Positions 1-64,000 of a DNA stretch of 64,000 nt are shown piece after piece. The position numbers and the translations under genes are program-made. The notes below the pieces were generated by a model. The model did not search any database and was not told the DNA's origin. It saw only the letters and a program-made list of their open reading frames with translations. Origin of the DNA: a virus; the IMG/VR virus record IMGVR_UViG_3300032334_001259, positions 248,001 through 312,000 of that record; one strand, written 5' to 3'. Numbering within the stretch: the stretch's first letter is position 1; each line of letters starts with the position of its first letter.

Positions 1-139
1 CTACATTATCTACATTTAAGAATAGTTCTTGTTCACCTGGCATACCACCAAAAACTTGAACAGGACATTTAGCAAGTATTCTTGTTTTTCTATTAATTAC
101 TTTCTTTTCAATTAATGCACGTGTTAGATCTGTATTCAT
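1..139 (-). CDS. Hypothetical protein, 3' end outside window
   Basis: About 46 codons are visible from an ATG at 139; the rest lies beyond the left edge. The ATG overlaps the stop of the upstream gene (TAATG), so the two are probably translationally coupled. The visible part is basic with no recognisable motif. I do not recognise it. Confidence 0.6.
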   Translation of the reverse strand, partial: MNTDLTRALIEKKVINRKTRILAKCPVQVFGGMPGEQELFLNVDNV

Positions 140-855
140 TACGCTTTACTCTCTTTCTTAACATGTTTATAAATCTTATTGACGCCATCCTGAAACATCA
201 TATACATAAGTGGAATATTGTCACCACTTTTGGCAAATACACGAACAGCACCATAATAATAACCACCACTACCAATATAACCATCCACAATTTTCTCACA
301 CCAACGGTCAAGTTCATATGTCATGCTTAAATCGTCACTGTTGGTTTTTACAAAATTATATAATTCAATTAGATTATCTTTCTGTGTTGATCTACCACCT
401 ACTCTCCAACCCCAATAGGTATGAAAATCAATTTGATATTTGATATCTGGATCATACTTTATTGCACTGATAAGTTTAACATCAACAGCAATATTGTCAA
501 GTTTATCCAACTCATCAACATATTGTATATTACTTGTTGTTAAACCATAAACATGTCCAAGCATTTCTGGATCATCAAGAAACGCATCAAGAAGTGACGT
601 TTCATTTGTAAAAACACGCAAACATCCTTCTTTACGCACACGTGCGGTTGGATCAAGTGCTAATACTTTTTTTCGCAAAGGAGTTGCATGAGTATAAGAA
701 AAATTCCTTATACTACCATGTGGATCGCCTAATTCCAAACGGAATCTATACTTGTTCTTATACCAAGTTTTAGCTTCGCTTGTTACACGCCAATGTGGAA
801 TTACGTTTTTAAACTTTTCCTGATATTCAATCAGCGTTTGTTCTGTCACTGCCAT
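139..855 (-). CDS. Hypothetical protein, 238 aa
   Basis: A soluble-looking protein without signal peptide or membrane segment, rich in aromatic and charged residues (for example a Tyr/Trp cluster around residues 145-150 and GSGGYYYGA near 199). I do not recognise the family. Its start lies 29 nt inside the end of the ClpA-like gene and its stop overlaps the next start, so it is in a tightly packed minus-strand operon behind clpA. It could be a clpA-associated accessory protein, but nothing in the sequence proves this. Confidence 0.7.
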   Translation of the reverse strand: MAVTEQTLIEYQEKFKNVIPHWRVTSEAKTWYKNKYRFRLELGDPHGSIRNFSYTHATPLRKKVLALDPTARVRKEGCLRVFTNETSLLDAFLDDPEMLGHVYGLTTSNIQYVDELDKLDNIAVDVKLISAIKYDPDIKYQIDFHTYWGWRVGGRSTQKDNLIELYNFVKTNSDDLSMTYELDRWCEKIVDGYIGSGGYYYGAVRVFAKSGDNIPLMYMMFQDGVNKIYKHVKKESKA

Positions 856-3061
856 TTTCTGCCACCAATTCTAACTTGTCATCAAGCAAGTCTACTTTAA
901 TTGTAACACTGTTCTGTGATTTGTCAAACAGTATTTTCTTTGCAAGTGGAACCTTGATGTGTTCATGAATTGTGCGGCTCATTGGTCTTGCACCAAGCAA
1001 TGGGCTATAACCCTTCTTGACAAGCCAATCATAGGCAGCGTCAGTAATATCAAGTGTGATATTTTTACCTGACATCTGTGCTTCAAGTTCAGCAATGAAC
1101 TTTTCAGCAATCTTACGGATAGTTTTGCTATCCAGTTTGTTGAATGTAACAATCGCATCTACACGATTGCGGAACTCTGGACGGAAATGTTCTTTAACAG
1201 CAGTTTCAACAACATCACTACGATCTTGGCTGCCAAAGCCAATAGCAAGACGTTCACTATCAGCTGCACCAAGATTACTGGTCATAATCAGCAATGATTG
1301 GCGACAATCAGCACGTTTACCATTTGTGCCAGTGATGAAACCCTCATCCATAACTTGCAACAATACTTGTGCAACATCAGGATGTGCCTTTTCAATTTCG
1401 TCAAATAATATAATACAATGTGGGTTCTTGGCAACTTCACTGATAAGCAATCCACCAGCAAGATTAGCATCATCATAACCAACATAACCTGGCGGAGAAC
1501 CAATTAATCGTGAAATGCTATGCTTTTCTTGATATTCACTCATATCAAAACGTAGCAGTTTCATATTAAGTTTTTCACTTAACTGTTTAGCAAGTTCTGT
1601 TTTACCAGTGCCAGTTGGACCAAGGAACAAGAAGGAACCAACGGGCTTGTTATCAGCCTTCAAGCCAGCTTGACTTACCCATACACGATCAAGAACTGCA
1701 TCAACCGCCGCATCTTGATTATAAACTTTACGTTTAATTTCTTTGTCAAGAGTTGGCATAAGTTTCTGTGTATTCTCTGCACCAAGCTGTGACTCTGGAA
1801 TACCAGTGATACGGCTCAATTCACGGCGGATTTGTGCAACATCAATAGTGCGTGATCCACGTGACTGTGTGCGGCGTAGTGCTGCGGCACTATCAATAAG
1901 GTCAATAGCCTTATCTGGTAGACGTTTATCTGCTTGATAACGATGACTTAACATCACTGCTTCTGTGACAGCAGCATCTGTAATCTTAACATTATGAAAT
2001 GTTTCATAATTGGATTTAATGCCAAGCATAATTGTCTTACAATCTTCAATGCTTGGTTCACCAACACTCACACGATTAAACCTACGCATAAGCGCACGAT
2101 CTTTTTCAAAGTGCTTGGTATATTCTTCCCATGTAGTAGAAGCAATAACCTTGAAATCACCACGAGCAAGTGCTGGCTTAATCATGTTGCTTAAATCAAC
2201 ACTGCTATTGCTACCACTGCCAGCACCATTCATTTGGTGTGCTTCATCAATAAACAGAATAACATTACCTTGTTCAGTTGCGGCGTTCATAATTTCTTGT
2301 AGACGTTCTTCAAAATCACCACGATATTTGGTACCTGCAAGCAAGCTACCAATATTCAAACTGTATACTTCATGTCCACGTAGGAACTTTGGAACATCAT
2401 CATGCACAATGTTGTAAGCAATACCCTCTGCAATAGCAGTTTTACCAACACCAGGATCACCAACCAACATAACGTTGCACTTGTTCTTACGTGCAAGAAT
2501 TTGTGTCATATCTGCAATTTCACTTGCACGACCAATGACAGGATCAATCTTGCCATCACGCACAAGTTCATTTAAATTTGTGCAATATTCATCAAGCGCA
2601 TTACCACCAACACCAACTGCTTTTTTATTTGTCTTTTTATATAATTCTAAAACTTTTTCTGGTTCAACACCATACTTGTTAAGGAAATAAGCAGCATGGC
2701 TTTGTGTTTCCTTACTGATGCTCAAATATAGGTCAGTAATATGAATTTGCTGACGACCAAGTAGAATAACTTGGGTAAAGGCACGGTTGAATACACGTTC
2801 AAGACTTTGTGTTTTCTTGGGTTCTGCACTATCACTATCTTTTACTACTGGAATATTATCAAAGATATAATTTTCCAATTCTAATACGAGATTATCAACA
2901 TCTACACCAATTTCTCGTAGGGTTTTGCTGAAACCACGTTCGTGGAGCATACTAACCAGTAGATGTTCTACGGTGTAATATTGGTGGTTGTTGTCAATAG
3001 CAAATTGCTTTGCTATTTTCACTACTTTTTCAAGGTCGCCGTTGCTGCTAAATTGTGTCAT
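827..3061 (-). CDS. clpA: ClpA-like AAA+ protein unfoldase
   Basis: A 744-residue, two-ring AAA+ unfoldase of the ClpA type. It has a Clp N-terminal repeat domain (about 1-145), a first ATPase module with Walker A GDPGVGKT (201-208) and Walker B FIDEAH (270-275), and a second with GPTGTGKT (481-488) and LFDEIEKAH (552-560). The IGFGSQ segment at 607-612 matches the IGL/IGF loop with which ClpA and ClpX dock onto ClpP. It therefore probably unfolds proteins for ClpP, either the host's or one encoded elsewhere in the phage; no clpP is in this window. The length is typical of ClpA (about 750). The ATG at 3061 lies six bases after a TATATT -10 box, so the mRNA is predicted to be leaderless. Confidence 0.93.
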   Translation of the reverse strand: MTQFSSNGDLEKVVKIAKQFAIDNNHQYYTVEHLLVSMLHERGFSKTLREIGVDVDNLVLELENYIFDNIPVVKDSDSAEPKKTQSLERVFNRAFTQVILLGRQQIHITDLYLSISKETQSHAAYFLNKYGVEPEKVLELYKKTNKKAVGVGGNALDEYCTNLNELVRDGKIDPVIGRASEIADMTQILARKNKCNVMLVGDPGVGKTAIAEGIAYNIVHDDVPKFLRGHEVYSLNIGSLLAGTKYRGDFEERLQEIMNAATEQGNVILFIDEAHQMNGAGSGSNSSVDLSNMIKPALARGDFKVIASTTWEEYTKHFEKDRALMRRFNRVSVGEPSIEDCKTIMLGIKSNYETFHNVKITDAAVTEAVMLSHRYQADKRLPDKAIDLIDSAAALRRTQSRGSRTIDVAQIRRELSRITGIPESQLGAENTQKLMPTLDKEIKRKVYNQDAAVDAVLDRVWVSQAGLKADNKPVGSFLFLGPTGTGKTELAKQLSEKLNMKLLRFDMSEYQEKHSISRLIGSPPGYVGYDDANLAGGLLISEVAKNPHCIILFDEIEKAHPDVAQVLLQVMDEGFITGTNGKRADCRQSLLIMTSNLGAADSERLAIGFGSQDRSDVVETAVKEHFRPEFRNRVDAIVTFNKLDSKTIRKIAEKFIAELEAQMSGKNITLDITDAAYDWLVKKGYSPLLGARPMSRTIHEHIKVPLAKKILFDKSQNSVTIKVDLLDDKLELVAENGSDRTNAD

Positions 3062-3095
3062 AGTCCTAATATAACATGTATTCAGTAGTTGTCAA
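3062..3095 (-). promoter_or_regulatory. Host-like promoter abutting clpA start
   Basis: TTGACA (3095-3090), a 16-nt spacer, then TATATT (3073-3068), and six bases later the clpA ATG. A normal start point falls on or beside the A of the ATG, so the message would have essentially no leader. It sits in the gap between dnaJ and clpA. Confidence 0.8.
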
Positions 3096-3964
3096 GTATT
3101 TAGTGGACGAATTTTCTGTATTTCTTTAACTAAATTAAGTTGTTCATTAGTCAAAATTGTAGGTATTTTTATATTAATTTTTGCAATATACTTGCCACGT
3201 GTTCCATTTTGTCTTGGGAAACCTTCGTCTGTGATACCAAATTGGCTATTATTTTGGGTTCCACGAGGAATATGTAATTCTATAATTTTACCACTTGGTA
3301 AACTAATAGGTAAATTACATCCTAATATGGCTTGAAATGCATCAATTGTAATATCTTCCATTACATTTTCAGCATTTCTTGTAAAACGTTCATGCCGCTG
3401 AACACGGATTTGGACATCTAAATTACCACGTGGAACGCCTGGATTGGCATCATCCCCACGTCCAACTACCTGAAATACATATCCATCTTCAACACCTGCT
3501 GGTATTTCAATTTGTATTTTATCTTTATTATTTGTGGTATTAAATTCTATAATTTTAACTTGTGGATTTAGTGTATCCAAAAAGTTAAGGTCTAATACTA
3601 CACGTAAATTACGGTTTCTTGGCTGTTGGCGAGTCTGGAAGCCAAATTGGTTAAAGAATTGGTCATGGAAATTAGCAAATGGGTCTGAACCACCACCAAA
3701 GTTAAAGTGAAACTCAAATGGATTTCCGCCACCTTGATGCTGATGAAAATTACGGAATTGTGGTTGTGGATTTTTCAAACTATAATCATAAGCGGCACGT
3801 TCTTGTGGATTGCTTAATGTATTATAAGCATCGTTGATCTGTTGAAACTTGTCTTTGCTACCACCCAAATCAGGATGATGCTGTTTGGCAAGTTTTCTAA
3901 AAGCTGATTTAATTTCTTCTGGAGTGGCAGACTGTGCCACCCCAAGTGTTTCATAATGACTCAT
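3092..3964 (-). CDS. dnaJ: DnaJ/CbpA-type J-domain co-chaperone
   Basis: A 290-residue Hsp40. The N-terminal J domain (about 1-65) carries the HPD tripeptide at residues 30-32, needed to stimulate DnaK ATPase. A Gly/Phe/Asn-rich linker (about 75-115) and the two beta-sandwich substrate-binding domains follow (about 120-280). The Cys-rich zinc domain of classical DnaJ is absent, so this is a type II (CbpA-like) protein. It precedes clpA in the same direction, which suggests a protein-folding and turnover module. The start ATG is six bases after a -10 box, again predicting a leaderless mRNA. Confidence 0.92.
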   Translation of the reverse strand: MSHYETLGVAQSATPEEIKSAFRKLAKQHHPDLGGSKDKFQQINDAYNTLSNPQERAAYDYSLKNPQPQFRNFHQHQGGGNPFEFHFNFGGGSDPFANFHDQFFNQFGFQTRQQPRNRNLRVVLDLNFLDTLNPQVKIIEFNTTNNKDKIQIEIPAGVEDGYVFQVVGRGDDANPGVPRGNLDVQIRVQRHERFTRNAENVMEDITIDAFQAILGCNLPISLPSGKIIELHIPRGTQNNSQFGITDEGFPRQNGTRGKYIAKINIKIPTILTNEQLNLVKEIQKIRPLNT

Positions 3965-3999
3965 ACTAATAATTTAGCATGTAATTAATTGCTTGTCAA
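3965..3999 (-). promoter_or_regulatory. Host-like promoter abutting dnaJ start
   Basis: TTGACA (3999-3994), a 17-nt spacer, TAAATT (3976-3971), then six bases to the dnaJ ATG. It overlaps the last codons of the holin-like gene upstream. Confidence 0.75.
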
Positions 4000-4584
4000 G
4001 GTGCTTTTTGGTGTAGCAGCCGCAGTATCTTTCTTTTCTTGGGTTCTGCCCCAAGCACTTATACCTAAAATTGCACCAAATGCAAGATGTATAAGTCCAC
4101 CGTTAGATAATGTTAGACTTGTCCATTGTGTGTATGCAATCGTAGTTGAACCAAGAGATTTAAGAAATACTGGCATCGCCATTGTTAAGAATGGAGCAAC
4201 GATAAAATCAAAAGCACAAATAAGCATATAAAGAACTGCCATCATAGGACGCCAAAATTTTTGCATCCAATGTTCTGGTGGTTTTTCATTTGCTTTACGT
4301 TCTTCACGCAATTGGCGTTGACGTTCATATTCTATTTCATCTTCTTTTTGTTGTTCACGACGATCTTCAATCATCATCTTGTGAAGTTCACGGCGTTCTT
4401 CAAGATGAAACTTCATTTCTTCTAATGCAATTTTACGAAGTTCTACATTTTTTTGATCTTCTGCACTTAGTTGTGTTTGTGGAGTAGGTGCATAAGATGT
4501 AGCGGCAGTTGTTAATTGTGCGTCTTCTGGACGCTCATCATCTGCCATACGGCGTGGACCAATTGGTTCATCATCGTCATCTGC
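3985..4584 (-). CDS. Holin-like membrane protein (GTA 3TM holin type)
   Basis: A 199-residue protein when started at the ATG at 4584, which has an AGGAAC ribosome site and lies just behind the o-spanin stop; a longer in-frame reading to 4803 would run through the o-spanin gene and is unlikely. The N-terminal half is acidic then strongly charged (a probable coiled coil of Glu/Arg/Lys), followed by a WRP motif and two to three hydrophobic helices. This is the pattern of 3TM holins from gene-transfer agents and phages. It is directly behind the spanin pair, so a role in forming the lysis hole is likely. Confidence 0.72.
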   Translation of the reverse strand, partial: ADDDDEPIGPRRMADDERPEDAQLTTAATSYAPTPQTQLSAEDQKNVELRKIALEEMKFHLEERRELHKMMIEDRREQQKEDEIEYERQRQLREERKANEKPPEHWMQKFWRPMMAVLYMLICAFDFIVAPFLTMAMPVFLKSLGSTTIAYTQWTSLTLSNGGLIHLAFGAILGISAWGRTQEKKDTAAATPKSTLTSN

Positions 4585-4588
4585 CATC

Positions 4589-4987
4589 TTATTTTGTTCC
4601 TGTAGTTGTTTTTGTTGTATCTGGCTTTGCGGCTTGTGCATCATAGTATTTTTTGTATGCTCCAAGTTGTGCTTGATATTGTCTAATGATTTTAACAAGA
4701 TTGGCTTGGTTGATTGCCATGTCTTCGTAGTCTTTTGGAGTAATTGCGAAAAGAGTGTCGCTATTTGCCGTTCTAAATGTTGTGTCAATGTGATCATCCG
4801 CACCAGTTTTGGCGTTTTTATTTATAATATACCATTCTACGTCACTTAATTGAACTTGGTCTACATTAGGTAACATAAGAGTAGGTTTTTCTACTGTAAT
4901 TACTGCTGTTGTTGGACCTGTAGTTTGGCAACCCATTAGCAATGCAGTTGCAAATATAGCTGCAAGGATTTTAACAACCTGAGACAT
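4589..4987 (-). CDS. Outer-membrane spanin lipoprotein (Rz1-like)
   Basis: A 132-residue lipoprotein precursor. A short hydrophobic signal ends in the lipobox LLMGC (16-20), giving a predicted lipidated Cys20. The mature part is polar and ends in a Thr/Lys-rich tail. Its start overlaps the end of the i-spanin-like gene by 17 nt, the usual i-spanin/o-spanin arrangement. The pair is expected to fuse inner and outer membranes in the last step of lysis. It is longer than lambda Rz1, like the separate-gene o-spanins of T4-type phages. Confidence 0.78.
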   Translation of the reverse strand: MSQVVKILAAIFATALLMGCQTTGPTTAVITVEKPTLMLPNVDQVQLSDVEWYIINKNAKTGADDHIDTTFRTANSDTLFAITPKDYEDMAINQANLVKIIRQYQAQLGAYKKYYDAQAAKPDTTKTTTGTK

Positions 4988-5372
4988 TTGCGGTTCCTTT
5001 GTTGACTGTTTCTTCTATGCATCGGAATGATTTTGCAGTAGCATCATTCATGCGTTTCTTGACTTCTTTTGGTTTGGCTTGTGCAAATGCTGCAAGGTCA
5101 CGGTTATTTTTTTTAAACTTTTCTTGTATTGTGTTTACTTCATTACGAGCAGTCTGATAATCATCATATGCTTTTTGTGCAACTTCTTGCTGCACTTTTA
5201 AATCTTCTTGTGTTTTCTTAAGAGTTTCAGTAGTTGTTTTAAGAGCAAATTCTTTTGCTGCTACTTCTTGATTTAATCTGGCTAATTCGTCTTGGGTGTA
5301 TTTAAAGTAGCCTACAATACTACCTACTATCGCAAGAACGATGCCAATCTTCCAAAGGCTGATTCCAAACAT
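4971..5372 (-). CDS. Inner-membrane spanin (Rz-like)
   Basis: A 133-residue type II membrane protein. One N-terminal transmembrane helix (about 7-24) is followed by a long predicted coiled coil (about 28-105) rich in Glu, Gln, Lys and Thr, and a short tail with two Cys. Size and topology fit an i-spanin. It overlaps the o-spanin lipoprotein gene and is followed by the holin gene. The endolysin is far away at about 42 kb, so the lysis genes are split in this genome. Confidence 0.78.
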   Translation of the reverse strand: MFGISLWKIGIVLAIVGSIVGYFKYTQDELARLNQEVAAKEFALKTTTETLKKTQEDLKVQQEVAQKAYDDYQTARNEVNTIQEKFKKNNRDLAAFAQAKPKEVKKRMNDATAKSFRCIEETVNKGTANVSGC

Positions 5373-5899
5373 TAGATAATTCCACTTAATTTCTTGATTG
5401 CGTCTATATCTGTATTTAACTTTTCGGTTTCACTCTTTACTCTATTAAAACTTTTTACACTTTCTTCATATTGTGCTGGATTTTGTGGCACAGACTTTGT
5501 AAAGTTTTCTTCATTCATTGGTTGATAATCATTGCTCTTATACCAACGGAATTTCCAATCGCCACGCTTTACACCTGTGAGATGATTTAGATCGTCTAAC
5601 ATTTCATTTACATATTTGTAAACATTTGGTCTGCGTTGGACTTCAACAAATACAAGACGTTCATTATCAGCAACTTCACCCGTGCTAACATCAGCATCAA
5701 GAATAAAATCATAACCATTTTCAAGAAAACTTACTAAATCAGTTGCTGGCATTAAGTCTTTTACTTTAAAACTTAATGTAACAACATCACTTGGGTCACC
5801 CATCTTACTATTATATTCATCAATATGAATAGTATTATCAACCAAATATTTTAGGTCTTCTGCTTGTAAACCTTCATTTAATTGATTATGCTTGTTCAT
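5372..5899 (-). CDS. Conserved phage-type hypothetical, 175 aa
   Basis: The start at 5899 is chosen because GAGGAAG lies just upstream; a longer reading begins with a lysine-rich stretch that is probably untranslated. The protein is soluble and mixed alpha/beta, with an acidic central part and a C-terminal helix of Lys/Glu heptads. It starts inside the end of the upstream gene and abuts the i-spanin start. I do not recognise a domain. Confidence 0.65.
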   Translation of the reverse strand: MNKHNQLNEGLQAEDLKYLVDNTIHIDEYNSKMGDPSDVVTLSFKVKDLMPATDLVSFLENGYDFILDADVSTGEVADNERLVFVEVQRRPNVYKYVNEMLDDLNHLTGVKRGDWKFRWYKSNDYQPMNEENFTKSVPQNPAQYEESVKSFNRVKSETEKLNTDIDAIKKLSGII

Positions 5900-6437
5900 T
5901 TTCTTCCTCCTCATTTTCAATTGGAGCTTCTTGATTTGTATCTTGTTCCTTTGCACCCTTATCACTCAAGCCTTTTTCAATGCTTGCTTGTAGGTCAGCA
6001 AGATCAACTTCTTCACCAGCAATATCCACACTACCTTGTTTAATATCACTCATAAGTTTCTTTGGTAGCAACATTTCTACATACCAAATTGGAAATTCTA
6101 CAAGTTTACCTTTATGACTACCTGGTCTAATGTCAGCGGGACTACGAATTTCAATTGGAACTCGCACTTTTTCTTTTTTATAAGTAATCTTTGCACCATA
6201 TGGTAGCAAACGTTTAGCCGCAGCTGGATCAGGCATACGATCTAGTGGCCACATGAATATGCACTTTACCCAATAACGACTAATAATTGGACCTTCAACC
6301 AATTCACCAATACGCCAGTTTGGGAAAGTATAGAAATCCATATTGTCAAGAACACGTTCAAAATCGCAGAGCATGCTGATTGCTGCATCACTCATATAAA
6401 TTTGCTTTACTGCTTTTAAATTCTGTTTAATATCCAT
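5886..6437 (-). CDS. Conserved phage-type hypothetical, 183 aa
   Basis: It has a hydrophobic, aromatic core (FPNWRIGELVEGP, WPLDRMPDP) and an extremely acidic C-terminal tail (about 150-183, mostly Glu, Asp, Gln, Asn). It is the first gene of a late operon that continues into the i-spanin, o-spanin and holin genes. A perfect TATAAATA lies 17 bases upstream of its ATG. I do not recognise the family; a virion or assembly role is only suggested by the late promoter. Confidence 0.65.
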   Translation of the reverse strand: MDIKQNLKAVKQIYMSDAAISMLCDFERVLDNMDFYTFPNWRIGELVEGPIISRYWVKCIFMWPLDRMPDPAAAKRLLPYGAKITYKKEKVRVPIEIRSPADIRPGSHKGKLVEFPIWYVEMLLPKKLMSDIKQGSVDIAGEEVDLADLQASIEKGLSDKGAKEQDTNQEAPIENEEEENEQA

Positions 6438-6453
6438 AGTGACACTCTTAAGT

Positions 6454-6461
6454 TATTTATA
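6454..6461 (-). promoter_or_regulatory. T4-type late promoter TATAAATA
   Basis: An exact match to the T4 late promoter box on the minus strand, 17 bases before the ATG at 6437. With initiation about six bases downstream, the leader would be roughly ten bases and would contain a GAG element. It would drive the lysis operon 6437 to 3985. Confidence 0.7.
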
Positions 6462-6466
6462 ACAAA

Positions 6467-6494
6467 TTGAGGTCAAGATACATTACATTATAAT
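6467..6494 (+). promoter_or_regulatory. Host-like promoter for phoH
   Basis: TTGAGG, a 16-nt spacer and a perfect TATAAT on the plus strand, back to back with the late promoter of the opposite operon. The predicted leader is about 50 nt and contains the GGGAAGAG ribosome site of phoH. Confidence 0.6.
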
Positions 6495-6553
6495 GTCATA
6501 TATTGTGATTTAAATACTTTTGTGCTACAACCAGCACGGGAAGAGAATACTTT

Positions 6554-7309
6554 ATGAAGCGTAAACAAAAGTTACATCAAATGAACCCTAACGCACAAAG
6601 CCAAAACAGAAATTATAACAACATAACTCAAATAGAACAGTTCTTACCACAGAAGAAAAGAACAGTTGAAATTATTCCCAGAAATATAAATCAGGAAACC
6701 TATCTTGCACTGCTCATGGACCCATCTATGAGCATTATTATTGCAAGTGGACCTGCTGGCACGGGTAAAACACTGTTAGCTATGCAAGCTGCAATTAAAT
6801 TCCTTAAAGAACGCCAAATTGATAAAATTATTTTAACAAGACCAGCAGTTGGTGTTGAAGGTGAGCGTCATGGGTTTTTACCAGGTGATTTAGTACAAAA
6901 AATGGAACCTTGGACTAAACCACTATTTGATGTGCTACACGAGTATTATACCACACGTGATACACTTTCTATGATTGAAAATGGTGTTATTGAAATTTGT
7001 CCACTTGCTTTTATGCGTGGGAGAACTTTCAAAAATGCAGTAATCATCGCAGATGAAATGCAAAATGCAACACCAAATCAAATGAAAATGTTATTAACAC
7101 GTATTGGTGAAGGCAGTCGTATCATTGTAACAGGCGATGTTCGTCAGACCGACCGAACAGAAGGTGAGAACGGATTATTAGATTTCAACAAACTAATTAA
7201 CCAATTCCGCTCCAGCGCACATGTTGGCACCGTAGAATTTACAGGCAGTGATATTGAACGTCATCCAGCAGTAGAGGAGGTATTGCGAATATACGGTGAT
7301 ATCAAATAG
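6554..7309 (+). CDS. phoH: PhoH-like P-loop ATPase
   Basis: A 251-residue PhoH-family NTPase. Walker A is GPAGTGKT at 66-73; the Walker B and sensor region reads ADEMQN followed by VTGDVRQTD near residues 170-200, all hallmarks of PhoH. The first 40 residues are basic and Asn/Gln-rich. PhoH is frequent in marine and freshwater phages, and in bacteria it belongs to the phosphate-starvation regulon; its biochemical role (RNA-linked ATPase or helicase) is unsettled. The gene is alone on the plus strand, convergent with the clamp-loader operon, overlapping its last gene by 8 nt. Confidence 0.92.
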   Translation: MKRKQKLHQMNPNAQSQNRNYNNITQIEQFLPQKKRTVEIIPRNINQETYLALLMDPSMSIIIASGPAGTGKTLLAMQAAIKFLKERQIDKIILTRPAVGVEGERHGFLPGDLVQKMEPWTKPLFDVLHEYYTTRDTLSMIENGVIEICPLAFMRGRTFKNAVIIADEMQNATPNQMKMLLTRIGEGSRIIVTGDVRQTDRTEGENGLLDFNKLINQFRSSAHVGTVEFTGSDIERHPAVEEVLRIYGDIK

Positions 7310-7658
7310 TCTTACGACTTAGTAACTTTAATAACCGCCATTGGTCATAAGCGTCTTTTACGGCTTCACTTTCATGTTGGCGATCTTTTGCCCAACTTGT
7401 TTCTTGAATCCATCCGCCGTTTTTACCCTGTGCTTTATATATTGCCCATGCTTCTGGTAGATACTGTTCAAACCAAGTATCTTCGCCCAAATCATTACGG
7501 GTCATACCAAAGAAAGCATTTCCGTCCATTATAGCCATAACTTCGGCTATTGGTCGCAGCAATTCTTTTTCTTTCTGTGTAAACTTTCTCTTTTTAAGTT
7601 TTTGGTTATAGTTTTTCCAGAACCATTTTAAAAAAGAATCAGGTTCACTTTTATTCAT
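7302..7658 (-). CDS. Hypothetical, position of clamp-loader small subunit
   Basis: 118 residues, mostly helical, rich in Trp and Lys, with the segment MDGNAFFGM near 40. It starts four bases inside the stop of the gp44-like ATPase, the position of gp62 (the small clamp-loader subunit) in T4-type phages. I cannot see sequence identity to gp62, so the assignment rests on position alone. Confidence 0.55.
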   Translation of the reverse strand: MNKSEPDSFLKWFWKNYNQKLKKRKFTQKEKELLRPIAEVMAIMDGNAFFGMTRNDLGEDTWFEQYLPEAWAIYKAQGKNGGWIQETSWAKDRQHESEAVKDAYDQWRLLKLLSRKTI

Positions 7659-8581
7659 TGTAATTCGGCTAACTCACAAAATGTAGCACTTAAATTAATT
7701 TCAGCATCAGCAACCATACTATGATTTACCAAGCCATTGCGAATGATAACAATTGCACGATCCTGTGCATCATCACTACTTGCAAACAAATCAAGATTAT
7801 CATACATCCAACGGAATACTTCTTCCATCTCATCAGGACGAACTTGACTACAAATTAGTTTACGTGCTTCACGAATCTTTTTTGCTTTAAACAATTCAAC
7901 TGCTTGTAATCTATAGTCACTGCTATTCTGCGAACCTTGTGCAACCTTTTGTAGGGTTCCGCCACTACTTCCACTTTGTAGTGCATTAATACATTTACGA
8001 AGGTCAGGATATTGTGCACTTACATAAGTGTCTAACACATCTAAGTCAAAGTTAATATTTTCTTCAACAAGAATAGTAGCGGCACGTGCAGTAAACTCTG
8101 TTTTGTCAAGTTTCTCAATATGGAAACCTTGACAACGACTATGCAACGCTGGAATAATCTTGTTAGGATAGTTGCAAGTCATAATAAAACGAGCAGTGCT
8201 GCTGTAAGTCTCCATCAAACCACGCAGCACTGCTTGTGCGTTAGGCGACAGATAATCTGCCTCATCCAACAGCACCACCTTAAACTCACCAAATGGCATT
8301 GTAGATACAAATCCTTCAATGCGGTCACGAATAAAATCAACACCGTTATCTCTGGAAGCGTTGATTTGCATAATATCATAATCTTCTACGCCAAGATCAT
8401 TCATAAGAACCTTGGCAAGCGTGGTCTTGCCTGTGCCTGGTCCACCACTGAATAACAGATGTGGAATATTCTTCTCACTCACCCACTGACGAACCTGTTG
8501 TTGTTGGGCATCATCACGCCAAACATAATCATTTACCGTGCGTGGGCGGTATCGTTCTGTCCAAAGATAATTTGTAATCAT
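7655..8581 (-). CDS. 44: Sliding-clamp loader ATPase (T4 gp44-like)
   Basis: A 308-residue RFC/DnaX-type AAA+ protein. Walker A is GGPGTGKT (46-53), Walker B is LLDEADYLS near 105, and the arginine-finger motif SRC is near 148. It should open and load the phage processivity clamp onto primer-template DNA. Length and motif order match T4 gp44. The ATG is six bases after a TAGTAT -10 box, so a leaderless transcript is predicted. Confidence 0.93.
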   Translation of the reverse strand: MITNYLWTERYRPRTVNDYVWRDDAQQQQVRQWVSEKNIPHLLFSGGPGTGKTTLAKVLMNDLGVEDYDIMQINASRDNGVDFIRDRIEGFVSTMPFGEFKVVLLDEADYLSPNAQAVLRGLMETYSSTARFIMTCNYPNKIIPALHSRCQGFHIEKLDKTEFTARAATILVEENINFDLDVLDTYVSAQYPDLRKCINALQSGSSGGTLQKVAQGSQNSSDYRLQAVELFKAKKIREARKLICSQVRPDEMEEVFRWMYDNLDLFASSDDAQDRAIVIIRNGLVNHSMVADAEINLSATFCELAELQ

Positions 8582-8616
8582 GTTTTTATACTAACATACG
8601 GTTATAGTGATGTCAA
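8582..8616 (-). promoter_or_regulatory. Host-like promoter abutting clamp-loader start
   Basis: TTGACA (8616-8611), a 17-nt spacer, TAGTAT (8593-8588), then AAAAAC and the ATG at 8581. There is no room for a ribosome-binding site. Confidence 0.78.
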
Positions 8617-8621
8617 CTATT

Positions 8622-9011
8622 TTAAGTTGGGTTAATACCAAAGGTTAAATCTTCTGTTGGCATTTCATCGCTGCTCATAAGAATATCTTTGGGATCAACC
8701 AGACGAACAGTGGTAGTTTCACCGCTTTCATCTGTCATATCAAGACCACGAGTCCAACGACCATGTGCAACAAGAATATATTCACCTGGTTTTACATCTT
8801 CTTGTAAACGACCAACAGCAACAACTTGTGCCCAACGTGGACGAATACCTTGTCCTTTCTTGTCATCATCAATAATGATGATACCACCAAGTGTCATACG
8901 CTCACCAAAATCCATGTCCTTTACAAGAACATTATTTTTAGTTGGTATAATTTTTCGATAGTCTTCACGAACATGGTGTAGACTACTTTTTGCTTTATTG
9001 AGTTTTGTCAT
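8622..9011 (-). CDS. 31: GroES/gp31-like co-chaperonin
   Basis: A 129-residue GroES-fold protein. The N-terminal third contains NNVLVKDMD and the mobile-loop region ending in GGIIIID (about 40-50); the core contains AQVVAVG and VKPGEYILVAHGRW, matching the phage Cpn10 (gp31) pattern. T4 gp31 replaces GroES so that host GroEL can fold the major capsid protein, and the same role is likely here. It sits between the clamp loader and a small virion-like gene, with a four-base overlap to the upstream gene. Confidence 0.85.
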   Translation of the reverse strand: MTKLNKAKSSLHHVREDYRKIIPTKNNVLVKDMDFGERMTLGGIIIIDDDKKGQGIRPRWAQVVAVGRLQEDVKPGEYILVAHGRWTRGLDMTDESGETTTVRLVDPKDILMSSDEMPTEDLTFGINPT

Positions 9012-9418
9012 ATTCTGCGTCTCTGGTTTCTTAAACGGTCTGCAAGTTCTTGGCTACGTGCTTGTGCATCATTAATACCACCAGTTGTTGGTGCTGGTGT
9101 ATTTGGATCAACTGGTGTAGATTCCTGCTGTGAACTAACAAGATTTTCTAACGGAGTTGGTGTTTCAAAAATATCTGCTACTGCTGCGGCATTTGCCTCA
9201 TCAACCGTATTATAAATTGGTGCGTCTTTTAATGGACTACCTTTCTGTGCATTATAATAACTTTTCATTCGCTGATCCCTTGTTTCAACAACTTGTCCAC
9301 CTGGTCCAAGTATATCACCACGTGCATTTTGCCTGCTATTACCTACAGCAATAGTTCTTTCTTGTTGTATTTTCAACGCATTTATATCTAAAAATTTGCC
9401 ATTTGCTGTGCGATTCAT
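9008..9418 (-). CDS. Hypothetical protein, 136 aa, disordered C-terminus
   Basis: The N-terminal half is charged (NGKFLDINALKIQQER and a GDILGPGGQVVETRDQR element); the C-terminal half is Pro/Thr/Ala/Gln-rich and likely disordered, ending in an Arg-rich tail. It is co-oriented with and overlaps the co-chaperonin gene. I do not recognise it. Confidence 0.6.
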   Translation of the reverse strand: MNRTANGKFLDINALKIQQERTIAVGNSRQNARGDILGPGGQVVETRDQRMKSYYNAQKGSPLKDAPIYNTVDEANAAAVADIFETPTPLENLVSSQQESTPVDPNTPAPTTGGINDAQARSQELADRLRNQRRRI

Positions 9419-9440
9419 AAAAACTCTACTCCTTGCGTAT

Positions 9441-9956
9441 TTAACGCATAAATTCTGCGAACTCTAAATTATTTCTTAAACTATGTATGCGATGAACACC
9501 AATCAAATATAAAACAAAACTTGCTACACTTGAACCACGACCAACGCCCCATACTATACTATTCTTACGCATGGTGTCAACAAAATATTTTAAATACTGC
9601 AATAGTGGTAACAAATCTCTTTCAGCATATTCTAATAATTCTTGACCAGCACGTTGTAATTCATTTTGGTCTTGGCATTGATCTAAAATCCATTTAGCAA
9701 TATCCAAATCCAAATATTCCTGTGGCATGAACCACACCTGTTGATTACGTTTATGAAACTCATTCACACTGATATCCAACGCCTCTAACTTTTGTAAAGG
9801 TTTCCAATCAAGATATAATGATTTAATTGCCGCATTATATTTTTCTGGATTAGTTATTGGAATATCGGATATTTCCCGTTCAGGATTAATATAAAGTAAT
9901 TCTGCTAGTTCAACATCATTTATTACTGAACGGGAAAATTCGTCAAGATTTGTCAC
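9441..9956 (-). CDS. DnaE-like fragment lacking the catalytic aspartates
   Basis: 171 residues. Residues about 70-165 resemble the region of bacterial replicative polymerase alpha subunits just before the active site, including the signature GRGSS at 139-143 followed by VASFVLYLIGV. In full-length DnaE the catalytic PDxDxD motif follows shortly; here the reading ends at residue 171 before it. The protein therefore cannot be a polymerase alone. It may have been kept as a binding or regulatory domain. It overlaps the upstream gene by 14 nt and looks intact, with no decayed downstream remnant on this strand. Confidence 0.6.
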   Translation of the reverse strand: MTNLDEFSRSVINDVELAELLYINPEREISDIPITNPEKYNAAIKSLYLDWKPLQKLEALDISVNEFHKRNQQVWFMPQEYLDLDIAKWILDQCQDQNELQRAGQELLEYAERDLLPLLQYLKYFVDTMRKNSIVWGVGRGSSVASFVLYLIGVHRIHSLRNNLEFAEFMR

Positions 9957-10602
9957 CTTTGATTACCTCTGGCTTCCAATTCTTTTTCAATGGAACAACA
10001 TTGTTATCATTCTTTTTCTTGATTTCTACTTTATCAGGTTCTTGTTCCCATTGCAACCATTCAGCCCATTCAGCTTCATGATATACCATAACACTTTGAC
10101 CTTTTTGTTTTGTTAAAATATCAAATGTTGTGGGTGTTGGGCGAAACCACCAAGCAGGTTTATTCCAATTTTTCATGGCTAATTCTTCCATGAGTTCATC
10201 TTCCATTGCCATGTCTTGATCTATATGAATACAAATATTATCGCTTTTGTCACAACTTAAATCAACATTTGTTAAACTTACACGACCTTGCCCCATACTT
10301 AAAATTTTATACCAAGTTGTTACACCAATGCAATAATTGTTTGGTGCAAAGGGTAATGTAACTATTTTAGCATCTAATTTTTTATAAAGTGTTGGCAAAA
10401 TTGGATTTCCAACCCATATAAAAATGCTATCTTGGTATAAATCTTTAATTAAGTGACGAATACGACCAAAAGCAGTTGCTTGGTCTTCGGGTGTTAATGA
10501 TTCATCATCAAATGTAATATTAATATTATAATTGCATGGCTCCATGATTTTAGCATAGCAATTAATTGCACTAAATTCGGCACTCCAACTGATTGTGCTC
10601 AT
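9943..10602 (-). CDS. Hypothetical protein, 219 aa
   Basis: A soluble alpha/beta protein with a Trp-rich C-terminal third (WNKPAWWF, EAEWAEWLQW) and a basic tail. It starts four bases inside the previous gene and ends inside the DnaE-like gene, so it belongs to the same replication-region operon. I do not recognise a domain. Confidence 0.65.
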   Translation of the reverse strand: MSTISWSAEFSAINCYAKIMEPCNYNINITFDDESLTPEDQATAFGRIRHLIKDLYQDSIFIWVGNPILPTLYKKLDAKIVTLPFAPNNYCIGVTTWYKILSMGQGRVSLTNVDLSCDKSDNICIHIDQDMAMEDELMEELAMKNWNKPAWWFRPTPTTFDILTKQKGQSVMVYHEAEWAEWLQWEQEPDKVEIKKKNDNNVVPLKKNWKPEVIKGDKS

Positions 10603-10832
10603 CCTACGTCCAAACTATCTTTAAAAATTGGGTTCTTTTTTGTAGCTTCTGCTTCTGCACGATAACGTTTGTTAATTTCTTCCTGGTAGGTATCAACAAC
10701 ATTACGCATTTGCTGTATCATGACACCGTTGCCCATACGACCAAGCCATGCCATTTTCTTGTGTAAACCGTTAACTGTTTCTAAAAGTTCATCAAGTGTT
10801 TTGCCACTTAAATCACTCATAAGAGGATGCAT
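10599..10832 (-). CDS. Small helical hypothetical, 77 aa
   Basis: Two predicted amphipathic helices (about 8-30 and 38-62) joined by a Gly-rich turn (LGRMGNG), resembling small helical proteins of T4-like phages. The start overlaps the MazG-like stop as TAATG. Function unknown. Confidence 0.65.
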   Translation of the reverse strand: MHPLMSDLSGKTLDELLETVNGLHKKMAWLGRMGNGVMIQQMRNVVDTYQEEINKRYRAEAEATKKNPIFKDSLDVG

Positions 10833-11248
10833 TATAGATCACCTTGTTTACGATTTTCACTATGCCAAGCATCAAATTTACCGCCTGGATAGCGTGATTC
10901 TAACTTCTTAACATTTTCATTAATTACATCATTTGGGTCAAGACCAAGTGCGGTGCAAGCATTTACCCAATACCATATAATATCACCAAGTTCACGCTTC
11001 ATATGAAATACATTTTCTTCATTAAGTGGTTTACCTTGAAAGAAAATCTTCTTAATAATTTCATTAAATTCGCCACTTTCGGCACTTAATCCCATGCCAG
11101 CAGTCAATAATAATGCGGGATTAATCTTGGTTTTGTCATCTTGATAATTGCTTAAATAGTCAAATCTGTCTAGAAAAGCATAATTGTGTTTACTTTCTTC
11201 ACTGGTTACTACGGTAACAAATTCTTGGTAAAGTTTTAAATCAGTCAT
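10832..11248 (-). CDS. MazG-like nucleotide pyrophosphohydrolase
   Basis: 138 residues of the all-alpha NTP-PPase (MazG/dUTPase-2) fold. The metal-binding helices carry ESGEFNEIIKK (about 56-66) and RELGDIIWYW (about 85-94). Such phage enzymes hydrolyse (d)NTPs or dCTP/dUTP and are linked to nucleotide-pool control, and possibly to ppGpp levels. Expression appears doubly controlled: a 9-bp hairpin holds the ribosome site, and a promoter lies inside it (see 11255-11294). Confidence 0.8.
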   Translation of the reverse strand: MTDLKLYQEFVTVVTSEESKHNYAFLDRFDYLSNYQDDKTKINPALLLTAGMGLSAESGEFNEIIKKIFFQGKPLNEENVFHMKRELGDIIWYWVNACTALGLDPNDVINENVKKLESRYPGGKFDAWHSENRKQGDL

Positions 11249-11254
11249 TAAAAT

Positions 11255-11294
11255 ACTCCTGATATAATATAGTTATTATTAAATCAGGAGTCAA
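11255..11294 (-). promoter_or_regulatory. Promoter inside an RBS-sequestering hairpin
   Basis: A perfect 9-bp inverted repeat ACTCCTGAT (11291-11283) and ATCAGGAGT (11263-11255) with a 19-nt loop precedes the ATG at 11248. The downstream arm contains the AGGAG ribosome site. A promoter is interleaved: TTGACT (11294-11289), a 17-nt spacer and TATATT (11271-11266), so transcription would begin within the right arm. Read-through RNA from upstream would form the hairpin and hide the site; RNA from this promoter would not. This is the arrangement known from T4 genes e, soc and 49. Confidence 0.72.
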
Positions 11295-11296
11295 TA

Positions 11297-12193
11297 TTAA
11301 TTAGTGGCAGTTCTAAACCATCTATTTGCACTGTTTACGAAAGTAAATCCAATGTTACTATTACCACTTAAAGTAGTGGTATTGCCATTAATTGTATTTC
11401 CAGCAACAAGGAACATATTTGCAATAGAGACATTCGCACTTATGCTTAGTGACTGACCATCCATTGGATAACTTGGGAAAGTTACCTTAACATTTGCAAG
11501 AGCACCAGCGGCACCGTTATCAAGAATTAACTTGCTGATAACGCTTACGTTTGTGGTATTCGTGGAACTTGTTCCATTACTGACGTTAGAATAAAGATAA
11601 TCTGGATTTACACGAGCACGGCTTAGTGGGAAAATTGTGATTGTAACACCCGCATCATCACTAATAAACTCATACCAATAAATTCCTACACCACTTTGTG
11701 TGTAACCAATGCTATTATTAGTTTGATCATAATCTTGAAGATATTTTGTTCCAATACTTACCGCACTTGGTAAAATTAAACGGTGACTTGTGCTTGTAAC
11801 ATTTAGCTTAAGACGAATACGACCAACTGTTCCTGCAGCAGGAAAGTTACTAAAAGCAAGTGTTACTGTTCCGTTAGTTTGAACTTTATGATAATGTCCA
11901 CGGCTATGATCTAATGTGACGTTAGTAGAGATAATACCATTGTCATATTCTGTTTCACGAAAATCTTGAATTTGCGCACTGCTTAATAGTGTGCCGCCCA
12001 TGTTGTTATTCAACGTTGTTCCACTTAAGGCACTTTTTACGATTGCTTTACTTTGTAAATCATCAAGTTCACTTTGCGCATAAGCAAAGTTATTCTTTAT
12101 GTTTGTAAAGTTATCACGAAAACCTTGACTATCGTTATCAACACCAGCTACAGGATAAGCAGAATTGATATTATTAGGGTTAATGTTACTCAT
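11297..12193 (-). CDS. Virion protein, probable fibre or baseplate-associated
   Basis: 298 residues, Asn/Ser/Thr/Gly-rich and almost all beta, typical of phage fibres. The N-terminus has NPNNINSAYPVAGVDNDS and then SQGFRDNFTNIKNNF, a head-binding-like element similar to the start of the 737-residue protein next door. The central and C-terminal parts have alternating hydrophobic beta strands. It is the last of three consecutive late structural genes. The exact position in the particle cannot be read from sequence. Confidence 0.65.
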   Translation of the reverse strand: MSNINPNNINSAYPVAGVDNDSQGFRDNFTNIKNNFAYAQSELDDLQSKAIVKSALSGTTLNNNMGGTLLSSAQIQDFRETEYDNGIISTNVTLDHSRGHYHKVQTNGTVTLAFSNFPAAGTVGRIRLKLNVTSTSHRLILPSAVSIGTKYLQDYDQTNNSIGYTQSGVGIYWYEFISDDAGVTITIFPLSRARVNPDYLYSNVSNGTSSTNTTNVSVISKLILDNGAAGALANVKVTFPSYPMDGQSLSISANVSIANMFLVAGNTINGNTTTLSGNSNIGFTFVNSANRWFRTATN

Positions 12194-12210
12194 TTAATGT
12201 TTCCAACAAC

Positions 12211-12224
12211 TATATTTATTTATG
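12211..12224 (-). promoter_or_regulatory. Late promoter-like AT box
   Basis: CATAAATAAATATA on the minus strand upstream of the ATG at 12193, overlapping the end of the large virion gene. A TTGGAAA ribosome site lies between. It matches the TAAATA late boxes elsewhere in the window. Confidence 0.5.
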
Positions 12225-15200
12225 TAGCAGTTTCCAAGATATTTTGTAATGGGAACTTCAAGTAACTATCATTTGCAAATGGCAACTGATATTGATCTTG
12301 ATTATTGATGAATTGTGTTTTTGTGTTATCAAATGTGGTTGGTGATTTCAATTGTAAAGTTTGAAAATTACCTTCTTCATATTTTGGCACAGTCTGATTG
12401 CCAACACCAACATTTTTACTACTATACTGCCAAGTTTGACCAGCCTTTGCACCAAGTTGAACTAAAACAACATCGTTTAATGCAATTTCTTGAACAAATG
12501 TTAATGATACTGTTCTATTAGATATGCTTATTTGCCAAACACCGCCACGTTTGTTTACCGTTGCAGAACCATTTTGAACTTCTGCATAACCTGGTATAAC
12601 CGCACCATTTTGATTCCAACCATCATTGTATAGTATTGGAAATTCTGTTGGATTATAGTTTTGTTGCGTGCTGAATACAACATACTTACCATCCCAATCA
12701 CCACTTTCATCACCATCCATACCGCCTATATCATTAATTTGGGTTATTGTAGAATTGTCTACATGATCAAATGGTATATCTAATGCATAACCAACGGTTG
12801 CTGTTGGTGTAATACTTAAAACATAACCAGTATCAAAAGTTGTATATTGTTTTGTATAAAAGAAACCAGTTGCAATGTCGTAATTTATATCTAGATTATT
12901 ATCAAAAATATAACGATCAGCAACAAATGGTACTAATTTAATATCATTTGGAACACCGTTCTTTAACAAATACAGCACACGCTCACCAGTGCCTGGTTTT
13001 AAATAAGCTAAAACTGCCGCAGTTTGAAATCCTAATATTCTACCATCATTTTGAATACTTGTTTCCCACTGTGGTAATGTATTGGTATTTGTTTCACCAA
13101 TACCAACAACCAAGTCATTATTCATAAGAGTTAAATCATTTGGATATAATCTTCTACCGTCATTAATTAAAAAACTTGGTTGTGGAACACTTGGTGTTAG
13201 ATAACCATTTACATTTGTATAAGTTTTTGTATCTTCAATTAAATCAACATACACTACATCATAAAGTGCATTTCCGTCAGCATCAGTGGCAGTTGCGTAG
13301 TGATAATCACCAAAGTAGAATTTTTTATTAAAATGACGGCGTTGCATGACACTTATATAGTCACTTGCTTGGCTACTAGTTAAACCATATCCAACTAATG
13401 CTTTAATATCACTTTGTATTCCCCAATAAGGATCATTTGGACGATAGATATCTTCTAATTTAAAGTAATCAGTATTACCTAAAATTGTTGTAAGAATATT
13501 ACGTTTTGCAACGCTTGGTAAACAAACTATGTATAAGTTATCATATGGTTCATATGTAACACTATCCACTGTTAAAGTAAATGTTTTTTGTCCACTTATG
13601 TCCTGGCTGTAATCAGTTGCATTTATAATAATGGTATAAGTTCTATCAATTGTAGTTGGTGCTGCAGTGATACCATTTGTAGTATTTCTCACATCAAATG
13701 TTGTTGTTCCTTTATCTAAACTAAACTGTTGGAAACTTATACGACCACTTAAATTTCCATCATTTAATAAAGTTAGACCTTGTGGTATTTTACTTCCACT
13801 TGCAAGATAATAATATAATTGTCTACCACTTGCTGCAGTTGCATTTATTGATAATTGACTTATATCACCAGTATTCACAGTGCCTAAATTAGTTGGCGTA
13901 TTCCATGTTATTCCAAGACTTGTAGCACCTAAAATTGTTACTGTAAAAATACGATATTCACTTACTATAGTAGGTTCAATAATGCTATAAACTTGAACAC
14001 CAAAGCTATAACTTTGACTGACATAAGATTGTTCAGGAATAAATCCTGTCATCCAACCTGTTGTCCCGTCTAATGTTAAGCCAGGTGGTAAACTGAAATT
14101 GCTTTGATCCCATGGACTTGTATCCCATGGCACAGTATCAGCATCCCAACCAGTGCCAGTAGTGCCAACTATACTATATCCAACATTAATATTGTCGTAA
14201 TCTATACCTTCAAATTTAAATGCAAAGTAATTACCACTTGTAAATATTGCATAATCACCCATTGTTTCAGTTAATAGCAATGGACGGCGATAGTTAGTAA
14301 TGTCACTTGTAAAATAAGTTTCATCATCTGTTATAAGTGTATTATCAGCGGTTAGTGATTCATGATTGTAAACAACAATATTATAATTTTTTATGTCAAA
14401 ACTTTTTCCATCACTAACTTCAATTGTAAAGTAATATGTAATTTTTCCAAAACTAGTAAAAGTTTGACCTGGTGGAAGTAACAAATCAGTTTGATCATAT
14501 GGGACAGAATCCCAAGGATTTGCATCAATGTCCCATCCACTTGGAGGAATATAATTTGGAATAAGTGGACCACTTATAACACCATCAGTGCTTAAACTTG
14601 TTCCTAGTGGCAATGTTCCACTTAAAAGTGTAAATGTAAGGTTATCACTATTAAGATCAACTGCGCTTATTGGTATGCTTATAATAATACCATCAGTAAA
14701 CTCGCCTAACGTGGTATAATTGCTTGTAAGTAACTGTGGTGGATAGTTACCAGTAACTGTTATACTAAAACTTCGATCAGTAATTTTACCACTACTACTA
14801 AACGCACGAACAGTAAATTCACTTGTGCGATCTTGTGTAACTGCTTCTGGAACACCATCAATACTATATGTGTCTTTTGGATTACCTGTGACTTGTCCAC
14901 TGCTATCAATTTGCATACCAGCAGGTAACCTACCAGCAATAAGTGCATAATTTACATCTTGTCCATCAGGTTGTCCAGTAGGATCAACCGCCTGTAGTCC
15001 AATTTCAAAAAATTGTAGTGATTGAATTTTACCAAGGTTACCTTTTGGTGTAACCCATTCTGGATAACCTGTTCCATAACCTTGTGCTTGTTCTTCCGTC
15101 AAGATGTCAACTTGTTGATAAAAACTTTCACCAACAACATAGGGATAAACTGGTTGACCACTGCCATCCACACTACAAAAATATGCATAAGTTCCGCTTG

Positions 15201-16059
15201 GATAATCAGGTGTTACGCAATAACGACCATTGTGTGTATCTAAATCACCAGTGCCATTATACTGATAATCTTCTATAAACATACCCATAGGGTAAGTTAC
15301 CAAATCATATGCAGTCGTTGCAGCACGATAAGAACTCGGACGTAATCCGTAACCGCTCTCAAGGTCTTTTACACCACTATTTGCATCAAGAGGGTCAATA
15401 TATCCACTCGGACCATAAATTGGGAAACCATCTAAACTAAAACCAAGTATTTTACTATGCCCATCAGTATGAAATAAACTGCCATCAAGATATGGTATTA
15501 CATCAACTTCTGGTAAACCACGAACAGTTGAACTATATGGGCGTCCACCTAAACCACTTACCCAAATAGGTGCAAAATTATAATCGCTGTAAAAATAACG
15601 ACCTGTAGTTTTTGCACGACCACCCGCATAATCTTGTTTATACCAATGTTGTCCATCATCTATTTCATTTTGTGCTATTCCATTTGCATAACTTTGATCA
15701 AAATGGAAACCAGTAGGTGTTGTAAAACCAAAAGGAGGCAAAGTATCAGTACTTGATGAATAAATTGCAACACCATTTAGCCAAAAACCAACAATACCTT
15801 GTCCTACCGTTTGTGCATCTTCGGTTACAGTTTCACCACCACGCCAAACCCAACTGCGATTATAATATTGTGCAAGTGGAACTGTGCTTGCATAAATGCT
15901 ACCATATCCATGATATGGTATACCAGTTGCTGTTAAATTAATTGTATTTTGAAAATCGCCTGGATGAACTTCAACATTTTCTAAAAATGTCCAGTTACTA
16001 CTGACATTTATAAGACGACCAAGTTGAAGGTTGGTTGCGAAACCATTATAATTAGGCAT
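12220..16059 (-). CDS. Large virion protein with YHYH and Ig/cadherin-like repeats
   Basis: 1279 residues, rich in Asn, Thr, Tyr and Gly, with no signal peptide. Residues about 190-310 match the YHYH domain pattern (GFSLDGFPIYGPSGY, later a Tyr-rich YAYFCSVDGSG segment). After it come several Ig-like, putative-Ig (He_PIG)-type repeats of the form LPPGLTL..GWMTG or LPLGTSLSTDGVISG (about 350-810). Such multi-domain proteins are long fibres or adhesins that touch the host surface. It is flanked by two other fibre-like genes and has a late promoter box 20 bases upstream. Confidence 0.75.
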   Translation of the reverse strand: MPNYNGFATNLQLGRLINVSSNWTFLENVEVHPGDFQNTINLTATGIPYHGYGSIYASTVPLAQYYNRSWVWRGGETVTEDAQTVGQGIVGFWLNGVAIYSSSTDTLPPFGFTTPTGFHFDQSYANGIAQNEIDDGQHWYKQDYAGGRAKTTGRYFYSDYNFAPIWVSGLGGRPYSSTVRGLPEVDVIPYLDGSLFHTDGHSKILGFSLDGFPIYGPSGYIDPLDANSGVKDLESGYGLRPSSYRAATTAYDLVTYPMGMFIEDYQYNGTGDLDTHNGRYCVTPDYPSGTYAYFCSVDGSGQPVYPYVVGESFYQQVDILTEEQAQGYGTGYPEWVTPKGNLGKIQSLQFFEIGLQAVDPTGQPDGQDVNYALIAGRLPAGMQIDSSGQVTGNPKDTYSIDGVPEAVTQDRTSEFTVRAFSSSGKITDRSFSITVTGNYPPQLLTSNYTTLGEFTDGIIISIPISAVDLNSDNLTFTLLSGTLPLGTSLSTDGVISGPLIPNYIPPSGWDIDANPWDSVPYDQTDLLLPPGQTFTSFGKITYYFTIEVSDGKSFDIKNYNIVVYNHESLTADNTLITDDETYFTSDITNYRRPLLLTETMGDYAIFTSGNYFAFKFEGIDYDNINVGYSIVGTTGTGWDADTVPWDTSPWDQSNFSLPPGLTLDGTTGWMTGFIPEQSYVSQSYSFGVQVYSIIEPTIVSEYRIFTVTILGATSLGITWNTPTNLGTVNTGDISQLSINATAASGRQLYYYLASGSKIPQGLTLLNDGNLSGRISFQQFSLDKGTTTFDVRNTTNGITAAPTTIDRTYTIIINATDYSQDISGQKTFTLTVDSVTYEPYDNLYIVCLPSVAKRNILTTILGNTDYFKLEDIYRPNDPYWGIQSDIKALVGYGLTSSQASDYISVMQRRHFNKKFYFGDYHYATATDADGNALYDVVYVDLIEDTKTYTNVNGYLTPSVPQPSFLINDGRRLYPNDLTLMNNDLVVGIGETNTNTLPQWETSIQNDGRILGFQTAAVLAYLKPGTGERVLYLLKNGVPNDIKLVPFVADRYIFDNNLDINYDIATGFFYTKQYTTFDTGYVLSITPTATVGYALDIPFDHVDNSTITQINDIGGMDGDESGDWDGKYVVFSTQQNYNPTEFPILYNDGWNQNGAVIPGYAEVQNGSATVNKRGGVWQISISNRTVSLTFVQEIALNDVVLVQLGAKAGQTWQYSSKNVGVGNQTVPKYEEGNFQTLQLKSPTTFDNTKTQFINNQDQYQLPFANDSYLKFPLQNILETAT

Positions 16060-16077
16060 GTTTTAATTTTCCACAAA

Positions 16078-16087
16078 GATATTTATG
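16078..16087 (-). promoter_or_regulatory. Late promoter-like CATAAATATC
   Basis: Same box as found immediately before several plus-strand late genes. Here it is about 20 bases upstream of the ATG at 16059, leaving a short leader. Confidence 0.55.
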
Positions 16088-16092
16088 GATTA

Positions 16093-18306
16093 TTAAACTC
16101 TTATCCAGCGTGGACCACCTGGTAATTGTTGTGGTATTGGATTGCCATTATAAGGTGCATATTTTACATAATGCCAACTATAAGGAGTTGTAGAACTTAT
16201 GCTACTAACATTTCCTTGAACAGTGCTATCATTTGCAATAATACGCAAACTGCTTACACTGATGTTACTACTAATAGTAATTCTTGTTCCATCACTTATA
16301 TTAGCATTTGCAGGCATGTAAACGTTAGCAACAGAAACTGTTCCGCCATTTGTATAATCAAGAATAAGAGTTGATGTATTGCCAGTTAAAGTAACATTAT
16401 TACTACTTGAATTTGCAAGGTTTGCAAATGTGTAACCATTAATTGTAACATAACTTAACACATATGTGTTACTTGCTACGCCGTTTGCACTTAATAAGTT
16501 TGCAGTAAAATATGCTGGTATGTATGCTGCAACTTGAGTATTACTATAAAGTCCTGTTAGATATTGTGAACTACCAATAAAGTATGTTGCGTAAACATTG
16601 CTTGTAGTATTAAGATTACCAGCATTAATATTACCACTGTAAGTTGGTAGATATGCTGCTGCAATAACATTACTATACAAACCAGTTAATAGACTACCAT
16701 TACCAATAAAGTAAGTGCCGCCAACATTACCAGTTGCTACAAGATTACCAGCACTTAAGTTGCCAGTATAAGTTGGTAGGTAACTTCCAATATAAGCACT
16801 TGCTTGTGTATTACCATACATGCCACTTAATGTGCTACCATTACCAAAGTGATAAGCAGCAGTAACATTTCCGCTCGTGGTTAAATTACCAACACTTATA
16901 TTACTTGAAACTGTTACGTTACCTGTAACTTGTAATTTATTGGAACCATCATCGGTTCCACCTAATACCCAACGTCCACTTGTAATACGACCTGCTTCAT
17001 TTGCTAACAAAGTTCCATCAGTGTGGAATACGATTGCTTTACCAGTTGATGCAGTTCCAACGGCAATATTACCATTAGCAACATAAAGATAAGCATCATT
17101 TGGATATGTTATAGTGAAACTGCTGTTGTTATAATTGTTAGCATTAATACCAAGGTCAACAAAGTATGCACTATCATTACCATTGTTAGCAGTTGCTACA
17201 ATGTCTGCGCTTGTGCTGCTACCATTACCAATATTTTGGATGTTGATCTGTGTATAAGTTGTGCTGCTTTCAACAAATTGTGCAGTAAGATTTGTTAGCG
17301 GAACTGTGCCTGCTGGTCCTACTACAAGATCATATGATGAAACAAGATTATTTGCATTTACGTTACCAGTATAAGTTGCAAATGAACCAAATGTATTACC
17401 AGTTGTTACAATATTACCGCTGCTATAAATGTTACCACTTATACCCATACCACCTGTAACAACAACAGCACCAGTAATTGTGCTACTTGCTTGAGTTGTA
17501 TCTTTTAACCAAAGAGTTGTTGCATTAGCAAGAACTACATCACCTGTTCCATCAGCATCAATATTGATATTTGCATTGGTTCCACTTGGACTTGTGATAT
17601 AACTTGTTGCACTTACAACTAAATTAGCACCAGCACGTAGCGCAACATTACCAGCTACGTTTAGGTTGCTTGTAAGAACGTTACCATTATAAAGTGTCAA
17701 ATAAGCTGCAACATTACTATTACCATAAGCACTTGGTGTAATACCACTTAAGCCACTTAAGTAATAACCATTACCCAACACATATGCTGTAGTTGCAAGA
17801 TTACCAGCTGCTGCAATATTAGAATTACTATAAAGAGTTTGTATATTTGCAATTGCAATATTAACAGCAATAAGATTTCCAATTGTGTTAACATTAGGTA
17901 AACTATTACCACTAAAATTCTGTGCATTAACAGCAGTGCCAGCAGTAGTAGCATAAACTGCAGTAGTTGCTAATGTAGCACTACTTGCTACCCCACTTAA
18001 ATTACCTATGATTGGGTATAACGTATTTGTTGTAATTTGACCGTTAAATGTAGCATTATTAGCATACATTGTGGTGAAATTTGTTTGAGATGCAACAATT
18101 GCTGCACCATTAGCTACAACAACATTAGCACTACCAGGAGCAAGAGTAAGGTTAGCACCAGCAGTGTGAGTTTGATAAACATCACTGCTGTTGAGATTAC
18201 CAAATATTTGGCTAAAGTTATTATTTGTTTTTATATACGCTGTTCTAAGCGGGTCGCCAGTGCCATCATTACCAAATGCACCAACGTTAATAACCTCTTG
18301 TACCAT
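16093..18306 (-). CDS. Repetitive tail-fibre-like virion protein
   Basis: 737 residues. The N-terminus (VINVGAFGNDGTGDPLRTAYIKTNNNFSQIF) has the attachment-domain pattern seen in fibres of T4-like marine phages. The rest is Asn/Gly/Ser/Thr-rich beta repeat, including four tandem copies of a roughly 40-residue unit. A receptor-binding or side fibre is the best guess. Translation appears restricted to late transcripts by the hairpin at 18311-18339. Confidence 0.7.
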   Translation of the reverse strand: MVQEVINVGAFGNDGTGDPLRTAYIKTNNNFSQIFGNLNSSDVYQTHTAGANLTLAPGSANVVVANGAAIVASQTNFTTMYANNATFNGQITTNTLYPIIGNLSGVASSATLATTAVYATTAGTAVNAQNFSGNSLPNVNTIGNLIAVNIAIANIQTLYSNSNIAAAGNLATTAYVLGNGYYLSGLSGITPSAYGNSNVAAYLTLYNGNVLTSNLNVAGNVALRAGANLVVSATSYITSPSGTNANINIDADGTGDVVLANATTLWLKDTTQASSTITGAVVVTGGMGISGNIYSSGNIVTTGNTFGSFATYTGNVNANNLVSSYDLVVGPAGTVPLTNLTAQFVESSTTYTQINIQNIGNGSSTSADIVATANNGNDSAYFVDLGINANNYNNSSFTITYPNDAYLYVANGNIAVGTASTGKAIVFHTDGTLLANEAGRITSGRWVLGGTDDGSNKLQVTGNVTVSSNISVGNLTTSGNVTAAYHFGNGSTLSGMYGNTQASAYIGSYLPTYTGNLSAGNLVATGNVGGTYFIGNGSLLTGLYSNVIAAAYLPTYSGNINAGNLNTTSNVYATYFIGSSQYLTGLYSNTQVAAYIPAYFTANLLSANGVASNTYVLSYVTINGYTFANLANSSSNNVTLTGNTSTLILDYTNGGTVSVANVYMPANANISDGTRITISSNISVSSLRIIANDSTVQGNVSSISSTTPYSWHYVKYAPYNGNPIPQQLPGGPRWIRV
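16500..16880 (-). repeat. Tandem protein repeats in fibre gene
   Basis: Four imperfect units of about 40 codons, each containing a core like PTYTGNLSAGNL and ending in a form of TYFIGNGSLLTGLYSN. The repeat is visible in both DNA and protein and probably makes a triple beta-helix shaft. Confidence 0.65.
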
Positions 18307-18310
18307 TAAA

Positions 18311-18339
18311 AACTCCTGCGATATTATTTAGCAGGAGTT
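18311..18339 (-). promoter_or_regulatory. Late promoter inside an RBS-sequestering hairpin
   Basis: A perfect 9-bp inverted repeat AACTCCTGC (18339-18331) and GCAGGAGTT (18319-18311), with an 11-nt loop containing TAAATAAT (18330-18323). The right arm contains the AGGAG site of the fibre gene starting at 18306. Initiation from the loop promoter would fall at the start of the right arm and free the ribosome site; read-through RNA from the Fe-S carrier gene would fold and block it. The right arm is followed by TTTTT, so the hairpin may also act as a weak terminator for read-through. Confidence 0.75.
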
Positions 18340-18345
18340 ATTTTG

Positions 18346-18699
18346 TTAGAAACTAACGCTAGTACCACATCCACAGCCACCACTGGCATTAGGATTTTCT
18401 ACAACAAGTGAACTACTTATAAAATCAGTTTTATAATCAATAGTGCTACCAATTACATAAACATGAGCAGTGCAATCTACGATAAACTTTTGTTCATCAC
18501 CCAAATCAATGATGTCATCACGGTCTGGTGTGCCTTTTTCATCATATTCATTTGCATCAACTGGAAGCCAAAAATATTCAAATCCAGCACAACCACCACC
18601 TTGCAAACCAAATACAAGATGAGTTTTTTTCATCTTTTGTAGGGTATTTTTTATATGACTTTTTGCATCTTCTGTTAAATTTACAATATGGTCAGTCAT
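18346..18699 (-). CDS. A-type iron-sulfur carrier (IscA/ErpA/HesB)
   Basis: 117 residues, the usual length for the family. The three ligand cysteines are present: Cys37 in GGGCAGFEY and Cys109/Cys111 in the C-terminal GGCGCG. A-type carriers deliver Fe-S clusters to target enzymes. Three radical SAM proteins are encoded in this window, so a supply role for these is plausible (inference). It lies directly behind the IF-1 gene with no gap. Confidence 0.9.
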   Translation of the reverse strand: MTDHIVNLTEDAKSHIKNTLQKMKKTHLVFGLQGGGCAGFEYFWLPVDANEYDEKGTPDRDDIIDLGDEQKFIVDCTAHVYVIGSTIDYKTDFISSSLVVENPNASGGCGCGTSVSF

Positions 18700-18700
18700 G

Positions 18701-18916
18701 TCATTTAAACCTATAAGTTATACGTCCACGAGTTAAATCATAAGGACTTAATTCAACACTTACTCGATCTTCTTCGGTAATTTTAATTTTGTTTTTACGC
18801 ATATTTCCACTTGTATATGCAAGTATTAAGTGTCCATTTACATCTACTCTAAAATTACCATTAGGTAGCACGTCAACAACCACTCCTTCTAAACTTACTA
18901 ACTCTTCTTTTGCCAT
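18701..18916 (-). CDS. infA: Translation initiation factor IF-1
   Basis: 71 residues with the OB-fold pattern of bacterial IF-1: [20 protein letters not shown], then [14 protein letters not shown], then [18 protein letters not shown]. Length and motif order match bacterial IF-1 (about 72 aa). IF-1 binds the 30S A site and modulates IF-2 and IF-3. A phage copy could bias initiation towards the many leaderless messages predicted here, but that is inference. It has no obvious promoter of its own. Confidence 0.92.
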
Positions 18917-18919
18917 AGA

Positions 18920-19432
18920 TTACTTATATTTTACACTCATGCTGTCGCCTGTGTCAGAGTCAAACATTGTAAACGCATCCAAATCAGTAGGTGATGCTGG
19001 CATTACTGTTCCAGTGGTTACAGTTGTAGTATTTTTATACAAATCATTTGTTAATTCTGCCAACTGTTCATCAGTCAGTTTTGCTACGGCACTATATCCA
19101 CTCATTCTATCATCAGCGGTGGTAGTTGTATAAACTCCCCAATTGCCATAGTTTCTACCTTGCTCATATGTCTTTGGTGACCAGTATGCGCCTCTGTCTC
19201 GGTTCATGTTGTAAAAACTAATATCATTTTTAAGTTGTTCCATTTCACGGCGCATATCTTGCAATCCACGCCACATTTGTTCAAGTGGACCAACAGGATT
19301 AATATTCATGCTATCTTCTGCTACTTTGGTCAATACAATAGCTTGCTTGAAAGCATCAATAACAGTTGGATCACGACTTAATAAAACTGCATCTAAGTCT
19401 CGCAATCGTTCTATTAAATCAGTTATTGCCAT
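18920..19432 (-). CDS. Hypothetical protein, 170 aa
   Basis: The N-terminal 80 residues are helical and charged (LIERLRDLDAVLLSRDP; MWRGLQDMRREMEQLK); the C-terminal half is Thr/Asp-rich with Tyr. It overlaps the end of the methyltransferase-like gene by 14 nt and precedes infA. I do not recognise it. Confidence 0.6.
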   Translation of the reverse strand: MAITDLIERLRDLDAVLLSRDPTVIDAFKQAIVLTKVAEDSMNINPVGPLEQMWRGLQDMRREMEQLKNDISFYNMNRDRGAYWSPKTYEQGRNYGNWGVYTTTTADDRMSGYSAVAKLTDEQLAELTNDLYKNTTTVTTGTVMPASPTDLDAFTMFDSDTGDSMSVKYK

Positions 19433-19985
19433 TGTCTAGTAAATCCTTTCTACGATAAAGCATTGTTAAACCAGGTGCCCAATAAAGATTTTCAGCAATA
19501 TGCCATGGGTCATTGGTTTGCAAGAAATTGTTAATACCAAAAACCATACCAATAGGTTGCCCACCATTAATTTGAATTGGTGCAGGTTGATGAGCAAAAG
19601 TATAAGTATCTTGAATTACAATATAACGTTCTACAAATTGTGCAAACTTTTGGCAAACGGTATTAACAAAATTTCCTTCTTGGAAACTGTTGATAAACAT
19701 CATATCAGTATCTTCAATAGTTTCATCTTCCAAAATCATTTTGTTATGGAAAACTAATTTAATATTATAATTATTTGCGATTTCTTGATATTCACTAATA
19801 TCAATTTGGTTATGGTCATAAATTACAATCGTTTCTGGTTTTGCGCTTAATACACAAAGTGTTCCTAATCCTTGTCCAAAACCAACAATTGTAATATGTT
19901 TTACACGACGACACCATTCCATAAATGGTATCATCTGGCTATTTGTATTAATGTTTTCTGCGATGTTTTCATAAATGTCTTGCAT
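19419..19985 (-). CDS. Class I SAM-methyltransferase-like protein
   Basis: 188 residues from the ATG at 19985. A Rossmann-type glycine motif, VGFGQGLGTL, is followed by an acidic strand end (IVIYDHNQID), the usual order for SAM binding. The C-terminal part ends in MLYRRKDLL, typical of a final beta strand. The target is unknown. The longer reading to 20051 overlaps the upstream gene and lacks a ribosome site. Confidence 0.6.
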   Translation of the reverse strand: MQDIYENIAENINTNSQMIPFMEWCRRVKHITIVGFGQGLGTLCVLSAKPETIVIYDHNQIDISEYQEIANNYNIKLVFHNKMILEDETIEDTDMMFINSFQEGNFVNTVCQKFAQFVERYIVIQDTYTFAHQPAPIQINGGQPIGMVFGINNFLQTNDPWHIAENLYWAPGLTMLYRRKDLLDNGNN

Positions 19986-19993
19986 AATATTAG

Positions 19994-20272
19994 TTATACA
20001 CCTTTTTCTTGTTGAATGCAAATTTGTAATAGTGATTGATAATGTTCCCATGCTTCACGAACAGCAGGATACTTTTCACGAACCAATGCTTCATAATAAG
20101 AATTTTCAATAATTTCATTTACTGTATTTTTTGGAGTCCAAATTTCTTCACGTGTATTTTGTGGACCAACATTTACACGAAAAAGATAATCTTTTTCTAA
20201 ACCAGCATTACCAAATTCACGCCGTGTTACAGTTTTACCACCATCTGGACTTTCATAAATCCAAGTAGTCAT
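19994..20272 (-). CDS. Hypothetical protein, 92 aa
   Basis: A small protein with GGKTVTRREFG near the start and two C-terminal helices rich in Glu/Tyr. It overlaps the upstream gene by 20 nt. No family recognised; part of an operon of small genes. Confidence 0.6.
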   Translation of the reverse strand: MTTWIYESPDGGKTVTRREFGNAGLEKDYLFRVNVGPQNTREEIWTPKNTVNEIIENSYYEALVREKYPAVREAWEHYQSLLQICIQQEKGV

Positions 20273-20480
20273 TACTATATCCTAATGTTTTTGGGGCATG
20301 GTCAATATATGTTTTGCCATAAAAATAAGCATCTTCGTCAGTAATTACAACTTGCAAATCGCTATGGTGAATATCATAATCTGTAAAATTACCACCTTCA
20401 TCATAAACACGAAATACCCATAGGTTTCCTATGGGTAAAATGCATCCTTTAACACCATTTGCACTAATTGGTTTGCTCAT
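20253..20480 (-). CDS. Hypothetical protein, 75 aa
   Basis: A small, Tyr- and Asp-rich beta protein. The coding DNA contains a perfect hairpin (CCCATAGG, 3-nt loop, CCTATGGG at about 20418-20436) that could pause transcription. Four-base overlap with the upstream gene. Function unknown. Confidence 0.6.
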   Translation of the reverse strand: MSKPISANGVKGCILPIGNLWVFRVYDEGGNFTDYDIHHSDLQVVITDEDAYFYGKTYIDHAPKTLGYSNDYLDL

Positions 20481-20872
20481 CCTCGCCTACTCTTACTTCC
20501 TACTGTTGTCATATCTGTTTCAGGCGATGCATACTGATAACCACCCTTATTAAAAAGTGGCATACAGCGTGATGCTTTTAACATAATTTCTTTTTGCACT
20601 TCTGGACGTTCCTTGTGCAAATTGGTCATGATACCTTTCGCAAAACCGTTACCAACGCTATTACCAAGTTTACCGCTATCACGATCCAAAGAATAATCTG
20701 GTAAATCATTTTTATATTCTCCAACTTGACGCTTTTTAGCGGCAATTTGTGAAGGATGCAACCCACGTTTCATAAGCCATTGGTCATGGGCTGTCATTTT
20801 TTTGACAGTTGTAGACTTACATTTGGCTGTGCGGTTGCTTGTAAAATATGCTGGCAGTAGGTGCATGGTCAT
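20477..20872 (-). CDS. Hypothetical basic protein, 131 aa
   Basis: The start at 20872 (AGGGG ribosome site, MTMHLLPAYF) is chosen because an ATG further up at 20938 lies upstream of the -10 box of the operon promoter and would not be in the RNA. The protein is Lys/Arg-rich, with a helix MTAHDQWLMKRGLHPSQI and a Gly-rich middle. First gene of the operon down to infA. No family recognised. Confidence 0.6.
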   Translation of the reverse strand: MTMHLLPAYFTSNRTAKCKSTTVKKMTAHDQWLMKRGLHPSQIAAKKRQVGEYKNDLPDYSLDRDSGKLGNSVGNGFAKGIMTNLHKERPEVQKEIMLKASRCMPLFNKGGYQYASPETDMTTVGSKSRRG

Positions 20873-20903
20873 AGGAATACCCCTGATTTCACAACTGCCT
20901 AGC

Positions 20904-20932
20904 AGTATATCATAGTTTTGCACCCTTGTCAA
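20904..20932 (-). promoter_or_regulatory. Host-like promoter
   Basis: TTGACA (20932-20927), a 17-nt spacer, TATACT (20909-20904). It would start RNA near 20897 with a short leader carrying the AGGGG site of the gene at 20872, and drive the small-gene operon. Confidence 0.75.
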
Positions 20933-20939
20933 GTCCATT

Positions 20940-21257
20940 TTATGTCAGAGTTGTGCCATATTTTTCATTAATTTTAGCAATTTCTTCTTGTCGTTCATAA
21001 TTTCGTCGCAATTCATCAACGAGCCGCTGTTCGTTATAACGTTCACTTTCTACTTTATCTTTTGCCATCAAATAAACACAACCAGTAAGACCAACAAAAG
21101 ATAATAAAAATCCAAACGGAACCGCACTATCAAACAAATAATATGAAAGTATCATAAGTCCAAGTAGTGAACCAAATGCTCCACTTATAATTAAAATTCC
21201 ATATACCATGTAAAGTGAAAACTTCTTAAGAAGTCTTGTGTCGATTGTGTTCTGCAT
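20940..21257 (-). CDS. Two-helix membrane protein, 105 aa
   Basis: A short basic N-terminus, two hydrophobic helices (about 15-40 and 46-65), then a charged C-terminal helix rich in Glu/Arg that should face the cytoplasm. It overlaps the YdcH-like gene by 32 nt. Could be a holin-like or superinfection-exclusion protein; nothing decides this. Confidence 0.6.
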   Translation of the reverse strand: MQNTIDTRLLKKFSLYMVYGILIISGAFGSLLGLMILSYYLFDSAVPFGFLLSFVGLTGCVYLMAKDKVESERYNEQRLVDELRRNYERQEEIAKINEKYGTTLT

Positions 21258-21426
21258 CTTCTGCCTCTAACTGTATAATACCATCACGAATGTTCAACCG
21301 CTGTTTTTTAAGGTCAGCGATCATTTTTTCTTCCTGTGCATCAGGAAATTTATGCTTGCGTTCCAGTTCATCAATCTGGTCATCAAGCATTGTGTGCATC
21401 ATTTTAAGGTGATCAATTCTTCTCAT
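21226..21426 (-). CDS. YdcH/DUF465-like small protein
   Basis: 66 residues forming a helical hairpin with the DUF465 pattern: LDDQIDELERKHKFPD, then LKKQRLNIRDGI. DUF465 proteins are very common in Alphaproteobacteria, function unknown. The ATG is six bases after a TAATAT -10 box, so a leaderless message is predicted. Confidence 0.65.
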   Translation of the reverse strand: MRRIDHLKMMHTMLDDQIDELERKHKFPDAQEEKMIADLKKQRLNIRDGIIQLEAEDAEHNRHKTS

Positions 21427-21460
21427 ACACTTATATTATCACAAAATTGTAAGTTGTCAA
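21427..21460 (-). promoter_or_regulatory. Host-like promoter abutting YdcH-like start
   Basis: TTGACA (21460-21455), a 16-nt spacer, TAATAT (21438-21433), then AAGTGT and the ATG at 21426. Confidence 0.78.
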
Positions 21461-21508
21461 GATTTATTTTTTTGTAGACATATGGATTTATATATATTAT
21501 AAGATAAT

Positions 21509-22672
21509 ATGTTTTTCTCAATTTCTAAAAACAAAAAAGACAATTTTCCAAACCATTACGACTTTGATGATTACATCGTAAACACTGATGCTGGTTGGAA
21601 ACAGGTGACAGTTAATGGATCACAATTGCTGTATAAAGGTTATACGGATCTTAATAGTATTGAAGAAAATTTAGAACAAATTATTAAAGAAGAATCACCT
21701 ACATTTCTTGGTAATTTCTGTGTTATAGTAAAATTTAAAGAAACAAATAAAATTATTACAGATTTATACAGAGGGTTTCCAATAAGTTTCAATGAAAATG
21801 AAATTACAAATTTAGAAAATATTGGTCAACCTGTTTGGTCTAATAATTTACTTTCTTTTGATAATGAATTTAAGGTTGAAATTACAACTATAGATACTAC
21901 TGGAGAAATTGAAACTGACCTACTAAATGAAGAAGAAGCGTTAACTAAAGTTGATGATATATTATCGTTGAAAACACAAAATTTTTTAAAAAGTAATACA
22001 TTACCTATAAAAGTTTTTTTAAGTGGTGGTATAGATTCACTTCTTGTTTTCAGCTACATTCAAAAATACACCAATGACTATGAATTAATATTAAGCCAGC
22101 ACATTGATTTTGATTATTTTTGGCTTAAAAATTCATACACTTTACAAAAATATTGGGGGTATAAACAAATTCACCACTGGAATGAAGATTGTATATTAAC
22201 AAGTGGTGCGCCAGGTGATGAGTTTATGCTACGCAGTCCATCAACTGCAAATATGTTTTGTAGATTTTATAATCAGTCTATTCCTAAACTTCTTTCAAGT
22301 GGAAATCATAAGGATAGTTTACATTATGATTATTTTTCTCTTGATAAACATATGAAAGTTTTTTCACAACAAGAAAATGAAAATCACAAAATAGAAAATT
22401 TTACTGAACTGACAAAATTTTTATGCAATATAAATTTAAATGATTTCCAACATTGGCATTTGGGAAAAACATTAAATTGGACACCATTAAGAGATTTGAA
22501 TATTTTTAAGATAATGATTAGATTGCAGTTTGAAATAGCAGAAAAACAAATTATGGACAGTCATTTTAGTAAAAAATTAATAGAAAGAAATAATCCAGAT
22601 TTGTTAAAGTTATTGAGTGATGACAAAAATAGTGGCAATTACTTAAGCAATCTTGTTCACTTAATTAATTGA
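21509..22672 (+). CDS. Asparagine-synthase-like ATP pyrophosphatase
   Basis: 387 residues. The PP-loop SGGIDS lies at about 171-176, and SGAPGDEF at about 231-238 resembles the synthetase-domain GxxxDE element of asparagine synthases. The N-terminal part looks like a degenerate glutaminase-type domain: there is no Cys directly after the initiator Met, so glutamine hydrolysis is unlikely. It may amidate or adenylate a small molecule or peptide. It is convergent with a radical SAM gene (16-nt overlap of 3' ends). Very low GC even for this window. Confidence 0.7.
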   Translation: MFFSISKNKKDNFPNHYDFDDYIVNTDAGWKQVTVNGSQLLYKGYTDLNSIEENLEQIIKEESPTFLGNFCVIVKFKETNKIITDLYRGFPISFNENEITNLENIGQPVWSNNLLSFDNEFKVEITTIDTTGEIETDLLNEEEALTKVDDILSLKTQNFLKSNTLPIKVFLSGGIDSLLVFSYIQKYTNDYELILSQHIDFDYFWLKNSYTLQKYWGYKQIHHWNEDCILTSGAPGDEFMLRSPSTANMFCRFYNQSIPKLLSSGNHKDSLHYDYFSLDKHMKVFSQQENENHKIENFTELTKFLCNINLNDFQHWHLGKTLNWTPLRDLNIFKIMIRLQFEIAEKQIMDSHFSKKLIERNNPDLLKLLSDDKNSGNYLSNLVHLIN

Positions 22673-23775
22673 TATAAAAATTCGCTATAATCTTCTGCTT
22701 TAATACCTTTAACTTTATCCATCTTGTGGACAAAATCAATAAATTTTTTATGATTAACTTCATCATAATTGTTATTGGATAATATTTCTTTGTAATTCTT
22801 GATAGCATTGATTGCATTTATCTGCTGCATAGCTTCAATATTACTTGATAATAAAATTTTTATAGTTTCTTCTAAAGATTCAATTATTTTCTCTCTTAAC
22901 TCAATAGGTATAATTTCTAGTTTAAGGTGAGGTTCTTGAACAACTCCAAATGTAACTTGATGCCAATCATCTGATACAAATGCGATTAATTCTTTGATGT
23001 AAGAAATATTATATGCACTTACTGTAATATTAACACATGCTTCTACGTGTGAATATTTTTTGCATCTTAAATAATTTTCTTTAACTTTATCCCAGTTACT
23101 ACCAAATCTAATGTATTCGGAACTTTTTCCAACACTATCAATGCTAAAAACTAATTTAATTTTACCATTATAATTTTCAATAAAATCATAATCAATGAAA
23201 GTGCCATTGGTGAAAATAATAATATTTGCTTTTAAATTATTTTTTGCAAATGATAAAAACTTTAAACAATTCTTATCATAGAATGGTTCTCCACCCAATA
23301 CAACAACATCTTTAATTCTATGTTTTATTGAAGATAGTATTTCAAAATCAGTATGACTTGATGATATCTTTTTGTTTGGTATTATATCTGCAGAAACGTA
23401 ATATTGATAAACACGACTACTTGCTTCTGGCCAACAAGTTTGACACGCAAGATTACAAGTATTACCAGGTCTTATTTCTAATGTTATATCGTCGTCTGCA
23501 TAATTTCCGTATGAACTCGCTCCATTTAAACGAGTGCTATCACCACGTCCTTGGTCTTCTAATTTCTGACATTTGTAACATTCTTTTGGCCAGATATTAT
23601 TAGCGAGTTGTTCTCGTAAATGTTTTACATCATCTTTATCATGCCAGATTGATAAGTCATTGTTAGCTATCTGATTATTTTCTATCCAATTATTATCTGG
23701 CACAAATGAACAACAGGGGACTATAGTTTTATCATATTTTAAACTAAATCCGTGTGATAAAAATTTACATTCCAT
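22657..23775 (-). CDS. Radical SAM protein with extra cysteines (twitch-type)
   Basis: 372 residues. The radical SAM motif CxxxCxxC is at Cys107, Cys111 and Cys114, followed by a GGEP element (VVLGGEPF) that binds SAM. Cys21/22 and Cys66/69 (ECYKC) could bind an auxiliary cluster. Such phage proteins are usually called twitch-domain radical SAM enzymes; their substrates are unknown. A TAAATA late box sits seven bases before the ATG with no ribosome site. Confidence 0.82.
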   Translation of the reverse strand: MECKFLSHGFSLKYDKTIVPCCSFVPDNNWIENNQIANNDLSIWHDKDDVKHLREQLANNIWPKECYKCQKLEDQGRGDSTRLNGASSYGNYADDDITLEIRPGNTCNLACQTCWPEASSRVYQYYVSADIIPNKKISSSHTDFEILSSIKHRIKDVVVLGGEPFYDKNCLKFLSFAKNNLKANIIIFTNGTFIDYDFIENYNGKIKLVFSIDSVGKSSEYIRFGSNWDKVKENYLRCKKYSHVEACVNITVSAYNISYIKELIAFVSDDWHQVTFGVVQEPHLKLEIIPIELREKIIESLEETIKILLSSNIEAMQQINAINAIKNYKEILSNNNYDEVNHKKFIDFVHKMDKVKGIKAEDYSEFLYQLIK

Positions 23776-23788
23776 GAAAATGTATTTA
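23776..23788 (-). promoter_or_regulatory. Late promoter abutting radical SAM start
   Basis: TAAATA (23788-23783), then CATTTTC, then the ATG at 23775. Predicts a leaderless or near-leaderless late mRNA. Confidence 0.55.
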
Positions 23789-23819
23789 AGTTGGTAAAAA
23801 TCATTAAATAATTTTGCTT

Positions 23820-24475
23820 ATGTCTTTCTTGTCACATATTTTTAACTTTGTAATATACCCAAAAGGTGCATGTGGTCAGCATTTATCTAATTTAATAAAT
23901 TTAGATGAAACTTTTAATAGTTCAGATTATGAATTAAACAAAGAGCAATTTTGTTTATATCTGGAAAACTTTTATGAAAATTACAATTTTAATACTAATG
24001 GATTATCAAAAAAAAACACACAAAATATCATACTATAATAGGTGGTCCTGAATGGTTATTAAATTTAAAAAAATTAGATTTATCATATAAAAATAGTGTG
24101 CATAAAGGACATATACGTAATTTTGAAACAAGTTGGTATAATAAAATAATTAAAACTTTCAAAAATTGTCGATATGTCATAATACAAATTACTACTGAAA
24201 GAAGCGATGAAATTTTAAAAAATCGTAAAAATAAAATGCCTACACTTGACGAAACTGAACATGAAGTAAATATGTATAATAATTTAAACTTACCTGTATT
24301 CAATGAATTACCAAATTTTGTTCATGAAAATATTATCACCATTGAATTAGAAGAAGTATATAAACCAGATATAAAAGATATTATAGAAAAAATTAATAAA
24401 AAATTTAATCTGAATATCCCAATTGATAAAGCACAATTCTTACATAAGTTTTGGTATAATTCAAATATCAGTTAG
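23820..24475 (+). CDS. Sulfotransferase-like protein read in two frames (frameshifted)
   Basis: Frame one runs from the ATG at 23820 (VIYPKGACGQHLSNLINLD) to a stop at about 24038; the continuation, including HTIIGGPEWLLNL, is in the -1 frame and ends at 24475. The switch point is a run of nine A followed by CAC, and the zero-frame codons AAA AAC after an A form A_AAA_AAC (24011-24017), a classical -1 slippery heptamer. The fused product would be about 218 residues with a phosphate-binding-like PKGACGQHL loop. Either programmed slippage or a one-base indel (real or technical) explains it. The start has a TAAATA box nine bases upstream. Confidence 0.6.
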
Positions 24476-24913
24476 TTCTTTATGACGACTTAAACGATCT
24501 TGCAAAGCATTTGTAAGTTGTTTTAAGGGGATTTTATTTTCACGATAGCCTTGGGCTATGAAGTTTATATATTTTTTAGTTGGTAAATGTTTATCATGGT
24601 AGTTACTGAACATTTGATAAGCATAGGCTTTGTAAATCTTTCCACCATAATTTACAGGAACTATAAGGTGCTTGTAATGACTGCGATGATCTTCCAATGC
24701 ATCCAATTTAGGAACAGCATCTTTTGGGATAGCGTATAACACACCTTGAATAGTAGAGTTTTTATCAGGACGTATATCACTAAAATGTTCAAGTGACATC
24801 TTATAACCATGAACACTTGCACGACCAAGAAGTCTTGCTTCTGGAACTCGTTTGTGCATTTCACCTACATTTGTATTGTGTCCGTAACTAAAATATAATA
24901 CTTCATCAGCCAT
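24461..24913 (-). CDS. Gamma-glutamylcyclotransferase-like (GGCT/AIG2)
   Basis: About 150 residues from the ATG at 24913. YFSYGHNTN near the start is the GGCT substrate loop; GVLYAIPKDAVPKLDALEDHR contains the family glutamate (LDALE). These enzymes release 5-oxoproline from gamma-glutamyl compounds. A second GGCT-like gene lies at 37843-38322. Its end overlaps the convergent frameshifted gene. Confidence 0.8.
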   Translation of the reverse strand: MADEVLYFSYGHNTNVGEMHKRVPEARLLGRASVHGYKMSLEHFSDIRPDKNSTIQGVLYAIPKDAVPKLDALEDHRSHYKHLIVPVNYGGKIYKAYAYQMFSNYHDKHLPTKKYINFIAQGYRENKIPLKQLTNALQDRLSRHKELTDI

Positions 24914-24921
24914 AGTATTAC

Positions 24922-25497
24922 TTATTTTAAAAGTTGTGAGAATATAAAGTGACAACTTATACGATTTTCAATTAGACCAATGTCACCTATCATTTCATGC
25001 CATTGGTCATAATCGTTAACTTGTAAGTAACCTGTATTCATTTCATAGGGAAAGAAATATTTTGGTTTAGTTTTTTCACGGTAATAATAAAATTTAGTTC
25101 CCAGATCATTATCACTTTCACTCAAATATACTTGCATACTGATGGGAATATTAAAATAACCTTTTTGTTCAACTTCTACAGGATCAAAGTCACGGTGTAT
25201 TGGACTTTTATATCCATGCATATCTCGCCATAAACTTACAATGGTTCTATCTGGATATTGGAATTGCCAATTTAATTTTTCTTGTAATTCTGCGGCAATA
25301 CCAATGCTTATTCTTTTAAGTTGCGATAACTCCTTGCAACTTTGAAGTTTTAGTAGTTTTCTTGGAAATTCTTCTTGTTTAAGTTGAACATCCCATTCGT
25401 AATCATCCCAATTTGCTGTTTTACAAAATTCTACAATTTCCTGTGGAAATACATCCGTAACACGATACAGATTGCTTGCCACAGGAATTATATTCAT
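24922..25497 (-). CDS. 2-oxoglutarate/Fe(II) oxygenase-like protein
   Basis: 191 residues from the ATG at 25497, which overlaps the upstream nuclease stop as ATGA. The facial triad is visible as His101-x-Asp103 (IHRDFD) and His167 (QWHEMIG), with Arg179 (ENRIS) in the place of the 2OG-binding Arg. Such phage oxygenases hydroxylate nucleic acids, proteins or small molecules; the substrate is unknown. Confidence 0.75.
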   Translation of the reverse strand: MNIIPVASNLYRVTDVFPQEIVEFCKTANWDDYEWDVQLKQEEFPRKLLKLQSCKELSQLKRISIGIAAELQEKLNWQFQYPDRTIVSLWRDMHGYKSPIHRDFDPVEVEQKGYFNIPISMQVYLSESDNDLGTKFYYYREKTKPKYFFPYEMNTGYLQVNDYDQWHEMIGDIGLIENRISCHFIFSQLLK

Positions 25498-26333
25498 TGG
25501 TCGTCTTCTGGTTTCCAACCCTTACAAATTGCTTTTTTATTTTCTGCAACTGCTTTAAAATCTACTGGCCAAAGTGGTGGTTTGTTCAACTTATTTGTGC
25601 CAGGTGGAACTGGAATAGAAAGACCTGTTGCAGCTTCAAGGTCTGCAATAGTAACTTGAACTTTAGTTAAATCATTGCCTTGATTTTCTGCTTGTGGAAA
25701 TAAGAAAGCCAATACTTCATTTGTCTGTGTATCAATTACAACTTTCCATAACTTATTTGGAACAGTAACCTTATTATTACCTATTGTTTTATCTTTACCA
25801 ACTGTGTAGACATCACCTGCATATATTACAAGAGTATGTTTACGACTGAATGTCCAAGCGCCTGTTGAAGTTTCAAGCAACTTCCAAATACCACGATTAA
25901 GACCAGGCAATTGTGGACTCATATTACTCATCAAAAATGATTCATATTCAACTTGTTGATCCCAAGATTGGTGTGCATCATTTGCAATATGTCCTTGGTC
26001 ATAACCACTGCCAGCATAATCACTTGGTGTGCTACGCTTATCAGCAGGTAGTGCGGCATCAGCAACAAATGCGTTGGTGCGCTTTACACAACCATTTACA
26101 TGTTCTGGTGTAATGTTCCAAGCTGCCCATAATGGAATCTTTGCTGCATTGTCGTGCATAATAAAATAACCTTGACGGCAAAGTGGTGTAGTGTCATGCT
26201 TACCACTGGCTACAATTTCACCATATGGCATAAATGCTTTACATACTTTTGGGTCTTGGTTTGGACGTTGGTCCCAAGCTAGTGCTAGAGAAGGTAGCAT
26301 AATTGCTACAAGTGCAATGATAAGTTTTTTCAT
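25494..26333 (-). CDS. Secreted DNA/RNA non-specific endonuclease (NucA/EndoG)
   Basis: 279 residues with a signal peptide (hydrophobic 4-18, cut near ALA|W). The beta-beta-alpha-Me motif is YDQGHIAND with catalytic His115 (DRGH in most homologues, DQGH here), and MSPQLPGLNRGIWKLLE supplies the metal-binding Asn. It should act in the periplasm or outside, degrading DNA and RNA for scavenging or excluding competing phage DNA. A late-type box and an AAGGAAA ribosome site precede it. Confidence 0.88.
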   Translation of the reverse strand: MKKLIIALVAIMLPSLALAWDQRPNQDPKVCKAFMPYGEIVASGKHDTTPLCRQGYFIMHDNAAKIPLWAAWNITPEHVNGCVKRTNAFVADAALPADKRSTPSDYAGSGYDQGHIANDAHQSWDQQVEYESFLMSNMSPQLPGLNRGIWKLLETSTGAWTFSRKHTLVIYAGDVYTVGKDKTIGNNKVTVPNKLWKVVIDTQTNEVLAFLFPQAENQGNDLTKVQVTIADLEAATGLSIPVPPGTNKLNKPPLWPVDFKAVAENKKAICKGWKPEDDQ

Positions 26334-26352
26334 TGATATTTCCTTTAATAAT

Positions 26353-26360
26353 ATTATTTA
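26353..26360 (-). promoter_or_regulatory. Late promoter-like TAAATAAT
   Basis: Lies between the terminator at 26364-26397 and the nuclease start at 26333, with the AAGGAAA ribosome site downstream. Confidence 0.5.
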
Positions 26361-26363
26361 CAT

Positions 26364-26397
26364 AAAAAAGCACCCATAGAAACTAATCTATGGGTGC
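26364..26397 (-). terminator. Rho-independent terminator
   Basis: A 9-bp stem GCACCCATA / TATGGGTGC with a loop of about ten bases, followed on the minus strand by TTTTTT. It ends the operon 27202 to 26576 and its AT-rich 3' region, and insulates the nuclease gene. Confidence 0.85.
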
Positions 26398-26398
26398 C

Positions 26399-26575
26399 AA
26401 TTCTCACTTTATTATTCTATTATTTTTTATATTCTACACGTTATAAGCTAGTTATTACATCTTATATTTTGTAAGTTTTTTAATTTTTAAGCTAGTTATT
26501 TTTCTAAAGTTAGTTTTCTACTGTTTCTATTTTAAGCTAGTTGTAGGGGAGTTCCGCACTCGCCTACATTTTTAT
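26399..26575 (-). repeat. Structured 3' region with AACTAGCTT repeats (possible sRNA)
   Basis: There is no gene here. On the minus strand a strong hairpin (TGTAGG..GAG / CTC..CCTACA, 26568-26542, loop TGCGGAA) follows the stop of the 68-residue gene. Then come three exact copies of AACTAGCTT (26542-26534, 26497-26489, 26453-26445) at 44-45 nt spacing and one degenerate copy (26515-26507), ending at a terminator. The regular spacing and hairpin suggest a stable 3'-UTR RNA, possibly binding a protein or an antisense target. Confidence 0.5.
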
Positions 26576-26782
26576 TTAGCACTTAATACCGATATCACTC
26601 AACATTTCTTTCGCTTCACTACATTCTTGTTCTGTCAGTTCATCACTCATTGCACTTAAAAACAACAATTCAAGTTCAGTTTCATCAAGATTTGTTGTCC
26701 AATCAACAGGTTCTTCTTTTTGTGGCCAAGTTTGTTGAAAAGTAAACTTATAATTCCAAAAGTTTTGTTTATCGTTTTCCAT
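26576..26782 (-). CDS. Small acidic hypothetical, 68 aa
   Basis: The start at 26782 overlaps the upstream stop (TAATG). The product is acidic, with a C-terminal helix rich in Glu and two Cys. No family recognised. Confidence 0.6.
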   Translation of the reverse strand: MENDKQNFWNYKFTFQQTWPQKEEPVDWTTNLDETELELLFLSAMSDELTEQECSEAKEMLSDIGIKC

Positions 26783-27003
26783 TACCATGCCTCATAATCA
26801 GTTACATCTTTTTTAGCGATTTGTTGACCATCGTCATCAAAAGCGATAGCATTAATACTTTGACCAATGCCAGTAACATTTTCAGAAATAATCTTTACAC
26901 TTCTGGCAGTCATCATTAAATCACCATCAAGCCACTCTTTAATTTTAAAGAGTTCGTTAGTGAGAATGTGAACGCCAGTAGTGTTACGTTTTCTTTTAGT
27001 CAC
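26782..27003 (-). CDS. Small hypothetical, about 73 aa
   Basis: The best start is a GTG at 27003 that overlaps the previous stop (GTGACTAA); a longer reading to 27048 is possible. Basic N-terminus, then TGVHILTNELFKIKEWL and a Ser/Ile-rich beta part. Function unknown. Confidence 0.5.
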   Translation of the reverse strand: MTKRKRNTTGVHILTNELFKIKEWLDGDLMMTARSVKIISENVTGIGQSINAIAFDDDGQQIAKKDVTDYEAW

Positions 27004-27202
27004 GATCCATTGCAGCCGCTTCGTTGATAAGTTCAACAAGTTCTTCAACTGAACTTACAAGAATCTTTGCACTCTTCCAATCTTCGTTACTATCACGACC
27101 ACTAATTTCAAACATATAACCATTGTCATACATTCTAATAGTAATATCTTCATTTACCTTTGCAAGTTTATCACCGATCTTCATAGTTTTTCCTTTTGCC
27201 AT
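26996..27202 (-). CDS. Small hypothetical, 68 aa
   Basis: The start at 27202 is set by an AGGAGAGAG ribosome site; the longer reading overlaps the -10 box. A small alpha/beta protein with GRDSNEDWKSAKILV and a C-terminal VEELVELINEAA helix. First gene of a three-gene operon. Confidence 0.65.
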   Translation of the reverse strand: MAKGKTMKIGDKLAKVNEDITIRMYDNGYMFEISGRDSNEDWKSAKILVSSVEELVELINEAAAMDRD

Positions 27203-27222
27203 TTCTCTCTCCTTATAAACAT

Positions 27223-27250
27223 AGTATAGCATTAAATTAGCATATGTCAA
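27223..27250 (-). promoter_or_regulatory. Host-like promoter
   Basis: TTGACA (27250-27245), a 16-nt spacer, TATACT (27228-27223); it leaves a leader with a good ribosome site for the gene at 27202. Confidence 0.8.
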
Positions 27251-27253
27251 GTA

Positions 27254-27616
27254 TTATTTTAACGAATATTTTTCTAACATATACAGCATATAATGAAAGA
27301 CTTTTGCACCATATCTTATTTTAAACGTATAAGTTCCAGGTGTATCCATATATCCATAGTGATTATAAAGAATTTTGTTATCAGATGACCTATATACCCC
27401 AAATCTATCCAATAAAACTAAATGTGTATCATCACACATGATTTTTTTAATAATTACTTTACCATAATCTAATTTGACACAAATGTTTGTTATAGTTTTA
27501 GGATCATGTTCAAACACATATACTTTGACCCCATCATCTGATTCTTCAATACAGTTAGGAGTTAAAGAATATTTTGAATTATCAAATGTTTCGAGATATA
27601 ATTTTATTTTTTGCAT
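27254..27616 (-). CDS. Hypothetical protein, 120 aa
   Basis: A beta-rich protein with many Tyr/Lys residues and no motif I know. It begins inside the end of the radical SAM gene (35-nt overlap), so translation is probably coupled. It may be an accessory or substrate protein for that enzyme. Confidence 0.55.
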   Translation of the reverse strand: MQKIKLYLETFDNSKYSLTPNCIEESDDGVKVYVFEHDPKTITNICVKLDYGKVIIKKIMCDDTHLVLLDRFGVYRSSDNKILYNHYGYMDTPGTYTFKIRYGAKVFHYMLYMLEKYSLK

Positions 27617-29117
27617 TGGTTTCTTTATATATTTTCATCAAGTTATCAACTTCGGCAACCCATTTATTAATTACAAAAGCATCATGTCTTTCATAATTTA
27701 AACTATCTGCAAATTCAATTAGTCTATACCAACGGTCAATTCTTACATCAAAAGTATTTTCTGGGTTAACAGTGCTTGTCCAAAATTTTTGATATAAGTG
27801 TAAATCAACATTATGTGTTAACCCATGAGATTTCATTATTTCTCGATTGGTAAAAAGAGGTGCATTTTCATTTAACATGAGTGTTGGACTTGCAACCCAT
27901 GTTATCATCTTATTTGCAGCAAGATGTGAATGTCTTTTAAACATTTCTAAAGTTTGTTGAAAATCTTCTTCGGTTTCTGTTGGATAACCAACAATCATTA
28001 ACCATATTTGTTTAATGCCAACCCTGTGCAAATTTTGAATACTATAATCAAGATCGTCATTATTGAATTTCTTTTTCATATCAAACCTTACACGTTCACT
28101 ACCGCTCTCTACACCAATGCTCCACCGTTTGCAACCTGCTCTTGCAGCCAAGTCAAAATCTTCTTCTGGCATTTGATGTTTTCCACGGAAAATAGCATAG
28201 CCTTGATAACTAATTTCATTGGGAATTTCTTTTGCTAAAATTTCATTGATGCGTCTATAATTGGTGACACTACCGTTTATTAAGTTATCTGTAAACTCTA
28301 CATTACGAATACCAGTATTTCTATAATAAGAAATTATTTCGTTTGCTACTTTTTCAGGATCTCTATATATAAATTTTGGCCAAAAACTTTCAACATCACA
28401 AAATGTGCATTTTCTTATACAACCTTTACTTCCTGTTACAACAAAATAAGGTTCTTGAACTATTCTCTCTAGGGTAGGATGGTTTTCAAGTTTTTTGTAT
28501 TTAGTTAAATCATAATCACTATATTTTGGAAGTGGAACTAAATCTAAATCTTCTTTAGTTTGTTGTGGAGATTCATAAATTCCTGTAATATTTTCTTTTA
28601 TTACTGTTATAATACTACTTTCCGCATCACCTACTACAACAGTGTCAGCAATACCATTCTCAATAAAATTGACATAGTGTTTTTTAGAATTTGTAGTTAA
28701 ACCACTTGTAACTTCTAAACCCTTACCACCAGCAATAATTTTAATATGGGGGTAATATCTTCTTATCAAATAACTTATAATAAAAGAAAAATCTAAACTT
28801 TCACTTGTAAAAATACTTAAACCAATCCATTCTGGATTATGTGTGATTACTAAATTGTTTAAAAATTTTTTAGTAAATTTTAATATATCTAAAAATAATC
28901 TACGTGGAAGTTTAAAGTCATACACATATCCAATGCAAAAAGTATTTTTTACCCCGATCCAATGGGGATTATCTATAAATTTTTCAAGAAAAAGTGTATT
29001 AAAATCAACAGCAGTTGCAGTTATGCCTGCATCATTTAAGCAAGCACTTAATAAAATCGGCGCAACTTGAGGATGTGGGTGTATATAAGGAACACTTAAT
29101 ATTACTACTTTAGACAT
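27582..29117 (-). CDS. B12-binding-domain radical SAM protein
   Basis: 511 residues. The N-terminal 180 residues have the cobalamin-binding Rossmann fold of class B methyltransferases and related enzymes (KIIAGGKGLEV near 126-136, VVGDAE near 161-166). The radical SAM cluster motif is Cys233, Cys237, Cys240. These enzymes methylate unactivated carbon or rearrange rings. The ATG lies six bases after TAAATA, with only AGG between them. Confidence 0.85.
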   Translation of the reverse strand: MSKVVILSVPYIHPHPQVAPILLSACLNDAGITATAVDFNTLFLEKFIDNPHWIGVKNTFCIGYVYDFKLPRRLFLDILKFTKKFLNNLVITHNPEWIGLSIFTSESLDFSFIISYLIRRYYPHIKIIAGGKGLEVTSGLTTNSKKHYVNFIENGIADTVVVGDAESSIITVIKENITGIYESPQQTKEDLDLVPLPKYSDYDLTKYKKLENHPTLERIVQEPYFVVTGSKGCIRKCTFCDVESFWPKFIYRDPEKVANEIISYYRNTGIRNVEFTDNLINGSVTNYRRINEILAKEIPNEISYQGYAIFRGKHQMPEEDFDLAARAGCKRWSIGVESGSERVRFDMKKKFNNDDLDYSIQNLHRVGIKQIWLMIVGYPTETEEDFQQTLEMFKRHSHLAANKMITWVASPTLMLNENAPLFTNREIMKSHGLTHNVDLHLYQKFWTSTVNPENTFDVRIDRWYRLIEFADSLNYERHDAFVINKWVAEVDNLMKIYKETNAKNKIISRNI

Positions 29118-29129
29118 TGACCTTATTTA
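29118..29129 (-). promoter_or_regulatory. Late promoter abutting radical SAM start
   Basis: TAAATA (29129-29124), AGGTCA, then the ATG at 29117. The box overlaps the stop codon of the preceding gene. Confidence 0.55.
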
Positions 29130-29440
29130 AACGCACAAAATAATGGTTTAACATCTTTAGAACCATCACTCATTGTAAAAAATCCCCAAGCCTCTTTTGT
29201 TTTAACATTCCAAACAACCTTAAACATATTGCCATTTGCATATTGTACAACTGTGAGATTAGGGTCATCCCAATAAGTTTTAGCGGGTTGAAAATCTCTA
29301 TCACCCCACTGTATCATAGCAGTGCTTCCACCTTCAACGACAGTGAAATTTTCACCAGTTTGAAAAGCACATACAATACTATTTGTTTTAGCCACTGCAG
29401 GCGTAGCAAAAAGCAACGCTGCTAATAAAATCTTCTTCAT
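29123..29440 (-). CDS. Small secreted protein with two cysteines
   Basis: 105 residues from the ATG at 29440 (ATGA overlap with the upstream stop). Clear signal peptide (KKILLAALLFATPAVA, cleavage after Ala), then a beta-rich domain with one Cys near each end, likely a disulfide. Exported to the periplasm or beyond; function unknown. Confidence 0.65.
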   Translation of the reverse strand: MKKILLAALLFATPAVAKTNSIVCAFQTGENFTVVEGGSTAMIQWGDRDFQPAKTYWDDPNLTVVQYANGNMFKVVWNVKTKEAWGFFTMSDGSKDVKPLFCAFK

Positions 29441-29799
29441 GCTACGCTCCATGTATAATCATCAACTGTCATAACAGTTTCCATACCATCATATTCATCA
29501 ATCCGATACTTTGTGCCAGATGGTAATTCACGGATTTGCAAATCACTAAAACGGTCACTTGCCTTATCACCCAATTCTTCTACAACCTGCACAAGGTTAG
29601 GATCAGTGCGTGAAATATCATGGTCGGACCAGTATTCGCCATCACGTTTCCAATGGCTAAAAAACTCGTTATCATTATCTTCACCAAGTGTCATTTTGGC
29701 ACTTTCCAAAGTAAAGCCACTCAATTCAGCATACCGAAGAATTGCCTCTTTAGACAATCCAAATCCACCATAACATGCATTATATACAATTTTGGTCAT
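29437..29799 (-). CDS. Conserved phage hypothetical, 120 aa
   Basis: It begins MTKIVYNACYGGFGLSKEAI, an N-terminus I associate with a widespread small phage protein family of unknown function. Acidic, with a Trp/Tyr-rich middle. Overlaps its neighbours by four bases on both sides. Confidence 0.7.
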   Translation of the reverse strand: MTKIVYNACYGGFGLSKEAILRYAELSGFTLESAKMTLGEDNDNEFFSHWKRDGEYWSDHDISRTDPNLVQVVEELGDKASDRFSDLQIRELPSGTKYRIDEYDGMETVMTVDDYTWSVA

Positions 29800-30068
29800 A
29801 TGCCTACTGCCTCTGCTCTTTCACGATCTATACTCATAATAACACTGTTACCAATATCTGTCAAGTCATTATTTGGGAAGAAAATGTAAGCATTTGGGTC
29901 ATTTACCTTGGTGCCGTTTAGCCGTATGCCGCCGCTATCTACCAAACGGTTGAACTCACCTTTACTTTTAGCAAGTTTAGCATCTACGCCAATCTGTGCC
30001 AAGTCAATAGCACGAGCATATTCTGCCAGTGGAATATATTGCCAAGTTGTCAAGATTTCTTCTAACAC
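29796..30068 (-). CDS. Stand-alone S4 RNA-binding domain (TyrRS C-terminal type)
   Basis: 90 residues. The core AKLAKSKGEFNRLVDSGGIRLNGTKVND fits the S4 domain as found at the C-terminus of bacterial tyrosyl-tRNA synthetase. No synthetase catalytic part is nearby. A free S4 domain could bind a tRNA or rRNA hairpin; with five phage tRNAs and a tRNA-like ncRNA in the window, a structured-RNA target is plausible (inference). Confidence 0.75.
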   Translation of the reverse strand: MLEEILTTWQYIPLAEYARAIDLAQIGVDAKLAKSKGEFNRLVDSGGIRLNGTKVNDPNAYIFFPNNDLTDIGNSVIMSIDRERAEAVGI

Positions 30069-30349
30069 TATACGTAATCCTCACTACATGTTGGACACAA
30101 CAGTGTGCGTGTCATTTCTTTTATATCTGGGTTATCAAATCTTGAAAATGCATCCCATACTGGTTCCATCTTGTAATAAGAATAGTTCCAACCACGCAAC
30201 TGTTCTTTGCGCTTTGCTGCACGGTTTTCAATATTATCAGCAAGGTTATCCCGCTCGCTTTCCTCATGTGCGTGTTCTTCTGTATGGCTACACGCATCAC
30301 ACGTAAGCGTAAGATGATATGTTTTAACTGTGAAGGTATCTAAACCCAT
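30068..30349 (-). CDS. Zinc-ribbon-like protein, 93 aa
   Basis: Starts at 30349, overlapping the previous stop (TGATG). It has CDAC near residue 18 and CPTC near the C-terminus, a likely four-Cys zinc site, and a His/Glu-rich linker (CSHTEEHAHEE). Function unknown. Confidence 0.65.
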   Translation of the reverse strand: MGLDTFTVKTYHLTLTCDACSHTEEHAHEESERDNLADNIENRAAKRKEQLRGWNYSYYKMEPVWDAFSRFDNPDIKEMTRTLLCPTCSEDYV

Positions 30350-30525
30350 CAGTAAGTCTCTACTTCTTTCAACAACCGCTGACAGCGTTTGCGCCAATCA
30401 TCACGCTGCTGTTGTGCCTTTTCATAACTCAATTCATGCGAGTCATTAGCAATAAACCATACCAAATCACGATACTTCTCTAACTTGGCAATCTTTTCAC
30501 GGATTGCGGTAATTTCCGCTTCCAT
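30349..30525 (-). CDS. Small coiled-coil protein, 58 aa
   Basis: A short gene with ATG at 30525 overlapping the upstream stop (TAATG) and TGA at 30351-30349 overlapping the next start. The product starts MEAEITAIREKIAKLEKYR and is helical and highly charged throughout. The double start/stop overlap is the main evidence that it is real. Confidence 0.65.
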   Translation of the reverse strand: MEAEITAIREKIAKLEKYRDLVWFIANDSHELSYEKAQQQRDDWRKRCQRLLKEVETY

Positions 30526-30974
30526 TACCGATACACTCCTGATCCAGCAATATCTTTTAAGGTATGACCATGCAAGTCCTTGCGGAAGTTATCACGACCT
30601 TCTGCACTCATTTCAGCATAATCTAATTTGTATGCCAACCGACCACATCCAAAATACACGCAAATGTGGGTTTCGTGCCTGACCACTACCGTGTAGGCAC
30701 CCGAAATTGCAGCACCACCCATGCCACCATAACCAAGTGCAGTGCTGCCCCAAGTCTGTGGGAACATTACTACTTCAACTTCATCTGCCTGAACACGGCG
30801 AGTTTTAGTAACTCTTGGTACGGTGTCGGTCTTCATTGCCGCACCTTGTTGTTCCTTGCTCAAAGCACGGTAAGCATCCCAATCTCGGTCTTGGTAGGTA
30901 ATTTCAGGCAAGTCACGATGCACAGCAGCGGCTACGGCTTCATGCAGTGCATCAAATGGTGTTCCTAATCTCAT
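30525..30974 (-). CDS. Hypothetical protein, 149 aa
   Basis: A helical N-terminus (FDALHEAVAAAVHRDLP) and a central Gly-rich stretch (LGYGGMGGAAISGAYTVVVR) that may be a loop or membrane-active segment. It looks somewhat more GC-rich than its neighbours, hinting at a different origin. No family recognised. Confidence 0.6.
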   Translation of the reverse strand: MRLGTPFDALHEAVAAAVHRDLPEITYQDRDWDAYRALSKEQQGAAMKTDTVPRVTKTRRVQADEVEVVMFPQTWGSTALGYGGMGGAAISGAYTVVVRHETHICVYFGCGRLAYKLDYAEMSAEGRDNFRKDLHGHTLKDIAGSGVYR

Positions 30975-31204
30975 TATTCAACTCCAAAATATTTCTTTAT
31001 ATCATCACGAATCTTTTGAGCAGTGCCATCAATTGTAGCATGAACATCACACCATTCCATACATTCACGCACAATCAACTGCGCAAACTTCTCAACATCT
31101 TCTTGTTCGGCATGTCCATTAATAAAGTAGTGTCTAGGTGTTTCATGATCTACATAGTTCAACAGACCAGCATCTAACGCAAGTTCTTTAATTCGCTCGT
31201 TCAT
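30974..31204 (-). CDS. Conserved phage hypothetical, 76 aa
   Basis: It begins MNERIKELALDAGLLNY and continues EKFAQLIVRECMEWCD, a pattern frequent in small proteins of T4-like and other phages. The start at 31204 is inferred from that conserved beginning; an upstream ATG at 31255, eight bases after a -10 box, would give a 17-residue extension. Function unknown. Confidence 0.65.
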   Translation of the reverse strand: MNERIKELALDAGLLNYVDHETPRHYFINGHAEQEDVEKFAQLIVRECMEWCDVHATIDGTAQKIRDDIKKYFGVE

Positions 31205-31496
31205 CATCCCAATTTTCCCAACACTCATACTCATCGTCCCAATGACGATTATCATATAATTTAATACTAACATAGAACCATAGTATTGTCAAGTCAAATT
31301 CTGGACCAGCATGATCACGACCAAACCACCAAGTGTCAAGATTGATGCTAAAAAATTCATCTAAACCGCTCCAAAATGAAACTTGTATTTCAAAATGTTT
31401 ATGTCTGGTAATGCGGTAATTTCGTAAAAAAACATTACGAGTTGATACCCAAGACTTGGCAAATGGATTGCCTATTCTCAAATGAAATCCTATCAT
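31188..31496 (-). CDS. Hypothetical Trp-rich protein, 102 aa
   Basis: The ATG at 31496 overlaps the preceding stop (ATGA). Aromatic-rich (FWSGLDEFFSINLDTWWFG) and ending in an acidic WDDEYECWENWDDE tail. The tail coding region overlaps the next gene's promoter and start. Unknown function. Confidence 0.6.
   Translation of the reverse strand: MIGFHLRIGNPFAKSWVSTRNVFLRNYRITRHKHFEIQVSFWSGLDEFFSINLDTWWFGRDHAGPEFDLTILWFYVSIKLYDNRHWDDEYECWENWDDERAN
31264..31292 (-). promoter_or_regulatory. Host-like promoter inside a coding region
   Basis: TTGACA (31292-31287), a 17-nt spacer, TAGTAT (31269-31264), inside the 3' part of the 102-residue gene. It would drive the operon from 31204 downward. Confidence 0.65.
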
Positions 31497-31732
31497 TCTG
31501 CCCACCTCATTGCAAATAGTGTTGCATGTTCTGGATTATTAAACCTTATCTTTGTTTGTTTATACGTTGGTTTAGTTCTACTATCTGTATGCCACATTTC
31601 CCAACCATATGCTTTTAATCGTCGTTCATACGTTTTAACTTGACCTACATTTTCAACAAGCCAAATTACAATCTGCGACCACTCTTCGCCACCACGCCCA
31701 TACAAACCAGGTATTGTAATTGTTTTGCTCAT
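31493..31732 (-). CDS. Small protein of the LRW-tail family, 79 aa
   Basis: Start at 31732 by ATGA overlap with the upstream stop. It ends in PEHATLFAMRWAE. Three other genes here (31729-31917, 31908-32132, 43579-43827) end with the same kind of strand-helix pattern, hydrophobic residues then (L/V/M)RW. They look like paralogues. Function unknown. Confidence 0.62.
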   Translation of the reverse strand: MSKTITIPGLYGRGGEEWSQIVIWLVENVGQVKTYERRLKAYGWEMWHTDSRTKPTYKQTKIRFNNPEHATLFAMRWAE

Positions 31733-31917
31733 GACCAACGAACCAAAAATAAAATATACGCCTCTTTATCAAAAAAGTCAATAGTTTCCCAACCACGATA
31801 GCCAAATGAATTGTTTGGTAAGTTATCCAAGCACCATTTTAGTATTTCTTCAAAAGAAGCAATACCATTATATTGCCATTCATTATACCATTGCCAATTC
31901 TCTGCTTTTATGCCCAT
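31729..31917 (-). CDS. Small protein of the LRW-tail family, 62 aa
   Basis: Starts at 31917 (ATGGGCATAA overlap with the upstream stop). Contains a helix FEEILKWCLDNLP and ends DKEAYILFLVRWS. Paralogous pattern to its two neighbours. Confidence 0.62.
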   Translation of the reverse strand: MGIKAENWQWYNEWQYNGIASFEEILKWCLDNLPNNSFGYRGWETIDFFDKEAYILFLVRWS

Positions 31918-32132
31918 CGTACTGCCCACAATAAAAAATCTTCCTCACTGGCAAATTCAAGTGATACAAATCTTCCTTGGTCTCTGCCTATCGTTATACC
32001 TTGATCCTCATGCCACACTTCTGCTAATTGAATTAAGTGTTTTGGGTATTTTAGTTTACCATTATATTTTTTTACAATATAGGTATTACAACGATCAAAC
32101 TGCCGTGAAACTTGGTTTATATCAATTATCAT
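31908..32132 (-). CDS. Small protein of the LRW-tail family, 74 aa
   Basis: The start at 32132 is set by GAGGTAG just upstream; a longer reading would overlap the RNA ligase end. It ends SEEDFLLWAVRWA. The middle differs from its paralogues, so only the C-terminal element is shared. Confidence 0.62.
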   Translation of the reverse strand: MIIDINQVSRQFDRCNTYIVKKYNGKLKYPKHLIQLAEVWHEDQGITIGRDQGRFVSLEFASEEDFLLWAVRWA

Positions 32133-32160
32133 ACCTACCTCAAAAAAGTAGTGGGCAACA

Positions 32161-33432
32161 TCAGTCGCCCACTGCACCATCATAGTTCCACTTAAATGAA
32201 CCCCATAGTGAACGGGCTTCATCTACTTTGGTCTGGCTACCAAGATGCTTGCGGATCAAATCCATAACCATCTTACGAGTATTCTTACCATCAAACTTAC
32301 CAAACACAATACCAGGTGCAAACTGGTCTTGTGCCTTGATAGTAGGCATCCACTCTAACGCATAACGCTTGCGGTCAAGACCATGAGCAACAACCGTGTC
32401 AAAATAGTGATCATATGACTTCACGGTTTGGTTTACACCAATCCAAAAATCGGTTTCAAAATCTTCAACACGCTTGCGGTCATCATCCAACATAAACGCC
32501 TTTGCATCATCCATCTTTTCTTCAACAAGAAGTTCAATGATGTTCTTCTCGTGAAGCAGATGATCCTTGGTCTTATGAATACGCAAATACCACTCACCCT
32601 TGCACTTGACCATGTGACCATCGTCAAAGCGTATGATATAACCTTCAATGCCTTCTGCATCTTTGGTTTCATCCATAAGGTGTGACATAGATTGTGCAGA
32701 ACCTTGGTAAGTCTGCACCACTTCTATGTCAAACATATCACCGTATTCTTGCAACCATTGTAGGCTTGCATACACGCCGCTATCCTTACGACGAGCAGCA
32801 ATCAACACAAGACGATCTACAGGATAGTCCACAACAATACGTTGCTTACGTGAACACCATTCAAAGATAGGAGTGTAACCTGTCTTGTTTTCACACCAAC
32901 GAGCAAATTGCTCATACTGTGGATGACGAGCAACAAACTCTTCTGCTTGCATAGAGACTTCGGTCAAACCCATCTTGGTTCCCCAACGGATGCTACCATC
33001 AGGCATGTAGACAGGCGTGATCATAGAGCCGTCTAACTTCTCCAAGATAACATGTGGCTGCGTGAAGTCAATCACACCAAACTGCGTTTCATCACGTTCA
33101 CCAATGTTGAAGAACTTGTGCAGACGGCGTGACATGATAGAGCCGTCCTTGTGGAACAGCATACCACGACACTCACGACGAATAGCCGCAAGGTTGACAG
33201 ATTCAGGGCAACGCTGTGAACCACAGTGATCAATATCCTTGATCAATTGCTTGCAACCAGGACACCAGTATTCATCTTCCGTAACAGGAGGAAAGGTATC
33301 GGTCATGGATACCATGTAGTTGACTACATAGCCCCAATCACGTTCTGCAATGATAAACTCATCACGACCTTCAATCGCAGGACGAACCTGATCAAGGTGG
33401 GTGATGCGTGGGAAATCATACTTCATAGCCAT
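32161..33432 (-). CDS. rnlA: RNA ligase, T4 Rnl1 type, with Cys4 insertion
   Basis: 423 residues. The nucleotidyl-transfer motif I EKLDGS has the AMP-accepting lysine at 132; later elements include EGYIIRF (motif IV) and a VKCKGEWYL-like motif V. Between residues 57 and 75 there is CPGC...C....C (Cys57, 60, 70, 75), a probable zinc knuckle that classical T4 RnlA lacks. Rnl1 reseals tRNAs cut by host anticodon nucleases, working with polynucleotide kinase/phosphatase, whose two halves are at 45471 and 46320. An ATGGCTATG start with GGAG upstream is used. Confidence 0.88.
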   Translation of the reverse strand: MAMKYDFPRITHLDQVRPAIEGRDEFIIAERDWGYVVNYMVSMTDTFPPVTEDEYWCPGCKQLIKDIDHCGSQRCPESVNLAAIRRECRGMLFHKDGSIMSRRLHKFFNIGERDETQFGVIDFTQPHVILEKLDGSMITPVYMPDGSIRWGTKMGLTEVSMQAEEFVARHPQYEQFARWCENKTGYTPIFEWCSRKQRIVVDYPVDRLVLIAARRKDSGVYASLQWLQEYGDMFDIEVVQTYQGSAQSMSHLMDETKDAEGIEGYIIRFDDGHMVKCKGEWYLRIHKTKDHLLHEKNIIELLVEEKMDDAKAFMLDDDRKRVEDFETDFWIGVNQTVKSYDHYFDTVVAHGLDRKRYALEWMPTIKAQDQFAPGIVFGKFDGKNTRKMVMDLIRKHLGSQTKVDEARSLWGSFKWNYDGAVGD

Positions 33433-33445
33433 TCTCCATTAGGCT

Positions 33446-33473
33446 ATAATACCACAATTTAGCGGTTTGTCAA
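33446..33473 (-). promoter_or_regulatory. Host-like promoter for RNA ligase
   Basis: TTGACA (33473-33468), a 16-nt spacer, TATTAT (33451-33446), inside the 3' end of the small membrane gene. The short leader has GGAG before the start. Confidence 0.75.
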
Positions 33474-33671
33474 GAGATCAATTCGGGTCTTAAGTACTTC
33501 TAATTCAAAGAGTTTTCCAAAGGCTTTACGGGCTTCCCGTTCACATTGGTCCTCTAACCTGTCAAAATGGTCTACTAACAGGTAGGCTTGATAGGAATAA
33601 AATACTAAAATAGCACATATTCCCATGCCCAATAACCAAGCCAAAAATAGCGACAAATAATATAATATCAT
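33459..33671 (-). CDS. Small single-pass membrane protein, 70 aa
   Basis: One hydrophobic helix (about 2-26) followed by a charged helical tail (DRLEDQCEREARKAFGKLFELEVL). Topology resembles small holin-associated or membrane-anchored regulators. The ATG is six bases after a -10 box: predicted leaderless. Confidence 0.6.
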   Translation of the reverse strand: MILYYLSLFLAWLLGMGICAILVFYSYQAYLLVDHFDRLEDQCEREARKAFGKLFELEVLKTRIDLLTNR

Positions 33672-35620
33672 GCTGCTATCATAGCATGATCTTGGGGTTT
33701 GTCAACCTTTAAATTTTCGGTTTTAATATGGGCAATACCAAAGTTTTCACGGCGTTTCCAGTAGATATATTCCAAATACTGTGCTTCGGTAAGATTAACA
33801 TCGCCATTATACTTGAATGTTACATGAACTGGTGTTTCAAGTTTAGTATTGTGCAGTAGATAATTGTAGAAATCGTAGTTGTATGTTCCAGTTACAGGAT
33901 AGTTTTTAAGTGTATGATAATCAATTACACTCTTGCGTTGGAAGTCAATCAATTCATCAATAAACTTCTTGTCAACTTTGTATGTCTTACGCACAAATGC
34001 TTCAACCAAATTAAGAACATGTTCGATCTTATTATTAGCAACAATACTAATAATAATCTTCCACATCAAACTCATGCGACGAATAGTAAAGTTATTAACC
34101 ATCATCTTTTCATTACCACCAGTCCAACTATCATAGAAGTCAGCGATAGATTGGAACTCATTGCGCATAAACTCATCGCCTTGAAAATATTCATACAAGT
34201 TTTCATAGAAGTCAGCATAACTTACGCCAAACTTTTTGTTCAATACACGTGCAACATAACTTGTAATACCATTGGTATGCAGACCCATAAGATAACAACT
34301 GAATATAAGTGACTTCTTAAAATCTTCTGGTGGCATATCTTTTGTTGCAACAGTGATTTCCACGCTCTCTTGCAAATCATCAAAGTTGTTTACACCATGG
34401 AAATAATCTGGTGCAAGGATTGTTTTAATTTGGAACTCATCACGTTGCGCCAAGTTAAGTTCAGCATTTTCAAGCAACATACTGATCCATACTTCAATAC
34501 CGTTGTGATTACCTGCTTCAAAGATGCGATAGAAGTTCTTGCGCCAAGTATCATATGTTTCACCTGGCAAACCAAGAATGAGTTCACTATAAACAGGAAT
34601 ATTTGCTTCTTCACAAAGTTTATAAATTTCACCTACACGGTTGATTTCAAGGTTCTTACGCTTAATATTAGCCAACACATCTTCATCAAGACTTTGGAAT
34701 GATACTGTTAAACCATAATTTGGGAAGTTACTGTTGATAAACTTGCTTACGATCTCAACAACTTCTTTCTTCTGGTTCTTGGCATAGTTAATAACATAGT
34801 TACGTGGATAACCATACTTGTAATTGGTTTCAATAAGTTTATCCGCAATCAACAAATCACGTTCTGGAAAAATACCAAAGTTAGCATCACAAATTGTAAA
34901 ATGGTCTAACTTGTTTTGTCCCATCCATTCAATTTCAGCAAATACACGTTCTAAATCAAACTGCTTAATCTTGCTTTGTGTGATACTACCCCAATCACAG
35001 AATGTGCACATATATGGGCAACCACGATTGGTTTCTAACATACCATTCCAAGTAACAAGTGGATTGTCTGCCATAATCTTTTGGAATAATCCGCTTGTAT
35101 ATGGACTTGGAATTTCATCAAGTTTATCAATACGTTTGCTTACACCAGTATCAACACGTTTACCATTATCGTTTACAAGAATACCCTTGACACTTTTTAA
35201 ATCGTCACGGTTAAGTAACATGTTTTTAAAACTGATTTCACCTTCATTCTTAATGACTACATCCATAAATGGATAACGTTCAAAGATGTCCATCTTTTCA
35301 ATCTGTGGTTCTGGACCACCAAATACAATCAATATATGCGGATATAATTTCTTAATAGTTTTAGCCAGTTTGTAATTATAATTACGATTCCAAATATATG
35401 TAGAGAAACCTACAATATCTGCATCTTTAAGTTTTTCAACAGCGACATCAATATCGTCTCGTCTCCATAACATTTCACCAAGTTCATATTGGTCAGTTAC
35501 TTCACTAAACTGACTTACATAACTCCACAGCAGTCCTACGCTGTAGGGTAGATAAAATGCGTTAAGGTGTGTTGGACCTTGTTGGAAGTTGACACTTACG
35601 AAGCTGATTTTCTTTTTCAT
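33668..35620 (-). CDS. B12-binding-domain radical SAM protein
   Basis: 650 residues from the ATG at 35620. The cobalamin-binding N-terminal domain (about 1-165, IVFGGPEPQ near 98-106) is followed by the radical SAM domain with Cys201, Cys205, Cys208 and a long unknown C-terminal region (about 420-650). Known relatives act on lipids, antibiotics or cofactors; the substrate here is unknown. A TAAATA late box is seven bases upstream. GC content is a little higher than in the other two radical SAM genes. Confidence 0.85.
   Translation of the reverse strand: MKKKISFVSVNFQQGPTHLNAFYLPYSVGLLWSYVSQFSEVTDQYELGEMLWRRDDIDVAVEKLKDADIVGFSTYIWNRNYNYKLAKTIKKLYPHILIVFGGPEPQIEKMDIFERYPFMDVVIKNEGEISFKNMLLNRDDLKSVKGILVNDNGKRVDTGVSKRIDKLDEIPSPYTSGLFQKIMADNPLVTWNGMLETNRGCPYMCTFCDWGSITQSKIKQFDLERVFAEIEWMGQNKLDHFTICDANFGIFPERDLLIADKLIETNYKYGYPRNYVINYAKNQKKEVVEIVSKFINSNFPNYGLTVSFQSLDEDVLANIKRKNLEINRVGEIYKLCEEANIPVYSELILGLPGETYDTWRKNFYRIFEAGNHNGIEVWISMLLENAELNLAQRDEFQIKTILAPDYFHGVNNFDDLQESVEITVATKDMPPEDFKKSLIFSCYLMGLHTNGITSYVARVLNKKFGVSYADFYENLYEYFQGDEFMRNEFQSIADFYDSWTGGNEKMMVNNFTIRRMSLMWKIIISIVANNKIEHVLNLVEAFVRKTYKVDKKFIDELIDFQRKSVIDYHTLKNYPVTGTYNYDFYNYLLHNTKLETPVHVTFKYNGDVNLTEAQYLEYIYWKRRENFGIAHIKTENLKVDKPQDHAMIAA
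33672..33705 (-). promoter_or_regulatory. Host-like promoter abutting small membrane gene
   Basis: TTGACA (33705-33700), a 16-nt spacer, TATGAT (33683-33678), AGCAGC, then the ATG at 33671. It overlaps the C-terminal codons of the radical SAM gene. Confidence 0.75.
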
Positions 35621-35633
35621 GATAAAATATTTA
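35621..35633 (-). promoter_or_regulatory. Late promoter abutting radical SAM start
   Basis: TAAATA (35633-35628), TTTTATC, then the ATG at 35620; no ribosome site. Confidence 0.55.
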
Positions 35634-36302
35634 TTGTCCTGTGATTTCACATAATTGTTTTATTGTAGTTATTTTACTATCTTGATTACATAAGTCAATA
35701 TACTTTTGTGTATCACGACTCCATTCAGCACCTGTCCACCATTCAAAACCTGATAACTTTGCTTTGTAAATAGAACCTTTTTCATATCCACTACCTATAT
35801 AGAGATAATTTAATCCTAATTGTGCTGCGCAGTTTACTTCAAAGTTTAACATATCTAATCCAAACTTATTTTTTGGATGCGGTATGTAGGCATTAAATTG
35901 ACTTTCTAATCCACCCGTATATTTTGCAAACTTTGTGAAACCAACTAATTCATCATTTACATAATACTCCATCCAACGATCACGTTCATTTGTTACAAAT
36001 GGGTCATAGATTGGTGGATATTTTTTGCTTGTAATATAAGTTTGCCAGATTTGTTTGTATAATTCTATATTTGGATTATTTTCTATAAAAAATATACGGC
36101 AGTTTTGTTGTTGATAATTTAGTTTCCAATTCGCAATACAAATACGTGTGCTACGTGACTGATACCATAGGTCATTATATAGCAACCAACCATTCGCTAA
36201 TGCTTCACCTTCTTCATGTGGTTCACATTGCAGATTTACATTATATAATTGTATACTGTTGTTTTCTTGTTGACCGTAATAGTGGTCATAAGTAATCTTC
36301 AT
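35631..36302 (-). CDS. Arginyl-tRNA-protein-transferase-like GNAT protein
   Basis: 223 residues from the ATG at 36302. The C-terminal part (LGLNYLYIGSGYEKGSIYKAKLSGFEWWTGAEW in overlapping pieces) resembles the end of ATE/Bpt aminoacyltransferases, which move Arg or Leu from tRNA to protein N-termini. The N-terminal Cys-rich motif of eukaryotic ATE is not seen. Its start is close to the divergent DUF1415-like and amidinotransferase genes, so the three may act on one guanidino or arginine-related substrate (inference). Confidence 0.6.
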   Translation of the reverse strand: MKITYDHYYGQQENNSIQLYNVNLQCEPHEEGEALANGWLLYNDLWYQSRSTRICIANWKLNYQQQNCRIFFIENNPNIELYKQIWQTYITSKKYPPIYDPFVTNERDRWMEYYVNDELVGFTKFAKYTGGLESQFNAYIPHPKNKFGLDMLNFEVNCAAQLGLNYLYIGSGYEKGSIYKAKLSGFEWWTGAEWSRDTQKYIDLCNQDSKITTIKQLCEITGQ

Positions 36303-36316
36303 ACAGGTAATTATAG

Positions 36317-36811
36317 ATGGTTGACATAGATATCGCAAAAAGTAAAATCAGCGATTGGATAATTAATTTTTTAGATGTTCCGCAAGAAACACTTAATAAC
36401 ATTGCTCCTTGTCCTTATGCTAAAAATGCATTATTGGGTAATAAAATAAAGTTTGTTGCTGGTGGTGAAAACATAATAGATGATATGTTATATTTTCATT
36501 ATCGTTGGGATTTTAATTATGACGGTGTAGTTATAGTATATCCAAAAACAATTGATGCTGACCGTTTTGTAAACAGTGTGGCAGAAGTCAATACTGGGTA
36601 TTATACTTTTAGTGGATTGCTTGCACTTGAAGATCATCCACAAATAGATGAAACTATTGCTGGTGTTAATTTAAATAATGGCGATTATGCATTGGTCATT
36701 ATTCAACCAGCAGTTAAGCTACAAAAAGCTATGAAAATTTTACAAACCAAAGGTTATTATAAAAACTGGACACAGCAAGATTTAGACAATGTTGTTAATT
36801 GGAGATGGTAA
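36317..36811 (+). CDS. DUF1415-like protein, 164 aa
   Basis: The beginning, SKISDWIINFLDVPQETLNNIAPCPYAKNAL in parts, resembles DUF1415 (a WI...CPFAK pattern), and a later GYYTFSGLLALEDHP fits the same family's C-terminal region. Function of DUF1415 is unknown. It is followed directly by the amidinotransferase, whose start touches this stop. Confidence 0.5.
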   Translation: MVDIDIAKSKISDWIINFLDVPQETLNNIAPCPYAKNALLGNKIKFVAGGENIIDDMLYFHYRWDFNYDGVVIVYPKTIDADRFVNSVAEVNTGYYTFSGLLALEDHPQIDETIAGVNLNNGDYALVIIQPAVKLQKAMKILQTKGYYKNWTQQDLDNVVNWRW

Positions 36812-37864
36812 TTGTATAGCGTTTACCAACATTGGGACAAACTTAAAACGTGTGTAGTTGGTCAAAGTTATCCACCAGAATTTTATAGTTATATTACTAA
36901 TCCCCGTGTTCGCAACGTTATGGAACGTATTGCCATTGAGACAGAAGAAGACTATCAAAAATTAATTACATTATTAAAAAGTTTTGATGTTAAAATATTA
37001 CGTCCTGAATTGAAAGATTCAATTGAATTTTATAAAATTGAAAATAAAAAATACTCACCTCCACCAATGAATCCACGTGATGATTCTGGCATGTTTGGAA
37101 ATACTTTTTACATCAACAACCATTTTGATTTTTATACTAACATTATTAAAGATATACAAAATACTAATACAGTAATACAAGGTAAAAATATTAACACAGC
37201 CTCAATAACAAGAATAGGCAAAGATTTGTATTTTGGAACACCATCTGAAAAAGATTTATACAAATTTATTGAACCTAAGTTTGCACATAAAGAAAAATTT
37301 TTAAAACAAAAAGAAAAAATTTTAAAACAACATATGGTAAAACAAACAGAGAATTTTCCATCTTATAGATGTCATGTTGTTAAAAGTGAAGGACACATTG
37401 ATGGATGTTTTTGTCCAGTTGTTCCAGGTCTTATTGTAAGTTTATATAATGTTCAAACTTACAGTAAATCATTTCCTAAATGGGAAGTTATATATTTGCC
37501 AAATCAAAGTTTTAATGTAATTGAGTCTTTTAGAAAACTAAAAAATAAAAATAATGGTAAATGGTGGATACCAGGTGAAGAATTAAATGATGATTTAACT
37601 GATTTTATTGAATCATGGTTAAATCATTGGGTAGGATATGTTGAAGAAACAGTTTTTGATGTTAATATGTTGGTAATTGATAAAAAAAATGTAGTTTGTA
37701 ACAACTACAACAAAACTGTGTTTGATGCTTTTGATAGGCATGGTATAACACCTCATGTAATCAATTTTAGACATCGTTATTTTTGGGATGGTGGTCTACA
37801 TTGTATTACAAGCGATTTAGACCGTGATGGTGTTATGGAAGATTATTTTCCAGAAAGACTTTGA
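36812..37864 (+). CDS. Amidinotransferase/pentein-fold enzyme
   Basis: 350 residues with a TTG start immediately after the upstream TAA; the first residues (YQHWDKLKTCVVG) match the usual family N-terminus, which supports that start. The catalytic set of the guanidino-group-modifying superfamily is present: NPRDD (87-91), EGHID (193-197) and Cys331 in DGGLHCITSD. It should transfer or hydrolyse an amidino group from arginine. Phage copies are uncommon to my knowledge. The 3' end overlaps the convergent GGCT gene. Confidence 0.82.
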   Translation: MYSVYQHWDKLKTCVVGQSYPPEFYSYITNPRVRNVMERIAIETEEDYQKLITLLKSFDVKILRPELKDSIEFYKIENKKYSPPPMNPRDDSGMFGNTFYINNHFDFYTNIIKDIQNTNTVIQGKNINTASITRIGKDLYFGTPSEKDLYKFIEPKFAHKEKFLKQKEKILKQHMVKQTENFPSYRCHVVKSEGHIDGCFCPVVPGLIVSLYNVQTYSKSFPKWEVIYLPNQSFNVIESFRKLKNKNNGKWWIPGEELNDDLTDFIESWLNHWVGYVEETVFDVNMLVIDKKNVVCNNYNKTVFDAFDRHGITPHVINFRHRYFWDGGLHCITSDLDRDGVMEDYFPERL

Positions 37865-38322
37865 TATTCATTATATAAATCATAATAAGCATCGCTTACT
37901 TGTTGCGGTGTAATACCAGCATGACGAAATCCATTTAAGATAGACCTTACATAACTCATACTTGGTAAATCACCATCTAAACTTTCACGTGCTACAGGTG
38001 TCATATAATATACCCATGCTTCATAACGTTTTCCACCACTTATAACTGGAACAGTTTTACGACCATAAAAACGTGGGTAACCTTCAACTGCATCTAACTC
38101 ACGAATATAATCAGTTGGCAATTCCCAAAGAACACCATCTACACTGCTACCACCACGTTCATAAACATTTGCAAATCTTGCAAATTCATAAGCATAATTT
38201 TGTAGCACTGCAGGTCCAATAAATTTAGCACCAGGCATCATTTGTGGATCAGTAAGCATACCATAAGCGAAGTAATAAATTGGTTCACCACCTGCTTCTG
38301 TAATAATATCTTTTACTTGCAT
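37843..38322 (-). CDS. GGCT-like enzyme with capsid-targeting-like leader
   Basis: 159 residues. After MQVKDIITE|A there is a complete GGCT domain: YYFAYGMLTDPQMMPG (substrate loop) and IRELDAVEGYPRFY (catalytic Glu). The leader fits the T4 prohead-protease site (I/L)-x-E before a small residue and has the form of T4 capsid-targeting peptides. The enzyme may thus be packaged and injected. The TAAATA late box ends four bases before the ATG. Confidence 0.78.
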   Translation of the reverse strand: MQVKDIITEAGGEPIYYFAYGMLTDPQMMPGAKFIGPAVLQNYAYEFARFANVYERGGSSVDGVLWELPTDYIRELDAVEGYPRFYGRKTVPVISGGKRYEAWVYYMTPVARESLDGDLPSMSYVRSILNGFRHAGITPQQVSDAYYDLYNEYQSLSGK

Positions 38323-38332
38323 ATGTTATTTA
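38323..38332 (-). promoter_or_regulatory. Late promoter abutting GGCT start
   Basis: TAAATA (38332-38327), ACAT, then the ATG at 38322. It overlaps the last codons of the GIY-YIG gene. Confidence 0.5.
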
Positions 38333-38724
38333 TTGCGGTCTTTCCAGACTTCATCATTGGCAATGGGTTGCAAAAAATGTATTAGTGCACCTTCCATTGC
38401 ACTTAACTCAGTTTCTTTTTGCAGTGGAATATAATATGTTTTCCAAAATTCAGTAGGATAATTAGAATTTTCCAATAAAGTTTTCCAACCTTCTGGCATG
38501 TAGATATTTTTATTACCAATAGTTTTTTGATAGTGCATATCTTGACGGGTTCTAATATTACCTTTGCCTATATAGACAATATCAGTATTATTATGAACAA
38601 TAATATAAACACCACGCATTTTTTGTCTTGGTATTTTACGCCAATCTAAAAAAGATATTTCTTTTATTTCACAATCAATATTAAAAAAATCAGAGCATTT
38701 TTTTACTGTATCTAATATTTTCAT
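38326..38724 (-). CDS. GIY-YIG nuclease-like protein, 132 aa
   Basis: GVYIIVHNNTDIVYIGKG (about 38-55) is the GIY-YIG core, and GALIHFLQP near 110 contains the metal-binding Glu region (MEGALI). No DNA-binding NUMOD is visible, so it may be a compact repair-type or homing nuclease. It starts 15 bases downstream of the tRNA-Arg 3' end, with an AGGTG ribosome site, consistent with tRNA-targeted mobility. Confidence 0.72.
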   Translation of the reverse strand: MKILDTVKKCSDFFNIDCEIKEISFLDWRKIPRQKMRGVYIIVHNNTDIVYIGKGNIRTRQDMHYQKTIGNKNIYMPEGWKTLLENSNYPTEFWKTYYIPLQKETELSAMEGALIHFLQPIANDEVWKDRNK

Positions 38725-38738
38725 AAATCACCTGTTAA

Positions 38739-38815
38739 TGGCGATCTCACGTGGACTCGAACCACGACTCTGCCGCTTAGAAGGCGGCCGCTTTGTCCAG
38801 TTAAGCTATGAGACC
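38739..38815 (-). tRNA. tRNA-Arg (anticodon TCT)
   Basis: A 77-nt cloverleaf with 7-bp acceptor GGTCTCA/TGAGATC, D-stem GCTT/AAGC, anticodon stem GCCGC/GCGGC with loop CTTCTAA, T-stem CGTGG/CCACG and an encoded CCA. The last 15 nt of the upstream gene overlap its 5' end. Confidence 0.95.
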
Positions 38816-39172
38816 ATCTAAATTAAATTCATCTTCCAAATATATTTTATCTACTTTTTGTATAAAGCTATTTGATAATCTTTTTGGTATAATTGTTTTA
38901 CATATTCTTATACTAACATCATGTGTTATTTTGTCAACTGCATTATTATGTCTTTGATCAATTACTAAACATAAAGTTTTACTAGCCTTATATATTTTAC
39001 TAAAAGTTGCCACACGGTTAGTAATGTATTCACTATAACCTACTTGAATTACTCCACCTTTGTAGGGTGTGTCTTGTGATACTTCAAACTCATCAATAAC
39101 TTTTAGATTTGTATCTTGACGAAGTAATTGTGAAATTTTTTCTATATCTTCAACAAGAAATAAAATTTTCAT
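38801..39172 (-). CDS. Hypothetical protein, 123 aa, running into tRNA-Arg
   Basis: A Lys/Ile-rich alpha/beta protein beginning MKILFLVEDIEKI, resembling a small Rossmann-like fold. The final codons lie within the tRNA-Arg gene, and the tRNA promoter is inside the coding region. It starts four bases inside the nucleosidase gene's end. Function unknown. Confidence 0.6.
   Translation of the reverse strand: MKILFLVEDIEKISQLLRQDTNLKVIDEFEVSQDTPYKGGVIQVGYSEYITNRVATFSKIYKASKTLCLVIDQRHNNAVDKITHDVSIRICKTIIPKRLSNSFIQKVDKIYLEDEFNLDGLIA
38910..38937 (-). promoter_or_regulatory. Host-like promoter upstream of tRNA-Arg
   Basis: TTGACA (38937-38932), a 16-nt spacer, TAGTAT (38915-38910), within the 123-residue gene, about 90 nt before the tRNA. 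Confidence 0.6.
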
Positions 39173-39702
39173 ACTAATATTTCTAAAAATTTTTCCGCAC
39201 CCTTGTGCATATTTTCTTTCCAGTGTGCACTTGCATCTTCATCTGCAAAATCAGTCATGTATTTGTAGCATTCAAATTGTTTATTAAATCTTTTACATAC
39301 TTTTGCAATAGCATATGCTTCCATATCAACAGCGTCAGTTAATAATTCAGGTTTAGATTTTACAAAGTTATCACCAGTGCTCAATGTGAACACACTATCA
39401 TTCAGAACAATAGGACCACCATCATCTTCAAATGGTGTATAACCTAACTGTGTAAGTGGTCTTGTATCCATATCACGTTGATAAACAGTTCCAATATTGA
39501 TTAACCGTCCAATAATATCTTTATTAAGTGCACCCGCTGTTCCATAGTTTATAATTTTAGAACAATTAGGATCTAATGCACAAATCTTCGTTGCGGCAAT
39601 AGTTGCATTTATTTTTCCAACACCAGTATAAACTATGCTTATACCAAGTGAATCAAACTTAATTGGAAATTCTGGTTCAAGTGCAACTAATATGTAAATC
39701 AT
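39169..39702 (-). CDS. MTA/SAH nucleosidase-like (PNP_UDP family)
   Basis: 177 residues, shorter than typical MTAN (about 230). VYTGVGKINATIAAT (about 24-38), INYGTAGALN (about 50-59) and VDMEAYAIAKVC (about 127-138) are the ribose, base and catalytic segments of nucleoside phosphorylases and 5'-methylthioadenosine/SAH nucleosidases. It could clear MTA and SAH from the radical SAM enzymes and methyltransferases and from the SpeD-like reaction (inference). It is immediately downstream of tRNA-Ser. Confidence 0.78.
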   Translation of the reverse strand: MIYILVALEPEFPIKFDSLGISIVYTGVGKINATIAATKICALDPNCSKIINYGTAGALNKDIIGRLINIGTVYQRDMDTRPLTQLGYTPFEDDGGPIVLNDSVFTLSTGDNFVKSKPELLTDAVDMEAYAIAKVCKRFNKQFECYKYMTDFADEDASAHWKENMHKGAEKFLEILV

Positions 39703-39716
39703 AATAAAAAAAATAA

Positions 39717-39802
39717 TGGCGGAGCGTATAGGAATCGAACCTATTCAACCTTTCGGTTGTACACATTAGCAGTGTGCTGCATTACCGGCCTGCCCACGCT
39801 CC
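39717..39802 (-). tRNA. tRNA-Ser (anticodon GCT)
   Basis: An 86-nt class II tRNA: acceptor GGAGCGT/ACGCTCC, loop CTGCTAA, long variable arm (CAACCGAAAGGTTG), T-loop TTCGATT and an encoded CCA. The 3' end of the homing endonuclease gene covers its first 37 nt. Confidence 0.95.
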
Positions 39803-40497
39803 ATTATTTTACTTATATCATCCTTTTTCCATACTGTCAACTTATTTTTAAACTGTTGCCATTTACAACGGTCTAAATCTGTTTCATAACCCTTAACTTC
39901 TAAATACCCACCCAATTCTTCAACATAAAAGTCTGGAGTATAGTGACTTATTTTACCAGATAAATTTACATAAGCAAATCTTTCAGTGTTTCTTTTCCAA
40001 TTCCAATTTTGGGAATCCATATATTGTGCAGCTTTAAGTTCCCAAGTTCCATCTAACAAAACTTCACCAGCAATAGGACTAATGTATTTTATTTTTTTGC
40101 ATCTACCCGCTTTTGGCATCCATCCAGTTTCATATCTTGATAAAATAATTTCTCTATGCCTGTCTCTAAATTTTTGTTTTTTTTCTTCGCTAAAAGTATG
40201 CCAATTTGTTTTTCCTAAATTTGCATTACGTAATTTTTCTTTTTGAATTATAGCACCTTGCGGTCCAAATATTTCATCGTATGTTTTTCCTTTAAGACTT
40301 GTTCCATTCGATGAACCTTTAGGATGTCCATTTTTCCAATAATTATTGCCTAAATCTTTTCTTAAATTTTTTATTTTTGAACGATTTATTTCTTTCATTC
40401 CATTACAGGAACTTGTAGATTTACAACAACAATTTTTTCCATTTTTTAATTTGTATTTTGCTTCTGTTCCGCAACCATAATCACATAAATCTGTCAT
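39766..40497 (-). CDS. Homing endonuclease-like protein fused into tRNA-Ser region
   Basis: 243 residues. The N-terminus has CDYGCGTEAKY and CCCKST (Cys cluster, possible zinc site); the middle has NUMOD3-like GKTNWHTFSEEKKQKFRDRH; the C-terminal domain has the PD-(D/E)xK core HYTPDFYVEELGGYLEVKGY. The last 28 or so codons are read from the tRNA-Ser promoter and the tRNA itself, ending at 39766. This indicates insertion directly upstream of the tRNA. Confidence 0.75.
   Translation of the reverse strand: MTDLCDYGCGTEAKYKLKNGKNCCCKSTSSCNGMKEINRSKIKNLRKDLGNNYWKNGHPKGSSNGTSLKGKTYDEIFGPQGAIIQKEKLRNANLGKTNWHTFSEEKKQKFRDRHREIILSRYETGWMPKAGRCKKIKYISPIAGEVLLDGTWELKAAQYMDSQNWNWKRNTERFAYVNLSGKISHYTPDFYVEELGGYLEVKGYETDLDRCKWQQFKNKLTVWKKDDISKIMERGQAGNAAHC
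39812..39840 (-). promoter_or_regulatory. Host-like promoter of tRNA-Ser
   Basis: TTGACA (39840-39835), a 17-nt spacer, TATAAG (39817-39812), with the predicted start a few bases before the tRNA 5' end. It lies within the coding sequence of the homing endonuclease. Confidence 0.75.
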
Positions 40498-40545
40498 ATA
40501 ATTATTTATACAAAATAATTAAAAAGGTGCTTTTAACCTCTAAAT

Positions 40546-40619
40546 TGGTAGGCGATGACAGAATCGAACTGCCGTAGCCGCCGTGTAAAAGCGGAGTTTT
40601 ACCATTAAACTAATCGCCC
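40546..40619 (-). tRNA. tRNA-Val (anticodon TAC)
   Basis: A 74-nt cloverleaf: acceptor GGGCGAT/ATCGCCT (one G-U), D-stem GTTT/AAAC, anticodon stem CCGCT/GGCGG with loop TTTACAC, T-stem GGCAG/CTGTC and an encoded CCA. Confidence 0.92.
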
Positions 40620-40629
40620 CAATAGTTTA

Positions 40630-40657
40630 TATATATCATATTATCCAATTTTGTCAA
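40630..40657 (-). promoter_or_regulatory. Host-like promoter of tRNA-Val
   Basis: TTGACA (40657-40652), a 16-nt spacer, TATATA (40635-40630); the predicted start is within a few bases of the tRNA 5' end. It overlaps the stop of the SGNH gene. Confidence 0.75.
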
Positions 40658-41228
40658 CTATTATTTTAAATAATTTTTCTGCCATTATTTCATGTGCAAT
40701 TTCATCAGGATGACCATCAGGCAGTTTATGTGGATATGTTATGCTACACATGTTTTCACTATTAAACCAAATATAATTGTTGTCAATATTTTGACAGTAA
40801 TGGTTAATAGGCATTACATCAAAGAATACATAAGGAACTTTATTGTGATTAAGATATGCAGAAAAAAGTTTTACTTGATTTATGAACTTTTCATAATAAT
40901 ATAATTCATCATAATAATCATGCCAGAATATATTTTCAAACTCTGTTAAACCACGGCGATTTGGAATGGTTGTAAATTTTTTACCAGTTTTATTATCTTT
41001 AAATTCTACACGACTTGGCTGTGTAAATCCGCAGACAACAAAGCTATTATGTAAATCTTTTTCAATTATACTTTGTATAATATGTTCATTACCCATGCCC
41101 TCTCGTGCAAGATTAATGACACTTAAGTTTAATTTTTCAGCCAGCAAATACGGCCAAGAATTAATTGCGTTCTTTAATCCATATCCACTGGTAAAACTAC
41201 AACCACTACATATTAATTTTGAAAACAT
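40641..41228 (-). CDS. SGNH/GDSL-type hydrolase-like, 195 aa
   Basis: Block I is CSGCSFTSGYG (GxSxT region; SFTSG); block V is DGHPDEIAHE near the C-terminus with the Asp-x-x-His-like DGHPD. It resembles small phage SGNH proteins that may deacylate or modify sugars or cell-surface polymers. It overlaps the next SGNH gene by 16 nt. Four such genes occur in this window. Confidence 0.7.
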   Translation of the reverse strand: MFSKLICSGCSFTSGYGLKNAINSWPYLLAEKLNLSVINLAREGMGNEHIIQSIIEKDLHNSFVVCGFTQPSRVEFKDNKTGKKFTTIPNRRGLTEFENIFWHDYYDELYYYEKFINQVKLFSAYLNHNKVPYVFFDVMPINHYCQNIDNNYIWFNSENMCSITYPHKLPDGHPDEIAHEIMAEKLFKIIVDKIG

Positions 41229-42022
41229 TCAACAATCTTTGGTAATATAAGTTGTAACCAATCAATATGTGCATTGTGACCAGGATGATTACCACATTTT
41301 GGATAATCTTTTGCCCATTCGTTAAATGCTGCATCACGATACCAATGAGTCCAGTCTAGATCATATAATCCACTATTGATAATATCATTTGGCTGTGGTT
41401 TAAAAAGTTCGTCACTAGCACTGCAAAAGAAATACGGTATGTTTCTTTGTTTACAAAACATTTCTAGAAACATCATTTCTTTTAATGAATTATAATTATG
41501 ATAGCTGTAATCACCAGTTACTTTATAAAAACTGTCACTTGCATGTACAATTCCAATTTCATTTAATTTATTATGTTGTTCAAGAAAAAATTTTCTTTGT
41601 TTTTCATCTAATCCGTTTGGGAAAAATTCCATCTTTTCATCAAAAGATAAACCATGCCATGCGTTAAAATTTATCCAATAATCGTCAATATCAAAACGTG
41701 CTGCAACAATTGGATTTTTAACTATAGTATTGTATGGGTGCATGTTGCGAATTCGTATTTCACTGCGATGAGTGTATGTCCACATAACCGCAACACATAA
41801 TTCTTTATCTTTATTATCATTAATTGCTTTTATAATACGGCGGCTAATAGTATTATTTGCACCACCTGGTTTAGCAACACAAATATATTCCATATTATAC
41901 TGCCTTGCTAAAAGAGCACTCCAAGTTTGTTGACTTGGAGTGTGTTCTGTGCTACTAAATTTATCATCACCTAGTTCACTTCCCCAAGTGAAACTATCAC
42001 CGCCTGCAATAAGGGTTGGCAT
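41213..42022 (-). CDS. SGNH/GDSL-type hydrolase-like, 269 aa
   Basis: Block I IAGGDSFTWGSE carries the nucleophile Ser11; block V is NHPGHNAH near residue 250 with His. A middle WTYTHRSEIR segment resembles the companion genes. Located between the other SGNH gene and the endolysin; its ATG shares one base with the endolysin stop. Confidence 0.75.
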   Translation of the reverse strand: MPTLIAGGDSFTWGSELGDDKFSSTEHTPSQQTWSALLARQYNMEYICVAKPGGANNTISRRIIKAINDNKDKELCVAVMWTYTHRSEIRIRNMHPYNTIVKNPIVAARFDIDDYWINFNAWHGLSFDEKMEFFPNGLDEKQRKFFLEQHNKLNEIGIVHASDSFYKVTGDYSYHNYNSLKEMMFLEMFCKQRNIPYFFCSASDELFKPQPNDIINSGLYDLDWTHWYRDAAFNEWAKDYPKCGNHPGHNAHIDWLQLILPKIVECFQN

Positions 42023-42636
42023 TAGTCACCTAATACTGAACGTGCTTTTTCCCAAAGATGTGTACGTTCTTCAAGACCAATGGTTCCACCATTAATAATC
42101 TTTGTGCACTTTACAATGTCACCAGTATCAGCTACTTCATTGCAACCATTTTGTTGAAAGAACCAACCAGCACTACGTGCTGCACCTTCTGGTGTAGCAA
42201 GATAATCACTGTTTTCTACAAGGTCCATGCCTAATGCTTCACCACATGCAGTGTAGTTATTCTTACCAGTTAACTGAATTAAACCACGACCACGAAAACG
42301 GAAACCATCGCCGCTGTGTTCATCACCATTACCCATACGTGAAGCATAAACACGATTAGCAATCTTTTCTGGTTGCTTTGCAAAATCATTTGGATCTACA
42401 TCACGGAAATATTTTGGAAATATCTTTGTAAGTGTTTCTGCTTTGTAGTTTAAATTTTCACTTACAGCACTGAACATACCACTTTCATGTGCACACTGTG
42501 CAAGAAACATAGCACAACGAGCGGGTGTATTAATTTCAAATTCATGCATTGCTTCATTAAGTGCATCACAATATTTCTCTAAATTCTCACCTTTTGCTTG
42601 TGGAAAAATTTCTTGTAGTTGTTCAAAAGTTGCCAT
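42022..42636 (-). CDS. GH19 endolysin (chitinase/muramidase-like)
   Basis: 204 residues of the glycoside hydrolase 19 family. AHESG with Glu51 and SENLNY with Glu60 are the catalytic region, and RFRGRGLIQLTGKNNY is the family signature. No signal peptide, so it needs the holin for release. GH19 phage enzymes cleave peptidoglycan. The lysis partners (holin, spanins) are at 3985-5372, about 37 kb away. AAGGAAA ribosome site; a TAAATAC box further up. Confidence 0.9.
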   Translation of the reverse strand: MATFEQLQEIFPQAKGENLEKYCDALNEAMHEFEINTPARCAMFLAQCAHESGMFSAVSENLNYKAETLTKIFPKYFRDVDPNDFAKQPEKIANRVYASRMGNGDEHSGDGFRFRGRGLIQLTGKNNYTACGEALGMDLVENSDYLATPEGAARSAGWFFQQNGCNEVADTGDIVKCTKIINGGTIGLEERTHLWEKARSVLGD

Positions 42637-42687
42637 TTTATATTTCCTTTTTGATTGTTATCAGTATTTACCATTCACCAACCTTCA

Positions 42688-42695
42688 TATAAATA
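42688..42695 (+). promoter_or_regulatory. T4-type late promoter TATAAATA
   Basis: A perfect box on the plus strand, then TCATT, then the ATG at 42701. A start six bases after the box coincides with the ATG: a leaderless late mRNA is predicted. Confidence 0.75.
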
Positions 42696-42700
42696 TCATT

Positions 42701-43582
42701 ATGTGTGTTATAGTTGCAAAATATTTTGATAATGTAGGTTGGGTTGGTGTAAAAAATCGTGATCGCAACTATGTTCCTGATTTAAGTTTTCGTAAAAAGA
42801 AAAATAAAAATACAGAAGTATTATATTTTTGGGATGATATTACACAATACTGTGAAGGCATGAATGACAGCGGAGTTTGTGTGTTATCTGCAAGCCTTAT
42901 GGTGCTAGATGATGAAAAAGAAATCACTGTTCGCACCAAGACACCAAGCAAAGATGGCGTAAAGATTCAAAAGGCATTGCGACTAACTGATATTAAAGCA
43001 GTAGCAATGAGTTTAATTAAACAAAAGCTACCAGGATGCACAATTATATTTGATCGTGAAACTTGTTATCTACTTGAAGGTGCATGGGCACCTGGTGGAT
43101 ATGAAGATAAAGATTACAAATATAAGATAGAAGAAATACCACATGACGAAACTGTTGCAAGAACTAATCACGGCGTATGGTTAAAGTGGGCAGGATATCA
43201 ATATAGCAGTGATGACAGTGAAACTGCCAGTGCTATAAGCAGTCGCAGTCGTTTAATCATTGCAGAACATATTGCAAAAAATGCTGAAACACCTGCACAA
43301 CTTATTGATTGGTTAACTAAAAAATATGTTGATAACTGGCAATTAAATGCACTACGTCTTACAGATGAAAAGAAAATGATGCGAACAACAGCACAACTTA
43401 TGTTAGTTCCAAAAGAAAATACAATGTTTGTTCGTCCAATTCAAAGTAATATTACTTTTAATTTTTGGAAACTTAATGGTAGTGATAGTAAACTTTGGGT
43501 AGAATTATTAAGTAATCGTGTGCTACGCAGTGGTGAAGATGATCCAAGTATTCCTACTAATTTAGGTCATATCACAGACTAA
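42701..43582 (+). CDS. Ntn-hydrolase-like cysteine amidase
   Basis: 293 residues beginning Met-Cys-Val-Ile-Val; removal of Met would expose Cys2 as the nucleophile of an N-terminal-nucleophile hydrolase (penicillin V acylase, bile-salt hydrolase or acyltransferase type). Supporting elements are WVGVKNRDRNY near 14-24 (NRD) and ARTNHGVWLKW near 150. It could hydrolyse an amide such as an acylated signal molecule. Read from a late promoter directly before the ATG. Confidence 0.72.
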   Translation: MCVIVAKYFDNVGWVGVKNRDRNYVPDLSFRKKKNKNTEVLYFWDDITQYCEGMNDSGVCVLSASLMVLDDEKEITVRTKTPSKDGVKIQKALRLTDIKAVAMSLIKQKLPGCTIIFDRETCYLLEGAWAPGGYEDKDYKYKIEEIPHDETVARTNHGVWLKWAGYQYSSDDSETASAISSRSRLIIAEHIAKNAETPAQLIDWLTKKYVDNWQLNALRLTDEKKMMRTTAQLMLVPKENTMFVRPIQSNITFNFWKLNGSDSKLWVELLSNRVLRSGEDDPSIPTNLGHITD

Positions 43583-43827
43583 ACTGGATGCCACATCATA
43601 CCCCAATCACTATCTACCCAACGTAGGGTAAAGTGAGTTGCATCTTCTGCTTTATCAAATTCAAAAACGACTTGAAATTTTCCTACAAGCGTTCCATCTT
43701 CAAAATATGAAAGTTCTGGATACTTAAAAACATAATTATTTTCAAGACAAAATCGTATCATTTCATCAATCCAATAATCTTTAGCTAAAACATGTTGATG
43801 TGGAATGTGAACTTTTACTTCTGTCAT
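43579..43827 (-). CDS. Small protein of the LRW-tail family, 82 aa
   Basis: A beta-alpha-beta-like protein with FDKAEDATHFTLRW near the end, matching the tail of the three small proteins at 31493-32132. It overlaps the convergent Ntn-hydrolase by four bases and starts 17 bases after tRNA-Leu. Confidence 0.62.
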   Translation of the reverse strand: MTEVKVHIPHQHVLAKDYWIDEMIRFCLENNYVFKYPELSYFEDGTLVGKFQVVFEFDKAEDATHFTLRWVDSDWGMMWHPV

Positions 43828-43843
43828 TTTAAAACTTTTTAAT

Positions 43844-43920
43844 TGGTGCCCACGGTCGGATTTGAACCGACACTGTGGCGATTTTAAGTCGCCTTTCTCT
43901 ACCTGTTGGAATACGTGGGC
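43844..43920 (-). tRNA. tRNA-Leu (anticodon TAA) with short variable loop
   Basis: A 77-nt cloverleaf: acceptor GCCCACG/CGTGGGC, D-stem TTC/GAA, anticodon stem GGCGA/TCGCC with loop CTTAAAA, T-stem GTCGG/CCGAC, encoded CCA. The variable loop is only ACAGT, although bacterial tRNA-Leu normally has a long class II arm. Confidence 0.85.
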
Positions 43921-43926
43921 ATTAAC

Positions 43927-44343
43927 TTAATCTACCACATCCATAGTGGCTTTACCTAATTCTTTATAACCTTTTGCAGTAGGATGGATTTTATCTTTAC
44001 TCAACCAATCTTTATGTAGTTTAATTGTGCCATCATTAAAATCTCTGGCAAGTGCTTCAATATATTCTATGGTTTCAGCACGAGTATCATTAGGTAGTAT
44101 CCAAATAACATATTGTGCGTCGATACGTTGACGGATCAACCAAAGATTTTCATGTGTGTGCATATCTTTAGAATCATTGGTGCTTAAACTTATAATAACA
44201 ATATTACTTGTCGGAAGTTTTGTGCTGTATGTCCCAAGAAAATCTTGTGAATTGATACCAACTTTAGCAATAGTCATGCAGTCACGACGAACATCACCAA
44301 GACCCTTTGCAATACTGTCACCTATAATCAAACAATCTATCAT
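43927..44343 (-). CDS. SGNH/GDSL-type hydrolase, 138 aa
   Basis: The clearest SGNH protein here: block I IIGDSIAKGLGD, block III ISLSTNDSKD, and block V KDKIHPTAKGY with Asp and His. Compact esterase size. It lies between tRNA-Leu and tRNA-Met with an AAGGAAG ribosome site. Substrate unknown, perhaps an O-acetyl group on surface sugar. Confidence 0.82.
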   Translation of the reverse strand: MIDCLIIGDSIAKGLGDVRRDCMTIAKVGINSQDFLGTYSTKLPTSNIVIISLSTNDSKDMHTHENLWLIRQRIDAQYVIWILPNDTRAETIEYIEALARDFNDGTIKLHKDWLSKDKIHPTAKGYKELGKATMDVVD

Positions 44344-44360
44344 AATACTTCCTTAATTTA

Positions 44361-44436
44361 TGGTAGGCGTGGCCCGACTCGAACGGACACTAGTGCTCTT
44401 ATGAGGAGCAGGTACTAACCATTATACGACACGCCC
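44361..44436 (-). tRNA. tRNA with anticodon CAT (Met, or Ile2 if lysidine-modified)
   Basis: A 76-nt cloverleaf: acceptor GGGCGTG/CACGCCT, anticodon stem TGCTC/GAGCA with loop CTCATAA, T-stem GTCCG/CGGGC, encoded CCA. Identity between elongator Met and Ile2 cannot be settled by eye. Confidence 0.92.
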
Positions 44437-44904
44437 ATGTTTTTTTAACCAAGATTCCCTTAATGCCTTTTTATGTTCTTCACTTTTTGGTTTACCCTTC
44501 AATGCAATTCCACCTTTACGACCATTTTCCTTAAGTTGTTCTGTTGTGAATTTTTTGACATTTTGCCTTCCATTTTCTGCCAATAATTCTTTAGACCAAT
44601 TTGCTGCATCGTAACCTTTTTTTGCATTTTCTTTTGTAAAACCACCAACACCACCAAGTTTCATATTATAGTTGTTTCTATTATAAAAGTCAAGTGTTAA
44701 TTCTTTTTCTTTATTGAACGCTTCATTTTTATTTTCAGTAGTGAAAAGAATTTCTTTTTTAAAATTTTCCTTACCATAATTTTTAATTGCATTTTTAATA
44801 GCAATGCCACTTCCCATATATGAATCATTTACATTTTCAGTTTTATGAACCCCAATATAATATTTTTCATTAATAGTATTAGTTATTTTATATACAATAT
44901 ACAT
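44422..44904 (-). CDS. GIY-YIG homing endonuclease abutting tRNA-Met
   Basis: 160 residues from the ATG at 44904 (GGAGAG ribosome site); an ATG at 44952, seven bases after a -10 box, is an alternative leaderless start. The GIY-YIG core is MYIVYKITN...YYIGVH, followed by RNNYNMKLGG and NUMOD3-like GRKGGIALKGKPKSEEHK repeats. This is the segA/SegF pattern. Its last 15 bases lie in the tRNA-Met gene, consistent with targeting of that tRNA. Confidence 0.85.
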   Translation of the reverse strand: MYIVYKITNTINEKYYIGVHKTENVNDSYMGSGIAIKNAIKNYGKENFKKEILFTTENKNEAFNKEKELTLDFYNRNNYNMKLGGVGGFTKENAKKGYDAANWSKELLAENGRQNVKKFTTEQLKENGRKGGIALKGKPKSEEHKKALRESWLKKHGRVV

Positions 44905-44959
44905 ATGAAACTCTCCATATGTATTTATATAGCGGCTGGCTTTACTGTCCATTAACTAT

Positions 44960-44988
44960 ATATTAACTTTTTTTGACCGTTTTGTCAA
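44960..44988 (-). promoter_or_regulatory. Host-like promoter of the GIY-YIG gene
   Basis: TTGACA (44988-44983), a 17-nt spacer, TAATAT (44965-44960). It overlaps the C-terminal codons of the SprT gene. Confidence 0.7.
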
Positions 44989-45421
44989 CTATATTTTTAT
45001 TTTCTATGAACATTCTATATAATCCAAGTTCACGACCAAATGCTTCAATTTCCCAAGGCATGTCCCAATAATTCATATTTGCTTCTTTATAAACTTGCCC
45101 CTTATACCGACTTACTTTTTTTCTTTCGTTATATGACAATTCACGCTTAACATATTGCTTAACATGAACCATTTCATGTGCAAGAGCAATCAAAATTTTA
45201 CGTTTGCTAAATGAGGAGTCAACAGTAATAGTATATTTTCCACCACCCTCGTTGACACAATATGCTTCGTCACCATGTTTTTTCTGTAGATTGCGTTCAA
45301 AGTCAAGCCATAGGTCAACTTTATTTTTTGTTATATTAAGATAATCGGCGTAGAACGCCACTGCCCTCTTAATAATATCACGGTTAACATTTTTACATTT
45401 ACCAGTAATAGTAAGTTGCAT
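44963..45421 (-). CDS. SprT-like metalloprotease
   Basis: 152 residues from the ATG at 45421 (GGGGAG site). The zinc motif HEMVHVKQY (HExxH) is in the centre, followed by a basic region and a Trp-rich MNYWDMPWEIEAFGREL helix. SprT/SPRTN proteins cleave DNA-linked proteins; a phage copy could remove DNA-protein crosslinks or an anti-phage factor. Lacks the C-terminal zinc ribbon of long SprT proteins. Confidence 0.8.
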   Translation of the reverse strand: MQLTITGKCKNVNRDIIKRAVAFYADYLNITKNKVDLWLDFERNLQKKHGDEAYCVNEGGGKYTITVDSSFSKRKILIALAHEMVHVKQYVKRELSYNERKKVSRYKGQVYKEANMNYWDMPWEIEAFGRELGLYRMFIENKNIVDKTVKKS

Positions 45422-45445
45422 AGTGAACTCCCCAGACACTAACAA

Positions 45446-45483
45446 AATATAAACATAAATTTGGGCTTTGTCAAGCCCAAATT
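45446..45483 (-). promoter_or_regulatory. Promoter embedded in a terminator-like hairpin
   Basis: A perfect 11-bp stem AATTTGGGCTT / AAGCCCAAATT (45483-45458, 4-nt loop) follows the kinase stop. TTGACA (45474-45469), a 17-nt spacer and TATATT (45451-45446) start the SprT transcript from the same site. Termination of one operon and initiation of the next share bases. There is no strong U-run, so termination may be weak. Confidence 0.65.
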
Positions 45484-45932
45484 ATCTCATCCCAACCTTC
45501 TTTCAAATCAGGAACTTCCAAGTTGTCAATCATAGACTTCATAACATCCTTTGGAATGCTCTTGCCTACACGACTATCAAGACGGCGTTGCAATTCCTCT
45601 GGTTCAGGAGTTGCAAAGAATACACAAATCTTACGCCATTCTTTTGGAATACGACCAAGTTTAACCTTACGACCTTTGGCAGTCGTGTTGGTTTGATCCC
45701 ATATAAGGGTCTTGTCCAAGTTGATAGCACTTTGCACTTGACCATCCACAAACTTTTGTGCATAGCCAATAGCACGGCTGAAAATCTCGTTATAGGTCTT
45801 GTTGCTTTGTGCTGCAACACGGTCAATATAATCATCGCTTGATGCAATAATTACATCATCAAAGTCTTGGTTCTTTATCCATGTTGACTTACCAGAACCT
45901 GGTACACCAACTAACATATAAAGCGTGGTCAT
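45471..45932 (-). CDS. Polynucleotide 5'-kinase domain (stand-alone)
   Basis: 153 residues with P-loop GVPGSGKST (9-17), SSDDYIDR (acidic pair of the kinase lid) and RLDSRVGKSIPKDV (Arg-rich end). This is the kinase half of T4 PseT-like enzymes; the phosphatase half is a separate gene at 46320-46790, with two small genes between. Together with RNA ligase 1 it should repair cleaved tRNA. Confidence 0.82.
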   Translation of the reverse strand: MTTLYMLVGVPGSGKSTWIKNQDFDDVIIASSDDYIDRVAAQSNKTYNEIFSRAIGYAQKFVDGQVQSAINLDKTLIWDQTNTTAKGRKVKLGRIPKEWRKICVFFATPEPEELQRRLDSRVGKSIPKDVMKSMIDNLEVPDLKEGWDEIIWA

Positions 45933-46171
45933 TTTAACACCTTGATTTCACCAATAAATTCTACTTCACTTTCAGTTTCAATCCAAACCTTTGCACCACA
46001 ACTTAATGGTTTATCTGGACTGTAAACAACCTTGCTTGGTCCATGAATAGCAACCTCGTGAGCGTAAGTATTCTTACGACCTTGTTTGACCGTAAGAGTA
46101 GGCTCACGCTCACCAGTTTTACTATTGCGTTTAATCACATGTTGATTTACATGTATAATAGATTTAGTCAT
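45929..46171 (-). CDS. Small hypothetical, 80 aa
   Basis: Starts at 46171 by ATGA overlap with the upstream stop and ends four bases inside the kinase start. Beta-rich and basic, with KTGEREPTLTVKQGRK and a C-terminal WIETESEVEFIGEIKV; could be an OB/SH3-like nucleic-acid-binding fold. Unknown function. Confidence 0.62.
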   Translation of the reverse strand: MTKSIIHVNQHVIKRNSKTGEREPTLTVKQGRKNTYAHEVAIHGPSKVVYSPDKPLSCGAKVWIETESEVEFIGEIKVLK

Positions 46172-46323
46172 ATTGTATTCCACTTATCTATAATTGCTGT
46201 TACAATCAAATAGATAAAAGAAGTAATTCCAAGAATAAAGAACGCTTCAACCGTATTATATTTTAATGCAGTAAGAATACCATCTGCAATAAAAACTGCC
46301 AACACACTTGTCCAAAAGTTCAT
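46168..46323 (-). CDS. Small membrane protein, 51 aa
   Basis: Starts at 46323 by ATGA overlap with the phosphatase stop. Two hydrophobic segments (about 3-16 and 24-42) separated by a short polar turn. Function unknown. Confidence 0.6.
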   Translation of the reverse strand: MNFWTSVLAVFIADGILTALKYNTVEAFFILGITSFIYLIVTAIIDKWNTI

Positions 46324-46790
46324 ATGAAATTTCCTTCTGCTACTTGTAACACACGAACACCACACGCACGGATTGCATCAACAACCTGCTGACGATCATC
46401 AAACCATAGATAAGGCTCGCCATAATCCTTGCGGATTTGTTCAAGCAATTCTACCTTGACGATGCTATCCTTGCGATAGTCTTTCTCTGCTCGCATATAC
46501 AGTTTGTCCCAATAGAAATCGTTATCACGCAACCACTTTTCAGTAACTTCACGATTTTCTTCACCACGTCCACTACAAAATAAACGAATAATTTTATCTT
46601 CATACTTAGGGTGGTTCACATTCAAAAATGTCAGTGCATCCCAGATAAACTTAATATCAGCATGGACTGTATCGTTAGCCATGCCAGCGTTCCAAGCTGC
46701 CCAATTTTTAGGCTTACTTGCAACATACTGACGACGATGGTCAACGTTAGCCATAGTGCCATCAATGTCAAAAACGATAACTTTGTTCAT
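46320..46790 (-). CDS. HAD phosphatase (PNK 3'-phosphatase half)
   Basis: 156 residues from the ATG at 46790 (GGAGGC site). Motif I is DIDGT (Asp8, Asp10), followed by NVDHRRQYV; a later CSGRGE is motif II (S/T), and WFDDRQQVV is motif IV. The same order is seen in the C-terminal half of T4 polynucleotide kinase/phosphatase. Probably removes 3'-phosphates or 2',3'-cyclic phosphates from broken tRNA. First gene of a five-gene operon ending at SprT. Confidence 0.82.
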   Translation of the reverse strand: MNKVIVFDIDGTMANVDHRRQYVASKPKNWAAWNAGMANDTVHADIKFIWDALTFLNVNHPKYEDKIIRLFCSGRGEENREVTEKWLRDNDFYWDKLYMRAEKDYRKDSIVKVELLEQIRKDYGEPYLWFDDRQQVVDAIRACGVRVLQVAEGNFI

Positions 46791-46809
46791 AATTGCCTCC
46801 ATCTAACCC

Positions 46810-46879
46810 AATATAACACAAAAATAGTGATTGTCAAGGGTTATTTTTCACTTGACAAAGCCTAAAAATGTGTTATTTT
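46810..46879. promoter_or_regulatory. Divergent host-like promoters
   Basis: Minus: TTGACA (46837-46832), a 16-nt spacer, TATATT (46815-46810), for the phosphatase operon. Plus: TTGACA (46852-46857), a 16-nt spacer, TATTTT (46874-46879), for the gene at 46901. The -35 boxes are only 14 bases apart, so the two polymerases probably exclude each other. Confidence 0.78.
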
Positions 46880-46900
46880 ACAGGTATATAGGAGAACCAT

Positions 46901-47116
46901 ATGAATCAACGTGCTGGTAAAACCCATAAAGCTGCCCTTGTGGACAGTGATAAAATCCGTTATACTGACCTCGTAGAGTTTTGTAAACGTGCAAGGACTG
47001 ATCTTGAAAGCGAAGGTGACGGTGATGCCGCCCTACGTTTTGAAATCCTTGAAGACTGGCTACGTAATGAGTTTCGTGGTAATTTCAAGTATAATTCAAA
47101 AATGATTGGGTTATGA
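46901..47116 (+). CDS. Hypothetical protein, 71 aa
   Basis: A small charged helical protein (YTDLVEFCKRARTDLESEGDGD) with an AGGAGAA ribosome site. Its stop overlaps the following SGNH gene. The product may be early given the host-like promoter. No family recognised. Confidence 0.65.
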   Translation: MNQRAGKTHKAALVDSDKIRYTDLVEFCKRARTDLESEGDGDAALRFEILEDWLRNEFRGNFKYNSKMIGL

Positions 47117-47790
47117 TGAAAAATATATTAGTTTGTGGTGATAGTTTTTGCGCAAATTATGATAAAAAATATTCTTGGACTAACATTTTAGCTGAATTGC
47201 TAAATGTTAATGTAAAATCAGTAGGAATACGTGGATGTAGCAATTATTTAATTTATAATCAATTTTTAAAATTTAATTCTGATGAATATGATTATGTGAT
47301 CGTAATAAAGACTGCAGAAAGCAGAATTCCAATAGTAAACAAACATCCTCATATGTGCGCCACTCTTGATTGGAAAAAAATAAATTTTGATAGAATCAAA
47401 TTTAAAAATTATGAAAAAGCCTTAGAATATTATTACTATTACTATTATGATTTAGATTTTGTAAAATGGACAAGCTATAATGCGTTTAGAAGTATTGAAA
47501 ATTTACAATTAAAAAATCAAAAAATTATTTGGATTAATGCCTTTGAAAGTTCGTATGTTCATGAAAAAAAAGCAAATAATATAATTGTAAATGGTTACTT
47601 ATCTTATGTAAGCACAATGTCTATTGATAATAAACATATCACAAATTATCATGGTGATCACGACATAAATGGAAGTGCAAATCATCTCTCACCAATAGAC
47701 AATCATAATTTGGCAATTTTTTTAAAAGAACTTATAAATGATAATAATGGGAATAATGATTTAAATAAACATAATTGGTCTTGGATGTAA
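47113..47790 (+). CDS. SGNH-like protein, 225 aa
   Basis: Block I VCGDSFCANYD and a later IRGCSNYLIY match the other SGNH proteins; a GDHDINGSANHLSPIDNH end carries the His. Asn/Tyr/Lys-rich with very low GC. May be a surface-sugar esterase acting with the sugar methyltransferase next door (inference). Confidence 0.65.
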   Translation: MMKNILVCGDSFCANYDKKYSWTNILAELLNVNVKSVGIRGCSNYLIYNQFLKFNSDEYDYVIVIKTAESRIPIVNKHPHMCATLDWKKINFDRIKFKNYEKALEYYYYYYYDLDFVKWTSYNAFRSIENLQLKNQKIIWINAFESSYVHEKKANNIIVNGYLSYVSTMSIDNKHITNYHGDHDINGSANHLSPIDNHNLAIFLKELINDNNGNNDLNKHNWSWM

Positions 47791-47844
47791 AAATAAAAAA
47801 ATTAAAACTTTTATTTACAGTTACAATATTATATAATTACCTTT

Positions 47845-49059
47845 ATGAATAATTGCAAACCACTTCGTAAATGTCTTTGCTGTGATAGTAATGACCTCAA
47901 ACTTACATTAGATTTAGGTTCTCAACCTCTTGCCAATAGTTTCAAGGCAACAGCAATAGAACGTGAAGAAACATATCCACTTGCTGTAAATTACTGTCCA
48001 CATTGCCATCATCTGCAATTAACCCATGCAGTTGATGCTAATATAATTTTTAAAGATTATGTATATGTAAGTGGAACATCACTTACTATGCAAGAATATT
48101 TTAAGTGGTTTGCTGCATTTGTTATGGAATATTTTCAAGATGTTCCGCCAAAGCGTGTGCTTGAAATTGGCTGTAATGATGGCACACAGTTAAACTATTT
48201 TAAGAAATATGGATTAGAAACGTGGGGCATTGATCCTGCGGAAAACATTTATCCAATCAGCAGCAAAAATCATAACATTATTTGTGACTTTTTATCTCAA
48301 CATGCTTTGGATAAACTCAAGCGTCCAGTAGATATTATATACGCACAAAATGTTTTTGCGCATCAAGACAATCCACAACAATTCCTTGAACTTTGCAAAT
48401 CTGTGATGAACCCTAACACACTGTTGTTCATACAGAATAGTCAAAGTGATATGATTCAAAATAATGAATTTGATACAATCTATCATGAACATAGAAATTT
48501 CTTTAGCATTAGTAGCCTTAATACCCTTGCTAACCATGTTGGACTACACCTTATTGATGTAGTAAAGGGTACAATTCACGGTGGTAGTAATATCTTTGTG
48601 TTCAGCATAGATGATGAATGTCCTGCACGTGTCAAGGGTTATATGGATTGGGAACGTATCCAAGGATTATATAATTACAAAACCTATCAGAATTGGGCAG
48701 ATGGTGCTAAACGTACAGTTAATGATTTAAGCATTGTGTTAGATGCACAGCGCAAAGCACACAATCGTGTGATTGTAGGTTATGGTGCGCCAGCCAAAGG
48801 TAATACGCTATTGAACTTTGGTAATATATCACTTGATTTTATTATAGATGATAATCCATTAAAGCAACACAAATATACACCTGGTATGAGTATTCCTGTT
48901 GTTCCTATTGAACACTTACAGAAGTATGTTGGTGTAGACATTTGTTTTGTGCCGCTTGCATGGAACTTTTTTGATGAAATTGTAGATCGTCTTAAAAAGG
49001 TTCGTAATAATAGTGGTGATGTATTTGTAAGATACTTTCCAAGTATCCAGATACAATAA
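47845..49059 (+). CDS. Sugar C-methyltransferase (zinc-binding type)
   Basis: 404 residues of the TylCIII/NovU type. N-terminal zinc-binding domain with CLCC (11-14) and CPHCHH (about 52-57), then SAM-binding VLEIGCNDG (about 106-114), then YHEHRNFFS, and a C-terminal Rossmann domain with VIVGYGAPAKGNT. It methylates a nucleotide sugar, suggesting capsid or surface-glycan decoration or an antibiotic-like product. Read from an AT-rich promoter (TATAATTACC before ATG). Confidence 0.82.
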   Translation: MNNCKPLRKCLCCDSNDLKLTLDLGSQPLANSFKATAIEREETYPLAVNYCPHCHHLQLTHAVDANIIFKDYVYVSGTSLTMQEYFKWFAAFVMEYFQDVPPKRVLEIGCNDGTQLNYFKKYGLETWGIDPAENIYPISSKNHNIICDFLSQHALDKLKRPVDIIYAQNVFAHQDNPQQFLELCKSVMNPNTLLFIQNSQSDMIQNNEFDTIYHEHRNFFSISSLNTLANHVGLHLIDVVKGTIHGGSNIFVFSIDDECPARVKGYMDWERIQGLYNYKTYQNWADGAKRTVNDLSIVLDAQRKAHNRVIVGYGAPAKGNTLLNFGNISLDFIIDDNPLKQHKYTPGMSIPVVPIEHLQKYVGVDICFVPLAWNFFDEIVDRLKKVRNNSGDVFVRYFPSIQIQ

Positions 49060-49062
49060 ATA
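49057..49062 (+). promoter_or_regulatory. Late promoter abutting packaged-protein gene
   Basis: TAAATA (overlapping the upstream TAA), TCTAC, then the ATG at 49068. The box-to-ATG distance is identical to that at 42688, 49975 and 58116. Confidence 0.65.
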
Positions 49063-49067
49063 TCTAC

Positions 49068-49964
49068 ATGCGAATTAGTGAAATTATTGTTGAAGCACCA
49101 ACTGATGTAAGTCGTCGTGGATTTCTTAAAGGATTAGCAAGCATTGCTGCATCTACTGCAATGCCACAAAATGCTGTTGCAAAAATATTAAAGGCAGTTC
49201 CTAAATCACAAATTGAAATATTAGACGATCTTTTTAAAAATGTACATCCAATTGTACTAGACACCGTAGGCAGTGAATATGGCAGGGTGGGAGTACACGG
49301 AGAACACGCTATAAGTGCTTTTACTAACTCAGAATATGATGCTTTACATAGATTGGTAAGACCTCTTTATAAAGAACAAGGTTTTGCAACTGAACGTGAT
49401 GCAGTAAATGCATTAAAAAAAATAGCAACTATGAGCAGCAAAACTACTAATGAATATTACAAGGTATTTGAATACCTACTTGGAAGACCACTTGAAGTAA
49501 GAAAATTAGAAAACATACTGGCATCACATGGCACCAATGTAGACAGTTTTTTTGGTCAAATGATGAAGAATGAACCATTTGAAGAAGCGTTTATGCAATT
49601 ATCAAATGAGGCTTATATGAATATTGGTGGCACACGTTATTTTGAACCTATCGCAAATTTAAAACCGCTACCACCAAATTGGGCAACGGCACTTGGACAG
49701 TCAGTAAAACGATTTGCAAATAATGCAGGACAAGTAGCAAGATTTACAGGTAAAAACTATCTTGATAAAAAACTTCCTGATTTATCCCCTCAACAACTTG
49801 ACCAGAGAAACGCAACTCAAGACAGGGTAGATAAAGAAAAAAAAGAACCACAAAAACCAAAAGAACTTGAAAAACCAAAAGATGATGAAAAGAAAATTAC
49901 ATCATATGGCGGTAGTGCAACTGGTAAGTTTGTAAAACCAATTGCTGCAAAAGTTAACGCTTAA
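49068..49964 (+). CDS. Probable internal virion protein with twin-arginine segment
   Basis: 298 residues. The leader MRISEIIVE|A matches the T4 capsid-targeting pattern and prohead-protease site. Directly after comes SRRGFLKGLASIAASTAM, a perfect twin-arginine (Tat-like) hydrophobic segment. The rest is helical with a Lys/Pro/Glu-rich, probably disordered tail (about 245-285). One reading is an injected protein that inserts in the host membrane; another is a bona fide Tat substrate. Late leaderless promoter. Confidence 0.62.
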   Translation: MRISEIIVEAPTDVSRRGFLKGLASIAASTAMPQNAVAKILKAVPKSQIEILDDLFKNVHPIVLDTVGSEYGRVGVHGEHAISAFTNSEYDALHRLVRPLYKEQGFATERDAVNALKKIATMSSKTTNEYYKVFEYLLGRPLEVRKLENILASHGTNVDSFFGQMMKNEPFEEAFMQLSNEAYMNIGGTRYFEPIANLKPLPPNWATALGQSVKRFANNAGQVARFTGKNYLDKKLPDLSPQQLDQRNATQDRVDKEKKEPQKPKELEKPKDDEKKITSYGGSATGKFVKPIAAKVNA

Positions 49965-49974
49965 TAATATTCCA

Positions 49975-49980
49975 TAAATA
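49975..49980 (+). promoter_or_regulatory. Late promoter abutting packaged-protein gene
   Basis: CATAAATA box ending at 49980, TCTGT, then the ATG at 49986; no ribosome site. Confidence 0.65.
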
Positions 49981-49985
49981 TCTGT

Positions 49986-50699
49986 ATGCGTTTTACACAA
50001 TTCAAACCAATAATTCTCGAAGGTGGAAATATGTTTAAGGGAACAACATCCTATGATCAGGCTGTTGTTCCACAAGTATTAAAGATAATTAATGATGCGC
50101 TAAGTGGTGCAAGACTTAAAGTTACGCCAGTTGGTAGTGGTGCAAATCCTGTCAAGGGTAAAATCAGTAACGATTTTGATGTTATGACAGATGAAGATGC
50201 TGTTAAGGCTTTCTTTAAAACCAATGATGCCAAGGAAGCACGTAAGAAATTAGCAGAATATCTTAAGAATCTTGGATTTCAAACTGCACAAAGTGGAATA
50301 ATTGTGCATGTGTTGGTTCCTGTAGCCAATATGGGTGTGCAAGCTGATATTATGGTAACACCACAAGCAGATGCAATTGCCAAGTTTCATACTCATAATA
50401 TTCCACAAAATAGCCCATTCAAAGGTAAGAACAAAGTTCTGACCATGGGAGCAATCGCTAAGGCCAAAGGTTATATGTTTAGCCCATGGCAAGGGTTGTT
50501 TAAACGCACACCAGATGGTAAAAAAGGTGAACTTGTAAGTAATGATATTGAAACAGTTGCTAAAGTATTACTTGGCAATTCCGCAACTGCCGCTGACTTG
50601 GGTAGTGTAGAAAGCATTCTTAAAAAACTTCCACGTGCAGATGCAGATAAACTTCTCGCAACTCTACGTGCTGATCCAAATTGGGAAGAACTTAAATGA
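49986..50699 (+). CDS. Nucleotidyltransferase-fold protein with capsid-type leader
   Basis: 237 residues. The leader MRFTQFKPIILE|G fits the prohead-protease consensus. VGSGANPVKGKISNDFDVMTD (about 47-67 in parts) looks like the pol-beta nucleotidyltransferase GS...DxD motif, and VQADIMVTP supplies the third Asp. It could modify tRNA, nucleotides or proteins in the newly infected cell. The substrate is unknown. The stop overlaps the next gene's ATG. Confidence 0.62.
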   Translation: MRFTQFKPIILEGGNMFKGTTSYDQAVVPQVLKIINDALSGARLKVTPVGSGANPVKGKISNDFDVMTDEDAVKAFFKTNDAKEARKKLAEYLKNLGFQTAQSGIIVHVLVPVANMGVQADIMVTPQADAIAKFHTHNIPQNSPFKGKNKVLTMGAIAKAKGYMFSPWQGLFKRTPDGKKGELVSNDIETVAKVLLGNSATAADLGSVESILKKLPRADADKLLATLRADPNWEELK

Positions 50700-52048
50700 G
50701 AGCCTCGCAGTTTATTTCAGAGTCTAGAGGCATGTTTGGTCGTAAAAAGGGCGATCTGTATATAAATGACAATGGTCAAACAGCAACGTTTAATCATGCT
50801 GAAATGTTTCCAAATACTAAAACAAATGATGCTTATAAAGATCATCCTACTGCTTTAATAGAAATAAATCGTATTGAAGCAAGAGAAGGTTCAAAAATTA
50901 GTTGGGTTAATGCTGAAAAACAAAATACCAATGCTTTTGCTATAGTTTATATGGATAGTGATGATGGCAGTAAAATGCTATGGGGTAGATGGTATAACGT
51001 TGTGCCAGCAAATGTAGATTCTACTTGGAAAAATGATCAATTACCACAAGGTTGGGTATGGAGTAGTAAAACTGCTACAAAAGCAAAAAGTGGTATGACC
51101 CCACAAGATTTGATTAAAACTGAAAAAACATTTAATAGTTCCGAAGAACTGCTACAAACTATTTCAAATAATGGTGCAAGTCCTGAAATTATGGAAGGAT
51201 TGCAGATGGTTAGTGCAGGTTCAAAAGTTGTTGTATTTAAAGGATTAGGTGATAAACTAACTAGTGTTCGTGATCATCTTGGTGAAATTATAACACCCCT
51301 TGCCCTCATTAGTGAAGTTATCAATGATACAAATGCAATTAATGCTAAAAAAGATATTTTAAAAACAGAATATAGTAGTTGTGCTATAAGATTTCCACAA
51401 AATAAAAATAATAATCTTGTTGATAGTGAATTTATTGCTCCAAGTGGTGAAATTTTAGGAATAAGCACTAAAGGTAATAAAGGTGCAGATGCAAGTATTA
51501 TTAATATATGGAATGCAATGAACAAACAAGAAAATGTTTCTCTTGCAAAAAAATACAAGTATGCAGTAGACGTTGTTAGAATTATTGCAGATAACGGTCA
51601 AAAATTAGGTCCGCTTGTTCTTGGTGAACAATTAGGCATCATTGACAAATATTTAAAAGATGAAATATTACATCATATTGATAATAAAACAAATAAACCA
51701 GAAGAAATGAGTGAAAATGCTCAAAGATTGTTTATTGCTTATAAAAGTGAAAGCGATACACCTGGTTTCAATATTGGATATGTATTATTAGCAAATTGCG
51801 CAAAAAAAGTTGCAGAAGAAATTAATAAAGATAAAAGATTTGAAGAAGCGTGTCGTGCTTTCTTAAATCAAGCAAGTATCATACAAGTTTATACTGATGC
51901 TAAAGCATCTGGCAATGATGTTCAAATTACAGGATTTAGAAGTGTATATCCACCAAAATTTGAAGGTTCAATTAAACTTGAGGCCGGTAAAACTTATATG
52001 AGTACCGGCATCAAGGGTAAATTTGTTTTTAAAATTGGTAAAGGTTAA
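50696..52048 (+). CDS. Probable packaged nuclease-like protein, 450 aa
   Basis: The leader MRASQFISE|S fits the capsid-targeting pattern. The middle, VDSEFIAPSGEILGISTKGNKGADASI (in parts, about 238-265), resembles a PD-(D/E)xK core, with an acidic pair followed by SxKG, as in restriction-type nucleases. The N- and C-terminal thirds are unassigned. Overlaps the nucleotidyltransferase by four bases, so the two products are made together. Confidence 0.55.
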   Translation: MRASQFISESRGMFGRKKGDLYINDNGQTATFNHAEMFPNTKTNDAYKDHPTALIEINRIEAREGSKISWVNAEKQNTNAFAIVYMDSDDGSKMLWGRWYNVVPANVDSTWKNDQLPQGWVWSSKTATKAKSGMTPQDLIKTEKTFNSSEELLQTISNNGASPEIMEGLQMVSAGSKVVVFKGLGDKLTSVRDHLGEIITPLALISEVINDTNAINAKKDILKTEYSSCAIRFPQNKNNNLVDSEFIAPSGEILGISTKGNKGADASIINIWNAMNKQENVSLAKKYKYAVDVVRIIADNGQKLGPLVLGEQLGIIDKYLKDEILHHIDNKTNKPEEMSENAQRLFIAYKSESDTPGFNIGYVLLANCAKKVAEEINKDKRFEEACRAFLNQASIIQVYTDAKASGNDVQITGFRSVYPPKFEGSIKLEAGKTYMSTGIKGKFVFKIGKG

Positions 52049-52407
52049 GCATCACGACTGATGTAATGCATACGAACCTTTTGTGGTTTAAAGTATTTGT
52101 CAACAGTTTCAATTACTGTTTCATTAACAAATGGCTTGCATGAAAATACATCAATATAGAAGTTACCATCATTATCACAGAAATGTCCAGTGATGTTTGA
52201 TGTCTCAATCATCTGGCAAAATGAAATACCAGCTTTATCTGCTGAATGAGTAGCAAAACGTTCAATCCATGGTTCACCAAATGCAACCATATCAATTGCT
52301 ATAACCAATTCCTTGATGAAATTGTAGATGTTTTCTTTTGAACCAATAAGTTCTTTGTCACCCGCAGTGCAGTCAAGCAACAAATGATAACCCCATGTCT
52401 TGTTCAT
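52045..52407 (-). CDS. speD: S-adenosylmethionine-decarboxylase-like (SpeD family)
   Basis: 120 residues of the prokaryotic AdoMetDC family: WGYHLLLDC at the start, then CQMIETSNITGHF and IDVFSCKPF. The usual cleavage site ESH is replaced by ETS (Glu68-Thr69-Ser70); Ser70 could still form the pyruvoyl group. Some phage and bacterial SpeD homologues decarboxylate ornithine or arginine instead of AdoMet. Likely a polyamine enzyme of unsettled substrate. Convergent overlap of four bases with the nuclease-like gene. Confidence 0.78.
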   Translation of the reverse strand: MNKTWGYHLLLDCTAGDKELIGSKENIYNFIKELVIAIDMVAFGEPWIERFATHSADKAGISFCQMIETSNITGHFCDNDGNFYIDVFSCKPFVNETVIETVDKYFKPQKVRMHYISRDA

Positions 52408-52437
52408 TCTTTTCTCCTATAAAGACAATTTAAGAAA

Positions 52438-52986
52438 TTATTTATTAGGATATCTTCCTAATTTTTCAAAACATTCAGTCAATCTTTGGATTTGATTAAG
52501 ACAATCCCAAAGCGCATGATGTTTACTATTACCAGGTATAAAATGTTCTGGAACCATCTTATAAATGGTTCTTGCATCTAAAACTTGCCAGAACTTCCAT
52601 GGACTTTGTAATCCAAGTTCACGATTACAATCTTCTAAAATTACATAATCAAAGCCAGCACCATTTGCCCAATAACGGTCTGTTCCACTTGCCCAACTAT
52701 TCAATGCAATCATTGCATCACGAAGTGGCAATCTATCATCAGGATGAAATGCTTCATCACGGGTTTCTTTTGCTTGTTCAGCCCACCATTGAACTGTATC
52801 ATCGTTTATTTCACGATTTTGATTATCTACTTCAACACGACAATAAAAATAGTCTAAATCTCTTGGGTCAGCAATAGTTCTGTAATCAGCATAGCGGTCA
52901 AAAGTTACGCCAGCAATGGTTAACACCGTGGCTTTTGGAGTATTACCAAGTGTTTCAATATCAATCATAATGTCACGATGTTTCAT
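52438..52986 (-). CDS. DEDD 3'-5' exonuclease (DexA/Rv2179c type)
   Basis: 182 residues. The DEDD acids appear in MIDIETLGN (Asp8, Glu10), WANGAGFDYVIL and HHALWDCLNQI. Members degrade RNA or single-stranded DNA; T4 DexA is the nearest functional analogue. The ATG is six bases after TATATT, predicting a leaderless early mRNA. Confidence 0.85.
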   Translation of the reverse strand: MKHRDIMIDIETLGNTPKATVLTIAGVTFDRYADYRTIADPRDLDYFYCRVEVDNQNREINDDTVQWWAEQAKETRDEAFHPDDRLPLRDAMIALNSWASGTDRYWANGAGFDYVILEDCNRELGLQSPWKFWQVLDARTIYKMVPEHFIPGNSKHHALWDCLNQIQRLTECFEKLGRYPNK

Positions 52987-53020
52987 AGTCCAAATATACC
53001 ATAGTTCAGGTATTTGTCAA
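52987..53020 (-). promoter_or_regulatory. Host-like promoter abutting exonuclease start
   Basis: TTGACA (53020-53015), a 16-nt spacer, TATATT (52998-52993), TGGACT, then the ATG at 52986. Almost identical downstream of -10 to the clpA promoter (AGGACT). Confidence 0.8.
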
Positions 53021-53072
53021 GCTATTTTTTACATATTTTTGGTAAATATATACAGGTATTCTTGGAGCCAAC

Positions 53073-53213
53073 ATGACCACGCAAGAGTGGCAACTTATTA
53101 GAAAGTATATGCCAAATTATTTTAGTTGTGTTTATACTTGGTCAGGAGTAGTTCTTGGCTCACTTGTTGGTGTGATATTATTAGAATCAATTATAAGAAT
53201 GATAGGTCAATGA
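53073..53213 (+). CDS. Small membrane protein, 46 aa
   Basis: Begins MTTQEWQLIRKYMPNYF, then one hydrophobic helix (about 20-40). TTGGAGCC ribosome site. The stop is separated by one base from the next ATG. It is easily missed because of its size; membrane-active or holin-associated roles are possible. Confidence 0.62.
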   Translation: MTTQEWQLIRKYMPNYFSCVYTWSGVVLGSLVGVILLESIIRMIGQ

Positions 53214-53214
53214 A

Positions 53215-53493
53215 ATGGATTTTTTCAAATTAGTTGGTGAAGTTGGATTTCCTATTGCAGCCGCCTGTGCAGGCGGTTATTTTGTTTTTTTAACCTTAAA
53301 ATTTATATTAGCTGGTGTTACTGGCAGTGTTAATGGTATCAAGGGTATCATTATGGCACTTGATAATCGTGTAAAAACAATGAACCACGATGTTATAAGA
53401 ATTGATACACTTATGAGTAATGCTCTTGGTGTTCGTCCCGATCTTGACCGTATTGCACGTGCAGACGGTAAAAATGATGCAAGGAGAGATTAA
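53215..53493 (+). CDS. Membrane-anchored small protein, 92 aa
   Basis: GFPIAAACAGGYFVFLTLKF forms one transmembrane helix, then a coiled-coil-like tail (VNGIKGIIMALDNRVKTMNHDVIRID). A paralogue with the same GFPI-AGG start is at 55427-55798. The coding DNA contains a terminator-like hairpin (CCGCCTG/CAGGCGG at about 53269-53284) followed by T-rich sequence. Confidence 0.65.
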   Translation: MDFFKLVGEVGFPIAAACAGGYFVFLTLKFILAGVTGSVNGIKGIIMALDNRVKTMNHDVIRIDTLMSNALGVRPDLDRIARADGKNDARRD

Positions 53494-53972
53494 TGAAAAA
53501 GACAACTATATTACTTCTAACACTATTTTCTACTTCTGCATTTGCAGGTAATAATATAATGAATTTATCACCACATAATGTTTATAATTTAACACCATCA
53601 GGAGCAAATAATATAGCATTTGAAAGTGTTGCTGTTTTATCAGACCATAATAAAGTAAAAGAACACAAGCCAAATATTGATAAAGTAGCAAAAGGTAAAC
53701 TAACTGGTAAAATTATTGGTAAACCAATTAATAAATTAGAAGCCATTGATGAGTTTCCTATAGATGAACCAGGTGATGGTGTAATTATTGATGATAATGA
53801 TGAAGTGGTAGTAATTACTACTGATCCTAGAGAGTGGAAAGGTATTGAAGAGGGTGGATGGGTACCAGAACTAGAACCAAGATGTGCTTGTATTGGTATT
53901 GATCATATACCTTTTGATGATCTACAACACGAATTACCTGTTGATGACTCAAGTAATAATATAATTTATTAA
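53493..53972 (+). CDS. Secreted hypothetical, 159 aa
   Basis: Clear signal peptide (KKTTILLLTLFSTSAFA, cut before GNN), then an acidic protein with many Asp/Asn and a C-terminal RCACIGID element. TAATG overlap with the previous gene. Exported; function unknown. Confidence 0.65.
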   Translation: MKKTTILLLTLFSTSAFAGNNIMNLSPHNVYNLTPSGANNIAFESVAVLSDHNKVKEHKPNIDKVAKGKLTGKIIGKPINKLEAIDEFPIDEPGDGVIIDDNDEVVVITTDPREWKGIEEGGWVPELEPRCACIGIDHIPFDDLQHELPVDDSSNNIIY

Positions 53973-53988
53973 AGTTTCGGAGAAAAAA

Positions 53989-54225
53989 ATGAAGAAGATT
54001 ATTTTAGTAGCAACAATGTTAGCATTTAGCACAAGTGCATTTGCTGCAGAAAAACCAAAAGCAAAAGCAAAAGAACCATATAAGCCAAAGACAGAATTTT
54101 CAAAGTGTGATCCTGTAAATCATCCAGAACTTTGCAAGTCAAAAGTTCATAAGAAAGCACCAAAGAAACCTAAAGTTGAAGCGTGTGATCCAAAGAAAAC
54201 TCCAAAAACTTGTAAAAAGAAATAA
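53989..54225 (+). CDS. Secreted Lys/Cys-rich protein, 78 aa
   Basis: Signal peptide (KKIILVATMLAFSTSAFA), then a Lys/Pro-rich basic body with two CDP...CK repeats (CDPVNHPELCK, CDPKKTPKTCK), each likely disulfide-bonded. Good GGAG-type ribosome site. Function unknown; it resembles small periplasmic metal- or polyanion-binding proteins only in composition. Confidence 0.68.
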   Translation: MKKIILVATMLAFSTSAFAAEKPKAKAKEPYKPKTEFSKCDPVNHPELCKSKVHKKAPKKPKVEACDPKKTPKTCKKK

Positions 54226-54263
54226 TTAACTATTTGTTAAGTATTTGGTGGTAGAATAATGAA

Positions 54264-54431
54264 GTGGAAAATAAACAGTATCCTTACCTGATTCAAGAAT
54301 ACCGTGGTTTCAACGGTAATAGGTATTTTTCTGTTTATTGTGGTGGTAGATTAGTAGCAAGATTAAGAACAAAACGGGCAGCAGAAGAATATATAATTTT
54401 AAACGAAAAGTATAAAAATGAAAATGGATAA
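54264..54431 (+). CDS. Small hypothetical, 55 aa (GTG start)
   Basis: A reading from GTG at 54264 to TAA at 54429. The product (QYPYLIQEYRGFNGNRYF, then VARLRTKRAAEEYIIL) is basic and helical at the end. An ATG three bases upstream, in another frame, stops early. It fills the gap between two clear genes; the start is uncertain. Confidence 0.5.
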   Translation: MENKQYPYLIQEYRGFNGNRYFSVYCGGRLVARLRTKRAAEEYIILNEKYKNENG

Positions 54432-54440
54432 GGATTTGAT

Positions 54441-55424
54441 ATGCCCTTTTATGTATGGAACGGAACAGAGTTTACTAAAGATATCAAGTGGGTACCGAGT
54501 CAAGATGGTTCAGTGTTTCAAGCCGTTCCTCATGGTGACTATCAGAATATAGAGGAAGAAATTGTGAATCAGGAAACTATATTAAACTATTATGAAACAC
54601 TGAATATAAGTGAACGTTCGGCGTTGATTGCAGCACTACGCACAGATGAAGTGGCTATATTAGCACGTGAACGTGCTGAACTTATAGCACGTAATCTAGC
54701 ACTTGGTGTACCTAATGGCAAGACTAGAGAAGAATATAGCACCAGTGCTTGGCAAATAAAACAAGACTATCCAGACAGCGAAGATGGTGTATACTGGATT
54801 CGTAATGATAACTTTAACAACGGCAACCCAGTACAAGTCTATTGCGATATGACTACATTAGGTGGTGGTTGGACATTGGTTGTTCAAAATACTTATTGTA
54901 ATTGGACAGAAGAACAAGTGTTTAGTCGCAACGCTACTACTTGTCCTACTCAACTAGCCACCTATGAAAATAGATCTAGTGAACAGAATTACAGTATTCT
55001 ATCTTGGGCAGACAAGATCAAACGTGCAGAGTCAGGATTTGATTTTATGATTTGTGCTCGTGAACATGGATCAGCTGGTGGTGCATGGACTGCTAACGAA
55101 TCATATTCATTTGTGCAAACTCTTGAAGAAGGTAGTTTGGGCGATCCAGATTTAGGAACAGCAGGTTGGCGTAAGAACATTACAGAATTGGCACGTTGGG
55201 GCTACAATGGTAACACATGGAACTATACGTCAGAAGCCATGGAAGCACGTATGCCTTGGGTAGGTATTGGTATTAACTATGGTTGGCTAACTACAGATGG
55301 ATTCCGTGGCGGATGGTGGGGCACAATAATCAGCAATCCCAATGGTGGGTTTGATCCAGCACCTTGGTTAAGCAATCTCCAAGACTGTGGAAGTCCAGGT
55401 GTCATCTGGTATTGGGTAAGGTAA
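54441..55424 (+). CDS. Tail/receptor-binding protein with fibrinogen-like domain
   Basis: 327 residues. The N-terminal 110 residues resemble a small virion-attachment region (helical LLNEQETILNYYETL-type segments). Residues about 115-327 follow the fibrinogen-related pattern: DSEDGVYWIRN, VYCDMTTLGGGWTLV, ICAREHGS, FDPAPW, ending IWYWVR. Fibrinogen-related domains bind acetylated sugars in animals. A receptor-binding role is suggested. AAGGATTTGAT ribosome site. Confidence 0.72.
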   Translation: MPFYVWNGTEFTKDIKWVPSQDGSVFQAVPHGDYQNIEEEIVNQETILNYYETLNISERSALIAALRTDEVAILARERAELIARNLALGVPNGKTREEYSTSAWQIKQDYPDSEDGVYWIRNDNFNNGNPVQVYCDMTTLGGGWTLVVQNTYCNWTEEQVFSRNATTCPTQLATYENRSSEQNYSILSWADKIKRAESGFDFMICAREHGSAGGAWTANESYSFVQTLEEGSLGDPDLGTAGWRKNITELARWGYNGNTWNYTSEAMEARMPWVGIGINYGWLTTDGFRGGWWGTIISNPNGGFDPAPWLSNLQDCGSPGVIWYWVR

Positions 55425-55426
55425 GA

Positions 55427-55798
55427 ATGGAAATGGATTTAGTAGCAAACATCAACAAATATGGGTTTCCTATTGTAGCAGCAGGTGGAGTAGGTTATAT
55501 GATCTACTTCGTATGGAAATGGGCAACCACAGAAGTTAAACCTGTATTAAGTGAAGCAAACACAGTTCTTATTGCACTTATAGATCGTATCCGTATGCTT
55601 GACAATGACTTAATACGCCTAAATCAAAAACTTAATATTGTCCTCATGTTACGTGGCAAAGAGATTGAAAGTCAACGTCATCTTGATGATGCAAAAGCCG
55701 CAGTAGCTGCACAACAAGTAGAGTTGGAAGCAGAAAAAACTCTTAAAGAAGCTGCTGACAAGTTAAGTGAAGCAAATCAACAAAAGGATAAAAAATAA
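55427..55798 (+). CDS. Membrane-anchored coiled-coil protein, 123 aa
   Basis: Starts at the ATG at 55427 (AAGGTAAG site). One transmembrane helix (GFPIVAAGGVGYMIYFVWKW), then a long Glu/Ala/Lys coiled coil. Paralogous to the protein at 53215-53493 over the first 60 residues. It may form a membrane scaffold with the following two-helix protein. Confidence 0.65.
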   Translation: MEMDLVANINKYGFPIVAAGGVGYMIYFVWKWATTEVKPVLSEANTVLIALIDRIRMLDNDLIRLNQKLNIVLMLRGKEIESQRHLDDAKAAVAAQQVELEAEKTLKEAADKLSEANQQKDKK

Positions 55799-56064
55799 TG
55801 GCTATAGATGCAATACAAAAACAAGATTTAACAGAAGCACGTAATCGTGAAGTAGAACTACTTAAAAGTGGTGATAAAACAGCAAGTCACTTCTTATATT
55901 GGTATGCTTGGTTTTGGGCTGTAACCAGTGCGGCATACTTCTTTACAGTTACTCTTGTTCCAATTACTGATAATGGTCAGCACTTTGCAGATATTATTCT
56001 TGGATTCTTGCTTGGAACAGCAGTAGCAACTATAATTGGTTACTTCTACGGTAGTAGTAAGTAA
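55798..56064 (+). CDS. Two-helix membrane protein, holin-like, 88 aa
   Basis: Charged N-terminus, two hydrophobic helices (about 34-53 and 62-82), ending TIIGYFYGSSK, similar to small phage inner-membrane proteins with a C-terminal GYFxGSS. ATG overlaps the preceding stop. Could be a second holin or a pinholin partner; not proven. Confidence 0.62.
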   Translation: MAIDAIQKQDLTEARNREVELLKSGDKTASHFLYWYAWFWAVTSAAYFFTVTLVPITDNGQHFADIILGFLLGTAVATIIGYFYGSSK

Positions 56065-58110
56065 TTACTTGGTGCTGGTTCTGTAAACAGTATCCCAACC
56101 AGCGCCTGGTGGGTTTGCAGCCATTTCTTCACAACGTTCAATCCACATATCATAATATCCATCCATTTGCCCGTCAAATTGACCTTTAATTTTTTTACAA
56201 ATTTCTATTGCACTTGTAAATCTTTGAGCACGATAGTCATCCATCATGTGTTTATGATTAGTTTTAGCAGCAAGATATGCAATTCTATCACTGCGTTGTT
56301 CTAATACTGTAAAGATATCAACACCTTCTTTTTTACCTTTAACCGCAATGCAGTCTAATTCAAGTGTAAAGTAATCATCTTTTACATATTCATTTGTCTT
56401 TGGTCCAATAACCATAGCAACATGATATGGTTTACTTTGCCCTTCTAAACGTGAAGCAAGATTAACGCCATCACCAAGACAAGTATAATCAAATCGCTGG
56501 CTACTACCCATGTTACCAACGACGACAGTAGCAGTGTTGATACCAAGTCCCATTCCAAAAGGTGGGACTCCCTCTTTGGCAACTTCTTCATTAAACGCAT
56601 TTAAACTTCCTAACATTTGTAGTGCTGTCTTTACAGCGTTCTTGGCATGATCTGCATCATCAAGTGGTGCGTTCCAAAATGCCATTTGTGCATCACCGAT
56701 ATATTTGTCAAGTGTGCCTTCATTCTCTAATATCTTAGCAGTCATCGCTGTCATATAGCGGTTCATTATTTTGGTAAGACCTTGAACGTCACTACCGTAA
56801 TGCTCAGAAATGCTAGTAAAACCCCTAACATCGGTAAATATAATTGATAACTCACGTGACTCTCCTCCCAATGCTAATAGTTCTGGATTCTTTTGAAGTT
56901 TTTCAACCATTGCAGGTGAAAGATAAGTTCCAAATTGTTTCTTTATTTGTTGCTTTTGTAAGAACTCACTGACGAACTTAACACCGTAGGCATGCAAAGC
57001 GACCAAGATGATTCCAGCAACAGGAGCGGTTGCGTCCCATAACTGTAAAGCGTGATTAAACTGATAGAAAGAAAAAGCAATACTGCCGCCGACCAATACA
57101 ATAACCGAACCAAGCCCAACATATACCCACCTCGTCAAGAATAATAATAACAGTCCACCAATTACGAGTGCAATAAGTTCTGCACCTTCTGCATAACTTG
57201 GACGTTCAATGTTAACCTTATTTGCCAACGTAGCAATAATCTTTGCTTGTATATCTTGTGGATATACTGCACCAACAGCAGTAGGAACAGGGTTTGCAAT
57301 ACCAGCAGCACTAACACCAACAATAACAATTGCGCCATCAAACTTTTCTGGCATATTTGTAACGCTTACTTGTTTGTGTTGTTGACTTAAATCAATCCAT
57401 ACACGACCTAAACTATCAGTTGTGAATATATTTTTACCAATACCAAGTTTATCAATTCCAAGTTCATTTAACTTAACTTTCATATTCTTTTCATTATAAA
57501 GAACACGAAGTGTTTCAAGACCGATTGTAGGATAAAGTTTACCACCACTGCCAACAAGCAGCGGAATACGACGATTAACACCATCTATTTCAGGAAATAC
57601 GTTTGTTGTTCCAACACCAATTGCACTATTTTCTAAATCTGGAATGTTGGCAATAACACCAGGATAATTGTAAATTCTATCAATAAAATTACTGTTGACA
57701 ATGGCGGCACCATTTGGGCGTGGTGTGTTCTTGCCTACGCTACTTGGAATATTACTTAAAATTACTGGATGATTTTTAAGAGTTTCAGCAAGTGCAGCGT
57801 CACCACCTTGGCGGTCTGCTTCTGGCATTAACACTGTCCAAACAACAATGCTTGCACCACGTGCATAAATGTCGTTAATTATATCCGCATATATCTGTCT
57901 ATTAAACGGCCATTGTCCATACTTGTTAAGTGCGGCTTCATCAATATTAACTGTATAAATTGGGTTTTCAGTTTGTGTTTTATTTGTGATAAGTTGGTCA
58001 AAGTATTTTAACTTGACGCTTTCAACAAATGTAGGTGATGAAACTTTTATGGCAACTACGATTGCCAATGTTATGAGTGCAGTCCATGGGCTTAATAGAA
58101 TTTTTTTCAT
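56065..58110 (-). CDS. CHASE2-domain adenylate/guanylate cyclase
   Basis: 681 residues from the ATG at 58110. Signal-anchor helix (about 5-22), periplasmic CHASE2 sensor domain (about 25-320), three further helices (about 320-400), then a class III cyclase. IIFTDVRGFTS and KYIGDAQMAFWN provide the two metal Asp residues and LGDGVNLASRLEG the transition-state Asn/Arg, so it looks active. The probable product is cAMP. FecR genes are frequent partners of CHASE2 cyclases in Proteobacteria, and one is at 62623. Late leaderless promoter. Confidence 0.85.
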   Translation of the reverse strand: MKKILLSPWTALITLAIVVAIKVSSPTFVESVKLKYFDQLITNKTQTENPIYTVNIDEAALNKYGQWPFNRQIYADIINDIYARGASIVVWTVLMPEADRQGGDAALAETLKNHPVILSNIPSSVGKNTPRPNGAAIVNSNFIDRIYNYPGVIANIPDLENSAIGVGTTNVFPEIDGVNRRIPLLVGSGGKLYPTIGLETLRVLYNEKNMKVKLNELGIDKLGIGKNIFTTDSLGRVWIDLSQQHKQVSVTNMPEKFDGAIVIVGVSAAGIANPVPTAVGAVYPQDIQAKIIATLANKVNIERPSYAEGAELIALVIGGLLLLFLTRWVYVGLGSVIVLVGGSIAFSFYQFNHALQLWDATAPVAGIILVALHAYGVKFVSEFLQKQQIKKQFGTYLSPAMVEKLQKNPELLALGGESRELSIIFTDVRGFTSISEHYGSDVQGLTKIMNRYMTAMTAKILENEGTLDKYIGDAQMAFWNAPLDDADHAKNAVKTALQMLGSLNAFNEEVAKEGVPPFGMGLGINTATVVVGNMGSSQRFDYTCLGDGVNLASRLEGQSKPYHVAMVIGPKTNEYVKDDYFTLELDCIAVKGKKEGVDIFTVLEQRSDRIAYLAAKTNHKHMMDDYRAQRFTSAIEICKKIKGQFDGQMDGYYDMWIERCEEMAANPPGAGWDTVYRTSTK

Positions 58111-58121
58111 GGTAATATTTA
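58111..58121 (-). promoter_or_regulatory. Late promoter abutting cyclase start
   Basis: TAAATA (58121-58116), TTACC, then the ATG at 58110. It lies directly behind the GHKL-gene terminator. Confidence 0.65.
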
Positions 58122-58126
58122 CCCAA

Positions 58127-58156
58127 GAAAAAACCCCGTAAATTTCTTTACGGGGT
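58127..58156 (-). terminator. Rho-independent terminator of GHKL gene
   Basis: A 10-bp stem ACCCCGTAAA / TTTACGGGGT (4-nt loop) followed by TTTTTT on the minus strand, about ten bases after the stop at 58166. It separates the GHKL gene from the cyclase gene. Confidence 0.92.
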
Positions 58157-58165
58157 CTTATTAAA

Positions 58166-60043
58166 TTAAAATTCAAAGACTTTTTCTAAATTATCAGAAA
58201 TTAAAATACCATCTTCAATTTCTTTAACTTTTACTTTAAGTTGCTTTGTGCAGTCAGTTAAATCATAAATTAAACTATCCGCATGAGTAGTAAGTGAAAC
58301 TGGGTGCAATGCCTTTTCAATTTCTTCTTGATCATACCCAATTCGTTTCTTTTTTGCCATTGAGTAAACCACCGCACGAGTAACTAACCATGCCATTTCA
58401 TTAGATGCAATTTCTTTTGCTGCATCTTTTATTTTTTCAAATATTTCTTCTTCTCTGGTTTGATATTCTGCAACTAGTTCTTCTACTGCCTTATCTACAA
58501 CTTCATACATGCAATTTACATAAATTGCCTGATCTTCAATATATTCTGCAGCACGATGTTCTAAACTTGTAGCACTTGCTTTTTCTAAATCATCTTCTGT
58601 TCTAATAAATTGAATTGCAGGCACTGTGGCGGCAATTTGAAAATTACTGCCTGGCACATATGGAATTTGTTTTGTTTTAGGACTTTTTACAGCGTTGAAA
58701 CTATTGCCAGCACCTTTTTTCTTACTAGGTGCCAAGAATCCTGTTTGCCCTTTATCTCTTGTTACGGTAACCATAAGTTCATCAAGTAATTGTTGTGCAC
58801 GTTTAGTAATATCTTCACTACTGACATTTGATGGTGCATATTCTCTAATTTTTTCTTTAAACCATTCAGGCATATTTTCACGAATTTCACGTGCATATTC
58901 TAACATTTGAATTTCAGTTTTTTCAGCATTTGGTTTTAATATTTTTTGACGATACTGATCTGGTTGTACATTGCTTTCGTCTGGCAACTCAACAAAAATG
59001 CGAAAATATCTAGCACTGTATAAAACACCTAATGCACCTGCAATCTTTTTCCATTTACTATCAGTTGCAACATCATAAATTTCATTTTTATAAACAAGAC
59101 CACTAAAGGAAGCAACAGTAGCATAACCTAATGCAGTAGTAGTTGGTTTATCTTGGTTAGCATATCCTGAAAAACCACTTGGACCATCATAAACATACCA
59201 AATTTTTATACCACTTCCATTTTTGTCATTAACAAATTCTTGAATAACCTTATCGGGTTTTGACATAGAAGTATGTGTAATATGTTCTAAAATTGTTAAG
59301 AATCGTATATTAAGATGTTTATGTTTTGAAAAACCAACTTCTAATCGCAAACTGACGGTATTTGGAATTCGGAAAAAACGACGATACATTTGATTGATTA
59401 ACCATGCACTAGGTTTCTGTTCTTCACCATCATAGGGACGTTCAACCGTATTTTGATTAGGATTATTACCACAAAGCACAATTGCTGTCCAATCTTCATT
59501 GGTATCCCATGGTATTGTTGCAAGTCCAGTAATATCCCAAACATCCTTATACCCAGTTGGACTTTCACCATCTGTTTCTACAAAATCATAACGGCAATAA
59601 TTTGCTTGTCCTTTGCTATTAATTTCTTTTCGTAAAAGTGAAATGGAAACTTTCTTATTCTTACATGAAATCCAAATCATTCCTTCTTGATTTACACCCA
59701 TTGCTGTAACTTTTGCGCCGATACCAAAATTTTGATCAAGGCGTTGAATTTTGTTGAGTGATGATGATAAATTAGTAACTTCTCGCAATTCTTTGGCAGA
59801 CATACCAGTGCCATTATTCCAGAAAGTAAGTTTTTTTATATTAAAACCAAAATCACCAAAAACATTTTCGTTAAATCCAAAAACAGAAGGATCAGTTTCT
59901 AGTATTTGAATTTTTGGTTCTTTTGCTGTGATAGATGCTTCAATGGAATTTTGAATTAATTCTCGTATCATCATTTCACTTGGGGCTTGTTCAATTGTAC
60001 GAGTAATAAGATAAGACGTATTTGTAACGTTTAATGCAGTCAT
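58166..60043 (-). CDS. GHKL-type ATPase (MORC/Hsp90-like fold)
   Basis: 625 residues. The Bergerat ATP site is clear: IRELIQNSIEAS (N-box), FWNNGTGMS (G1) and QNFGIGAKVTA (G2), all within the first 120 residues. The C-terminal half is helical with Lys-rich stretches. Phage GHKL ATPases include T4 rIIA, but I see no rIIA similarity beyond the fold. An AAGGAAAA ribosome site sets the start. Function unknown; membrane or chromatin remodelling is speculation. Confidence 0.78.
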   Translation of the reverse strand: MTALNVTNTSYLITRTIEQAPSEMMIRELIQNSIEASITAKEPKIQILETDPSVFGFNENVFGDFGFNIKKLTFWNNGTGMSAKELREVTNLSSSLNKIQRLDQNFGIGAKVTAMGVNQEGMIWISCKNKKVSISLLRKEINSKGQANYCRYDFVETDGESPTGYKDVWDITGLATIPWDTNEDWTAIVLCGNNPNQNTVERPYDGEEQKPSAWLINQMYRRFFRIPNTVSLRLEVGFSKHKHLNIRFLTILEHITHTSMSKPDKVIQEFVNDKNGSGIKIWYVYDGPSGFSGYANQDKPTTTALGYATVASFSGLVYKNEIYDVATDSKWKKIAGALGVLYSARYFRIFVELPDESNVQPDQYRQKILKPNAEKTEIQMLEYAREIRENMPEWFKEKIREYAPSNVSSEDITKRAQQLLDELMVTVTRDKGQTGFLAPSKKKGAGNSFNAVKSPKTKQIPYVPGSNFQIAATVPAIQFIRTEDDLEKASATSLEHRAAEYIEDQAIYVNCMYEVVDKAVEELVAEYQTREEEIFEKIKDAAKEIASNEMAWLVTRAVVYSMAKKKRIGYDQEEIEKALHPVSLTTHADSLIYDLTDCTKQLKVKVKEIEDGILISDNLEKVFEF

Positions 60044-60159
60044 AATGTTTTCCTTTTATAAGTTCTTAAAACTAACCAACTATGTGGTAACTATGTTTTA
60101 GGTAATAATACTTATTATACACACTCTGCATAAAAAAATAAAATTAATTTTTTTAAAAA

Positions 60160-60291
60160 AGTGCGGGTAGGATTTATACCTACAATTTGATGGTATTAAC
60201 AAGCTACAGATTTAACAGACCCTTGCTTTCTAGTTCCTTTATTTCCATCATGCCGATACTCCAATACGTGTCCTGCCCACGCCGCCGCACT
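60160..60291 (-). ncRNA. Novel 132-nt tRNA-shaped RNA candidate
   Basis: There is no gene between 60044 and 60322. A host-like promoter places +1 at about 60291, exactly where a 7-bp closing stem AGTGCGG / CCGCACT begins; the 3' strand is followed by TTTTT. Inside are a D-arm-like hairpin (CGTG, loop GGCAGGA, CACG), a TGATGG/CCATCA helix, a tRNA-like CTGTTAA loop, and a T-arm with stem GTAGG/CCTAC and a 7-base loop TATAAAT directly before the acceptor-like strand. It lacks CCA and is 55 nt longer than a tRNA. It may be a tRNA decoy, a tmRNA-like remnant or a new RNA. Confidence 0.6.
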
Positions 60292-60297
60292 TATCTC

Positions 60298-60326
60298 TTT
60301 ATATATTATTGTATTAGTGCTGTCAA
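60298..60326 (-). promoter_or_regulatory. Host-like promoter of the ncRNA
   Basis: TTGACA (60326-60321), a 17-nt spacer, TATAAA (60303-60298). The predicted start at about 60291 coincides with the closing stem of the RNA. Confidence 0.75.
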
Positions 60327-61324
60327 TGTATTTGTTGTAAGTTTTTTAAAAAACTATTTGTGCATTTTTCCCAAGTATAATCTTTGCTTATTTTATGTAC
60401 ATTTTTGCGATTACAGTCTAGTGCATATTCAATGGCAATTTGTAAATTGTCATCCATAGCACCATTTACACCATTTATTATAATATCAGTTGGACCTGTA
60501 ACTGGATATGCTGCAATTGGTGTTCCACATGCCATTGCTTCTAACATTACCACACCAAAGGTATCAGTCTTACTTGGAAATACAAATACATCTGAGTTAG
60601 CATAATATTCAGCAAGTGCATCACCATGTTTATAACCTGTAAAAATTACGTCGTTATATTTCTTTTTTAATTCTGCCAAGTATGGACCATCACCAACTAA
60701 TATTTTTGTTCCGTCAGTTTTTAGACTGCAAAAATCATCTAAACCTTTTTCTATGCTTGCACGACTTACGCAAAGTAATATAGGTTTAGTTGCTTGATTT
60801 GACTTACGTTTTTTGGGATTAAATATTTTAGTATCAACTCCACGATTCCATACAGCAAGACGTTCAAATCCACGTCCTTGTAATTCTTGTCGCATAGTTT
60901 CATTTGTAACTAAAACCCGTGTGCTAAACTTATGAAACCAACGAATAAACCAATAACCCCAATCTACGGGTATATTAAAATATTTGTTAAAGTATTCTGG
61001 AAATTTTGTATGATAACTTGTGTTATGTGGAATACTGCGCTTATCTACTTTGCAATACCAACGTGCGGCAAATCCTAATGGACCCTCTGTAGCAATATGA
61101 ATAGCATCTGGCTTAAACGATTCAATCATGGGACCAACACGCCAAATATTAAGTGTAAGTTTTATTTCTGGATAACCTGGCGCTGGCACAGTCTTAAATT
61201 GACTAGGTTCAATAACCTGAACTATATGTCCAAGTCGTTCTAACTCTGCAACAGTGTTTATAAGAGTTGTAACAACACCATTTACACTTGGTGCGTATGT
61301 ATCAGTTACCAGTGAGATTCGCAT
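60323..61324 (-). CDS. agt: GT4 glycosyltransferase, Agt-like glycolipid synthase
   Basis: 333 residues, GT-B fold. N-terminal LVTDTYAPSVNGVVTTLINT and DAIHIATEGPLGFAARWYC, then SYHTKFPEYF, and a donor-site FPSKTDTFGVVMLEAMACGTPIAAYPV with the GT4 Glu pair. This closely follows the Agt glycosyltransferases that, with PlcP, convert phospholipid-derived diacylglycerol into glyco-lipids in phosphate-starved Alphaproteobacteria. Late leaderless promoter inside the end of the plcP-like gene, so the pair is one unit. Confidence 0.8.
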   Translation of the reverse strand: MRISLVTDTYAPSVNGVVTTLINTVAELERLGHIVQVIEPSQFKTVPAPGYPEIKLTLNIWRVGPMIESFKPDAIHIATEGPLGFAARWYCKVDKRSIPHNTSYHTKFPEYFNKYFNIPVDWGYWFIRWFHKFSTRVLVTNETMRQELQGRGFERLAVWNRGVDTKIFNPKKRKSNQATKPILLCVSRASIEKGLDDFCSLKTDGTKILVGDGPYLAELKKKYNDVIFTGYKHGDALAEYYANSDVFVFPSKTDTFGVVMLEAMACGTPIAAYPVTGPTDIIINGVNGAMDDNLQIAIEYALDCNRKNVHKISKDYTWEKCTNSFLKNLQQIH

Positions 61325-62051
61325 TTTTATATTTAATTATAAACCAATGACCATTATAATCTTCAACTAATGCTGTGCAACTTTCAACCCAATCACCGCA
61401 ATTCATATATTTTATATCACCTATTTCACGTATATTTGCGTGATGTATATGTCCGCATATAATTCCATTTGCACCACGTGTTCTCGCAAAACTAGCAAGA
61501 TTATCTTCAAAATCACCAATAAAGTTTACTGCCTTTTTAACTTTATATTTTGCCCAAGCACTTAAACTCCAATATGGTAACTTAAATAAATTTCTAATTC
61601 TTGCTATAACAACATTTAATGCAATTGTTAAATCATATGCCCAACTACCAATATGACTTAACCATTTCATATTTTTAATAACAACATCAAACTGGTCTCC
61701 ATGCATAACAATATATTTTTTACCATCTAAGCTGGCATGTGTAATATTATCCACGAGACAAATATTACCAAAGCTATACTCTCCAAATGTTCGTAAAAAT
61801 TCATCGTGATTTCCTGGCAAATAATAGACTTGAACGCCTTTTCTTGCCAAACGCATAAGTTTTTGGATTACATCATTATGATGTTGCGGCCAGTAAAAAC
61901 TTTTAGCCATTGCCCAACCATCAATTATGTCACCAACAAGATACAGACGTTCACACTCAAAAGTTTTAATAAATTCAAGCAAATCATTTGCTTGACTCAT
62001 ACGAGTGCCTAAATGCACATCGCTTATAAAGACACTACGATAATAATTCAT
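61302..62051 (-). CDS. plcP: PlcP-like metallophosphoesterase (phospholipase C)
   Basis: 249 residues. Calcineurin-like motifs: SDVHLGT (Asp11, His13), VGDIIDGW (Asp41), LPGNHDE (Asn81, His82), VMHGDQFD and CGHIHH (His201, His203). Family-specific stretches FYWPQHHNDVIQK, YWSLSAWAK and MNCGDWVESCTA match PlcP (often labelled UDP-2,3-diacylglucosamine hydrolase), which cuts the head group from phosphatidylglycerol and phosphatidylethanolamine. Overlaps the agt gene by 23 nt. Confidence 0.82.
   Translation of the reverse strand: MNYYRSVFISDVHLGTRMSQANDLLEFIKTFECERLYLVGDIIDGWAMAKSFYWPQHHNDVIQKLMRLARKGVQVYYLPGNHDEFLRTFGEYSFGNICLVDNITHASLDGKKYIVMHGDQFDVVIKNMKWLSHIGSWAYDLTIALNVVIARIRNLFKLPYWSLSAWAKYKVKKAVNFIGDFEDNLASFARTRGANGIICGHIHHANIREIGDIKYMNCGDWVESCTALVEDYNGHWFIIKYKNANLTGN
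61330..61335 (-). promoter_or_regulatory. Late promoter abutting Agt start
   Basis: TAAATA (61335-61330), TAAAA, then the ATG at 61324; within the last codons of plcP. Confidence 0.5.
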
Positions 62052-62057
62052 ATAAAA

Positions 62058-62063
62058 TATTTA
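62058..62063 (-). promoter_or_regulatory. Late promoter abutting PlcP start
   Basis: GGTAAATA box, TTTTAT, then the ATG at 62051; no ribosome site. Confidence 0.55.
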
Positions 62064-62095
62064 CCTGACCATTTATGTAAGTTTTATGATGCTTT

Positions 62096-62626
62096 TTAGT
62101 GTTTAGTATAAGAATAACCACTACAAGGAGGAGTTAAACATTGTATATTCATATTGCTACTATCTGGTGTATTAAGGTTATCTTGCACAACAGTTGCACC
62201 AATATCACTACCACTCAAATTAAGAACAAAACTTTTATTAGCATCGCCAGTTTGGGTAATACTTGCATTATTATTGTTGTTTTGTGTTGTAGCATCCAAA
62301 TTAATGGCGGCAGTATGATTACCGCTACCATTTTGTAAAATAGTAAGTGTGTTGTTATTGTTATTTGAAGCATTTGTATTAGTATTGTAAGTCCCATCAT
62401 AATTTTTTCCTACTGGTGGTGTTCCAATAAAAGCAAGATGATCTCCGCTTCCTTCTTGAACTATTGTATGATTATTACTATCGCCTTTGTTTAGTAGAAT
62501 TGCTTCACTATTTCCACTTGAACTTTGGTCTAGGTAAAAAATATTTCCATTTCCAACTTGATCAATATAAACACTGCCTGCGTAACAAGGTGTGGTAATC
62601 ATTAGTAAGAATAATAATTTTTTCAT
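62096..62626 (-). CDS. Curlin-like repeat protein, secreted
   Basis: 176 residues. Signal peptide (KKLLFLLMITTPCYA), then QVGNGNIFYLDQ, QEGSGDHLAF, QNGSGNHTAAINL and QTGDANKSFVLNL repeats, the Q-x-G-x-x-N pattern of CsgA/CsgB curli subunits. A C-terminal Cys pair (CLTPPC) is unusual for curlins. It probably forms beta-helix or amyloid-type fibres outside the cell or particle. Its ATG overlaps the FecR stop. Confidence 0.75.
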   Translation of the reverse strand: MKKLLFLLMITTPCYAGSVYIDQVGNGNIFYLDQSSSGNSEAILLNKGDSNNHTIVQEGSGDHLAFIGTPPVGKNYDGTYNTNTNASNNNNNTLTILQNGSGNHTAAINLDATTQNNNNNASITQTGDANKSFVLNLSGSDIGATVVQDNLNTPDSSNMNIQCLTPPCSGYSYTKH

Positions 62627-63741
62627 TGTGATTGTGCAATCCTTATCAAGCTACCGCCAGCATGTTGAACATTTTGAATAAGTGTAGTTCCATCTTGTGT
62701 TAATTGTATAGTTGTTGCACTATCCTTATCAACTCCAATTTGGCTAAAACTATTTGCGCCAACACGATATAGCACAACGGTTTGGTCTTGTTTATAATAT
62801 AATAAACCAGCAGCTTTATTAGGTTTATAATTTGGCAACATTTGATTTTCACCACCCAACATACTTTCAAGTAGTGCAGCATTTAGCAAGTCAAGTTGAT
62901 TTACCAATAATACAGAATCAAGTTGGTTAATATCAAGTTTGTTGAATCCCATAAGATAATTCATATCAAGTTCATCAAACTTTAGAAAATCTTTATCAAG
63001 AAAATTAATATCAAGTGCAGTTTTTTGTGTTGTTTCATTTTCTGCTGATTTCTTTGGTGGGGTTAAAATTAACATATTATTAATTTGTTCTTGATTTAAC
63101 ACAAGTATAACGGGTTTAGTTGGATTCTGTTCTTTTGCACTTGTAGTTGTTGCTTGAAATGGTTTATCAAGATGAACTGTACCCATATCAGTAGTGACAT
63201 CAATCTTTCCAGTAACACAATCTTTTTCAATATTTTTGTAACCTACAGGACAGCTTGGCAACAGAACTACAAGACTGCGACCTAATTCATCAACTGTCAT
63301 ACTAAAGTCAGTTCCACGAACACCAATGACAGCAGTTGGTGTTTCAATTTTAACTTGCTGTGGATTTTCTTTTGCTATTTGTCCACTGGCATAGGTTGCA
63401 GTTCCAATAGCAACTTTAATACCAAGTTTGCTTGCACTTGCATTATTTGGATCATATACAAAGTCATCAATTACAAGTTTACTTTGTTCAGTGATTTGCA
63501 CTTTGGTATCATCTTCGAAAGTAATACCTACACGTGCACGAGCGGTGACAACGGCATCATTCATTTCAACGCCGCTGTTCACCGCACTTGGTATACTTTC
63601 TTTATCTCGTTGAATTTCAGTTGGTCCAGTTTGTTCAGTTACTTTACCAACAGCCGCCCAACAATCAGTTACTGCTGTTAACAGTAATACTGTTGTTAGA
63701 ACCGTTGCTCTTGATATCAACTTTACTATCGATTGTGCCAC
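62623..63741 (-). CDS. FecR-domain secreted protein
   Basis: 372 residues from a GTG start (GGAG upstream), overlapping the previous gene by 77 nt. Signal peptide (about 10-29), FecR domain (about 32-130, ending ETPTAVIGVRGTDFSM), then a Leu/Asp-rich low-complexity stretch (LDINFLDKDFLKFDELDMNYLMG) that may be a beta-solenoid. FecR domains occur next to CHASE2 cyclases and surface-adhesion systems; FecR-type proteins sense or anchor periplasmic partners. Confidence 0.78.
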   Translation of the reverse strand: MAQSIVKLISRATVLTTVLLLTAVTDCWAAVGKVTEQTGPTEIQRDKESIPSAVNSGVEMNDAVVTARARVGITFEDDTKVQITEQSKLVIDDFVYDPNNASASKLGIKVAIGTATYASGQIAKENPQQVKIETPTAVIGVRGTDFSMTVDELGRSLVVLLPSCPVGYKNIEKDCVTGKIDVTTDMGTVHLDKPFQATTTSAKEQNPTKPVILVLNQEQINNMLILTPPKKSAENETTQKTALDINFLDKDFLKFDELDMNYLMGFNKLDINQLDSVLLVNQLDLLNAALLESMLGGENQMLPNYKPNKAAGLLYYKQDQTVVLYRVGANSFSQIGVDKDSATTIQLTQDGTTLIQNVQHAGGSLIRIAQSQ

Positions 63742-64000
63742 CTTGTGTCACTCCAACGTTATTTGAACTACCTGTTACATCAACTTTTGCATCAAAACCA
63801 GTAGCGCCAGCAGGACCACTTTGTTGAACGCTTACTACATTACTGTCACCAGTTGCTTTAATATCAGCCTTTGCACCTAACATATTAGTAGTGCTACTGT
63901 TGATACTTGCATTATTATTGTCACCAGTTACAGCAATACCCATAGTGCTTTTTGCACTTGCAGTCACACTTAATGTATTTCCACTACCAGTTGCGTTTGC
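63665..64000 (-). CDS. Curlin-like/Gly-Asn-rich repeat protein, start outside window
   Basis: The reading frame continues past the right edge; an internal Met near 63967 is not the start. Repeats of the form GDNNNASINSS, GDSNVVSVQQSG, GSSNNVGVTQGG, GSNNSITVNSS are curlin-like and similar to the 176-residue protein. Probably a large extracellular repeat protein forming one cluster with FecR. Confidence 0.7.
   Translation of the reverse strand, partial: ANATGSGNTLSVTASAKSTMGIAVTGDNNNASINSSTTNMLGAKADIKATGDSNVVSVQQSGPAGATGFDAKVDVTGSSNNVGVTQGGTIDSKVDIKSNGSNNSITVNSSN

Follow-up and report, generated by a model that had tools for sequence, protein, structure and literature searches.

Why should a phage place a late promoter inside a hairpin whose 3′ arm carries the Shine-Dalgarno (SD) sequence of the gene that follows? 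The question is raised by a short inverted repeat in a virus record of 338,435 bp, of which we analysed positions 248001-312000 as one 64,000-nt stretch, hereafter the window. The initial annotation had described a perfect 9-bp stem at this locus, with a late box in its loop and AGGAG in its right arm, and had suggested that the arrangement follows a rule that may be general in this phage.

Results

A late box and a Shine-Dalgarno sequence in one hairpin

The sequence confirms each element of that description. On the minus strand, window positions 18339-18311 read 5′ to 3′ AACTCCTGC-TAAATAATATC-GCAGGAGTT, followed by TTTAATG. The left (5′) arm AACTCCTGC (18331-18339) is an anti-Shine-Dalgarno sequence that would be present only in RNA reading through from upstream. 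The loop TAAATAATATC (18320-18330) contains TAAATAAT, and the core of a T4-type late −10 box, TAAATA, occupies 18330-18325. According to the T4 spacing rule, late transcription would start 6 nt past the box, at 18319, which is the first base of the right (3′) arm GCAGGAGTT (18311-18319). This arm holds the SD AGGAG of the downstream gene at 18317-18313, and only TTTA separates it from the ATG at 18306-18304. All nine stem pairs are Watson-Crick, five of them G-C. The hairpin is one of 20 perfect stems in the window (at least 8 bp, at least 3 G-C, loop of at most 20 nt), and one of five in the whole 338-kb record whose right arm contains an SD and is followed by the start codon of an ORF of at least 50 aa. 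RNA folding of the 74 nt around it gives −15.9 kcal/mol (z −2.25, with 6 of 200 shuffles equally good), and its pairing score exceeds that of every other late-box gene with a leader (47 in all). The predicted probability that AGGAG is unpaired is 0.000 in read-through RNA versus 0.86 in RNA from the inferred late start. An Rfam search of the window returned four tRNA matches only, the hairpin having no match above the gathering score.

The gene behind the hairpin (16093-18306, minus strand, from our own gene calls) encodes a 737-aa product, a probable fibre or other structural protein. The name "fibre gene" given initially is likely to be right and is kept here: the product is repetitive and structural-looking and its gene adjoins other virion-type genes, but it has no Pfam or PHROG match. 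Compared as DNA with annotated phages, the gene gave no match either. Nearby, 12220-16059 (minus strand) encodes a virion-type protein of 1279 aa in which He_PIG Ig-like repeats accompany a YHYH domain. Upstream and co-directional lies an Fe-S cluster biosynthesis gene (Pfam PF01521; 18346-18699, minus strand), 39 nt from the fibre gene and with its stop codon 6 nt before the hairpin, which makes it a possible source of read-through RNA. Beside it, 18701-18916 (minus strand) encodes an IF-1-like protein (Pfam eIF-1a, E=1.7e-21). Neither of these two genes has a late box nearby. The best sigma70-like promoters are at 20932 and 21460, and a terminator-like hairpin at 20437-20415 could halt RNA from both, which would speak against read-through from them. 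Elsewhere, the window carries a phage-encoded B12-binding radical SAM protein (33668-35650, minus strand) and five tRNA genes (Arg, Ser, Val, Leu, Met) scattered among other genes at 38739-44436 (minus strand).

Two classes of late box in a T4-related jumbo phage

The phage is a jumbo phage related to T4. Its record encodes a major capsid protein of the T4 type and, for late transcription, a gp55-type sigma (a 282-aa ORF matching phrog_12791, 'sigma factor for late transcription', E=1.3e-78). Our gene statistics are based on a simple caller of our own, which gave 364 genes, their starts and a coding fraction of 91%. Throughout the record, boxes resembling TAAATA/ATAAATAT are strongly enriched upstream of genes, and the strongest upstream k-mers are CTTGACA (the sigma70 −35) and TAAATATT / CATAAATA (the T4 late box). 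This enrichment indicates that the two promoter classes distinguished initially are real and, together with the gp55-type sigma, that the box in the loop is a genuine late box.

T4 late transcription starts about one helical turn downstream of the late box (PMC2988020). In our phage, the spacing between TAAATA and the start codon, counted from the last base of the box, is bimodal, with 31 sites at 4-7 nt, none at 8-14 nt and 47 genes at 15-28 nt. The 8-14 nt gap is likewise nearly empty in three related records (G001, G002 and G003), and the same scan of T4 found no site at 4-8 nt and a cluster at 23-29 nt. At 18 nt, the fibre-gene hairpin belongs to the far class. Applied to this class, the T4 spacing predicts leaders of about 10-16 nt for most members and places the SD close to the 5′ end. 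In the near class, TAAATA stands 4-7 nt before the ATG (peak at 5) in about 30 genes of the whole record; the window examples are 42701-43582, 49068-49964 and 49986-50699 on the plus strand, and 60323-61324 and 61302-62051 on the minus strand. Several orthologous pairs share such a near-ATG box, with their starts aligned at residue 1. Given the spacing, near-class late mRNAs are predicted to start at or beside the A of the ATG and to be leaderless. No paper on leaderless T4-type late mRNAs was found in the literature searched. Given this prediction, the phage-encoded IF-1 homologue deserves attention.

SD-masking stems are concentrated on late-box genes with a leader

The genome scan for further cases that the initial annotation called for was run on the whole record. 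Each gene was given a gate score, defined as the best stem between its upstream sequence and its leader, and the null was obtained by permuting the upstream halves among genes, which were assumed to be exchangeable. Among the 47 late-box genes with a leader, eight scored at least 16 versus 0.63 expected (maximum of 2 in 60 permutations), and six scored at least 18 versus 0.28 expected. Splitting at the inferred start instead led to the same outcome, 8 versus 0.58. No excess of scores of at least 16 was seen among near-ATG-box genes (0/31, 0.55 expected), sigma70-promoter genes (1/49, 0.83 expected) or genes without a promoter box (3/237, 2.6 expected). The suggested rule therefore holds for late-box genes with a leader, and it recurs in related records.

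We counted ten gates, at 264093 (the fibre-gene hairpin), 333397, 234949, 67731, 325856, 119090 and 313186, and, more weakly, at 132738, 319525 and 318027. The gene at 67731 encodes the tail sheath (PHROG E=2e-191). All ten masked genes have a same-strand neighbour no more than 100 nt upstream, versus 33 of 48 unmasked late-box genes with one within 150 nt (hypergeometric p about 0.04 by our own arithmetic); in three of the ten, this neighbour has a late box of its own. For five gates (264093, 234949, 325856, 119090 and 313186), folding predicts an SD accessibility of less than 0.02 when RNA reads through and of 0.40-0.87 when it begins at the inferred start. It rises from 0.16 to 0.71 at 333397 and from 0.28 to 0.60 at 132738, and the predicted difference is small or absent at 67731, 318027 and 319525. 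The site at 12237 is not among the ten despite its high score, since the stem there extends to both sides of the inferred late start and leaves most of the box outside. Nor was every perfect SD hairpin taken as a case; the one at 211321-211346 (loop of 4, 54-aa ORF) resembles a bidirectional terminator.

Pairing persists while arm sequences change

The excess is also found in relatives. G001 has four late-box genes scoring at least 18 versus 0.15 expected; G002 has one, with a score of 24, versus 0.05; the excess in G003 is weak, one gene at 16 or more versus 0.18. The fibre orthologue of G001 (16449-18689, protein 69% identical), one of the four high-scoring genes there, carries CTCCTGC-GCTAAATATTGT-GCAGGAG, and a stem of 7-9 bp with the box in its loop is kept in three fibre orthologues, this one and those of L160 and L161 (8-9 bp). 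In the orthologues of L162 (= L026) and L163, the stem is cut to CCTGC/GCAGG and SD accessibility in read-through RNA rises to 0.35-0.40, so the gate is not essential for the fibre gene. TAAATA is invariant across the five aligned fibre orthologues. Arm swaps confined to the fibre or the 234949 family produced no signal; since the arms are nearly identical among these relatives, such swaps are uninformative, and only divergent groups inform. The fibre gene family alone provides no covariation evidence, its arms hardly varying.

Such divergent groups exist for the tail sheath. Its relatives have the arm pairs GTCTATCC/GGATAGAC and TCTATTCC/GGAATAGA, CTTTTTTCAAT/ATTGAAAAAAG in L057 and L060, and GTGGTATATTTCT/AGGAATATACCAC in L051, where the arm is shifted upstream. 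Over 16 divergent groups, the own-arm pairing was 18.0 versus 13.8 (sd 0.6) for swapped arms, and 0 of 5000 derangements reached the own-arm value. At the 313186 gene, three lineages have unrelated arms, AATCCTC/GAGGATT, ACCCTTGTAACT/AGTTACAAGGGT and AAACCC/GGGTTT, with the box always inside. Judging from these comparisons, pairing on late genes appears to be kept by selection while the arms get replaced.

A mirror image at mazG

The initial annotation had also proposed that the fibre-gene hairpin repeats the logic of a structure at 11255-11294. This stood in part. The hairpin ACTCCTGAT..ATCAGGAGT (11255-11291, minus strand) does mask the SD of mazG (10832-11248) and does contain a promoter, but the arrangement is a mirror image, because the promoter enclosed is of the sigma70 type, with TTGACT at 11294-11289, a 17-nt spacer and TATATT at 11271-11266, the −35 overlapping the left arm. 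RNA from this local promoter would be free, and read-through RNA from the upstream structural genes would be masked. Thirteen relatives keep 8-14 bp of the hairpin, some of them with compensatory changes in the two arms (GAT/ATC to GAG/CTC in L105; CTCCTTATATAA/TTATATAAGGAG in L120); in another clade (L085, L090 and others), the promoter is kept and there is no convincing stem. With sequences split after the −10, seven divergent members gave an own pairing of 24.3 versus 19.4 when swapped (0 of 3000). At a score of at least 18, mazG is the one sigma70-promoter gene found, versus 0.22 expected; a single gene does not establish a class, but its conservation is clear.

Discussion

We consider it probable that the hairpin gates translation according to where the mRNA begins, and that the fibre gene is translated mainly from its own late promoter. 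Read-through RNA from the upstream Fe-S gene would contain both arms and, as folding suggests, form the 9-bp stem that hides AGGAG, leading to poor translation. At late times, a gp55-type sigma would bring the RNA polymerase to the TAAATA in the loop, and transcription would start at or beside the first base of the right arm. Because the late RNA would lack the left arm, its SD would lie free in the 13-nt leader GCAGGAGUUUUUA. The sequences themselves show the hairpin, the excess of such elements at late-box genes, their recurrence in relatives and, in other genes of the set, pairing kept while the arms change; for the fibre gene, we infer where late RNA starts, that upstream RNA reads through and how translation responds.

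Could the structure have a simpler function? The hairpin might be chiefly the intrinsic terminator of the upstream operon, the overlap of SD and late box resulting from compact packing; it begins 6 nt past the upstream stop codon, TTTAATG follows the stem and GTTTTT spans the stem end. However, the short loop, G+C-rich stem and direct T run of an intrinsic terminator are not found together here. The 11-nt loop is long for such an element, our terminator scan (loops of 3-8 nt) did not contain this hairpin, and the short T run is broken by AATG. Moreover, no T run follows the stem at most other gates (234949 ATATGATG, 313186 AATATG, 119090 ACTTAAATG, 67731 AAATG), and termination would not explain an excess restricted to late-box genes with a leader. 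We therefore judge this reading improbable. Still less do we believe that the repeat works at the DNA level, serving as a binding site or extending the promoter (CCTGC-TAAATA), with only incidental RNA pairing. Such an element would fit the invariance of CCTGCTAAATA in the five aligned fibre orthologues, including those with a shortened stem, yet no such flanking sequence occurs at other late promoters, and the relatives of the sheath and 313186 genes change the arm sequence while keeping its complementarity to the leader. That the repeat arose by chance in an A+T-rich intergenic region, where the 20 perfect stems of the window and a single-sequence fold z of merely −2.25 might place it, is hardly credible in view of the permutation test, the recurrence in related records and the hairpin kept in three diverged orthologues.

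A further proposal is a variant of the translation gate and overlaps with it. The gate may isolate dose rather than time, blocking upstream late transcripts as well as early ones, so that output depends on the gene's own promoter only. The three masked genes whose upstream neighbour has its own late box speak for this, as does the mazG version, which encloses a sigma70-type promoter downstream of structural genes. At the fibre gene, whose Fe-S and IF-1-like neighbours have no nearby late box, timing fits equally well, and we hold dose isolation to be possible but on balance doubtful.

Returning to the translation gate, we tentatively speculate that this lineage builds starts meant to work only in RNA from their own promoter, through three parallel designs: a late box within an SD-masking hairpin, a late box 4-7 nt before the ATG, and a sigma70-type promoter within an SD-masking hairpin. 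If so, the near-ATG-box starts would give leaderless late mRNAs and, in read-through RNA, would be without an SD, and the mazG mirror image would keep an early gene silent when late RNA reads through from upstream. We know of no T4 counterpart for the near-ATG-box design or the mazG-type mirror image, and none was found in the literature searched. The SD-masking gate is a recurring design on late genes here, the tail sheath included, and our scan offers a simple route to spotting such gates in metagenomic phages. Together with the leaderless mRNAs predicted here and the mirror image at mazG, the gates make it testable whether translation is tied to the promoter of origin in large phages.

The mechanism by which a late promoter and SD masking are combined is already known from T4. 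In T4, the known SD-masking hairpins mostly concern genes for lysis, homing and a few other functions. New in our phage are the scale, the presence of gates on the tail sheath and probable fibre genes, and arms that turn over while their pairing is maintained. Hairpins of this kind with a late promoter have been established or described for T4 e, soc, 49, I-TevI, I-TevII, I-TevIII and segB and for Aeh1 mobE (PMC3014915, PMC2988022); the mechanism was shown experimentally for e and I-TevI (PMC3014915, PMC2988022), and the structure lowers synthesis from e about 100-fold (PMC3014915). At e, soc, 49 and I-TevI, the early read-through RNA is masked and the late RNA starts inside and is free, as we propose here. 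These are, however, a handful of T4 genes, whereas about ten genes are concerned in our phage, where, unlike in those four, the right arm of several gates begins at the inferred +1. The leader of I-TevII, the endonuclease of the nrdD intron, is almost the same drawing as the fibre-gene hairpin, CCTCGTA-TAAATATGAA-TACGAGG (PMC2988022): in both, the left arm abuts the late box and the box is in the loop, the I-TevII right arm holding the SD GAGG. I-TevII is nevertheless a homing endonuclease within the intron of another gene, whereas the gene behind our hairpin is probably structural and has an ordinary gene upstream. In Aeh1, an RNA hairpin also sequesters the SD of mobE and a late promoter is present (PMC2988022), but this is a homing endonuclease gene in another T4-related lineage. 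Finally, judged by its tail sheath (42.5% identity), the Pseudomonas jumbo phage PA5oct (Wroclawvirus) is one of the best-matching cultured phages. In the 42.6-kb stretch of PA5oct that we examined, most late boxes are 20-53 nt from the start and none is at 4-7 nt; before the ATG of EST35_0209 (L282 36309-36352), GTCTCCGT..ACGGAGAC surround a GATAAATA late box. PA5oct is a laboratory phage and would allow an experimental test of the gate.
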